A stretch of 40,208 nucleotides of DNA from Bdellovibrio sp. (GCA_013360185.1 JABWCO010000014.1:1-40208); one strand, 5' to 3'; counted from the stretch's first letter, positions 1-40,208 are shown. Numbers and translations are program-made. Notes: a model not told the origin generated them from the letters alone.

Positions 1-550
1 CAAGGGGGGTATCTTGTAAGCTTAGAAAAATCACACTCGCCAATGTGTCTAGTTCGTGTTGCGAAAAGCCGCTCTTAGATAAAGCTTCCAAAAGGTCCGC
101 AAAATATACCAGGTTGATTACTTTATTGGTGTCGTCATAAATAAGTGGCGAGACATTCAGGGTGGCCATCAAGCGGTCTGCGAATAACTGACCACGGGTT
201 AAGACGACGTACTTAAAAATATGTTCGGAAGTGCGTAGGTAACTGTTGGGTTTATCAAGATAACGAGCCGGTAATGATTGATAGTCGCCCAAAATACGTT
301 GGCGCGCCAAGCGGCGATCATAAAAACCTGAATATAAATCGTCGGCATTCAGACTTAAAATTTGCGCTAAGCGCGTGATATGTTGAAAGTTGATTTTATG
401 TTCGTCTTTGCTTTGTGCCCACCACGCCAGGCAGTCCTCTAGACTCCAAGAGAAAACCTCCTGCAACCGGCGCAAAGGTAGGCCGAGTTCCGTGATCACC
501 TCACGCAGTCGAAGAGCTTCAGGGGTAGGGCGGGATGTTTCAAAAATCAT
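1..550 (-). CDS. HTH-domain regulator-like protein, partial at window edge
   Basis: An open frame runs from an ATG at 548-550 down to the window edge without a stop (183 codons visible); the C-terminus lies outside. It begins MIFETSRPTPEALRLREVI. The first ~65 residues read like a lambda-repressor/XRE-type helix-turn-helix (a helical segment containing LRRLQEVFSWSLEDCLAWW, then ITRLAQILSLNADDLYSGF), though the recognition helix is not canonical. The rest is an alpha-helical segment I do not recognise. The start overlaps the stop of the upstream HTH gene in an ATGA arrangement, so the two are almost certainly translationally coupled. The size and the HTH plus helical C-terminal layout resemble the many Bdellovibrio regulators of unknown target. 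Function beyond probable DNA binding is not claimed. Confidence 0.75.
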   Translation of the reverse strand, partial: MIFETSRPTPEALRLREVITELGLPLRRLQEVFSWSLEDCLAWWAQSKDEHKINFQHITRLAQILSLNADDLYSGFYDRRLARQRILGDYQSLPARYLDKPNSYLRTSEHIFKYVVLTRGQLFADRLMATLNVSPLIYDDTNKVINLVYFADLLEALSKSGFSQHELDTLASVIFLSLQDTPL

Positions 551-852
551 GCGGGATAGTTCGGGCTAAGTTCTTTAGCGATTTCATTGGCATAAGCGAT
601 ATTTGAAATGCGGCAAATTTCCAAAAGATCTTCTTCGTTAATTTGCAAAAGATGAACGAGCTCTTCAAAGACACTTTCGTTGAAACGCAGGCGGCCTGTT
701 TCTATTTTCGAATAGGTGCCGATATTGACTCGAAGTTGTTGGGCAAGATCTTCTTTGGAAATTCCCAAGGACTCGCGTTTTTGTCTAAGATGCATAGACA
801 AATAAAAACGCACATGTCGATTCTGATCTTGTAGATAAACACTCATTCTCAT
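547..852 (-). CDS. XRE-family HTH transcriptional regulator
   Basis: This encodes a protein of 101 aa from the ATG at 850-852. The frame is open back to a TTG at 861, but a promoter-like pair at 872-900 would put the transcript start near 865, so 852 is preferred. Residues about 18-75 form a typical HTH_3/XRE fold: LRQKRESLGISKEDLAQQL, then NIGTYSKIETGRLRFNESVF, with the signature Y-S-K-I-E-x-G recognition helix. Such proteins bind operator DNA as dimers and are often autoregulated. Its stop overlaps the start of the next HTH gene by 4 bp (ATGA), giving a two-regulator operon. A CCCGttCGGG palindrome in the promoter spacer could be its own operator (inference). Targets are unknown. Confidence 0.85.
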   Translation of the reverse strand: MRMSVYLQDQNRHVRFYLSMHLRQKRESLGISKEDLAQQLRVNIGTYSKIETGRLRFNESVFEELVHLLQINEEDLLEICRISNIAYANEIAKELSPNYPA

Positions 853-871
853 AGTCACCAAACTTGCTTAA

Positions 872-900
872 TTTTTAGCCCGTTCGGGTGACTTTGTCTA
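872..900 (-). promoter_or_regulatory. sigma-70-type promoter of the HTH operon with palindrome in the spacer
   Basis: On the minus strand TAGACA (900-895) and TAAAAA (877-872) are separated by 17 bp, a good -35/-10 pair 20 bp before the ATG at 852. The spacer holds CCCGTTCGGG (879-888), a 4+4 inverted repeat with a 2 bp centre, placed where a bound repressor would block RNA polymerase. Both are pattern matches by eye. Confidence 0.45.
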
Positions 901-937
901 GAATGTTTGTTTAGCAAAAAATGGCAGGGGTGCTAGG

Positions 938-965
938 GGGGGAGGGCGCAGAATCTGCGTCCCCC
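938..965 (-). terminator. GC-rich hairpin downstream of katA
   Basis: On the minus strand GGGGG-ACGCAGA-TTCTGCG-CCCTCCCCC can fold: CGCAGA/TCTGCG as the inner stem and GGGGG/CCCCC as the outer stem, with a small asymmetric bulge. It starts about 13 bp after the catalase stop. A T-rich run follows only about 18 bp later, so intrinsic termination is plausible but not textbook. Confidence 0.4.
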
Positions 966-977
966 AAAGGTAACCGC

Positions 978-2420
978 CTATTTTAAACCCAGTTTGATTT
1001 GAAGCCTTTTTCCATAGTCAGGATCGCATTTCGCGAAATGTTCTACATTTATTTTTTGTAAGGGTTCCGGTAAACCTTTCATAGTGCCGGCGATGTTATC
1101 AGTAAGGCGTTCGCGCTCGTCGGCCTTCATAAGGCGGTACAGCTCGCCAGCCTGGCTAAAATCATCGTTACCTAAGTGCGAGTTATAGCGATCGGCTGCG
1201 CCAGTTAAAGGCAATGGCGGTTCTGCATAAAGCGGGTTCTGGCGAGGTCCTTGAAAGCTGTTTGGCTCATAGTTGTCCAGCCGGCCGTCGTTGCTATCAA
1301 AGCGCATGCTGCCATCGCGGTGATAGGTATTCACAGCAGATTGTGGCCGGTTCACTGGCAGGCTTTGAAAGTTCACCCCGATGCGATAACGATGGGCGTC
1401 GGGATAGGCAAACAGACGCCCTTGCAACATTTTATCTGGTGAAAAACCGATTCCCGGCGGCACATTGCTGGGGGCAAAGGCGGCTTGTTCGACCTCCGCA
1501 AAGTAATTTTCGGGATTGCGATTCAGTTCCAAGATGCCGACATCGATCAGCGGATATTCTTTTTGTGACCAAGTTTTTGTTAAATCAAACGGATCAAAAG
1601 AAGTTTTTTCAGCTTGTTTCTCGCTCATGATTTGTACTTTCAAAGCCCAGCGAGGAAATTCTTTGCGCTCGATGGCTTCAAATAAATCGCGACCGGCATA
1701 ATCAGGATCACTGCCAGCCAGCTCCGCGGCGCGGTCCACGGTAAGATTTCGAATTCCTTGCAAGGTTTTGAAATGAAACTTCACCCACACTCGGTCGTTA
1801 TGCATATTTATAAAACTAAAAGTGTGGCTGCCGAAACCGTGCATATGGCGATAGCCATCCGGAATTCCGCGGTCACCAAACAACAGAGTAATTTGATGCA
1901 AAGCCTCTGGTGCTTGGGCCCAATAATCCCACATGCGAAAGGGATTTTTATATCCCGTGCGTGGATCGCGTTTTTGCGAATGAATGAAGTCAGGAAATTT
2001 CAAAGGGTCTCTGGCGAAAAACACCGGAGTATTGTTGCCAACCAAATCCCAATTACCTTCCTCGGTATAAAACTTCACTGCAAAACCGCGCGGATCTCGC
2101 TCGGTGTCTGCCGACCCGCGCTCTCCGGCGACTGTCGAAAAGCGTAAAAATAAATCGGTCTTTTTGCCCACTTTAGAAAAAAGCGCGGCCCGAGTTAAGT
2201 GTGATATATCGTGGGTCACGGTAAAAGTGCCATAGGCACCAGACCCCTTCGCATGTACGACTCTTTCGGGGATGCGTTCGCGATTAAAGTGCGCCAGTTT
2301 CTCGAGCAAATGATAGTCTTGCAACAGAACGGGGCCTCGGGCGCCCGCCGTTTGCGAGTGTTGATTTTCTGGTACTGGAATCCCGGCGGCTGTTGTTAAT
2401 GTTTTAGTCTTAGTGCTCAT
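978..2420 (-). CDS. katA: monofunctional haem catalase (small-subunit type)
   Basis: This is a 480 aa catalase that converts H2O2 to water and oxygen, of the usual length for small-subunit (clade 3) enzymes. The active-site region [14 protein letters not shown] carries the distal His (H56), [13 protein letters not shown] carries the distal Asn (N128/N129), and [12 protein letters not shown] carries the proximal haem ligand Tyr (R334-x-F-x-Y338). No signal peptide is visible, so it should be cytoplasmic. It starts 11 bp inside the end of the ankyrin gene, so the two are co-transcribed and probably co-translated. Catalase-ankyrin pairs are known elsewhere (AnkB with KatB in Pseudomonas aeruginosa; an ankyrin protein serving KatA haem loading in Campylobacter). 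An OxyR-like half-site lies upstream of the operon. In a predator it could counter peroxide met during attack or prey digestion (inference). Confidence 0.97.
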
Positions 2421-2916
2421 GACGAAGCTCTCCCTTAAATGGTGATTTAATAATTTGAAAAAAGGCTTTCAAGCGGCGCAAAATTTTTCCTTCGTTTGCG
2501 GCCTCTGATGACAAGTGAGAATTTAAAAGTTTCAAGACATCCTCGCGGCCAAAGGCCTCGGCATAAAGCCGTGCCGATTGCCCTTGGTTGTTAAGAGCCT
2601 CGATGTCGGCGCCTGCCGCAATCAAGAGCCGCGCAATCTCGACATGTCCCTTAAAGGCGACCCCCATTAGAATGGTGCTCCCCGCCTGATCGCGAGCATG
2701 CACATCCGCACCAAAACGCAATAACTGTTGAGTCAAAATTTCATGCCCATTATAGGCAGCCAGCATCAAGAGCGAGTGCCCCTTATGGTTGCATAAATTA
2801 GGATCCCCACTGCGCGCCAAATAAAGCAGAAGGCGCTGAACATTCCCCTCACGAACCAAAGAGAAAATCTCCGGCTCGCCCCCCACAGTTCGAATATAAT
2901 CACTCCACTTACGCAT
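2410..2916 (-). CDS. ankyrin-repeat protein coupled to catalase
   Basis: This encodes a 168 aa protein with about four ankyrin repeats between residues ~20 and 135: [52 protein letters not shown] and [15 protein letters not shown], with the typical G-A-D turn signatures ([18 protein letters not shown]). A basic tail (about residues 145-168) follows. There is no signal peptide, so it is cytoplasmic here, unlike the membrane-associated AnkB of Pseudomonas. Ankyrin repeats mediate protein-protein contacts. Its gene is first in the operon and overlaps katA by 11 bp, which points to a role in catalase assembly, haem delivery or protection, as shown for other catalase-linked ankyrin proteins. The start ATG (2914-2916) has a GGAGG ribosome site just upstream. 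Confidence 0.9.
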
Positions 2917-2993
2917 AAAAAACCTCCGCGTCTAACAAAGCTAGAATCGGCGATTTCCACATATAAATCGAATTGATAAAAGACATACAAACT

Positions 2994-3008
2994 ATAGACA
3001 AAAACTAT
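2994..3008 (-). promoter_or_regulatory. OxyR-like half-site (ATAG-N7-CTAT) upstream of ankyrin-katA
   Basis: The sequence ATAG-N7-CTAT occupies 2994-3008, matching the tetranucleotide spacing of one half of the known OxyR site (ATAG-N7-CTAT-N7-ATAG-N7-CTAT). The neighbouring half is degenerate (ACAT at 2983-2986). It lies 78-92 bp before the ankyrin start. A weak -35/-10 pair (TTGTCT, 17 bp, TATCAA on the minus strand) overlaps it. The same bases also form a direct repeat AAACTATAGA at 2989-2998 and 3002-3011. Confidence 0.4.
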
Positions 3009-3071
3009 AGAAACCTCCCGCCGCACCCCCGGTACACATAAAAAGCAGTGAAGCGACAAGGAATTGACAAC

Positions 3072-3272
3072 CGAGGAGGCCCTGAAGAGGCATAGCCCTC
3101 CCGCCAAATCAGAGTTCCGCAGCAGCCACTCCCAAAGGGAGGGCGTCCGCGAGGAAAAAATGGGCATGATGCCCATTTTTCGCGTTAGTCCCGAAGGGAT
3201 GGGCGGCAGGATGCTGCCCACACTGTTCGAGGAATTTGGCGGGAGGGCTATGCCTCTTCAGGACCTCCGTCG
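3072..3272. repeat. large foldback element: 29 bp perfect inverted repeat enclosing four small hairpins
   Basis: The left arm 3081-3109 and right arm 3234-3262 are exact reverse complements over 29 bp. With one mismatch and a 1 bp indel the match extends to about 3072 and 3272. Inside lie a CTCCC-aaa-GGGAG hairpin (3129-3141), a palindrome with 12 bp arms and a single central base (3156-3180), TCCC-gaa-GGGA (3189-3199) and GGCAG-gatg-CTGCC (3205-3218). The whole would fold as a long stem closing a multi-hairpin head. The 393 bp between the ankyrin start and the ftsB-like start holds this element and nothing else recognisable apart from the OxyR-like site. It may be a foldback repeat/MITE-like element or a structured RNA. 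No target-site duplication was seen, and open frames reading through it are artefacts of its composition. Confidence 0.85.
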
Positions 3273-3309
3273 CGTAGCCATCCCCTCCGTCCGAAGCTAT
3301 CCTTAACTC

Positions 3310-3615
3310 ATGTCGTACACAAAGTTCGCCGTAGGTCTGCGCAGATTCCTAAATCACCCCGGAAGGGTCGCCATGCTTTGCTTGGCTGTCTTTACGGTTT
3401 CCATAGTCCTTAATGGCAATGGCTTCCGTTTATGGGGCTTGCACCGCGATATGGACCGAATTAACGCAGAGATCAAAGAGACCCATGAAAATATTGCCTC
3501 GCTGTCGAATCAGCTTAAGCAGGCGAAAGATCCGGCTTTTATTGAACGCCAGGCCAGGGACAAATTAGATCTTGCTGGCGAACACGACCTCGTCTTTGTT
3601 TTCTCCGACCAATAG
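3310..3615 (+). CDS. ftsB: FtsB/DivIC-like septum formation initiator
   Basis: This is a 101 aa bitopic membrane protein: a short N-terminal cytoplasmic part, one transmembrane helix at about residues 19-37 (VAMLCLAVFTVSIVLNG), then a coiled-coil-like stretch (MDRINAEIKETHENIASLSN, ~48-70), ending in the family pattern AR-x-KLDLAGEHDLVFVF. Length and layout match FtsB/DivIC proteins, which bridge FtsL and FtsQ in the divisome. No strong Shine-Dalgarno sequence is visible before the ATG at 3310. The foldback element ends 37 bp upstream and could influence expression. Family assignment is by architecture, as the sequence family is poorly conserved. Confidence 0.8.
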   Translation: MSYTKFAVGLRRFLNHPGRVAMLCLAVFTVSIVLNGNGFRLWGLHRDMDRINAEIKETHENIASLSNQLKQAKDPAFIERQARDKLDLAGEHDLVFVFSDQ

Positions 3616-3635
3616 TTTATACTGCAATACGTTAT

Positions 3636-3668
3636 CAGGTGCTAATTCGGCGCCTGGCATACTAGTAT
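3636..3668. promoter_or_regulatory. hairpin and ATACTAGTAT palindrome before a small HTH gene
   Basis: CAGGTGC (3636-3642) and GCGCCTG (3650-3656) form a 7 bp stem with one G-U pair and a 7 nt loop, just after the ftsB-like stop and without a T run. It is followed by the perfect palindrome ATACTAGTAT (3659-3668), 48 bp before the HTH start. The palindrome is a candidate operator and the hairpin a candidate processing or weak termination site. Confidence 0.3.
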
Positions 3669-3715
3669 ACCGGCTCTATTCACGTATCTTTTGTGAAGTG
3701 AATCTAGGGGTTTAT

Positions 3716-4015
3716 ATGGTTGAGAGTTATTCATTAGACTGGAACAAAGAGACTTTGCGCGACCTGCGTTTGCGTTTGGGTTGGAGTCGTTCAGAGTTGG
3801 CTCGCAAACTTCACTGTGCACCTGAAGAAATTGAATCTTGGGAAGACGGCACGGGCCTGATTGCGCTGGCGATGAAAGGCGAACTTGAAATTATCCTTCG
3901 TCAGGCCGAAGCCTGCTCAGAAGAAGTGCAATTCACTCCGGCTGCAGAAAACGAATGCGCCAAAAATGCCTTAGAACAAATCAATTTCTCTCGCGTCAAA
4001 GCGGATCTAGAATAA
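3716..4015 (+). CDS. small helix-turn-helix protein
   Basis: This encodes a protein of 99 aa starting at ATG 3716, which has an AGGGG ribosome site 8 bp upstream. The frame is open further up to 3572, but that part overlaps ftsB and lacks initiation signals. Residues ~11-60 make a cro/XRE-like HTH: KETLRDLRLRLGWSRSELAR, then CAPEEIESWEDGTGLI, with the recognition helix carrying the E-x-I-E-x-W-E-x-G pattern typical of this superfamily. The remaining ~40 residues are acidic and helical with no known domain. It probably binds DNA as a dimer. The gene stands alone between ftsB-like and polA, and its target is unknown. Confidence 0.8.
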   Translation: MVESYSLDWNKETLRDLRLRLGWSRSELARKLHCAPEEIESWEDGTGLIALAMKGELEIILRQAEACSEEVQFTPAAENECAKNALEQINFSRVKADLE

Positions 4016-4074
4016 TCGACAAGAACTGACTCCCGGTGTAGAAAATACGCTACCTTTTGCACTGGGAGACTCAA

Positions 4075-6657
4075 ATGAAAAAGCTCTATCTCGTGGACGT
4101 CAGTGCCATGTTTTTCCGCGCCTTTTACGCCGTTCGACCTCTGACGTCACCGACGGGTGTTCCGGTCAATGCCATTTACGGCTTTTTGTCGATGATGATT
4201 AAGCTTCTGAAAGAAGAAAAACCAGAATACTTGGTGTTCTGCTATGACCGCAAAGAGCCGTCTTTTCGTAAAGAAATGTACGAAGACTACAAGGCCAATC
4301 GCAATGAAATGCCAGAAGATTTGGCGAAGCAAATTCCGTATATCAAAAGAATGGCCGATCTTTTGGGTGTGCCGTCCTTTGAAGTCCCCAGTTATGAGGC
4401 TGACGATATCATTGGTTCTTTGACCAAGTGGGGACGCCATCACGACATGGAAGTTTTCATCGTCAGTGGAGATAAAGACTTCGGCCAGTTGGTCGACAAA
4501 CATGTGTGGCTGTACGATACGATGAAAAACGTGCGCTACGATGCCAAAGGGGTCTTTGAAAAATGGGGCGTCCGTCCTGACCAATTTATCGACTATCTTT
4601 CGATTGTGGGCGACGCCTCAGACAACATTCCCGGAGTCAAAGGCATCGGCGAAAAAGGTGCGATCAAACTTTTAGAGCAATTTAAAACTTTAGAAGATAT
4701 CTATGCCAATATCGATCAGGTCGAAAGTAAAAGTATTCGGGAAAAGCTCCTGGCATCCAAAGACAAGGCCTTACTTTCTAAGAAGCTAGTAACCATCTCG
4801 TTGGATGTGCCGGTTTCTGAAGACTACGCTGCCTACAAATTGCAGCCCTATAAAACCGAAGAGCTGCGCGAATTTTTGCACGAGCTGAATTTCAAAAGCT
4901 TTGAAAAAAGTTTGTTCGGAACGACGACAGCAGATGAAGCTCCGGCAGAGGTCTCTCGTCCGAAACCGGCAGTCACCGGCTCGGCCGTGCCGTCTTTCCC
5001 CGAAGGCGATGTCCAGCCCACTTTGGTGATCGCGAAGAATGACAAGACCTTCGTTGAAAAAACAATGTCGACGCGGGAAGTGGCTGAAGTTTTAGGCGAA
5101 CGCCAAAGTCTGTGGGGATTTTCGGATGCGCGTGGTGTGTTCGTCGGTACAGAAAATGAAATCTGGAATATTTCTGATTTTGAATTCTTAGGTAAGTTAA
5201 CGGACACCTTTCAAGTTTTATGGAGCGGTTTTGATCTAAAAGCGTTTTGGCATAAAATCGGTGCGCGTTCCCCTTGGGCGCTTTGGGATTCACAATTGGC
5301 AGCTTACGTTTTAAAAGCTGGCGACGTGTCTGATTTTAATAAAGTGTACACCAAGTACATGCTTGATGTTGTCCCCGAAATGGCCGCGCCCACGGCTTTG
5401 TACAATGCGCACAGAAACTTTGCCGAAACTTTGCGTTTACAGCTCAAAGCTCACAATGGTGAAAAGGTCTACGAAGAGTTAGACTTGCCATTAGCGCGCG
5501 TCTTGTTGTCGATGGAGCGTTTAGGTATTCGCCTCGATAAAGATTTACTGGCGAAACAAAGTGTTGAGCTGGGCACTGAAATCGCAGAGCTTGAAAAGAA
5601 AATTCACGCCGAAGCAGGGGAAAGCTTTAACGTCGGCAGCCCCAAACAACTGGGCGTGATTCTTTTTGAAAAATTAGGCCTGCCTGCAGGTAAAAAAACG
5701 AAAACGGGTTACTCAACCGGCGAAGAAGTTCTTAATGAACTCGATCACCCCATTGCGAAGTTGGTGTTGAAGTGGCGGGAACTTTCAAAGCTTAAATCTA
5801 CATACGTCGATGCTCTGCCCGAGATGATTAATCCCAAGGATGAGCGCATTCACACGAGCTTCAATCAAGCTTTGACGACCACGGGACGTCTTTCCAGCAC
5901 AGATCCGAATCTGCAAAACATTCCGATTCGCACGGTACGCGGTCAACAGGTGCGCAAAGCTTTTATTGCCGCTCCGCGAATGAAGCTTTTGTCGCTAGAT
6001 TATTCGCAAATTGAGCTGCGTATTTTGGCGCATATTTCAGAAGACCCTAATATGATGCGCGCCTTCAAAGAAGACTTAGATATTCATGCGGCGACAGCAG
6101 CTGAAATTTTTGGTGTTTCTTTGCAAGAGGTAACGTCTGATTTGCGTCGTTCGGCAAAGGCGGTTAACTTTGGTATTGCCTATGGGCAAGGTGCTTTTGG
6201 TTTGGCGGAAAACTTAGGGATTGGGCGCGCGGAAGCTAAAGATATTATCGATCGCTATTTCACCCGTTTCAAAAACGTTCGTGATTATATCGAATCAACG
6301 ACCAAGCTTGCGCACGAGCAGGGCTATGTTGAAACTCTTTTTGGTCGTCGTCGTTATATCGAAGAGCTTAGTTCTAAAAACATGATGCTTAAAAAATTCG
6401 GAGAACGGGCAGCCATCAATGCGCCCATTCAGGGGACCGCCAGCGACTTGGTGAAAAAAGCGATGTTAGAGGTCTTTGACAAGATCCCATTGCGGATGTT
6501 GCTGCAGGTGCATGACGAATTGATTTTCGAAGAAAGCGAAGAAAATTTACGCAAACACGTGCCGCAACTGGTTTCTATCATGGAAAACGTCGCGGCCTTA
6601 AAAGTGCCTTTGAAAGTAAATTACGCGATTGGTGATAATTGGGATGAGGCTCACTAA
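4075..6657 (+). CDS. polA: DNA polymerase I
   Basis: This is an 860 aa family A polymerase for repair and Okazaki fragment processing. The start at ATG 4075 is chosen because GGGAG lies 7 bp upstream; an in-frame TTG at 4057 lacks this. Domains: 5'-3' nuclease (~1-285, acidic cluster around SYEADDIIGSL, H3TH GVKGIGEKGA), a 3'-5' exonuclease-like fold (~310-460), and the polymerase domain (~470-860) with motif A LLSLDYSQIELRI (D642), motif B RRSAKAVNFGIAYGQ (K695) and motif C LQVHDELIFE (D814). In the exonuclease region the D-x-E motif is replaced by WGFSDARGV, the N-L-K-Y-D motif reads FDLKAFW, and the final Tyr/Asp motif is lost, so proofreading is probably inactive, as in Taq and Bst enzymes. 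It is monocistronic. Confidence 0.98.
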   Translation: MKKLYLVDVSAMFFRAFYAVRPLTSPTGVPVNAIYGFLSMMIKLLKEEKPEYLVFCYDRKEPSFRKEMYEDYKANRNEMPEDLAKQIPYIKRMADLLGVPSFEVPSYEADDIIGSLTKWGRHHDMEVFIVSGDKDFGQLVDKHVWLYDTMKNVRYDAKGVFEKWGVRPDQFIDYLSIVGDASDNIPGVKGIGEKGAIKLLEQFKTLEDIYANIDQVESKSIREKLLASKDKALLSKKLVTISLDVPVSEDYAAYKLQPYKTEELREFLHELNFKSFEKSLFGTTTADEAPAEVSRPKPAVTGSAVPSFPEGDVQPTLVIAKNDKTFVEKTMSTREVAEVLGERQSLWGFSDARGVFVGTENEIWNISDFEFLGKLTDTFQVLWSGFDLKAFWHKIGARSPWALWDSQLAAYVLKAGDVSDFNKVYTKYMLDVVPEMAAPTALYNAHRNFAETLRLQLKAHNGEKVYEELDLPLARVLLSMERLGIRLDKDLLAKQSVELGTEIAELEKKIHAEAGESFNVGSPKQLGVILFEKLGLPAGKKTKTGYSTGEEVLNELDHPIAKLVLKWRELSKLKSTYVDALPEMINPKDERIHTSFNQALTTTGRLSSTDPNLQNIPIRTVRGQQVRKAFIAAPRMKLLSLDYSQIELRILAHISEDPNMMRAFKEDLDIHAATAAEIFGVSLQEVTSDLRRSAKAVNFGIAYGQGAFGLAENLGIGRAEAKDIIDRYFTRFKNVRDYIESTTKLAHEQGYVETLFGRRRYIEELSSKNMMLKKFGERAAINAPIQGTASDLVKKAMLEVFDKIPLRMLLQVHDELIFEESEENLRKHVPQLVSIMENVAALKVPLKVNYAIGDNWDEAH

Positions 6658-6664
6658 GAGCCTC
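6646..6664. terminator. hairpin at the polA stop, between convergent genes
   Basis: GAGGCTC (6646-6652) and GAGCCTC (6658-6664) form a perfect 7 bp stem with a 5 nt loop containing the polA stop codon. The next gene, convergent, ends at 6675. There is no U tract, so termination is uncertain. Confidence 0.35.
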
Positions 6665-6674
6665 AGACCGCATT

Positions 6675-7085
6675 CTAAAGGCAGGTCATGACGCCGCGGA
6701 ATCTTGGGCAACCATCGACCTCGTATCTTTCCACGTCTTCGATACTGACTTGGCCAGAGCAACATCGGTAATTTCCCATAGATCTCCACAACTCAATTTC
6801 TCCGTCACACTTACGATAGTGAATGAAGGGCAAAGCGTCACCGGTCGTGAAGACGTATCCCGATGGAAAACACTGAATTGTTTGTGGCGCATTTGTGGGA
6901 GCCGTATTGCTAGTTTCAGAACTTGCTGGATTAGCTTGAGTTTCTGGTTCCTGACTTGCAGCGGAAGTTTCTTGAGTTAGCTCTGAAAATGCAACGCTGT
7001 CATTCTTTGCACAATTCTGAAAGCTCAGAATTGTAACTACCATAAGAGTTCCCACTTTAAAGGACCCCAACAAACGATTTTTCAT
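6675..7085 (-). CDS. small Cys-rich lipoprotein of unknown function
   Basis: This encodes a protein of 136 aa from ATG 7083-7085, which has a GGGGGAAG ribosome site. The frame is open to 7181, but the sigma-54-type element at 7112-7128 lies inside that extension, so the shorter start is used. It has a lipoprotein signal (KVGTLMVVTILSFQNC) with the predicted lipidated Cys at about residue 25, in the FQNC context shared with the next gene. A low-complexity linker rich in Ser, Thr, Ala, Glu and Pro (~35-70) leads to a compact C-terminal module with six cysteines (IQCFPSGYVFTTG, YRKCDG, YRCCSG, DGCP, MTC), suggesting disulfides in the periplasm or on the cell surface. I do not recognise the fold. 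It is likely envelope-anchored. Confidence 0.72.
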   Translation of the reverse strand: MKNRLLGSFKVGTLMVVTILSFQNCAKNDSVAFSELTQETSAASQEPETQANPASSETSNTAPTNAPQTIQCFPSGYVFTTGDALPFIHYRKCDGEIELWRSMGNYRCCSGQVSIEDVERYEVDGCPRFRGVMTCL

Positions 7086-7111
7086 AAACTTCCCCCAGAT
7101 ATCTCTGAAGC

Positions 7112-7128
7112 AGCAAGTAGTGCACCAA
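7112..7128 (-). promoter_or_regulatory. sigma-54-type (-24/-12) promoter
   Basis: On the minus strand TTGGTGCACTACTTGCT keeps the invariant GG-N10-GC spacing and the full TTGCT -12 box; the -24 box is TTGGtgC against TTGGCAC. It lies 27 bp before the end of the ATG at 7085, so transcription would start about 16 bp upstream of the gene. The same 27 bp offset is seen at 20296-20312. Confidence 0.55.
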
Positions 7129-7267
7129 TTGGTTTCTTGCTTGTAAGTGCAATAGTTTTTTGTTGAAGACATTTTTTTCATTTTGGGATGTCGAACCCTC
7201 TAAGTTTGGTTAAAGCCTAAGCAGTCTTTTTATTTCAAGTTGGGGCTTCATTGAATCAATAACAGGG

Positions 7268-7295
7268 CAGTAGCTTCGAAAAGCTACTGGTTTTT
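7268..7295 (+). terminator. 9 bp hairpin with T run, plus-strand orientation
   Basis: CAGTAGCTT (7268-7276) and AAGCTACTG (7281-7289) form a perfect stem around a CGAA tetraloop, followed by GTTTTT. In the plus direction this is a good intrinsic terminator, but no plus-strand gene is visible upstream. On the minus strand it sits 85 bp past the end of the 715 aa lipoprotein gene without a U tract. It could end an unseen small RNA or act as a stabilising 3' hairpin. The rest of 7129-7373 shows nothing else recognisable. Confidence 0.45.
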
Positions 7296-7373
7296 AATAG
7301 CATTGATTAAAACAGGAGTGCGCGATAGCAATAATTGAAGTGCTTAGGGCACGGCTATATATTTTCAGAAATA

Positions 7374-9521
7374 CTAAGGACTGCTTTTGGGGTTTTGCGA
7401 TAAGAGGTGTCCCCCGTTTGTCGCAGGATCTATGGCATAAGCAAAAACTTTTTGCACCTTCACCCCGTTTAAATATGCAGGCAGAGCAAATGAAAATCCG
7501 TGGTTGCCGATGTATCCCGCGCTGTTCAAATCCGATCTTGGCAGATTTGCCGTGGTAACAGCTAGTAAAGCGCCGCCCTGGCCGTAGGGTGCATGAGCGT
7601 AAAAGTGAATGGTCAGTCCTCGACTGGGAACATCTGCATCATAGGCCCATCCCTCTGCTAAAAGTGTTCCGTTTGCCAAAGATAGTGAATCAAAAGATCC
7701 TATCGGAGCTTCTTTGTTAGGAAGGATTTCTGGAGCACTTTGTTTGGTACAAGTTGCATAACCACCAGTTCCAGACAAAGTTCCATCATTACAATATCGT
7801 TTTACCGATTCACAGGTGGCATCGTAAGGAACTGAAGATGATTTAAAAACATTCACATAATCTCCATGGGCCACAGTTTTGCCAAACATCACACATGATG
7901 CGGGTTTTTTGACTGTCACAGGATCACTTGTCTGATCCGGTGCCTGTGTCGATGGAGTCTCAGGAGTTACCTGAGCAGGCGTGCGTACAACATCTTGACG
8001 GCCAACTTTTAAATCTTTGATTTTAAGTTTTACCTTATAGGGACCATGTGCTTCGAAGATAGCTCCCACCCAATGGATCCCATGACGCTCGGACGAGTTT
8101 TTAAATGAAGGTACATCTCCATCAAAGCCTATCCAGCTGTTTCCCCACGCGCCTTTTTGTCCAGGAAAAAACTGTAACCCACGAGCCAACTTATAATATT
8201 TCGAGAGGTTTAAAGTCCCTTTAATTCTCTGTTTATAACTAGAGGTGATAATTTCTGTATGCGCGGCGCCCTCTGATAGCGGATAGAGCTCAGGATAGCT
8301 GTCTTTAAAAAGCTTCAGACCATCAACATTCATGCGGTGCCAACCTACGTTGCCTCCATTGCCACCTTCTAAGATATACGGATTCAACGCACTTTGTGGG
8401 GTGACTTGATAGTCATCAAGCAATGATGATTTATAGTTTTGGGAGGCTAGCATAAATTCAGAAAGCCGATAAACGCCATCAGACTCTTTCCAATTGACCA
8501 TCAGGCTCATTTGAAATGTCTGAGGAAGAACACGCGTATTTAGATATTTTTGCACGGTTAACTTGTGGCCGCCCCCCACGCGAGAGTCGGTGATAAACGA
8601 TTGAATGTCTTGCAGGAAAACACTAAAAAAGTCCTTCCCTTGTGAACCCTCTAGGATGTCATTGAAAGATTTTTCATTCATACTTGCTGAAAAATCATCA
8701 ACCTCTAGCTCAATATCATAATTTAGGACTAAATCTTTCTCTGGCGTGCCACTCAAGGCCTGGCTCAAAAGAATTTCGCTTTCAGCAATTTGCTGGGCTG
8801 AAGATCGCACAGTGACTGCCAAAGAGGGAGCTTCAATGTGATGGACCTCGTTCACGGGAGCCATCCAACGGTAGGGATTATATCGATTATCCATTGCTAG
8901 AACCAATGACTTATCACTGTCTCTGTAAATCGCCTGACCTTGGGTGTTTTTCAACTCAGCTTCTTGTGTGGGAGCTCGCGGAAAAGCAGGACATTTTTTA
9001 TTATCTTTTAGTTCATTCTTGGAACGTGCCTTTGGTGGCAAAAAGTCATTGGCTCCAATTCTGTTCTGTGTCCACTGCAAAAAATCTTTTTGATAAACCT
9101 GATAGGGCTTGCTGTAAGTGTACACCGTGACCGCTGAGCCCGCTTTGTCCAAACATCCTGGGTAAGCGACCGAAGCACTCAGAAAGTGGGACGAGCGAAG
9201 GTCAGATACCTGTTTGATGAAGTCGTTAAGAAGCATGTTGTTTTTGCCGGCAAAAAAATCTGGGACAGCATTGTAAAAATTGAACTCAGCAGGCTGGCCA
9301 GCACCTAATTGGCCTTTATCATTTGCATGAAAAGAGTCGGTGAGCACCTGAAAATCCTGCTCTCCAGCCACAGCAGATCCCTCTAAAGAAGAGGTCAAAC
9401 TAATTAAGTCATTTTTTCCATCTAAGGATAGGGAACTAAGGGCATCAAACCCAGAGGAGCAGTTTTGAAAGGCCACAAGAGAGCTGAGTAGAAAACTGAA
9501 AACCAGCAACTTTTTAATCAT
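7374..9521 (-). CDS. large lipoprotein of unknown function
   Basis: This is a 715 aa protein with a lipoprotein signal, LLSSLVAFQNCSSGF, lipidated Cys at residue 21. Residues ~25-500 form a long domain I do not recognise. A Thr/Pro/Gln-rich linker (~505-530) follows. Next is a ~50 aa Cys-containing module (CVMFGKTVAHGDYVNVF ... YCNDGTLSG ... YATCTK), a type often seen in Bdellovibrio surface proteins. The C-terminal ~100 residues have the pattern GWAYDADVPSRGLTIHFY ... ANLPRSDLN ... GNHGFSFALP ... FAYAID, resembling a beta-sandwich module found in secreted bacterial proteins. The start ATG (9519-9521) has a GGGTGGGG ribosome site. A sigma-54-type promoter lies 51 bp away. It is likely surface exposed; a role in adhesion or prey contact is only a guess. 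Confidence 0.8.
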   Translation of the reverse strand: MIKKLLVFSFLLSSLVAFQNCSSGFDALSSLSLDGKNDLISLTSSLEGSAVAGEQDFQVLTDSFHANDKGQLGAGQPAEFNFYNAVPDFFAGKNNMLLNDFIKQVSDLRSSHFLSASVAYPGCLDKAGSAVTVYTYSKPYQVYQKDFLQWTQNRIGANDFLPPKARSKNELKDNKKCPAFPRAPTQEAELKNTQGQAIYRDSDKSLVLAMDNRYNPYRWMAPVNEVHHIEAPSLAVTVRSSAQQIAESEILLSQALSGTPEKDLVLNYDIELEVDDFSASMNEKSFNDILEGSQGKDFFSVFLQDIQSFITDSRVGGGHKLTVQKYLNTRVLPQTFQMSLMVNWKESDGVYRLSEFMLASQNYKSSLLDDYQVTPQSALNPYILEGGNGGNVGWHRMNVDGLKLFKDSYPELYPLSEGAAHTEIITSSYKQRIKGTLNLSKYYKLARGLQFFPGQKGAWGNSWIGFDGDVPSFKNSSERHGIHWVGAIFEAHGPYKVKLKIKDLKVGRQDVVRTPAQVTPETPSTQAPDQTSDPVTVKKPASCVMFGKTVAHGDYVNVFKSSSVPYDATCESVKRYCNDGTLSGTGGYATCTKQSAPEILPNKEAPIGSFDSLSLANGTLLAEGWAYDADVPSRGLTIHFYAHAPYGQGGALLAVTTANLPRSDLNSAGYIGNHGFSFALPAYLNGVKVQKVFAYAIDPATNGGHLLSQNPKSSP

Positions 9522-9571
9522 GTCCCCACCCTGGTTCGCATCGACTCGATTCCCTCAAGTCTTACTAACAA

Positions 9572-9588
9572 AGCAAGCAAGGTGCCAA
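9572..9588 (-). promoter_or_regulatory. sigma-54 (-24/-12) promoter, near-perfect consensus
   Basis: On the minus strand TTGGCACCTTGCTTGCT matches the consensus TTGGCAC-N5-TTGCW at every fixed position, with GG-N10-GC spacing. Transcription should begin near 9561, giving a ~40 nt leader before the lipoprotein ATG at 9521. An imperfect TTTAGG ... CCTAAA inverted repeat about 65-85 bp upstream (9653-9669) sits where an activator could bind. Confidence 0.75.
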
Positions 9589-9652
9589 GCCCTGTTGCAG
9601 TTGAAGCGGCGGCGGACTAGCTTTCAAGGTTGAGTGTCTAACAGTTTTTAGG

Positions 9653-9669
9653 CAGTGTTTAGAACCTAA
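9653..9669. promoter_or_regulatory. inverted repeat upstream of the sigma-54 promoter
   Basis: TTTTTAGG and CCTAAAC form an inverted repeat with a ~12 nt spacer, in the 201 bp gap between two minus-strand genes. It could be an upstream activator site for the 9572-9588 promoter or a 3' hairpin of the BamE-like gene ending at 9724. It is weak by itself. Confidence 0.2.
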
Positions 9670-9723
9670 ACGTGACTATTCTGAGACAATCTCGACAATT
9701 CTAGGCTCGATTTCATGGGCACT

Positions 9724-10356
9724 TTACTCAGTTTCCCAGCCGACCACGCGGCCCCCTTCAAAATAAACGAAGCGGGTTTCTTTGCGGAAGCCTTGGGCCG
9801 TGGAAACCTGACGTTGGTATTTCCAACGTTCATTTTTGTAAATGGGATTTCCTGACACTTCGATCGCCAAGGGCTCGCCCCAGGATTTTCGTACATAATC
9901 TTGCTGCATACCTACCGCGACGTCTTGATTTTCGATTAAATCCTTCATGCCCGCTTGTGGAGCTTGAGCCCGGCTCCATACATTATTGCGATTGATCCAC
10001 TGTTGCCGTCCTTCAATCGATGGAATCGACAAGAAGCTTAACTTTTCTTCGTCATTTTTTAGCCAAGGTAAGATCTTTGAATACTGTTCACGCTCTTTCT
10101 TTGACGATAGCGAACGCTCCCGTTCACGCAGTTTCTGGCGGGCGCGAATGTCCCGCATATCGTCGTCAGTGAGGGAACTGGGATCCTTCCCCAGCTCATA
10201 GGCAGTTTGGCGCGTTTCTTTGTCATATCCAGAGCTGCTCGAGGCACCGCTGTCAGGATAAGCAGAGCCAGAGTTATAGCCACTCTCTGAGGATCTTTGA
10301 AATTGGGCGCAGCCAACGGCTGAAAAAAGCAAAACCAACGATAAATAGAATTTCAT
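9724..10356 (-). CDS. lipoprotein with BamE/SmpA-like C-terminal domain
   Basis: This encodes a 210 aa protein. The signal SLVLLFSAVGCAQFQ gives a lipobox AVGC with Cys at residue 16. A Ser/Gly-rich segment (~22-48) and a charged helical part (KLRERERSLSSKKEREQYSK) follow. Residues ~145-210 read VGMQQDYVRKSWGEPLAIE ... ERWKYQRQVS ... RFVYFEGGRVVGWETE, which has the look of the SmpA/OmlA (BamE-like) fold: G-M-x4-V-x3-WG-x-P near the start, then a W-x-Y strand and a final strand. Such domains support outer-membrane assembly, but the similarity may be only of fold. It is divergent from the FliL-like gene across a ~100 bp spacer with no clear promoter. Confidence 0.72.
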   Translation of the reverse strand: MKFYLSLVLLFSAVGCAQFQRSSESGYNSGSAYPDSGASSSSGYDKETRQTAYELGKDPSSLTDDDMRDIRARQKLRERERSLSSKKEREQYSKILPWLKNDEEKLSFLSIPSIEGRQQWINRNNVWSRAQAPQAGMKDLIENQDVAVGMQQDYVRKSWGEPLAIEVSGNPIYKNERWKYQRQVSTAQGFRKETRFVYFEGGRVVGWETE

Positions 10357-10457
10357 GCGTACTCCTGAGCCTTTAATACTAGCCGATTACGACTTCTTTA
10401 TAAATTGTTCTTGCGACGTATTTGTTTATTTTCTTACAATCGTCTTGGGAGACCAAT

Positions 10458-11441
10458 TTGGCCGAAAACGAGAACCCGACAAAAGTAGAGGAAATAGCTG
10501 CGACGGATGTTCCAGGGGAAGAGCAAGAAGAGCTTCTTTCGTTGGAGTCTTTAGACTCTGCTATCGCCGAAGCGGATCCTGAGTTTTCCAAAGCCTTGGA
10601 TGAAATTCAGCCTGATGATTTAGCTCCGATTGAAATTTACAATGAAGGCTTAGAAACCGAATACACTTTGGCCGAAGAAGTAAAGCTTTGGCAAAGTTCT
10701 CCGGGTAAGCGCGCGAAGTTTGCTAAGTTTTTTCCCTTCTTGCCAAAGATTTCCTATTTCTTAAAAATCAAAAGAGCTCAGTTTCGTCTGAACGTGCGCA
10801 AGTGGAAAGAACAAAGCATTCATAATCTCAAGAATGCGGGACCATTGACTCTGGCTTGGGGCAAAGCAAAAGCAGCCTCCCTGCGCTCTGGTGTAGGCGA
10901 GGTTCTGGGCACCTTTAAATCCTTTAGTGGCAAGAAAAAGGCGGCATTTGCAGGTCTGGTGGTGGTCACCATCGGTGCTGGATTTATTTTATTTAAATTA
11001 GTCACCAATGGTATACTTCCTCATAAAGAAGATCTTTTTATCGCGAGTTTGGCAGATTGGTCGCAACAGAAAATTCAATATGATCCCGTCACGGAGCGCG
11101 AGTCTTTTTATGACTCCACTCGATTGAGTCAAAATATTTTGGTGATGAAAAAAATGGTCGTGAACCTGAAGCCTTCAGAAGGATCCGGGCCCACGCCGAT
11201 GGGGGCCTTCGAGTTTTACGTCGAAGGAACTGTGTCTGAAGTTGTCGTAGAAATTAAAGATCGTGAGTCAGAAATGGAAGACCTATTCATGCGCACGATT
11301 GAAGACATGACCTATGATCAAATTTCTTCAGCCGAAGGCAAACAACAACTTTCCGCGCGCTTACGGCAAGCTGTGAATAAGTCTTTGACCAAAGGACACG
11401 TCCGTCGAGTCTTTTTAAAAACAGCGATTGTTAAACCTTAA
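10458..11441 (+). CDS. FliL-like single-pass membrane protein, orphan
   Basis: This encodes a protein of 327 aa from the TTG at 10458, chosen because GGGAG sits 6 bp upstream. An in-frame start at 10422 lacks a ribosome site. The N-terminal ~85 residues are highly acidic, followed by a basic region (KRAKFAKFFPFLPK, ~95-150) and one transmembrane helix (~163-185, AAFAGLVVVTIGAGFILF). The C-terminal periplasmic part (~190-327) ends FYVEGTVSEVVVEIKDRESE ... MRTIEDMTYDQISSAEGKQQ ... HVRRVFLKTAIVKP, close to the FliL pattern of a beta-strand, a helix, T-Y-x-E/Q-I-x-x-x-E-G-K, then the final strand. FliL proteins surround ion-channel stators. No flagellar gene is nearby. The end overlaps the convergent activator gene by 11 bp. 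Confidence 0.7.
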   Translation: MAENENPTKVEEIAATDVPGEEQEELLSLESLDSAIAEADPEFSKALDEIQPDDLAPIEIYNEGLETEYTLAEEVKLWQSSPGKRAKFAKFFPFLPKISYFLKIKRAQFRLNVRKWKEQSIHNLKNAGPLTLAWGKAKAASLRSGVGEVLGTFKSFSGKKKAAFAGLVVVTIGAGFILFKLVTNGILPHKEDLFIASLADWSQQKIQYDPVTERESFYDSTRLSQNILVMKKMVVNLKPSEGSGPTPMGAFEFYVEGTVSEVVVEIKDRESEMEDLFMRTIEDMTYDQISSAEGKQQLSARLRQAVNKSLTKGHVRRVFLKTAIVKP

Positions 11442-12657
11442 AGCTTCCAATATTGATGCCATAATGACGAATGCGATCGTGCAAAGTGCTTTTTGGCATT
11501 CCTAAATCTTGAGCTGTGCGACGTTGGTTGCCACGATTATAAGTCAGACGTTTGATGATCATTTGCTTTTCAATTTCTTTGATCACTGGAATGTCATGTT
11601 CGGGGCTTTCTTCGTATCTTAGCAACGTACGATCAATCAGGCGCTCAACATGTTCTTCCAGAATTTGTTCTTTCGGAAACAACGCGGCGGCACGGCTGAC
11701 TAAGTTTTTTAGCTCCCTGATATTTCCCGGCCATGGATGCTTTTTAAGGCGAGCAATGGCACCATATGAAAAGCGCACACGCATTTTTTTCGCGAAACTA
11801 TAAAGTAATTCCTCAAAGTCTTCCATGCGTTTTGATAATGCCGGTGGGGATACTGTGACTACGTTTAAACGGAAGTAAAGATCGGAGCGGAAAGTGCCCT
11901 CTTGGATTTTTTCTTTTAAGTTCTGGTGCGTGGCTGCGATGATGCGCACATCCGTTTTGACATTGCGATCGGAACCCACCGGGCGAATTTCGTTGTTTTC
12001 TAAGGCACGCAATAGTTTGGCTTGTAGGCTGTAAGATAGGTCACCGATTTCATCTAAAAACAACGTCCCTCCACGGGTTGCTTCAAAGGCTCCTTTGCGA
12101 TCCGAGGTGGCGCCGGTGAAGCTGCCTTTAATGTGGCCGAACAGTTCGCTCTCGATTAAGGTTTCGCTAAGAGCGCTGCAATTGACGCTTAAGAAAGGAC
12201 CGCGAACCCGCTCGCTGGCCTGATGAAGGGCTTGGGCCACGACGTCTTTGCCCGTGCCTGAAGGGCCTAAGATGAGTACTGGAAAATCTGTTTTTGCGAC
12301 ATTTGCCATGGATTGCAACTCTCGATTCCAACTTTCGTTACGACTTTTCATTGGGAAAGTTTGTGCGGTTTCAAGATGGTCATGGAAGGACATCTCTAAA
12401 TCACCCAGGCGAATCACATCGCCCTCTTTGAGGTAGGCTTCAAAAACGCGGGTGTTGTTGACATAGCTGCCGTTAGCAGAGCGCAGGTCGCGGATTAAAA
12501 AGTTCCCGTCTTTGTGTTCGATGCGTGCATGGCGATCGGCGACGGATTCGTGGTTTAAGGGGACCTGGCAGAGGTCGTCTTTGCCCAGGGTTGCAAAATC
12601 GCTCAGAAGAACGGTTTTCGGGTTTTCGCTTAAAATCTTTAGATAGGGTTGCTGCAT
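11431..12657 (-). CDS. sigma-54-dependent transcriptional activator with FHA sensory domain
   Basis: This is a 408 aa bacterial enhancer-binding protein. Residues ~18-95 are an FHA phosphothreonine-binding domain (ESVADRHARIEHKDG, RSANGSYVNN). Residues ~108-340 are the AAA+ domain: Walker A GPSGTGKD (131-138), the sigma-54 contact loop GSFTGA (178-183, usual form GAFTGA), Walker B LFLDEIG (199-205) and arginine finger region FRSDLYFRLNVV. The C-terminus (~365-408) is a Fis-type HTH, NRGNQRRTAQDLGMPKSTLH. There is no response-regulator domain, so input is probably Ser/Thr phosphorylation of a partner or of itself, as in myxobacterial FHA activators. It lies 2-4 kb from two sigma-54-type promoters and in the same window as rpoN. 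Its direct targets are inferred, not shown. Confidence 0.95.
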   Translation of the reverse strand: MQQPYLKILSENPKTVLLSDFATLGKDDLCQVPLNHESVADRHARIEHKDGNFLIRDLRSANGSYVNNTRVFEAYLKEGDVIRLGDLEMSFHDHLETAQTFPMKSRNESWNRELQSMANVAKTDFPVLILGPSGTGKDVVAQALHQASERVRGPFLSVNCSALSETLIESELFGHIKGSFTGATSDRKGAFEATRGGTLFLDEIGDLSYSLQAKLLRALENNEIRPVGSDRNVKTDVRIIAATHQNLKEKIQEGTFRSDLYFRLNVVTVSPPALSKRMEDFEELLYSFAKKMRVRFSYGAIARLKKHPWPGNIRELKNLVSRAAALFPKEQILEEHVERLIDRTLLRYEESPEHDIPVIKEIEKQMIIKRLTYNRGNQRRTAQDLGMPKSTLHDRIRHYGINIGSFKV

Positions 12658-12767
12658 AAATGCCTCCTGTTATGGCAAATCCACTCTTCAAAGCCTCGGC
12701 CGACCCTAAATCGAATTAAACGGGGTCTCGCTGGTTTCGACTCGGCAAATTATTGCGGCCGGGACCC

Positions 12768-12791
12768 CCTTCTCAGAATTGAGAAAAGGGA
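12768..12791. other. short hairpin upstream of engB
   Basis: CCCTTCTCA and TGAGAAAAGGG flank a GAAT loop, with a 2 nt bulge. It lies ~22 bp before the engB start in the 155 bp divergent gap between the activator gene and engB. It may affect leader structure. No convincing -35/-10 pair was seen in this gap. Confidence 0.2.
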
Positions 12792-12812
12792 AGAGCTTTG
12801 GTAGCCTAGGGC

Positions 12813-13387
12813 ATGTCGAAATCTATCCAGTTCATTAAAAGTGCCGTCCTCGATAAAGACTATCCTGTAAGTAAGTTTGCTGAGGTCGCCATCGCAGGTC
12901 GATCGAACGCGGGAAAGTCTTCTTTCATCAATGCCTTAACCAAGGGAAAAGTTGCTAAAGTCAGCTCGACGCCAGGTAAAACTCGTCTGTTGAATTTTTT
13001 CAACATGGCCGATTCTTACGTTCTGGTCGATATGCCAGGTTATGGTTTTGCGGCGCGTGCGGGTGATGAAGTGGTTGAATGGCATCAGATGATTGAGACT
13101 TATTTGATGACCCGTGAAAATCTTGTGGGTCTGTTGCTGGTCATGGACATCCGCCGTGATTGGAGCGAAGACGAAGAGCTTTTAAAAAAGTTTTCTGATC
13201 GCCGTGGTTTTCCGATGGCTGTGGTTTTAACTAAAGTTGACAAGATGACTCGCAATCATGCCAATCAGGCAGTTGCAAAAGTTAAAAAGATGTCAGGCCT
13301 CAGTGCTGTCTTTGCAGTGTCTTCTTTGAAGAAAACCGGCCAAGATGAAGTTGAAGAATACATGTTTGAAAACTGGGTCAAAGAGAA

Positions 13388-13391
<4 letters not shown>
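12813..13391 (+). CDS. engB: ribosome biogenesis GTPase EngB/YsxC
   Basis: This is a 192 aa TrmE-Era-EngA-EngB-Septin family GTPase, normal length. Motifs are visible in order: G1 GRSNAGKSSFINAL (~29-42), the switch region STPGKTRLLNFF, G3 VDMPGYGFA, G4 LTKVDKM and G5 region VSSLKKTG. It assists assembly of the 50S ribosomal subunit and is essential in many bacteria. It is the first gene of a plus-strand run in which kdsB starts 4 bp before its stop (ATGA overlap), so it is probably translationally coupled. Confidence 0.97.
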
Positions 13392-15801
<2,410 letters not shown>

Positions 15802-15833
15802 ATTTTAGATCTGTGTATGAAAGGTCTTTGATA

Positions 15834-16814
15834 ATGTCGAAAATAGTACAGCAGGGTCAGCGAGTTTTAGAAGTTGAGGCTCAGGCGATTTTAGCCTTGC
15901 GGGAACGTATCGGTGCCGATTTTGAAAAAGTCGTGCAATTGATTAAAGCCTGCAACGGGAAGATCGTGTTAACGGGCATGGGTAAATCTGGACAAATTGC
16001 GCGCAAGCTAGCAAGCACTTTTTCTTCGACAGGCACACCCGCGGTCTTTCTTCATCCAGCCGAAAGTTCTCACGGGGACTTAGGAATTGTTGAAAACGAC
16101 GATGTGGTCATCGCTCTTTCTTATGGCGGCGAATCGCCAGAATTTTCTGGTATCCTAAAGTTCGTGGTGCGTAAGGGAATCCCTTTAATTGCAATCACAG
16201 GCAATCCCCAGTCGTCCTTGGCTAAAGCCGCGCAAGTGACTTTGAATGTGCATGTTTCTGAAGAAGCTTGTCCTTTAGGCTTAGCTCCGACGGCGAGCAG
16301 CACGGCGACACTTGCCATGGGTGACGCTGTGGCTATGGCAGTGATGGCAGAAAAGGGAGTCAGCTCTGCCGACTTTGCGGAATTCCATCCAGGTGGAAGT
16401 TTGGGTTATCGTCTTTTAACTCGCGTAAAAGATGTTATGCATGCCGGAGACGCTTTGCCGACGGTGAGTCTTGAAACTCCGATTCGTCAGGTGTTTTCTA
16501 TTATGACCCATAAAGATGTGCGCGGAGCTGCAGGTGTTGTTGATGCTAGCGGAGACCTTGTCGGGGTCATTACTGACGGACAAATTCGCCGTCGACTAGA
16601 AAAAAGCGAAGACCCATTGACGGGGACAGCGAAAGATTTGATGACGACAAGTCCACGCACAGTTGACATGAATGAGTTGGCTGAAAAAGCTTTGTTTGTT
16701 ATGGAACAGTTTCAAATCAACATGCTTTTCGTCTTAGACAAAGAATCGTCTCAGCCTAAAAAGCCTGTGGGTATTTTGCACGTGCAGGATTTGCTGCGTG
16801 CGAAGGTTCGTTAA
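15834..16814 (+). CDS. kdsD: arabinose-5-phosphate isomerase (KdsD/KpsF)
   Basis: This encodes a 326 aa protein that converts ribulose-5-phosphate to arabinose-5-phosphate, the first dedicated step to Kdo. ATG 15834 is preferred because AAAGG lies upstream; an in-frame ATG at 15813 has none. The SIS domain (~35-170) carries TGMGKSGQIARKLASTF, FLHPAESSHGDLG and SYGGESPEF, followed by GLAPTASSTATLAMGDA. Two CBS domains (~200-326) follow: DVMHAGDALPTVSLET and DLMTTSPRTVDMNELA. Length matches the E. coli enzyme. It is last in the engB-kdsB-pyrG-kdsD run, 32 bp after pyrG. Confidence 0.96.
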   Translation: MSKIVQQGQRVLEVEAQAILALRERIGADFEKVVQLIKACNGKIVLTGMGKSGQIARKLASTFSSTGTPAVFLHPAESSHGDLGIVENDDVVIALSYGGESPEFSGILKFVVRKGIPLIAITGNPQSSLAKAAQVTLNVHVSEEACPLGLAPTASSTATLAMGDAVAMAVMAEKGVSSADFAEFHPGGSLGYRLLTRVKDVMHAGDALPTVSLETPIRQVFSIMTHKDVRGAAGVVDASGDLVGVITDGQIRRRLEKSEDPLTGTAKDLMTTSPRTVDMNELAEKALFVMEQFQINMLFVLDKESSQPKKPVGILHVQDLLRAKVR

Positions 16815-16831
16815 AAGCAATTTTTAAACTA

Positions 16832-16854
16832 CTGGCGGCAGATCGCGCCGCCAG
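16832..16854. terminator. 8 bp GC-rich hairpin between convergent genes
   Basis: CTGGCGGC (16832-16839) and GCCGCCAG (16847-16854) form a perfect stem with a 7 nt loop, 18 bp after the kdsD stop and 8 bp before the end of the convergent epimerase gene. No strong U tract occurs on either side, but position and stability suggest a shared bidirectional terminator. Confidence 0.5.
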
Positions 16855-16861
16855 GTTGAAA

Positions 16862-18028
16862 TTACTTGTCTTTCAGCTGACCTCTTAAGTTGATATATTC
16901 TTCCATCGCATTGACGATGTGATACAGCGAACTTGCCTTTGAGGTGTTGCCGTTGAACTCGTCCTTGTCCGAAAGGGCGTCGTACCACAAACCCTTTAAA
17001 GGTGTCTCAAAGAATTTAAAAAGTGTTTCCAAGGCGTCATCAGCTGCCTTGGCGTAAAGAGGTTGTTCTTCTGCGCTGACCTCTGTTCCCAAGCGGACAG
17101 CCGCTTTAATTCTTTCACATTGGGGCCAGAATCTAGAAGAAAGCAATTTCGGAGTATGGTTGCTCCACATTTCGTCAAAGGCCACTTTACGCGTCGGTGA
17201 AGTCCCGTGTTTGTCAGCTTGCAAGAACAGCTGATGGCGAATTTTTTTTAAGTCTTGGCCTGTGAGTTTTTCATAAAGGAACATCAGCCATGCCCACTCG
17301 TACTGGTGACCCGGTTCGTAGATGAAAACACCATTTTCTTTGATGTGGTTCCAATTCGCATCGAAGTATTCGCCGAGCGCCCCAGTTTCCTTGTCGATGA
17401 ATTTGTTCAGAGCAAGATCAAGCAATTCCTTGCCCAGGTTTTGCCAAATAGGATCTGTATCGATGCTCATCCATGCGATCGCGGATTCGAACATGTGCAT
17501 GTGGGGATTGGATTTGTAAGAGGCTTTTCCCGACTCGTCGATTTCAGTGTAGCCACCGCCTGGCACCGCACGCTCTTTGTGCAGGTAATTGACAAGGGCC
17601 ACGGCGCGCTTTTTGACTTTTGCTGATTTTGCCAACGAATAGGCTTGGGCCATTCCGAACAAGGCAAAAGCTTGAGTATAAAGATCAGGATTATTGCTTT
17701 TGATTGTTCCGTCTGGATTTACCGAATAGGCAAAAGCTCCGGAAGGTTGGGAAAATTTATTTATCAAGTATTCATTGCCCCGCAGAACAGCTGCGTGCGC
17801 CACGTCTTGGGGGCAACAGACGAGATTCGCACCGGTTAGAAAAGCGTAAATTTGACGGGCTTGAACCATGGCGCGGCGGGGGACGTCCATCGGTTCACCT
17901 GCGAAAGTTAAACTTTCGGCGAAGCCGCCGTTATTAGTATCGATGCCTTGTTTGGTCCATAATGGATAAACGTATTGTGTAAGCCAGTCTTTAGATTTTT
18001 TTATAAATAATTCGGATTGCTGTGACAT
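16862..18028 (-). CDS. AGE-family sugar epimerase/isomerase
   Basis: This is a 388 aa alpha/alpha-barrel protein of the N-acylglucosamine 2-epimerase family, full length. Recognisable family segments are YPLWTKQGIDTNNGGFAESL near the N-terminus, the region RAMVQARQIYAF, HMHMFESAIAWM, the catalytic-type EPGHQYEWAWLMF, and RFWPQCERIKAAVRLG with GLWYDALS near the end. The family includes N-acetylglucosamine 2-epimerases, mannose and mannose-6-phosphate isomerases and cellobiose epimerases, so the substrate cannot be settled from sequence by eye. The neighbouring gene on the plus strand makes arabinose-5-phosphate, but the two are convergent and not an operon. There is no signal peptide. Confidence 0.85.
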   Translation of the reverse strand: MSQQSELFIKKSKDWLTQYVYPLWTKQGIDTNNGGFAESLTFAGEPMDVPRRAMVQARQIYAFLTGANLVCCPQDVAHAAVLRGNEYLINKFSQPSGAFAYSVNPDGTIKSNNPDLYTQAFALFGMAQAYSLAKSAKVKKRAVALVNYLHKERAVPGGGYTEIDESGKASYKSNPHMHMFESAIAWMSIDTDPIWQNLGKELLDLALNKFIDKETGALGEYFDANWNHIKENGVFIYEPGHQYEWAWLMFLYEKLTGQDLKKIRHQLFLQADKHGTSPTRKVAFDEMWSNHTPKLLSSRFWPQCERIKAAVRLGTEVSAEEQPLYAKAADDALETLFKFFETPLKGLWYDALSDKDEFNGNTSKASSLYHIVNAMEEYINLRGQLKDK

Positions 18029-18070
18029 GACGTTATTATCGTCACTGCATCTTTATTCTGTCTACTGGAT

Positions 18071-18104
18071 AAAAAAAGACCCACATTTTTGTAAAATGTG
18101 GGTC
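18071..18104 (-). terminator. intrinsic terminator of the 712 aa secreted protein gene
   Basis: On the minus strand GACCCACATTTT and AAAATGTGGGTC pair as a 12 bp stem (18078-18104) with a very short loop, followed directly by TTTTTTT (18077-18071). This is a textbook rho-independent terminator, 27 bp after the gene end at 18131 and upstream of the epimerase start at 18028, so the epimerase needs its own promoter. Confidence 0.88.
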
Positions 18105-18130
18105 AAATTCGCAATTTCTAAAATTTTTTA

Positions 18131-20269
18131 TTATTTTTCAGAGCCGATCAAGTTTTTCATATTCACGCCATGTCCACTCGCCGGAGAAAGGATTGTGTTG
18201 CCACTGTAATCCTGGCTGCTTGTCATTTGCATATCCATCGATTGGTCTGTAATGATCGAACGCATGAATGCCACGGCATCATAGATCCCAGAAACACGGG
18301 CATTTCCACCTTTAGCGACGCGTGTGCCTGTTTGTGCACTTGAGAACTTAAGGTCATAACCAAAGTACGGATCCGGATTTTCTTGCGGTAACAGTTTACT
18401 GAACAATTCACTGACTAAATAACGTTCAAAAAGAGCATCTCTTTTCGCTATTTGGAAAGCTTGCATTGTTTCTTCATTTGTTGCCGACGGCTCAAAGATG
18501 TTGGCGATATCGTGAGCTTTTTGTTCGGCATAGGTACCTAGACCAATTTGACCCGCAGCCTCACCATGTCCTTCGGTGGGTAAATTCATATACGCACGGT
18601 GCGGATGGTCCTTTAAATAGTCATAGATCTTCATCGCTAAACGCGGACGATCCATTTTGCCCATCACTTTGAAGGCTCCCTCGCCGAAACTTTGGCGGAT
18701 ACTGAAATAAGCATTAGTTTTTCTGCCTTCGACTAAGACGTCATTTACTTCCGGACTGTTACCATGTTTGTACGGCAGTGAGTTCTTCAGGATGGTGCGA
18801 TAGCTTTCCATGTCTTCTTTGGATAAAGCCGTGTCTTCGATTTGAGTTCTTACAACAACATCTTGCAAGGCTCCTACGCCTCTATTGGCGTCAGATTTAA
18901 TCAAAACATCTAGATCATGAGAATAGTTGTACTTGTTACGACCAAATAACGCGCGACCCTTGTGTAAGGTGAAGCTGTTGTCTAGCCAGAAGTAATGGGG
19001 AGTTTCATTGTGGTCATAAGCTGCAACGTGGCTGGAAATGCTACCGCTTTGGCTGCTGCCGCCCACGAGGCCGCTTAATTTTGCGTTAATTTCACCAGTT
19101 CTTACTCGGGAGATCATGCGACCTTTAAAGTAATTGTACACGCGAAGATCGGCAAACTTAGTTTTACCGCTGTTAAACTTCTCTAGGTCTTCTTTTGCAA
19201 TTTCTTCAGCAATTTTTGTTTTTTCACGCAGAGCCGACATCAGATCGCCATCCTCTGTGAAAAACAAGAAAATGCTCGCGAGCTTACCGTGTTTCATGTT
19301 GCGTAAAATTTCTTCTAAAGCCGCTTCGCCAGTAGTTTTATTTTTAGCTAGCTCCTCTTTAGAAATCTTACCCGTTGTCGAGAAATTGAAAAGGTAGTCC
19401 ATCATCAAAGTATCAAGACTTAGGGGATTTCCTAAAGAAAGAAATGATTGTTTGAACTTTACGCCTACCCCGATAGAGAGAAGGTCGTTGATTTTTCCTG
19501 GGGCAGAAGAAAACACTTCGGGAGCTTTTAAAGAACCGGAGAGTTCGATTTCTCCACGATTTTTAATTCCGATAAAGCGACCGCGCACTGAGGTTTCAGA
19601 GACCTTGTAAAGATCCATGATCATGGCACCCGCTCTTTTGTAGGCAGCTGTTACGGATTTAATGTTACCGCTAGTAATTTCTTCTCTAATTTTTCCTAAA
19701 GAAAATTCTCCCGAGGCCTCAAAGCGATAGCCTTCGCCGACAGCGAGCTTAGTTTTAATGTCGTTGGAATTCAAAGGCGCTTCCCAGAACCATTTAACTG
19801 GTGCGAAAGCCGCTTTGCGTTTTGCATTTTCACCAGAGAAGTATCGCACAAAGGTGACTTTAACCTGGGTTCCCGCGGAAACTACATTTTTCGTTCCTTT
19901 TAAGTTTAAAACCCAAATATCTTTACGCATTTGTTCGTTATTGCGGAAGGCAGGTTCTACCACATACTGATAATATGCCGCGGTGTCGACGCCGTCTTCA
20001 TTGGTAATGTTACCGAAAATATCCACGGTGAGTTTCAGACGATACTTTGAAAGCTCTTCTTCAATTTTCGAGGAAAATCCCACCGATTGAATTGCCTTCT
20101 GTACTGAGGTTCCAAGAGTTTTTAAGTCTCCATTGTTGTTTTGAACTTCGACTTCAAATTGCTCCATCGCCGCAGAAGCGTCGGCTTCGGAGGAAGCCGG
20201 AAGAGTTTGCGCAAAGGAAGGAGTGGCAATGGCCGCCGTTAATAAAAACGGAAGTAGTTTGGTTTTCAT
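18131..20269 (-). CDS. large secreted protein of unknown function
   Basis: This is a 712 aa protein with a Sec signal peptide (MKTKLLPFLLTAAIATPSFA, predicted cleavage before Q21). Beyond that I recognise no family. The mature part begins with an acidic helical segment, is rich in charged residues and beta-prone stretches (GRFIGIKNRGEIELSGSLK, GVGVKFKQSFLSLGNPLSL), and has few cysteines. No transmembrane helix or lipobox is visible, and the C-terminus (LIGSEK) lacks an outer-membrane aromatic signal, so it is likely a soluble periplasmic or exported protein. It is monocistronic: a sigma-54-type promoter lies 27 bp upstream and a strong terminator follows. Such a large orphan with its own control is a candidate lineage-specific envelope or predation protein (inference). 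Confidence 0.75.
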   Translation of the reverse strand: MKTKLLPFLLTAAIATPSFAQTLPASSEADASAAMEQFEVEVQNNNGDLKTLGTSVQKAIQSVGFSSKIEEELSKYRLKLTVDIFGNITNEDGVDTAAYYQYVVEPAFRNNEQMRKDIWVLNLKGTKNVVSAGTQVKVTFVRYFSGENAKRKAAFAPVKWFWEAPLNSNDIKTKLAVGEGYRFEASGEFSLGKIREEITSGNIKSVTAAYKRAGAMIMDLYKVSETSVRGRFIGIKNRGEIELSGSLKAPEVFSSAPGKINDLLSIGVGVKFKQSFLSLGNPLSLDTLMMDYLFNFSTTGKISKEELAKNKTTGEAALEEILRNMKHGKLASIFLFFTEDGDLMSALREKTKIAEEIAKEDLEKFNSGKTKFADLRVYNYFKGRMISRVRTGEINAKLSGLVGGSSQSGSISSHVAAYDHNETPHYFWLDNSFTLHKGRALFGRNKYNYSHDLDVLIKSDANRGVGALQDVVVRTQIEDTALSKEDMESYRTILKNSLPYKHGNSPEVNDVLVEGRKTNAYFSIRQSFGEGAFKVMGKMDRPRLAMKIYDYLKDHPHRAYMNLPTEGHGEAAGQIGLGTYAEQKAHDIANIFEPSATNEETMQAFQIAKRDALFERYLVSELFSKLLPQENPDPYFGYDLKFSSAQTGTRVAKGGNARVSGIYDAVAFMRSIITDQSMDMQMTSSQDYSGNTILSPASGHGVNMKNLIGSEK

Positions 20270-20295
20270 ATTTTACCTCTTGGTCGTAAAGGTGG

Positions 20296-20312
20296 AGCAA
20301 GAAGGAGGCCAG
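20296..20312 (-). promoter_or_regulatory. sigma-54-type (-24/-12) promoter
   Basis: On the minus strand CTGGCCTCCTTCTTGCT has GG-N10-GC spacing, TGGC in the -24 box and a full TTGCT -12 box. The offset to the ATG (27 bp) equals that of the 7112-7128 element. The rest of the 176 bp gap (20270-20445) shows no other clear signal. Confidence 0.55.
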
Positions 20313-20445
20313 CTTAGGGGCCCGTATATTCGCGTAAAATAGATTTATTTAGTGGGAAGATGACAATAATAAGCTCCTGTCTAAAGACTGTACAGAGCCC
20401 TAGGTCGACTTTTTAGAAGAAAAGCATCTTAGTTGCGGCTATAGG

Positions 20446-21168
20446 TTACAAAATTTTACTGAGGAAAAGCTGGGTTCTTTCATTGCGAGGCGCCGAAAAA
20501 ATATGCTCCGGCGTGCCTATCTCTAAGATCTGACCGCCATCCATAAAGAACACGCGATCACTGACTTGTTTTGCAAAAGCCATTTCGTGGGTCACAATAA
20601 TCATGGTTTTTCCACTGTGAGCCAAGGACCTCATAACATCTAGTACTTCTCCGACCATTTCAGGGTCCAGTGCCGATGTAGGCTCGTCGAACAAAAGAAT
20701 TTGAGGTTCCATGGCTAGGGCTCGAGCGATAGCGACGCGTTGTTGTTGGCCGCCGGAAAGCTCTTGTGGATAGGAATTTTCTTTATCTGCCAAACCGACG
20801 CGTTTTAATAAATCCCGCGCCTGGCTTTGCGCTTCGGAGCGAGATACTTTTTTCACTGACAAGGGGGCTAAGCAAATATTTTCTAAGGCCGTCATGTGCG
20901 GAAACAAATTGAAACGTTGGAAGACCATGCCGACATGGGTGCGGAGTTCATTCAAATCAGTTTTTGGGTCTGTGACAGTGAACTGATCCACTGTGATTGT
21001 ACCACCTTGTGCAGACTCTAGGGCGTTTAGGCATCGTAAGAAGGTACTTTTGCCTGAGCCGGATGGACCTATAATACAGACAACCTCGTTGTCCTTGATG
21101 TCGCAGTTGATACCATTAAGAACTTTCTTTTTACCAAAATATTTTTGCAGATCAGCTACTTGAATCAT
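20446..21168 (-). CDS. polar amino-acid ABC transporter, ATP-binding subunit
   Basis: This is a 240 aa ATPase of the GlnQ/HisP type. Motifs: Walker [14 protein letters not shown] (~33-45), the Q-loop [18 protein letters not shown], signature [15 protein letters not shown], Walker [15 protein letters not shown], and switch His VTHEMAFA. The Asn-Leu-Phe-Pro-H-M Q-loop is typical of polar amino-acid uptake systems. It is the last gene of a three-gene operon with permease and binding protein; its start overlaps the permease stop by 4 bp. The exact substrate is not determinable here. Confidence 0.95.
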
Positions 21169-21911
21169 GGGTTCTTATACTTTCTTTCAAGCCTATGTAC
21201 ACCGTATGACATCGCAAAAGTGATGATTAAATAAATTAGCGAAATAAATAAATACGGTTCCCAATAGCGCGCATAAGCCCCCGCAGCAGTTCGCGCCGCA
21301 TAGGCAAGTTCGGCTAAACCGATGGCTGACACCAGCGAAGAATCTTTTAAAAGGGTGATCGCCTCATTTCCCAGTGGTGGCAGCATGCGCCGAAAAGCTT
21401 GGGGAATCACAACCGATCGCATGGTCTGTGCGTAGGTAAGTCCCAGTGAGCGCGCGGCTTCAACCTGACCACTGTCAATGGACTGAATGCCAGCGCGAAA
21501 GATTTCGGCAATGTAGGCTGCGGCGTTTAAGCTTAATGCCAAGGCGCCCGAGATAAAAGCCCCATATTCGCGTTTTAAGAGCAAGGCCAGATCACCTTGG
21601 ATGAGCAGGCCGTTTTCGGGATGAATCAACAACGGAACTAAGGCGAAGTGAATTAAAAGAATTTGCACGAACAGCGGAGTGCCTCGGACAAAGGCGATAT
21701 ATAACTGCGCGGGGGTTTTAACCGCGATTCTTACGGGCCATTTCCACGGCCCCTGTTCGACGTGGGCGATTTTACCCAGGCCCAAGAGTAAACCCAAAAC
21801 CGTTCCGACGAAAATGCCAATCAAAGTTAACTCTAAGGTTGTCCACAGTCCTCGCAAAAATAAGGGCCAGTATTCTATGACAATGTCGGTGCGAAACCAG
21901 GCAAACATCAA
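21165..21911 (-). CDS. polar amino-acid ABC transporter, permease
   Basis: This is a 248 aa inner-membrane permease of the HisM/GlnP family. It opens with a helix in a stretch [20 protein letters not shown], carries several hydrophobic segments, and has the EAA-type cytoplasmic loop [40 protein letters not shown], which docks on the ATPase. One permease type is encoded, so a homodimer is likely. The start overlaps the binding-protein stop (ATGA, 4 bp). Confidence 0.94.
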
Positions 21912-22690
21912 AGCGCTGCTTCGCCAAAGTATTTCTTGTAAATAGCGTCATAGGTGCCATCTGTCTTAATGGCGGCCAAAGCCTCGTTGATTTTTTTTAG
22001 CAGTTCGTCGCGACCATGTTTGATGGCGATGCCATAGTATTCTTTTGAAAACGAGGTATCAGCAAGAGTTTTAAAAGTGCCAGTATTGTTGGCTAAGAAG
22101 TTGCGGATGACGCCGTTGTCAGCGACCACGGCATCGACTCCGCCATTGGTCAGCTCTTGCAAGGCCAAGGGAGTGCCTTCGAAGCGTTTAATGTTCGCGT
22201 TTGATTTTCCTAAAAGACGACTGACAACCTCGTCGCCAGTTGTGCCGATTTGCACGCCGACTTTTAGATTCTTTAGTTCTGCAAATTTTGTGACCTTGGA
22301 TTTTGCAGGTAATGCGATCAGCTGGACGGCTTCAAAGTAGGGCTCAGAAAAGGCCATCACCTTCTTGCGTTCATCGTTGATGGTAATGGCGGAAATTAAG
22401 ATATCGCGGTCTCCAGAAGCCAGTTGGTTAAATAAGCCTTCCCAGGGGGTGTTCACAATTTTCACCTTAAACCCTGCTTTTGTCGCGATGGCATTGATAA
22501 TGTCGATATCAAATCCCTGAATAGTTTTGTCAGGATTTTCTATTTCAAAAGGCGCATAGGCCGCATCTGTTCCGACAGTTAGTTCGGTGACCGACGACGC
22601 TGAGGTGTTTGTATTCGATGTTTCGGATTTCTTAGTGCAAGAAATAAGGGTGGCTGCAAGTGCTAGGCTAATTAGCGAAGATTTTAACAT
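21908..22690 (-). CDS. amino-acid-binding lipoprotein of ABC transporter
   Basis: This is a 260 aa family 3 solute-binding protein. Signal and lipobox ALAATLISCTKK anchor it by Cys 18, followed by a Ser/Thr/Asn linker. The mature fold begins ELTVGTDAAYAPFEIENPDK and IQGFDIDIINAIATKAGFKV, then DILISAITINDERKKVMAFS and VGVQIGTTGDEVVSRLLG, the standard two-lobe pattern for polar amino acids. A lipid anchor instead of a free periplasmic protein is less usual for Gram-negatives but common in Bdellovibrio. First gene of the operon; a shared palindromic promoter region separates it from the thioesterase gene. Confidence 0.94.
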   Translation of the reverse strand: MLKSSLISLALAATLISCTKKSETSNTNTSASSVTELTVGTDAAYAPFEIENPDKTIQGFDIDIINAIATKAGFKVKIVNTPWEGLFNQLASGDRDILISAITINDERKKVMAFSEPYFEAVQLIALPAKSKVTKFAELKNLKVGVQIGTTGDEVVSRLLGKSNANIKRFEGTPLALQELTNGGVDAVVADNGVIRNFLANNTGTFKTLADTSFSKEYYGIAIKHGRDELLKKINEALAAIKTDGTYDAIYKKYFGEAAL

Positions 22691-22721
22691 CCGGGACTCC
22701 TTTTTGTATTTACTCAGTCAC

Positions 22722-22750
22722 TTGACCATTGCTGGTTTCTTGAGTCAAAT
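22722..22750 (+). promoter_or_regulatory. candidate promoter within a symmetric divergent region
   Basis: TTGACC (22722-22727), 17 bp, TCAAAT (22745-22750) fits a sigma-70 promoter for the plus-strand thioesterase/kdsC run. On the minus strand TTGACT (22748-22743) and TCAAGT (22725-22720), also 17 bp apart, overlay it for the ABC operon. The arrangement contains an inverted repeat TCACTTGAC ... GTCAAATGTGA (22718-22754). Confidence 0.4.
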
Positions 22751-22777
22751 GTGATTTCAACCTAGGGACTTCATCCT

Positions 22778-23311
22778 ATGAATTTATTTTTTCGTCTTTT
22801 GCATATTTTGATATTTTCCCGTTTCCGCTCCTCCGTTGATGTAATGGGTGAATGTGCAACGCCGTTTCGCGTGTGGTTTACAGATTTAGATGTCTTAAGA
22901 CATATGAACAATGGGGTGTATCTGTCGTTGCAGGATTTAGCTCGTATGGACTATATGACTCGGGCGGGGGCCGCAAAAAAAATTTCAGAACAAGGTTGGT
23001 ATCCTGTTGTGGCGGCTGAAACTATTAGGTTCCGGCGTTCTTTGCAACCCTTGCAGAAGTTTGAAATCCGCACGCGCTTGATTACTTGGGATGATAAATA
23101 TTTGTTTTTGGAACACAAGTTTACCAGCCGCGGACAAGTTATTGCGGTCGGAATGATTCGAGCGCGGTTTTTAAAAAAATCGGGTGGTACGGTGGCGCCT
23201 CATGAGTTGATGAAAACGCTCGATCTGGATTTGCAAGCTCCGGCATTTCCCGAATATTTAAGAGCTTGGATTTCATCAGAACAAGGGCACTCGCAAAGCT
23301 TGGGGCTTTAA
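22778..23311 (+). CDS. hotdog-fold acyl-CoA thioesterase-like protein
   Basis: This encodes a 177 aa protein. After an N-terminal hydrophobic stretch (NLFFRLLHILIFSRF) comes a single 4HBT-like hotdog domain (~30-140): VWFTDLDVLRHMNNGVYLSL carries the D-x-x-x-H-M-N-N/G motif that contains the catalytic Asp in this family, followed by RFRRSLQPLQKFEIRTRL and FLEHKFTSRGQVIAVGMIRA. Length and motif resemble the THEM6/YbgC-like group that hydrolyses acyl thioesters or acts in lipid turnover. The substrate is unknown. It precedes kdsC by 76 bp on the same strand. Confidence 0.85.
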   Translation: MNLFFRLLHILIFSRFRSSVDVMGECATPFRVWFTDLDVLRHMNNGVYLSLQDLARMDYMTRAGAAKKISEQGWYPVVAAETIRFRRSLQPLQKFEIRTRLITWDDKYLFLEHKFTSRGQVIAVGMIRARFLKKSGGTVAPHELMKTLDLDLQAPAFPEYLRAWISSEQGHSQSLGL

Positions 23312-23387
23312 AGTTGGCAATACCCCGACGTAAGTCCTGATTTGTATACATCCCTAAGTCCTGTATCAAGGTAGGGCACTTGCCGCC

Positions 23388-23915
23388 TTGTGTATTCTTT
23401 TCCACAATGATTCAGTGGGATTAGAAATTTCAAAATTGAAAAATATCAAGATGTTGGTCCTAGATGTGGACGGCGTCTTAACAGATACGCGAATCTGGTT
23501 CGATGGATCAGAATGGCGACGTTTTTATTCCATTCGCGATGGCGTAGGGATCAAGCGTTTGATTGATTCCGGTTATAAAATCGCAGTGATTACGGGGTCT
23601 AAAGCGGAAGACATTCGCGCCCGTGTGAAAGCTCTAGGCATTCAGTTTTTTTATGAAGGCGCGCTAGACAAACAGCCCTCATTCTTGCGCCTGCAAGAGG
23701 AGTCGGGATGTAAGCCTGAAGAAATGGCGTATGTAGGCGATGACATTTTTGATATTCCACTTTTAGATTCTGTCGCCTTCGGAGCAACAGTGCCAGAGGC
23801 CGTCGAAGAAGTTGTTGAGATTGCTGATTATGTGACTCGCAGGCCCGGTGGCTGCGGAGCTGTTCGTGAAGTTTGTGACTACATCTATAAATATGGGGCT
23901 TTTTCCTCTAGGTAG
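23388..23915 (+). CDS. kdsC: Kdo-8-phosphate phosphatase (KdsC)
   Basis: This is a HAD-superfamily phosphatase of C0 type (no cap), 175 aa from a TTG at 23388. An in-frame GTG at 23415 would give the more usual length, and no strong ribosome site decides between them. Motif I LVLDVDGVLTD (nucleophile and acid Asp), motif II VITGSKAED, motif III Lys in DKQPSF, and motif IV YVGDDIFDIPLL are all intact. The end, VTRRPGGCGAVREVCDYI, contains the active-site-closing tail typical of KdsC. It releases free Kdo for KdsB, encoded in this window. In E. coli this gene lies directly before lptC-lptA-lptB-rpoN; here an 11.5 kb block separates them. Confidence 0.93.
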   Translation: MCILFHNDSVGLEISKLKNIKMLVLDVDGVLTDTRIWFDGSEWRRFYSIRDGVGIKRLIDSGYKIAVITGSKAEDIRARVKALGIQFFYEGALDKQPSFLRLQEESGCKPEEMAYVGDDIFDIPLLDSVAFGATVPEAVEEVVEIADYVTRRPGGCGAVREVCDYIYKYGAFSSR

Positions 23916-23921
23916 GTATTC

Positions 23922-24656
23922 ATGCTAAAAAATGGTTTTATAGCCGTTGCGATTATTGTTTCTGCATTGCTGCTTCACAAGGCGGCTTTTGCTGCTGAAG
24001 TGGTAGAGCTTCCCAAAGAAGAGTTAGCACAGGAATCAGTGTTACCTGTTTTCGATAAGCCTGTGAGCGTTAAAAACAGAAACGTCACCACGGCAGGTCG
24101 TTGGGACATGGATGTGTTTTATGGCTATGCTATGACCGAACCGATTGCCAATGTCAGTAAATTTGGCATTGGTATCTATTATAATACTAGTGAAAATCAT
24201 GCGTTCGGCCTGTTCTTCGCTAATAATGCTTCCGGTTTGTCTGATTACGCTCGGCAAATTGAAAGAACACCAGCAACACCTTTGGATTTAAGCAAAGCGC
24301 CGATGCCGAAAAATACCATCATGGGGGATTACAACCTCAAAGCTTTCTATGGAAAAATGAGCGTCACCAAGTCTTTAGTTCTAAATACCGTTCTTTTTGG
24401 TTCTGGCTCAGTCGGCGTGGTTCAGTATGAACACAAAACTTATCCCGCCGTGGCTATTGGCTTGGGACAGAAATTTTATTTCAATAGAAATTGGGCCATG
24501 CGCTTTGATATGCGCCTTTATGCCAATCAGGGACCGGTGCCATTCTTAGCGGGAAGTAAAATGCATAACGGGACGGCAAGACCTTCTTATAGTGAATTCT
24601 CTGAGCGAGTTCTGTTTTCAACAAATTTAGACATCGGTTTGTCGTACTTATTCTAA
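23922..24656 (+). CDS. outer-membrane beta-barrel protein (GltA/B-like)
   Basis: This encodes a 244 aa protein with a signal peptide (IVSALLLHKAAFA, cleavage ~25). After a short periplasmic lead comes an amphipathic-strand barrel with patterns GRWDMDVFYGYAMTEPIAN, FGIGIYYNTSENHAFGLFF, AFYGKMSVTKSLVLNTVLF, AIGLGQKFYFNRNWAMRFDM and a final strand LDIGLSYLF ending in Phe, the BAM recognition residue. This matches the outer-membrane beta-barrel family paired with TPR and TolQR genes in myxobacteria and Bdellovibrio. It starts 6 bp after kdsC and precedes a paralogous barrel gene. Role: probable outer-membrane component of the Glt/Agl-like complex. Confidence 0.82.
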   Translation: MLKNGFIAVAIIVSALLLHKAAFAAEVVELPKEELAQESVLPVFDKPVSVKNRNVTTAGRWDMDVFYGYAMTEPIANVSKFGIGIYYNTSENHAFGLFFANNASGLSDYARQIERTPATPLDLSKAPMPKNTIMGDYNLKAFYGKMSVTKSLVLNTVLFGSGSVGVVQYEHKTYPAVAIGLGQKFYFNRNWAMRFDMRLYANQGPVPFLAGSKMHNGTARPSYSEFSERVLFSTNLDIGLSYLF

Positions 24657-24669
24657 GGGGAGCTGTAAC

Positions 24670-25464
24670 ATGGCATTGAAAAAAAGCATTTATATTTTTG
24701 TGATGCTCGCGCTGTTGGCTCCCTGGGGAGTCCAAGCGCAAGAAGGTGGTGGCGGAGACGACCTTGACGTCATCGAACTGGAGTTAGACAAGGCCACACC
24801 CGCTAAAGCGAAGATTCAGGGCGAAGCTGCGCAATCTTATCAAGAAAAAGACAACACGCTGACAGATTTTTCGGGATTGGGAACCTTGGCACCATTTAAG
24901 GAAGTTTCTGTCATTCAAAGACGTTTCATGCCGAAAACCGGTAGGTTCCAACTTTTTGGTGGCGCCTCTGTTTTAACCAACAATCCATTCTTTAACACGA
25001 TCGGTGGGGTTGCAAAGGCCGGATACTTTATGACCGAACAATGGGGTCTTGAGCTCAATTATTTCGGCCTAACAACTTCCGAAAGAGAAACAACCAAAGA
25101 GTTGCGCGACATCCAGGGTGTGGCTACAGAAAATTTAGTTTATCCAAAGTCTTATATTGGTTTAGATGTGATGTATGTGCCGATTTACGGGAAGATGACT
25201 TGGTTCAATGAAAAAATCGTTCCCTTTGATTTGTACTTTTCTGCGGGCTACGGAACAACGAATACTCAGTCCGGTGAAAATGCCGGTACAATCCATTTGG
25301 CCACAGGGCAAATCTTTGCCTTAAGTAAAGCTTATGCTGTGCGCTGGGATTTCAGTTGGAATTTTTTTAGCGCTAAGGGTATCGACGGGACACAAAATTC
25401 TTTCAACAATCTCTTCCTCACTGTGGGTATGAGTTGGTTCTTTCCGGAGGCTAGTTACCGATGA
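24670..25464 (+). CDS. outer-membrane beta-barrel protein, second paralogue
   Basis: This encodes a 264 aa protein. A signal peptide (MLALLAPWGVQA, cleavage ~24) and an acidic mature start (EGGGGDDLDVIELELD) precede the barrel: RRFMPKTGRFQLFGGASVL, NPFFNTIGGVAKAGYFMTEQ, WGLELNYFGL, FDLYFSAGYGTT, AVRWDFSWNFF and LFLTVGMSWFF. The strand spacing and the K-T-G-R-F ... G-Y-F-x-x-x-W-G-L-E-x-x-Y pattern match the same family as the preceding gene. It lies 13 bp behind that gene with an AGGGGAGC ribosome site, and its stop overlaps the next start by 4 bp. Confidence 0.83.
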   Translation: MALKKSIYIFVMLALLAPWGVQAQEGGGGDDLDVIELELDKATPAKAKIQGEAAQSYQEKDNTLTDFSGLGTLAPFKEVSVIQRRFMPKTGRFQLFGGASVLTNNPFFNTIGGVAKAGYFMTEQWGLELNYFGLTTSERETTKELRDIQGVATENLVYPKSYIGLDVMYVPIYGKMTWFNEKIVPFDLYFSAGYGTTNTQSGENAGTIHLATGQIFALSKAYAVRWDFSWNFFSAKGIDGTQNSFNNLFLTVGMSWFFPEASYR

Positions 25465-27053
25465 AAAAAATTTTACTACTCCTGATTGCTACATCCTTTG
25501 CCGCTCCAGGTATTTCGCTCGCGCAAAGACAGAACAACAAAGCCCGCCCAGCTTTAAGAAAAGCTGCGCCCGCAACGGCGTCGCGCAGTTCAAATACGCG
25601 TGTAGCGACACTTAAAAATCAATTAAGTGACGCTCTTCGAATGGCGCAGTCTGGCCAGTACGACTCCGCCGCGAATAACTTATTTTCTTTAAGTCGTCGC
25701 CCGGAATTAGCCAATGAACGTCCCCAGGTAAAGTATATCCTGGGAACGATGCTCATTGAGCTGAAGCTGTATCAGACGGCCGCTTTTCAGTTCGTCGATG
25801 TGATTCGGTCCAATCATCCTAAGTACGCTAAGCTTGCCATCGAAAAGCTTTCAGTCGTGGCCGATGCCTTAGGAGATGATACGATTTTGAACTATGCGAT
25901 TTCGCGCGTAGATTTAAATGATTTCCCGGCGAACCTTAAAGACATGATCCATTACAGATTGGGCGAGATCAAATTGCGCAATCGTGACTTTTCTGGTGCG
26001 GCGGCTTTATTCAGTCGTGTCAGCTTTGGCAGTAGCACGTATTACCAAGCCCTTTTTAATAAAGGTTTGGCGGAACTTGAGGCTAATCAAACTTCTTTAG
26101 CGGTGGGCACGTTTAATAAAATGTTAGATGCTCGTCGTCGTGCACCGGTGACGGACACAAATAAAGTGGCGGCACAGATGGGGCTGGCTCGGGCTCTTTA
26201 CCAAAAACAAGACTGGGAAGCAGCCATTGAGGCCTATGCGCAGGTGCCGCGTGATACATTGATGTGGCATGACGCTGTCTTTGAGTCCAGCTGGGCGATG
26301 TTGCGTGCGGCAAGATTTCGTTCGGCTTTAAGTAACTTTCAAACTCTCCATTCGGCATATTATGAAGACTTTTATATGCCGGAGAGTTTACTTCTTCGCT
26401 CCATCGTGTACTTGTATATCTGTAAGTATGACGAGATGGAAAAGGTTCTTAGTCTTTTCGAAAAAACTTACGGACCGGTTCGTCGTAAGATCGGTGACTT
26501 CTTGAAGTCGACGAATGAGGCAGGCGCATACTATACGGAAGTTGAAAGAGCCCATGTTTTAAAAACAACTGATCGTAATGCGAACTTACGTTTACCCTAT
26601 ATTGTTGTCCGCAATATCTTGGATCAGGGGGACGTAAAACGCGCAATGACCTATATTGAGAAGTTGAATAACGAGAAAAACCGTATTGAATCAAATTCGG
26701 CGTTCCGCTCTTCACCTTTGGGGCAGTATGCGATGAAGATCATTTCAAATCGCAGCCGCAACGCTAAATTTGCAGTTGGTGACATGGCCAAAGCGCATTT
26801 ACAAAACATGCGTGTTGAGTTGCGTGACCTCTATGAACAAGCCGGCTTCATTCGTTATGAAATGATTACGGGTCGAAAAGACAGTATTAAAAAGAAAATT
26901 GCGGGTAAAGATATCGCGACTGAACAAATTGACGACAAAATTGATCGTCAGTTCTATATCCAGAATGGCTATGAGTACTATCCGTTCCAAGGCGAATTCT
27001 GGTTGGATGAAGTCGGTAATTATCACTACCTTGGCAAACAGAGCTGCGAGTAA
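25461..27053 (+). CDS. periplasmic TPR-type repeat protein
   Basis: This encodes a 530 aa protein: signal peptide (ILLLLIATSFAAPGISLAQ), a basic Arg/Ala-rich lead, then helical repeats of TPR/Sel1-like spacing (~45-330), for example LRMAQSGQYDSAANNLFSLS, RNRDFSGAAALFSRVSFGSS and YQKQDWEAAIEAYAQVPRDT. The last ~130 residues are a helical region ending in YEYYPFQGEFWLDEVGNYHY. It is exported and likely periplasmic, providing a scaffold between inner-membrane motor and outer-membrane barrels (inference from context). It overlaps the second barrel gene by 4 bp and lies 3 bp before the next TPR gene, all within one operon. Confidence 0.85.
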   Translation: MKKILLLLIATSFAAPGISLAQRQNNKARPALRKAAPATASRSSNTRVATLKNQLSDALRMAQSGQYDSAANNLFSLSRRPELANERPQVKYILGTMLIELKLYQTAAFQFVDVIRSNHPKYAKLAIEKLSVVADALGDDTILNYAISRVDLNDFPANLKDMIHYRLGEIKLRNRDFSGAAALFSRVSFGSSTYYQALFNKGLAELEANQTSLAVGTFNKMLDARRRAPVTDTNKVAAQMGLARALYQKQDWEAAIEAYAQVPRDTLMWHDAVFESSWAMLRAARFRSALSNFQTLHSAYYEDFYMPESLLLRSIVYLYICKYDEMEKVLSLFEKTYGPVRRKIGDFLKSTNEAGAYYTEVERAHVLKTTDRNANLRLPYIVVRNILDQGDVKRAMTYIEKLNNEKNRIESNSAFRSSPLGQYAMKIISNRSRNAKFAVGDMAKAHLQNMRVELRDLYEQAGFIRYEMITGRKDSIKKKIAGKDIATEQIDDKIDRQFYIQNGYEYYPFQGEFWLDEVGNYHYLGKQSCE

Positions 27054-27056
27054 AAT

Positions 27057-30000
27057 ATGAAATTGAACAGACACCACCTTCTTGTTTCAAGTCTCCTTAC
27101 AGTTTTTTGCGCAAGCCCTTTGGCTTTGGCGCAGAAAAAAAACGTGAAAGTGACCAAGACCGTACAGAAAAAGACGGTGGGTGAGCTGTTATCGCAAGCC
27201 AGTGAAAGCAGTCGCGGTGGGCGACTACAAATGTCGAAAAGTGAAACCGCCCTGCCGTCTTCTAGCTTGGGCTTTAAAGAGCAGGTAAAAAACGTAAATC
27301 TTGAATCGGTAAAACCACCCCGCTCTTCGGAGATTATTCAAAGAGATGCATCTGGTGGCAGCGACATGGTCGCTTATGAAAGAGTCCTAGATCAGCAGAT
27401 CAATGAGCTTTTTAAGCTAACAGAAAAATTCAAAGGCAGTCCGAACCGCGGGGAACTGTGGCTGCGTTTGGCGGAACTCTATGTGGAAAAAGCAGGCTTA
27501 ATCGATGGTCGTCGTCAAGATGAGTACGACGCTAAGCTGCGGGCGTTTCAGTCAGGTAAAAGTAAAGTAAAACCTAAACTCAATGTGGCACAAGCCCGCG
27601 AGTACAATAGGAAAGCCGTACAACTTTATGAATGGTTCCAACGGGACTTCCCGCGGGATTCAAAAATGAGTCAGGCGTTATTCTTTTTAGGATATAACTA
27701 TTTTGAGTTGGGCGACGTAAAAAAAGGCGCTAATTACTATGAAAAGTTAACGCGTGGATATCCCAACTCTCAGTTTGTGGGAGAAGCGCACTTTGCCTTG
27801 GCGGAATACTATTTTGAGAATGAAAGATGGTCGCAGGCGTATAAAGAATATTCTCATCTCATCAAAGAAAAAAAGCATCGTCTGCATACTTTTGCTCTTT
27901 ATAAAGGTGCGTGGTGTTTGTTCCGTATCGGTAAACAACAGCAAGCGATGAACTATCTAGAATTTATTATTAAATCGGGCAAAGGCGAAACTGGAGAGCA
28001 ATTGGCGGGTCGTAAGACGGTCAATCGTAACAAGCTTGAAGGTGAAGCATTACGCGACATCGTGATTTTTTATGCCGAAGCGGGTGATCCGTCCCGTGCG
28101 GCCGCATATTTTAAAAGCCTCATAGGAAATAACTCGGGCCCGTATCTTGAAAAGTTGGCCTACCAATATTCTGATCGTGGCAACAAGGACGCGTCTCGAG
28201 ACATTTTCAAGCTCTTGATCGCCCAGGCGCCGACGTCGGCAAAGTCTTTTGAATATCAATATCAGATTGTGCAAAATTACTATTACGCGAAGAATACATC
28301 GGCATTTAAAGGTGAGTTGTACGCTTGGGTCAAAGACTATGATGCGAGCAGTTCGTGGTATGCGGCAAATAAAAATAATAAAGAGCTGATTGAAAGCTCT
28401 TACAAGTTGCGTGAAACGACCTTGCGCAACTATGTTTTGCAGCAGCATCAGACGGCGCAAAATTCTCGAGCACCTTATTCTCAACAGTTGGCAAATGAAG
28501 GATATAATCTCTATTTGCGCGAGTTCCCGGATTCAGGCACAGCCTCGGATATGCACTTTTATTATGGTGAGTTGCTTTATGATATGCGCAGGTATGATGA
28601 ATCAGCAACTCAGTACAAATGGGTCGTCGACAATGCACCACAAAGCAAATTTTACGGTAAGTCAGCGCAGAATTTAATTTTAGCCGTAGAACGCAGCATT
28701 CCTTCCGACCAAGAAATGCAAAAACGGGTGGGCAACTCTTTAGATCCTATCCCTTTAGAGCCTAAAGTTGAGCGCTTTATCAAAGCCGGTTTGTGGTACG
28801 TGGAAAAGTTCCCTACGTCGGAAAAATCCGCTGAAATCAAATTCCGTGTGGGTCGTTTGTTCTATCAAAGCAATCACTTTGACGAAGCTTCCAAATACTT
28901 CCGTGAGATCGTTCAGCAATATCCAAGCACTAAATATGCTGAGTACTCTGCCAATCTTCTTTTGGATATTTACAACTTAAGAAAAGATTATGCGGGCTTG
29001 GAAAAAGCGGGTTCTGAACTTTTAGCGGTGCCATCGATTGCGGCTTCTAAAGCGGGCTCGGATATACGTGGCGTTTTAGAAAAATCGTCATTTAAGCGAG
29101 GCCAAGACCTAGAGATTGACAAAAAGTACGGCGAAAGTGCGCAAGTCTTTGAAGCTTTTGCAAAACAAAATCCGACCTCGAACTTAGCCGTGACGGCCCT
29201 TTTTAACGCTGGGGTTAACTTTGAAAGAGCGGGAGTAAATGCTTCAGCAATTCATGCCTATCAAGGTGTTTTAATCTCTAAAGATCCTTCGGCAGAAAAA
29301 TTGAAACCTAAGGCACGCCGTTTGTTAGCAAAACAGTATCAGGATTCGGCTCAGTTTGAAGAAGCGGCAAAACTTTATAAGCAAGCCGCGGATGAAAGTC
29401 CGACGGATCCACTGACTCCGAATATGATTTACAACTCGGCGGTCCTTTATGAAGCTTTGGGTAAATCCGATGAGGCGATTCGCTCTTATACAGCCTTTAT
29501 CAAAGTGAATAAAAAGCACGCAGATAATATTGAAACGGTTTTCAGTATGGCGCAAATTCATCGTAAAGCAGGACAAAATGGAGCGGCGATCGCCCGTTAT
29601 ACTGAATACGTTGATGGCGGAGGCACTGACCGTGAAAAAGTGGTTGAGAGTGCTTACTGGGTCAGTGAGCTTTATGGTCGTCAAAAAGCGATTACGAAAT
29701 CTAAAGAATGGGCTGATAAAACTTTGGCGATTCAAAAACGTTTTGCTCCCAACAAAAAAGGCACCGGAGCTTCCTATGCGGCAAAAATCCGCTTGGCAGA
29801 AACGATGCTAACGTTCCGAGAAATGCGTGCGGTTACTTTCCCAAGCGACCCCGCTCGGCAAAAGGCCGCAGCGGATAAGAAAATTGGGTTGTTAACTCGC
29901 TTGGCGAGCGAACTGGCTGACGTCATTAAATATGACAGCGCTGAAGAAATCGTCAGTGCCCTGAGTATTCTCGGTGAGGCTAACTTAAATATGGCACAAA

Positions 30001-30266
30001 CAATTCTAAATGCGCCATTGCCAGGTGGCTTGAATGCCGAAGAGACCAAGCAGTACAAGGCCGGTGTCGAAAAATTTGCGGAACCTTTCTTGGGCAAGGC
30101 GCGTGACGGCTTTAAACTGGCTGTTGAGCGAGGTTGGGAACTTGAAGTTTATAATGATGGATTTAAGACAGCTTACGAATACATGAGCAAACAAGATCCA
30201 AAAACTTATTATAACGGTGGCGAAGTGGGTGCAGATATCCGCTTGGTAAATTGGATGGGGCAATAA
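27057..30266 (+). CDS. giant periplasmic TPR protein (Glt/Agl-like)
   Basis: This encodes a 1069 aa protein, signal peptide MKLNRHHLLVSSLLTVFCASPLALA, then many tetratricopeptide repeats along nearly the entire chain: RGELWLRLAELYVEKAGL, ALFFLGYNYFELGDVKKGAN, EAHFALAEYYFENERWSQAY, EIKFRVGRLFYQSNHFDEAS, TALFNAGVNFERAGVNASAI, KQYQDSAQFEEAAKLYKQAA, and others. No transmembrane helix or catalytic domain is seen. Such long TPR solenoids occur with the Myxococcus gliding operon, where they form the periplasmic part of the Glt complex. It ends with TAATG: the stop shares one base with the next ATG, so translation is coupled. Confidence 0.88.
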   Translation: MKLNRHHLLVSSLLTVFCASPLALAQKKNVKVTKTVQKKTVGELLSQASESSRGGRLQMSKSETALPSSSLGFKEQVKNVNLESVKPPRSSEIIQRDASGGSDMVAYERVLDQQINELFKLTEKFKGSPNRGELWLRLAELYVEKAGLIDGRRQDEYDAKLRAFQSGKSKVKPKLNVAQAREYNRKAVQLYEWFQRDFPRDSKMSQALFFLGYNYFELGDVKKGANYYEKLTRGYPNSQFVGEAHFALAEYYFENERWSQAYKEYSHLIKEKKHRLHTFALYKGAWCLFRIGKQQQAMNYLEFIIKSGKGETGEQLAGRKTVNRNKLEGEALRDIVIFYAEAGDPSRAAAYFKSLIGNNSGPYLEKLAYQYSDRGNKDASRDIFKLLIAQAPTSAKSFEYQYQIVQNYYYAKNTSAFKGELYAWVKDYDASSSWYAANKNNKELIESSYKLRETTLRNYVLQQHQTAQNSRAPYSQQLANEGYNLYLREFPDSGTASDMHFYYGELLYDMRRYDESATQYKWVVDNAPQSKFYGKSAQNLILAVERSIPSDQEMQKRVGNSLDPIPLEPKVERFIKAGLWYVEKFPTSEKSAEIKFRVGRLFYQSNHFDEASKYFREIVQQYPSTKYAEYSANLLLDIYNLRKDYAGLEKAGSELLAVPSIAASKAGSDIRGVLEKSSFKRGQDLEIDKKYGESAQVFEAFAKQNPTSNLAVTALFNAGVNFERAGVNASAIHAYQGVLISKDPSAEKLKPKARRLLAKQYQDSAQFEEAAKLYKQAADESPTDPLTPNMIYNSAVLYEALGKSDEAIRSYTAFIKVNKKHADNIETVFSMAQIHRKAGQNGAAIARYTEYVDGGGTDREKVVESAYWVSELYGRQKAITKSKEWADKTLAIQKRFAPNKKGTGASYAAKIRLAETMLTFREMRAVTFPSDPARQKAAADKKIGLLTRLASELADVIKYDSAEEIVSALSILGEANLNMAQTILNAPLPGGLNAEETKQYKAGVEKFAEPFLGKARDGFKLAVERGWELEVYNDGFKTAYEYMSKQDPKTYYNGGEVGADIRLVNWMGQ

Positions 30267-31129
30267 TGAAAAAGCTTATTGTTTTAGGTGCAGTATTTGT
30301 GTTGGCGGCGTGTTCGTCAAAGGGGCCGGTCAAGGAAGCTACCGAGACTCCGACGTCCGAGTCCTCTATTGCGGAAGCTCCGACAGTCGTCCAAGAAGCT
30401 GCGACAACACCTGCCGCGCGTGAAGAGGTGCCAGATCGCCCCCCTGAAAAGCCGGTAGCACCTTCCCAGTACGCGGCCTTAAATGAGGCGATCAAGGTGC
30501 AAAGTGATGATCGTATCTATCAAGCGGCAGCGCAGATTCTTACGCAAACTCCGAACGATGCACGGGCTTTGAATGCCTTAGCCATGTATCACTATAAGCG
30601 TGGCCGCTTCGATTTATCTCGTTACCTTTTGCGTAAGGCCATATCAGGGAGTCCCAAAATGGCAGAGCTTCATTCAAACTTGGGAACGGTACAGTTAGCA
30701 CAAAATGAGAAGCGGGATGCAATTAAATCCTATCGTCGTGCTTTAGAAATTAATAGTGACGAGCCCGTGGCCGCAGCCAACCTTGGTTCTATCTATGTGC
30801 AAGAGCGTGACTTTACCAAAGCACAGATTGTTCTTGAAGTAGCCTATCGCCGGGGTGTGCGTGACCCGCGAGTTCTAAATAACTATGCGATCGCACTGAC
30901 CTCGGCACAAAAGTACGAAAAGGCTGAAGAGTTGTACAAAGCAATTTTGAAAGATGGCTCCAATAATCGGGAAGCATTATTTAATTATGCAACATTGTTG
31001 GTCGATAATATGGGCAAATACCAGGACGGACTAGACGTTATTAACAGACTAAAGTTTGTAGGTGGCCCCGGAGATACACGCAATAGAATTATTGCTTTGG
31101 AAAATAAGGCGAAAGCTGGTTTAAAATAG
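30266..31129 (+). CDS. TPR lipoprotein (AglT/GltE-like)
   Basis: This encodes a 287 aa protein from the ATG at 30266, overlapping the preceding stop by one base; an in-frame TTG at 30251 is less likely. Signal and lipobox VLGAVFVLAACSSKG give a lipidated Cys at residue 16. A Pro/Thr/Glu-rich linker (~20-65) leads to TPRs (~75-285): NDARALNALAMYHYKRGRF, AELHSNLGTVQLAQNEKRD, EPVAAANLGSIYVQERDF, and DPRVLNNYAIALTSAQKYEK. The architecture equals outer-membrane-anchored TPR lipoproteins such as AglT/GltE of Myxococcus. Exact orthology within that group is not settled. Confidence 0.85.
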   Translation: MKKLIVLGAVFVLAACSSKGPVKEATETPTSESSIAEAPTVVQEAATTPAAREEVPDRPPEKPVAPSQYAALNEAIKVQSDDRIYQAAAQILTQTPNDARALNALAMYHYKRGRFDLSRYLLRKAISGSPKMAELHSNLGTVQLAQNEKRDAIKSYRRALEINSDEPVAAANLGSIYVQERDFTKAQIVLEVAYRRGVRDPRVLNNYAIALTSAQKYEKAEELYKAILKDGSNNREALFNYATLLVDNMGKYQDGLDVINRLKFVGGPGDTRNRIIALENKAKAGLK

Positions 31130-31145
31130 AATGAAGGCGGAAACT

Positions 31146-31451
31146 ATGTCGAAATTCTTCAAGCTGTTAACTGTCGTGATGGGACTGATTTGTGCAGTTG
31201 AGTTTGCTTATGCACAATCAACGGCGGGATCGACGACTCGTTCAACAACGACGACCACAAAAAAAGAAAGAAAAGCGACCTTGAACTTCGAAGACGAGCT
31301 TATCGAAGGTTCCACGCAAAAGCCGGATCTTTTCTATTTGTTTCAAAAAAAGAACTTCAATTATAAAAGATTGATTAAGCTTAGAGAAAATTTTTTACCC
31401 GAGATGAGACGAACAACAGAAGATATACAGCGGGTCCGGGGTGGTAATTGA
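31146..31451 (+). CDS. small exported protein in the Glt/Agl-like operon
   Basis: This encodes a 101 aa protein from the ATG at 31146, which has an AAGGCGG ribosome site; an in-frame ATG at 31131 has none. Signal peptide FFKLLTVVMGLICAVEFAYA (cleavage before Q). The mature protein (~80 aa) starts with a Ser/Thr-rich stretch and continues ERKATLNFEDELIEGSTQKP, then a basic segment (YLFQKKNFNYKRLIKLRENF). No family known to me. Position between the TPR lipoprotein and the FHA/AgmX-like protein, and the TTGA overlap with the latter, imply a periplasmic accessory of the same complex. Confidence 0.8.
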   Translation: MSKFFKLLTVVMGLICAVEFAYAQSTAGSTTRSTTTTTKKERKATLNFEDELIEGSTQKPDLFYLFQKKNFNYKRLIKLRENFLPEMRRTTEDIQRVRGGN

Positions 31452-33589
31452 GATCGCCGTTAATATTAAGAATTTTTGAAAATAATCAGCTCGTAGGTGT
31501 GAAACAGTTCGATCAAGATCAGATCGTGATTGGTCATAATGCGGAAGTGCATCTGGATTTAGCTTCGGATCAGATTTCGCCCATTCATTGTTTGATTGAG
31601 CTTCGCGACAATGGTTATTACATCTGCGATCTTGGATCCTCATCGGGCACGTTTAAAAATGGTCAGGCCATTTTAGATGAAGCATTATCTTCCGGTGACG
31701 ATATTGAAATTGGTCCCTACAAGATATCCTTCTTTGTCGGTGTGCCGAAACCCAAAGTGTTACCGAACACCACGGGTGTTGCTCCGGCGGCCGTAGGGCA
31801 GACTCCACCACCACCACAGCGTCCTGCGGTGGTTCCAGAGTTTAAGAAGCCCGAGCCGGCGACGATGCCTCCAGCGGCCGTGGTGAAAACGGAAGAAGTA
31901 AAAGTTGCAGTTCCGATTCCTTCGGTTATTCCCCAGTTAGAAGTTGTTAAGGCCGAGGAAAAACCGGTTATTGCCTCGACACCGGTGCGCCCAGAAATTC
32001 GTAAAGGTCGCAGTAGCTATAAGAAAGAAAAGAAAACAAAAACGTTTGCTCCGCCAAGTGATATCAAGGATCTGCGCTCGTACCTAAAGCCCGGAAAAGG
32101 GACCACACTTGAAGTGATTGTGGCGTGGAAAGAGCGTGTGATTAACACCTACCATTTCCGCGGAACCAAGCCGATTCGCGTGAACTCGGGTGAACGACAA
32201 ATTGCTTTGCCCAATGGTTTGGTACCGAAAAATTTCCCACTGATTGATTTGGCCAACGGCGTGCGTGTGAATGCCACCATGGATATGACTGTGGAAATGG
32301 TCTCTTCGGCAGGCTTGCAGCCAGTCGATGATTTAGCACGCAACGGGAAAGCTCAAAAAACCGGCCATGGTTATAGTGTGCGTTTAGAGCAGAACGAAAT
32401 GGTTTGTATTTCGTTGCCGGGCGGGTATTTGAATATTTATATCCGTTTTGTTGCACAGCCACCGGTGGTACCAATGTTGCCACCGTTGATGTTGTCAGGT
32501 TCGGAAATGACAGGCGTGGTGATGTCCATCGTGCTTGTGGGTTTATTGGCCCTTTATATCTCAGCAACCACTCCGAAAGATGGTGAAGGGGATAAGCAAG
32601 AAGAAGTGCAGCGTATCGCGCAGGTGGTATTTAATAAGCCACCTCCGCCGGCTCCTCCGGTGCCAACTCCGCCGCCACCTGTTCCGCCTCCGCCACAACC
32701 AGTTGCGACGCCGACACCTCCACCACCAGCTCCCAAAAAAGTGGTGGTTGCTGAAAAAGCGAAGGAAGCGCAGAAAAAAGGTCCTAGTGTGCAGAAGGCG
32801 CAACCAGCGCAAGTGGCGGCCCGTGCAAATGAAGTGGCGCCGAAGCCAAATGCACAAGATCGGACGAAAAAATTTACGTCAACTCGTCAGGGTGGCGCTA
32901 TGAAGACCGGACAAACTGAAGGTGCGAATGCACAGTCTTCGAATAAAGATTTGTCCAAAGTCGGATTGTTCAGTGCTTTCGGCGGCGGCGGGAATCGCGC
33001 CAACATCGACAAAGCCTACAGTGGTTCGGGAGAAGTTTTGGGTATGGCTGATAAGGCCACTGGAACTTCGGGTTCGAATGAAGACCGTGGCGGCAATGAT
33101 ATCGGTTCGAAATTTAAAGATGCCGGAGCCGGAGGTAAAGGAACTGCGACCCAAGGGATCGCAGGAATCGGAACCAAAGGTCGTGGGTCAGGTCAATCTG
33201 CTTACGGCGCCGCAGATGGCTTTGGTAGCAAAACGACGGTGGCTGTCGAGGGTGGTGGCTTCGAAGAGTCTTTCGATGGAACTATCGATAAAGAAGCGAT
33301 TCGTCGCGTGATTCGTGCCAAAAAGCATGAACTGCAAAGTTGCTATGAACGAGCTTTAAATACCCTCGAAAAGGGCACGAAGTTAGAGGGTAAAATTATC
33401 CTTTCGTGGGAAATCATCGATCGAGGCCAAGCACGTAACGTCAGGGTGAAGAGTTCAACAGTGGGAAATGCCAAGGTTGAAAACTGTATCCGTGATCGTT
33501 TGGCTAGCTGGACGTTCCCAGAACCGCCAACGGGTTTAGTTGCCGAAGTGCAGGCTTACCCGTTTGTTCTGAATCCAGCAGGAAATTAG
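31448..33589 (+). CDS. FHA-TM-proline-rich-AgmX/TonB-like protein (GltG-like)
   Basis: This encodes a 713 aa protein from a TTG at 31448 (ribosome site GGGGTGG) that overlaps the previous stop. An N-terminal FHA domain (~10-95) holds SDQISPIHCLIELRDNG and DLGSSSGTFKNGQ; the usual GR of FHA is GH here. A cytoplasmic linker (~100-350) is followed by one transmembrane helix (~354-375, VVMSIVLVGLLALYI). A periplasmic proline-rich stretch (~394-430), then a Gly/Ala/Lys-rich low-complexity part, then an AgmX/PglI-type C-terminal domain (~608-713: DKEAIRRVIRAKKHELQSCY, KIILSWEIIDRG, LASWTFPEPPTG) with TonB-like topology. It can transmit motor motion from the inner membrane to the outer membrane, as proposed for GltG/GltJ. 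Confidence 0.92.
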   Translation: MRSPLILRIFENNQLVGVKQFDQDQIVIGHNAEVHLDLASDQISPIHCLIELRDNGYYICDLGSSSGTFKNGQAILDEALSSGDDIEIGPYKISFFVGVPKPKVLPNTTGVAPAAVGQTPPPPQRPAVVPEFKKPEPATMPPAAVVKTEEVKVAVPIPSVIPQLEVVKAEEKPVIASTPVRPEIRKGRSSYKKEKKTKTFAPPSDIKDLRSYLKPGKGTTLEVIVAWKERVINTYHFRGTKPIRVNSGERQIALPNGLVPKNFPLIDLANGVRVNATMDMTVEMVSSAGLQPVDDLARNGKAQKTGHGYSVRLEQNEMVCISLPGGYLNIYIRFVAQPPVVPMLPPLMLSGSEMTGVVMSIVLVGLLALYISATTPKDGEGDKQEEVQRIAQVVFNKPPPPAPPVPTPPPPVPPPPQPVATPTPPPPAPKKVVVAEKAKEAQKKGPSVQKAQPAQVAARANEVAPKPNAQDRTKKFTSTRQGGAMKTGQTEGANAQSSNKDLSKVGLFSAFGGGGNRANIDKAYSGSGEVLGMADKATGTSGSNEDRGGNDIGSKFKDAGAGGKGTATQGIAGIGTKGRGSGQSAYGAADGFGSKTTVAVEGGGFEESFDGTIDKEAIRRVIRAKKHELQSCYERALNTLEKGTKLEGKIILSWEIIDRGQARNVRVKSSTVGNAKVENCIRDRLASWTFPEPPTGLVAEVQAYPFVLNPAGN

Positions 33590-33622
33590 TTTTTTAAATA
33601 AAGTTTTTTAAGGAGGAATTCC

Positions 33623-34288
33623 GTGAACCCAACAGCAGCAGTAGACAACATGAATGTAATTCAGCGAGCATTCGCAGAGGGCGGTTTCGTAATGTACGTA
33701 ATCGCGGTCATCGCGATTCTCGCTCTTTTCCTGATCGTAGAAAGAATGATGAAATTCAAAAATCTTTCTGTCGATAAAAAGGAATTCACCGATCAAATTT
33801 TCAGAATGGTTGTGGCCGGTGACCTACGCCAAGCTATTAGTTATTGTGATGCACGTCCAGCTCCACTGACAAACACGGTAAAAGCGGGTTTGGTGCAAGC
33901 AATGAACAAACGCCCTGACGAAGAAGTGCAAGTGGCGATGGACGCAGCGGTTATGCGCGAAATGCCAAAAGTAGAAGGTTGGACTTCTTTCCTGGCAGTT
34001 TTCGGTAACGTCGCGGTTCTTGCCGGTCTTTTGGGAACGATCATCGGTATGATCGGTTCATTCCGCGCGGTGGCAGCAGCTGATCCTGCGACCAAAGCGT
34101 TGGAACTTTCAAAAGGTATCTCGCATGCCTTGAATTGTACGGCGTTTGGTCTTTTCGTGGCGATTGTTTCTATCGTTGCCTATGGATTGTTTCAGCATCG
34201 TATTCAAAAAACTGAAAATGAAGTTATTGAAACAAGCATGAGTCTTTTGAATCTGGTAGTTGCTAACAGAGAAAAAATTAAAGACTAA
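33623..34288 (+). CDS. MotA/TolQ/ExbB-family proton channel (AglR-like)
   Basis: This encodes a 221 aa protein from a GTG at 33623, supported by a perfect AAGGAGG ribosome site 6 bp upstream; an ATG at 33650 is the alternative. Three transmembrane helices: ~19-39 (FVMYVIAVIAILALFLIVER), ~122-145 (FLAVFGNVAVLAGLLGTIIGM) and ~165-190 (LNCTAFGLFVAIVSIVAYG), with the conserved segment LAGLLGTIIGMIGSF and an Ala/Thr-rich third helix typical of TolQ/ExbB. It forms the stator pentamer around a TolR/ExbD dimer. Followed by two TolR/ExbD genes, the same one-plus-two composition as AglR-AglQ-AglS of Myxococcus. Confidence 0.95.
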   Translation: MNPTAAVDNMNVIQRAFAEGGFVMYVIAVIAILALFLIVERMMKFKNLSVDKKEFTDQIFRMVVAGDLRQAISYCDARPAPLTNTVKAGLVQAMNKRPDEEVQVAMDAAVMREMPKVEGWTSFLAVFGNVAVLAGLLGTIIGMIGSFRAVAAADPATKALELSKGISHALNCTAFGLFVAIVSIVAYGLFQHRIQKTENEVIETSMSLLNLVVANREKIKD

Positions 34289-34313
34289 CGGTTAGATAGG
34301 TTTAGGGGTTTCT

Positions 34314-34790
34314 ATGGCTCACATAGATAGTGGCGGTTCTGGCGGCAGACAAAGAAGTATCGAGCTCAATCTCGTGCCTTTCATCGACTTGATGAGTGTT
34401 CTTATCACTTTCTTGTTGATCACGGCTGTCTGGACCCAAGTTTCTATGATCCAAATTGGCAGTTCTTTGTATGGGAAGAAGTCGGAATCACAACCGGCTC
34501 CGACACCTCCACCAAATGCCGACGTGGTATTGAAAGTGGATGTGAAAGAGGGTGGCTATGTTTTAACTGTTGGGAGACAGGTCATAAGTCTTCCTATGGT
34601 GAACCAACAATTTGATGATGCGGGCCTAGTTGCACAGTTGCAGCGTGTGAAGCAGCTTTATCCAGAAAAAGTCGATGCAATCGTCAGTGTTGCTGACATC
34701 GTTCCCTATGAACAACTTATCAAAGCAATGGACAACTGCTTAACCGCAGGCTTTTCAGCAATTTCCGTTGCGACCGGAGGGCCGAACTGA
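34314..34790 (+). CDS. ExbD/TolR-family protein, first copy (AglQ/S-like)
   Basis: This is a 158 aa bitopic membrane protein. A short N-terminus leads to the channel helix NLVPFIDLMSVLITFLLI with the proton-binding Asp at residue 25. A periplasmic Pro-rich linker (~57-68) and a small alpha/beta domain (~70-155) follow, including KVDAIVSVADIVPYEQLIKA, the TolR/ExbD C-terminal fold. The Asp is the residue that is protonated in ExbD, TolR and AglQ. Its stop overlaps the next start by one base (TGATG). Confidence 0.94.
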   Translation: MAHIDSGGSGGRQRSIELNLVPFIDLMSVLITFLLITAVWTQVSMIQIGSSLYGKKSESQPAPTPPPNADVVLKVDVKEGGYVLTVGRQVISLPMVNQQFDDAGLVAQLQRVKQLYPEKVDAIVSVADIVPYEQLIKAMDNCLTAGFSAISVATGGPN

Positions 34791-35380
34791 TGGCCATCTT
34801 TAGACCTGGCGAAAGACATCGTTATCACAATATTTTGAGCAAACGAAAAGGCAAACGAGAAGTGACGGCCTTGCTGTCTTTGACGGCGATGGTCGATATG
34901 TTTACGGTTCTAGTTATTTTCCTTTTGCAAAACTACAATGCGACGGGTGACATCCTTTATATTCCGAAGGAAGTTGTTTTGCCGAAAGCCGCAAGTGTGC
35001 GCGAGCTAAAACCTTCGCACGTGGTGACAATTTCGAATAAAGAAATTCTGTTAGACAAGGACCCTGTGGCGACTTTCGACCAAGTTGTGGCGGCTGAAGA
35101 CTGGAATATTCCAGGCTTGAAAGAGCAGTTGATCTTAGCCCTGGCTAAATCGAAAGCAGAACAAGACAGCAAACTGCAAAATAGAATCCGCGATGCCGTT
35201 GAGGCGACGCGTGGAGGAACTGAAGAGGATGCTAACGCTTGGAGCAAGGTAACGATTCAAGCAGATAAAGGCGTCGACTTCTTGACTGTCAAAAAAGTTC
35301 TTTTCACAGTCACGGAAGCCGGTGCGAGCGAAATTAATTTCGCGGTGACTAAAACACCTCAGGAATCGACTTCAAACTAA
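34790..35380 (+). CDS. ExbD/TolR-family protein, second copy (AglS/Q-like)
   Basis: This is a 196 aa bitopic protein with a longer basic N-terminal tail (GERHRYHNILSKRKGKREV). The channel helix is LLSLTAMVDMFTVLVIFLLQ with the critical Asp at residue 36. The periplasmic domain holds a ~60 aa insertion of charged residues (KSKAEQDSKLQNRIRDAVEA) before the terminal TolR-like strand-helix-strand. It differs clearly from the first copy, so a hetero-dimeric rotor is likely, as in AglQ/AglS. It is the last gene of the Glt/Agl-like block. Confidence 0.93.
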   Translation: MAIFRPGERHRYHNILSKRKGKREVTALLSLTAMVDMFTVLVIFLLQNYNATGDILYIPKEVVLPKAASVRELKPSHVVTISNKEILLDKDPVATFDQVVAAEDWNIPGLKEQLILALAKSKAEQDSKLQNRIRDAVEATRGGTEEDANAWSKVTIQADKGVDFLTVKKVLFTVTEAGASEINFAVTKTPQESTSN

Positions 35381-35392
35381 AATTCGGCTATT

Positions 35393-35427
35393 CTGCGTAA
35401 GTTCTGGTGTTTCATCAACTTACGCAG
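35393..35427. other. perfect 11 bp inverted repeat between Glt/Agl block and lptC
   Basis: CTGCGTAAGTT (35393-35403) and AACTTACGCAG (35417-35427) are exact reverse complements around a 13 nt loop, 13 bp after the ExbD-like stop and 40 bp before the lptC start. No T run follows (CCCCCT instead). It may be a terminator without U tract, an mRNA processing site separating two expression units, or an operator. Confidence 0.55.
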
Positions 35428-35466
35428 CCCCCTCCGCCAGAGCTCGGAGCACGGAAAAGCTAAACT

Positions 35467-36489
35467 ATGGCCAAATTTAGAAACCTCATTTTCATCTTAC
35501 TGCTCGGCTTTCTGTTCGTTGAGGTCCTCATTGTATTTCCGTCGCGTCTAGAACATGAAGATGAAGCAGAGGTTCGCGCGCGAGTCGAAGCGCAAGATAA
35601 AACTAATAAAGAAAAAGAAGCGCGGCTTGCCCGTGGCGAAAAAATCTCTGAACCTTCGAACCTGGCAGAGCAGCGCATGCAGGGTGTGCACTTTGTTGAA
35701 AGTCAGCAAGGCGCTCGTGATTGGGAGCTATTTGCCGCTTCTGCTGAGGGGAATCAAGGCTTAGGCAACGTGAATCTGCAGCAAGTGAAAGTTCTTTTCT
35801 ATAATAAGAACAAGGTGGAATTCACCGTGACTGGCGACAAAGGTTCGATGGATTCAAAAACCAAAGATTTAAGTGTTATTGGCAATGTTATTACCCGCTC
35901 GGAAAATGGCTATACTTTTGAAACACCCTCTGTTTTTTATTCGTCAAAAACACGTGTTCTGGATAGTCCTGAGCAGGTGTTGATGCAAGGACCGAAAGAA
36001 GTATCGGGTGATGGTTTGCGCCTAAAGGGCCATCGCATGAAGGTTTTTGTCGACACCTCGAAAATGATCATTTCAGAAAAGGTCGAAGCGCAAAAACCTG
36101 AAAAAGATGGTAAGCGTGTCGATATTGCTGCGGACGGGGCCGAATTTAGCAGTAAAAATCGTGAAGCGAAATTTATCGGAAAAGTGCAGGTGACTTACGA
36201 TAAAATGAAGCTCGAAGGTCCCGAGGCTTCTTTTGTGTATAAAGCGGGGGAAAACATTTTAAGTGCCATAGCTGTCGTCGGCGGGGTTCGCGTCAGTGAC
36301 GTCGACAAGTTTGCGACATCGGAGTCAGTCAACCTGGACCTTTTGGCAAATAAATATATTTTTAAAGGCAGTCCCAAGGTTATTCAAAATGGCGATGAAT
36401 TAAGCGGAGATGAAATCATTTTTCTCGATGGTGGCAAGCGAGTTAAAGTTGAAAGAGTCCGCGCAAAGGTGGAGAATAGAGAACAATGA
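35467..36489 (+). CDS. lptC: LptC-LptA fusion: LPS export periplasmic protein
   Basis: This is a 340 aa protein, longer than LptC alone (~190) and about the sum of LptC plus an LptA-type repeat. One N-terminal transmembrane helix (~6-24, [18 protein letters not shown]) anchors it. Residues ~65-185 form the LptC beta-jellyroll ([58 protein letters not shown]). Residues ~190-335 read as a second OstA/LptA-like domain ([58 protein letters not shown]). So it may provide both LptC and LptA parts of the LPS bridge. The stop overlaps lptB by 4 bp. Confidence 0.88.
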
Positions 36490-37208
36490 GTATGCTCACC
36501 ATCAAGGATATTTCGAAATCTTTTAAGAAGCGTAAAGTCGTCGACGGCGTTTCTTTTTCTGTGGAGTCGGGACAAGTCGTGGGCCTGCTTGGCCCGAATG
36601 GGGCCGGTAAAACCACTTCATTTTATATGGTGGTAGGTCTAGTGCAGTCTGACTCTGGCGCTATCAATATCGATGATGTGAATATCTCTAAGGAACCCAT
36701 GTATCGTCGAGCTCGAGTGGGTTTAAGTTATTTGGCGCAGGAGCCTAGTATTTTCCGTAAACTCACCGTCGCCGAGAATATTATCGTAGCGTTAGAAGCG
36801 CATGGTTACTCAGGTGCGCAGCGTTCTGACAAGTTGGAACAATTGATCGCTGATTTTCGCGTGGGACACATCCGCGATAGTTATGGCTATGCACTCTCAG
36901 GTGGTGAACGTCGGCGCGTCGAGATCGCCCGAGCCTTGGCTGGCTCACCTAAATTCTTGCTTTTGGATGAACCCTTTGCGGGTATTGACCCGATTGCCGT
37001 GGCGGATATTCAGAATATCATCCGTGATCTTAAGGCCAAAGGTATAGGAGTTTTGATTACAGATCACAACGTGCGTGAGACTTTGGGCATTTGTGATTAT
37101 GCTTATATACTCAAGGACGGGAAAATTCAGGTTAGCGGAAGTTCTGATGAAATCGCAAATTCTGAATTGGCACGTAAGTTCTATCTTGGTGAGAACTTTA
37201 AACTGTAA
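36486..37208 (+). CDS. lptB: LPS export ABC transporter ATPase LptB
   Basis: This is a 240 aa cytoplasmic ATPase that powers LptB2FGC extraction of LPS. Walker [20 protein letters not shown]-loop region [20 protein letters not shown], signature [16 protein letters not shown], Walker [14 protein letters not shown] and switch His [10 protein letters not shown]. The segments [14 protein letters not shown] and [12 protein letters not shown] are diagnostic for LptB against other ABC ATPases. It overlaps lptC by ATGA and lies 36 bp before rpoN, the classic lptCAB-rpoN order. Confidence 0.97.
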
Positions 37209-37244
37209 GCTGAATGGCCTGTGGGCCCTGAAAGGATATTTTTA

Positions 37245-38678
37245 ATGGCTCTTAGACAGACGATGAACCTGAGCCAGTCTCTGGTGATTACTCCGCAGTT
37301 GCAACAGGCGATTAAGCTTTTGCAAATGTCGCGTATGGAGTTGGAATCGGCTGTTCGCTCTGAGCTGGAAGAAAATCCGATCCTCGAAGAAGCAGAGTTG
37401 CTTAAAGAAGAGGACATACAGCGTACGAAAGAGGCGGCAACGGAAGTTGAAGCGCCGGAATCTGGGAACGATCAAAATTCTCAAGATCCCCAAAAACAAG
37501 ACGAGTTTGAGTGGGAATCTTATATCGAAGCCAATCAAAAGCCGCCGCAATCCGGTATGGCGGGTTCCGAAGAGATCATGAATTATGAGAACGTCATCAC
37601 GGCGTCTCAGACCTTGCATGATCATCTTTACTGGCAAGTAAAAATGAACGGCTTTTCTGAAGAAGAAGAAATGGCTGCGGATGCGTTGATTGGTGCCATT
37701 GATGATGATGGCTATATCAAAATTCCTTTGGAGCAAATTGCCGCAGAAGAAAACGTTGATTTGGGCTTGTTGGAAGACACCTTAACCTTGATCCACGAAT
37801 TCGATCCGGCAGGGGTGGGGGCACGTGATCTGAAAGAATGTCTTTTAGTTCAGGCCAAACATCTCGAAGAAGACACTCACGACTTGGTCAGCCTGATCAA
37901 TAACCATCTTAAAGATTTAGAAAAGAAAAATTACGAAGCGATCGCCAAAGCCCTGGGTCGTGAAGTGGGCGACGTTATTGAGATGTGCAAAATCATCTAT
38001 GCCATGGATCCGAAGCCAGGCCGCGCTTTTCTCAGCAGTGACACTCACTACGTGACGCCAGACGTTTATGTTTATAAAGTCGGTGATGATTACGTCGTAT
38101 CTTTAAATGAAGATGGTTTGCCCCGTTTAAAGATTTCGAATTTCTATAAAAATATGCTGAAAGGTGGCAAAACCACCGGGGATAAGACCCAAGACTATAT
38201 TCAAGAAAAACTGCGTTCGGCAGTATGGTTGATTAAGTCGATCCATCAAAGACAACGCACGATTTATAAAGTTGCGGAATCTATTGTGAAGCACCAGCGT
38301 GAATTCTTTGAAAAAGGGTCGGAGCATCTAAAACCGATGGTCTTGCGCGATATCGCCAATGATATCGGCATGCACGAATCGACTGTCAGTCGGGTCACGA
38401 CGGCAAAGTACGTGCATACTCCTCAGGGCATTTACGAACTTAAATATTTCTTCAACTCTGGCATTAGCTCCTCAGACGGGGACTCCTTGGCCAGTGAGTC
38501 GGTGAAGATTAAGATCAAGGATCTTGTTGCCAAAGAAAGCCCTAAGAATCCATTGTCAGATCAAAAGATCGTGGATTTACTAAAGGTCGAAGGAATTCAA
38601 ATCGCTCGCCGTACGGTTGCAAAGTATCGCGATGTTTTAAAGATTCTTCCTTCTTCGCAGCGTAAGAAATATTTCTAA
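37245..38678 (+). CDS. rpoN: RNA polymerase sigma-54 factor
   Basis: This encodes a 477 aa protein from ATG 37245 (ribosome site AAAGGATA); an in-frame GTG at 37221 is less likely. Region I has the activator-interacting pattern MNLSQSLVITPQLQQAIKLL, then an acidic region II. The core-binding domain (~115-300) includes VGARDLKECLLVQAK. The HTH that contacts the -12 element is at LRDIANDIGMHESTVSRVTT. The RpoN box ARRTVAKYRDVLKILPSSQ, which contacts the -24 element, is intact near the C-terminus. It directs transcription from -24/-12 promoters with activators such as the FHA-AAA protein in this window. hpf, which follows rpoN in many Proteobacteria, is not next. Confidence 0.98.
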   Translation: MALRQTMNLSQSLVITPQLQQAIKLLQMSRMELESAVRSELEENPILEEAELLKEEDIQRTKEAATEVEAPESGNDQNSQDPQKQDEFEWESYIEANQKPPQSGMAGSEEIMNYENVITASQTLHDHLYWQVKMNGFSEEEEMAADALIGAIDDDGYIKIPLEQIAAEENVDLGLLEDTLTLIHEFDPAGVGARDLKECLLVQAKHLEEDTHDLVSLINNHLKDLEKKNYEAIAKALGREVGDVIEMCKIIYAMDPKPGRAFLSSDTHYVTPDVYVYKVGDDYVVSLNEDGLPRLKISNFYKNMLKGGKTTGDKTQDYIQEKLRSAVWLIKSIHQRQRTIYKVAESIVKHQREFFEKGSEHLKPMVLRDIANDIGMHESTVSRVTTAKYVHTPQGIYELKYFFNSGISSSDGDSLASESVKIKIKDLVAKESPKNPLSDQKIVDLLKVEGIQIARRTVAKYRDVLKILPSSQRKKYF

Positions 38679-38742
38679 GAAAAAGTTGCTCCTCATGGGG
38701 GCGGCTTCCATGTGGTATCTAAAGGACTCTCTAGTTTGTCTT

Positions 38743-39978
38743 TCACAAAAATCTTTGAATAAAGTGCACCTTCGTTTTTGAGTTCGGTGCCGCATAGATC
38801 AGCTCCTTATGAAGGGCCCCCAGAATGGGTGTCTCAGGCGAAACCGCGATCCAACTAGGCAGAAAGCGCACAAAGCGGAAGGTTTTTAAATCCTCTTCGC
38901 CTTCGTTTTTGATTTGTTTGCTGGTGCAGTCAAAGTGATCCGATATCTTACCTCCAGAGTCCCAAAGGCTACCTCCAACGAGAGCTCCTCCGCTGATCAA
39001 ATGGCTGGCCGTTTCCGCACTGTTGGCACCACCATTTATAGCCACGCCAATTCCGCCAGCAATAATAGCAGCGCCAAGAAACACACCAGTGACTCGGACC
39101 AAACTTGAAAGAACAAATCCGGTCGTTTTTGTGGCGCCGATTTTTGTGTTGAGCCCATAATACTGAGCCATATAGTTTGATTTCAACACAGTGTCGCGAA
39201 TTTCAGAGTTTCGCACTTCATGTCGTTGAAACCACGGCAAAGTGTTGAATTGGATTTGGAATTCAGGGGCTTTACTTTGATCACTAAATTGTGGCAAAGG
39301 TTTGTCCGGATGCCAGATCACAGCCGGGCCAGTCCCAGAAAAGATCACAGAAAATTCTGCAGGGGCTTGCTTCAACTCCAGAAGTGGCAAGAGCTCTTTA
39401 TTCTTAGACAGTTCATAGGCCTTTCTTAAATCAACTTCAGCATCACCCCATTCACCTAAAGCAGCCCAGATTCCCGCTAGCCATATTCTAAGAGCGGGAT
39501 CATCGAAGTGAGATTGGTGCTCGGGAAAATAATTTTGCAAATAAAACGCAGCCTTTTTTGCTTCGACTCGAGCGGCGTTCCATTGATTAGTTTCTAAAAA
39601 ATACATCGAGCTTAAAAGGTGCATCACAATGATTTCGTGCTCTGCGGGGATATAGCCGTCGTCGCTTTCGCTATAGAAAAAATATTCTGCTTCTCGAGAA
39701 ACACTGGTGAATCTTCTTTCATCAAGAGTTTTGGCTTGGGCTAAAAGACCTTCGGACTTGTTTTCCGGGGCCCAAAGACCGATCCAAGCTTTTTCAATGG
39801 AGGTGACAAAACCATGCTGTTCTTTTTGGGGAAAAGATTGGAGAGCTCTTTCAGGCTCTGCCCCCTTGAAGGCCGCTTGGGTGTCTTCGTATTCCCAGTC
39901 GCGAATAATTTTTTTATTTGCGCAGCCGCTTAGAAGAATGAAGAAGGACGTTGCCAAAAACACACTTATTGTTCTCAT
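38743..39978 (-). CDS. lipoprotein of unknown function with helical repeats
   Basis: This encodes a 411 aa protein. Signal and lipobox SFFILLSGCANKK, lipidated Cys 19. Residues ~25-200 are helical and TPR-like (MHLLSSMYFLETNQWNAARV, WLAGIWAALGEWGDAEVDLR). A beta-rich part around EFSVIFSGTGPAVIWHPDKP follows, then a Gly/Ala-rich hydrophobic segment (~300-330, GVFLGAAIIAGGIGVAINGG) that may insert in the membrane, then a C-terminal domain. It resembles uncharacterised lipoproteins of the COG3014 type (helical repeats plus a glycine-rich segment), with low certainty. It is monocistronic and convergent with rpoN. Confidence 0.75.
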   Translation of the reverse strand: MRTISVFLATSFFILLSGCANKKIIRDWEYEDTQAAFKGAEPERALQSFPQKEQHGFVTSIEKAWIGLWAPENKSEGLLAQAKTLDERRFTSVSREAEYFFYSESDDGYIPAEHEIIVMHLLSSMYFLETNQWNAARVEAKKAAFYLQNYFPEHQSHFDDPALRIWLAGIWAALGEWGDAEVDLRKAYELSKNKELLPLLELKQAPAEFSVIFSGTGPAVIWHPDKPLPQFSDQSKAPEFQIQFNTLPWFQRHEVRNSEIRDTVLKSNYMAQYYGLNTKIGATKTTGFVLSSLVRVTGVFLGAAIIAGGIGVAINGGANSAETASHLISGGALVGGSLWDSGGKISDHFDCTSKQIKNEGEEDLKTFRFVRFLPSWIAVSPETPILGALHKELIYAAPNSKTKVHFIQRFL

Positions 39979-40065
39979 GCCTTTACACTAGGGTGCTACT
40001 TTGCAAAGTGTCGACGGCTTTTTGTTTTCAGATTGGAAATAGCGTTTCTGAAAGTCTGAAACAGT

Positions 40066-40206
40066 TTAATAACCCAGGGTCTTTTTGATTTTGCTCCAAA
40101 ATGTGGGTTTATCCACAGCGCCGGCGTGCCGCAAAAGATTCAAAATTTCGTGACGCTGGTATTGTCTGGCGGCTTGCAGGGGAGTCAGGTTGTCAAACTC
40201 GGAAAG
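40066..40206 (-). CDS. ankyrin-repeat protein, C-terminal fragment at window edge
   Basis: The minus strand is open from the window edge to a TAA at 40066-40068, giving 46 residues. It reads NLTPLQAARQYQRHEILNLL RHAGAVDKPTFWSKIKKTLG: a final ankyrin repeat (T-P-L-x-x-A-x-x-x-x-x-x-I-L-x-L-L-x-x-A-G-A) and a basic aromatic tail, like the tail of the catalase-linked ankyrin gene at 2410. It is 87 bp from the start of the lipoprotein gene on the same strand. The 5' part is outside the window. Confidence 0.7.
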   Translation of the reverse strand, partial: LSEFDNLTPLQAARQYQRHEILNLLRHAGAVDKPTFWSKIKKTLGY

Positions 40207-40208
40207 TA

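Follow-up and report, generated by a model that had tools for sequence, protein, structure and literature searches.

In many Proteobacteria, kdsC, lptC, lptA, lptB and rpoN follow one another without interruption. How, then, do ten genes that resemble a gliding motor come to lie between kdsC and lptC in a Bdellovibrio genome, and does this position tell us anything about their function? The window analysed here is a stretch of 40,208 nucleotides, contig C206 of a 3.54-Mb Bdellovibrio draft genome. The ORF listing of this window places ten collinear plus-strand ORFs at positions 23922-35380, with gaps of at most 34 bp and several short overlaps. The block is probably the form that the envelope-spanning Glt-Agl motor takes in Bdellovibrio, orthologous to Bd0828-Bd0838 of B. 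bacteriovorus and inserted once, in an ancestor of the class Bdellovibrionia. The motor cluster of Bdellovibrio is already known; its seat within the LPS cluster appears to be the new part.

Table 1 Features of the window, with the profile matches that identify them
Feature	Coordinates	Strand	Evidence or remark
engB, kdsB, pyrG, kdsD (upstream part of the Kdo operon)	12813..16814	+	
kdsC, Kdo-8-phosphate phosphatase	23388..23915	+	TIGR01670, 134 bits, over cut-off; NF007019, 2.7e-43
gltB, GltB-type outer-membrane beta-barrel	23922..24656	+	TIGR04565 OMP_myx_plus, 103.9 bits, cut-off 60
gltA, GltA-type outer-membrane beta-barrel	24670..25464	+	TIGR04565, 124.4 bits, cut-off 60
GltC-type periplasmic TPR protein, 530 aa	25461..27053	+	NF033756, 7.5e-58, profile positions 116-619 of 622, below equivalog cut-off
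GltD-type giant periplasmic TPR protein, 1069 aa	27057..30266	+	TPR/YbgF repeats, position, family conservation
GltE-type TPR lipoprotein, lipobox LAAC	30266..31129	+	NF033758, 3.1e-08, below equivalog cut-off
CglF, small exported protein	31131..31451	+	NF033764, 9.9e-14, 51 bits, below equivalog cut-off of 90
GltG: FHA, transmembrane segment, proline-rich region, TonB-like C-terminal domain	31448..33589	+	NF033760, 5e-70
AglR-type MotA/TolQ/ExbB proton-channel subunit	33623..34288	+	PF01618, 4.5e-27
AglQ-type ExbD/TolR subunit	34314..34790	+	PF02472, 5.3e-17
AglS-type ExbD/TolR subunit	34790..35380	+	PF02472, 3.4e-12
Perfect 11-bp inverted repeat CTGCGTAAGTT/AACTTACGCAG, no T tract	35393..35427	+	aglS-lptC gap
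LptC-LptA fusion, 340 aa	35467..36489	+	TIGR04409, 64.3 bits, above cut-off of 38; TIGR03002, 2.1e-08
lptB	36486..37208	+	TIGR04406, 366 bits, above cut-off of 240
rpoN, sigma-54	37221..38678	+	TIGR02395, 2.9e-136

Searches with Pfam and NCBIfam profiles recovered the part list of the original prediction in full: both barrels, which matched OMP_myx_plus, the three TPR proteins and the small exported protein, then the FHA/TonB-like protein and the set of one TolQ-type and two ExbD/TolR-type proteins. The predicted Glt/Agl homology likewise held up for the TPR, FHA and barrel proteins, as judged from the E values of GltC, GltG and CglF and from both barrels exceeding the OMP_myx_plus cut-off (Table 1), with GltC, GltE, CglF and GltG staying below their NCBIfam equivalog cut-offs (650 bits in the case of NF033760, the GltG model). 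The profile tests thus place the core features of Glt-Agl at the block: an AglRQS-type set, GltG, GltA/GltB, GltC/GltD/GltE and CglF. The suggestion that the barrels, the small exported protein and the 530-aa protein were lineage-specific parts was wrong and is ruled out by these NCBIfam identities, which make them GltB/GltA, CglF and GltC; which barrel is called GltB and which GltA rests on gene order only. The C-terminus of GltG additionally matched NF033768 (AgmX/PglI; 98.7 bits, above its cut-off of 40) and its FHA domain the Pfam model (7.1e-14). For GltE, generic TPR models outscored NF033758, and the start is listed as TTG at 30251, with an ATG at 30266. NF033759, considered as a further Glt model, proved to be TraA and gave no match. 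A search of solved structures returned only FHA proteins and TolQ/ExbB, with no Glt structure among the matches.

Residues expected of the channel are strictly kept. The channel threonine of AglR was invariant in all 55 orthologues, as were the membrane aspartates of AglQ (FIDLMSV motif) and AglS (MVDMFTV motif; 55/55 each), which fits the needs of a proton-driven motor. The set of parts suggests a path for force, in which an inner-membrane complex of AglR, AglQ and AglS, driven by protons, would move GltG, with its FHA head in the cytoplasm and its TonB-like tail in the periplasm. From GltG, force would pass through the periplasmic GltD, GltE, GltC and CglF to the GltA/GltB barrels, where it may power surface gliding and prey attachment. 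In M. xanthus, GltB, GltA and GltC form an outer-membrane-periplasm subcomplex (PMC4488436). Profile searches of the window genome found no recognisable GltJ (best score 48 bits against a cut-off of 450, in other FHA/TonB-like proteins) and a marginal, partial match to the adhesin CglB (16 bits, E = 0.008, cut-off 200), so the Myxococcus machine is not present here in full. GltH, GltI, GltJ and GltK have been reported missing from Bdellovibrio (PMC3169522).

Whether this machine serves gliding has to be weighed against its paralogues. Four more gltC/gltD/gltG/aglRQS-type clusters occur in the window genome (contigs C84, C79, C37 and C208), together with a partial one (C76). In the C84 cluster, aglR is immediately preceded by a PilZ-like gene, the arrangement reported for Bd1482 in HD100. 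HD100 itself has four such operons that differ in expression (PMC2797640), and the aglQ gene that B. bacteriovorus induces on surfaces, bd1480, belongs to another cluster (PMC9140294). These paralogues leave room for the same motor to have another job at our locus, either moving a surface polymer in the manner of Nfs or energising a step of prey contact in the manner of Tol/TonB, while a paralogous cluster would run gliding. Such a division of labour would also agree with the Bd0838 (aglS) transposon mutant, whose reported phenotype concerns attachment rather than gliding (negative for prey attachment, killing and rounding; PMC6561027), and with Nfs, the Myxococcus paralogue, which acts in spore-coat assembly (PMC3858216). 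Yet, of the clusters in its genome, that of the window has by far the best-scoring GltC against the profile of the gliding protein (194 bits, with 99 for the runner-up), the published AglRQS phylogeny puts Bd0828-0838 nearest to the gliding motor (PMC3169522), and virtually all genomes of the class carry the GltG of the window cluster. We consider another job possible but rather doubtful. By profile scores and the published tree, the block is probably orthologous to the gliding genes of M. xanthus and not to its Nfs genes; its probable role is in gliding and attachment. In 2011, Bd0828-Bd0838 was put forward as the strongest candidate for the gliding apparatus (Luciano 2011, PMC3169522), and in a 2026 review the machinery by which Bdellovibrio glides is still described as unidentified (PMC13104615). 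Class-wide conservation, invariant motor residues and the published attachment phenotype make the block the first cluster to test for gliding.

Turning to the flanks, kdsC lies directly before the block and lptC directly after it, as predicted, followed by lptB and rpoN. The gene called lptC is present at that place, but it encodes an LptC-LptA fusion (Pfam domains LptC and LptD_N/LptA); it is the only clear LptC of the window genome, just as the lptB next to it is the only LptB over the cut-off. The listed start of kdsC is a TTG, and the true start may be slightly downstream. The remainder of the Kdo operon, kdsA excepted, is also in the window: engB-kdsB-pyrG-kdsD is located ~6.6 kb from kdsC in this lineage, with other genes between, and is contiguous with kdsC/gltB in many relatives. 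Divergent from these four genes is a sigma-54 activator with FHA, AAA and HTH domains (11431-12657, minus strand); a similar protein is encoded upstream in locus L080, and rpoN stands at the far end of the cluster. Two minus-strand genes flanking the region (18131-20269 and 38743-39978) encode proteins of 712 and 411 aa of no recognised family.

To ask how widespread the arrangement is, we compared 58 loci, drawn from 60 relatives in 35 genera and 10 families. The ten-gene order was kept in nearly all of them, and kdsC and lptC-lptB-rpoN flanked the block in most. The same arrangement recurred in three genomes of a second order of the class (L160-L162; in L161, whose retrieved stretch ends 1 kb past aglS, lptC follows a GYF-PilZ gene on a different contig). 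The context kdsC-[glt-agl]-lptC(A)-lptB-rpoN is therefore kept across the class Bdellovibrionia, in two orders and 11 families. Among 103 distinct loci, kdsC or another Kdo gene was found upstream in at least 68 of the 72 with room for it, lptC after aglS in at least 55 of the 60 with room downstream, and both flanks in at least 39 of 45; these are lower bounds because open-frame limits hid some genes, and L104, for instance, was scored without lptC though the same contig shows lptC in L058. Immediate adjacency to kdsC or to lptC has been lost in some families. Just outside the block, genes for an amino-acid ABC transporter and a thioesterase occur in some members of the genus but not in others, which provides an internal control for background decay of gene order; with the outer genes this patchy, recurrence of the same order in nearly all 58 loci excludes chance. 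The synteny comparison across Bdellovibrionota thus bears out an insertion into a split kds-lpt-rpoN cluster, class-wide and with an uninterrupted order in outgroups, and in close relatives the block was not found in the same order beside unrelated genes. A literature search that took in few subscription journals returned no description of a motor cluster inside a Kdo/LPS-export operon, and its class-wide seat there is apparently undescribed.

When did the motor genes arrive? In a GltG tree of 48 rows, the 27 Bdellovibrionia rows form one clade (support 100/100), with members of a family mostly together. The other classes of the phylum keep gltA-gltC-gltD-(gltE)-cglF-gltG together, unlinked from kds and lpt, and have lptC-lptB-rpoN at a separate place. 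Three genera of one family (f13) and one genome of another (f19) have pyrG-kdsA-kdsD-lptC-lptB-rpoN uninterrupted, with nothing between kdsD and lptC; GltG gave no match in them at the threshold used. These four genomes (L199, L217, L218 and L219) are small, at 1.7-2.0 Mb. On the simplest reading, the uninterrupted f13/f19 order is the expected empty site of the insertion, and the motor genes entered once, in the ancestor of Bdellovibrionia. The same order could in principle reflect loss of the glt-agl block; its match to the Proteobacterial arrangement favours insertion in Bdellovibrionia over loss in f13/f19 and suggests the former. That the bounding genes are normally adjacent in Proteobacteria would also suit a recent or horizontally acquired insertion specific to the strain or genus. 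This was rejected on the class-wide sharing of the site, in two orders and 11 families, and on a GltG tree that largely follows families, and we regard it as extremely improbable. In the single, ancestral insertion that we favour, the ten genes would have entered a kdsB-pyrG-kdsA-kdsD-kdsC-lptC-lptB-rpoN operon between kdsC and lptC, and the block would have been inherited there since. On this reading, the link between the motor and the Kdo/LPS-export operon is as old as the class.

The two junctions of the block differ. Upstream, each of the 54 loci measured has its first gltB start codon within -56 to +27 bp of the kdsC stop, which leaves no room for a promoter; kdsC and the glt genes very probably form one transcript. 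A sigma-54 promoter before the block was considered and dismissed, as a consensus scan gave two hits (at 9573 and inside gltG) with three expected by chance. In a consensus scan of the region for promoters and terminators, promoters were not in excess and terminators were near chance. Downstream, the aglS-lptC gap holds an intrinsic terminator in HD100-like strains (L046-L049) and in L050 and L063, is 18 bp long and terminator-free in the L059-L062 group, and contains an opposite-strand gene in most other families. Analogous TGCGCAG/CTGCGCA hairpins, of differing sequence, are found at the same place as the inverted repeat of the window in L040, L042, L044, L045 and L055. A transcript of the whole stretch 22778-38678, as had been envisaged, is therefore not conserved, and of the proposed tie between motor expression and envelope biogenesis, the upstream half stands while the terminator or opposite-strand gene at the glt-lpt junction speaks against the other. 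The block would be coupled to kdsC upstream, with downstream coupling to lptC depending on lineage. For genetic work this calls for caution, since insertions in the aglS region may affect lptC-lptB-rpoN in strains that lack a terminator at the junction.

Does the linkage reflect a shared function? We hypothesize that LPS assembly and gliding could be functionally coupled, and we give about even chances to the contrary view that the kds-lpt linkage is a frozen accident between functionally unrelated LPS export and motor genes, held in place by slow local rearrangement and translational coupling to an essential gene. An accident would account for the interrupted lptC junction of many lineages and for the lost adjacencies noted above, and our literature search, with the same coverage, found no paper on a functional LPS-motor link. 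It fits less well with a linkage that lasts across 11 families while outer neighbours change within a genus, and with a kdsC-gltB coupling kept in 54 of 54 loci, more than passive decay should leave.

The opposite-strand gene between aglS and lptC encodes two GYF_2 domains and one PilZ domain. This GYF-GYF-PilZ gene occupies the gap in seven families (f2, f4-f6, f8, f10 and f11; examples are L070:15776-16486 and L081:15361-16086, also L083, L085, L160 and others) and is located elsewhere in Bdellovibrionaceae; in the window genome, its orthologue is on contig C129 (14076-14750), with one TGA inside the match. Gliding of HD100 is controlled by the cyclase DgcA, whose proposed receiver is the PilZ gene Bd1482 beside another gliding operon (PMC3271064). 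Judging from its gene neighbourhood, the GYF-GYF-PilZ protein is a second candidate for a DgcA receiver or c-di-GMP effector of the motor. Combining both ideas for Bdellovibrionia, the motor would be functionally linked to LPS assembly: translational coupling of kdsC and glt may raise motor synthesis in step with the supply of Kdo, and the GYF-GYF-PilZ protein may be a c-di-GMP-responsive cytoplasmic adaptor of the motor that possibly binds a proline-rich part of GltG and stands in for the missing GltJ. As a joint account, we judge this quite unlikely.

Among the closest known systems is that of B. bacteriovorus. Locus L047, from a genome (G006) that we take to be strain HD100, has the same order and the same kdsC and lpt flanks as the window; the species differ (GltG ~76% identical), and the aglS-lptC gap holds a canonical terminator in HD100-like strains but a hairpin without a T tract in the window. 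Bd0828-Bd0838 matches the window in genus, parts and lack of GltJ (PMC3169522, PMC2797640, PMC6561027), and the two are very probably orthologous, as judged from likeness of parts, order and genus. The Agl-Glt system of Myxococcus xanthus shares homologues of GltA/B, GltC, GltD, GltE, CglF, GltG and AglRQS, but its genes are split over three loci (G1, G2 and M1) where the window has one operon. Linkage to kds-lpt is not known from M. xanthus. Compared with that system, the window genome is without a recognisable GltJ and has a marginal CglB, and GltH, GltI and GltK are reported absent from Bdellovibrio (PMC3169522). The Proteobacterial kdsD-kdsC-lptC-lptA-lptB-rpoN cluster has the same gene order on both sides of the insertion, whereas that of the window is interrupted by ten motor genes and has LptC and LptA fused. 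Finally, with respect to Tol-Pal and ExbBD-TonB, AglR matches TolQ/ExbB, and AglQ and AglS match TolR/ExbD, membrane aspartate included; in contrast to these systems, the window has two different ExbD-type subunits and an FHA-bearing GltG as their partner.
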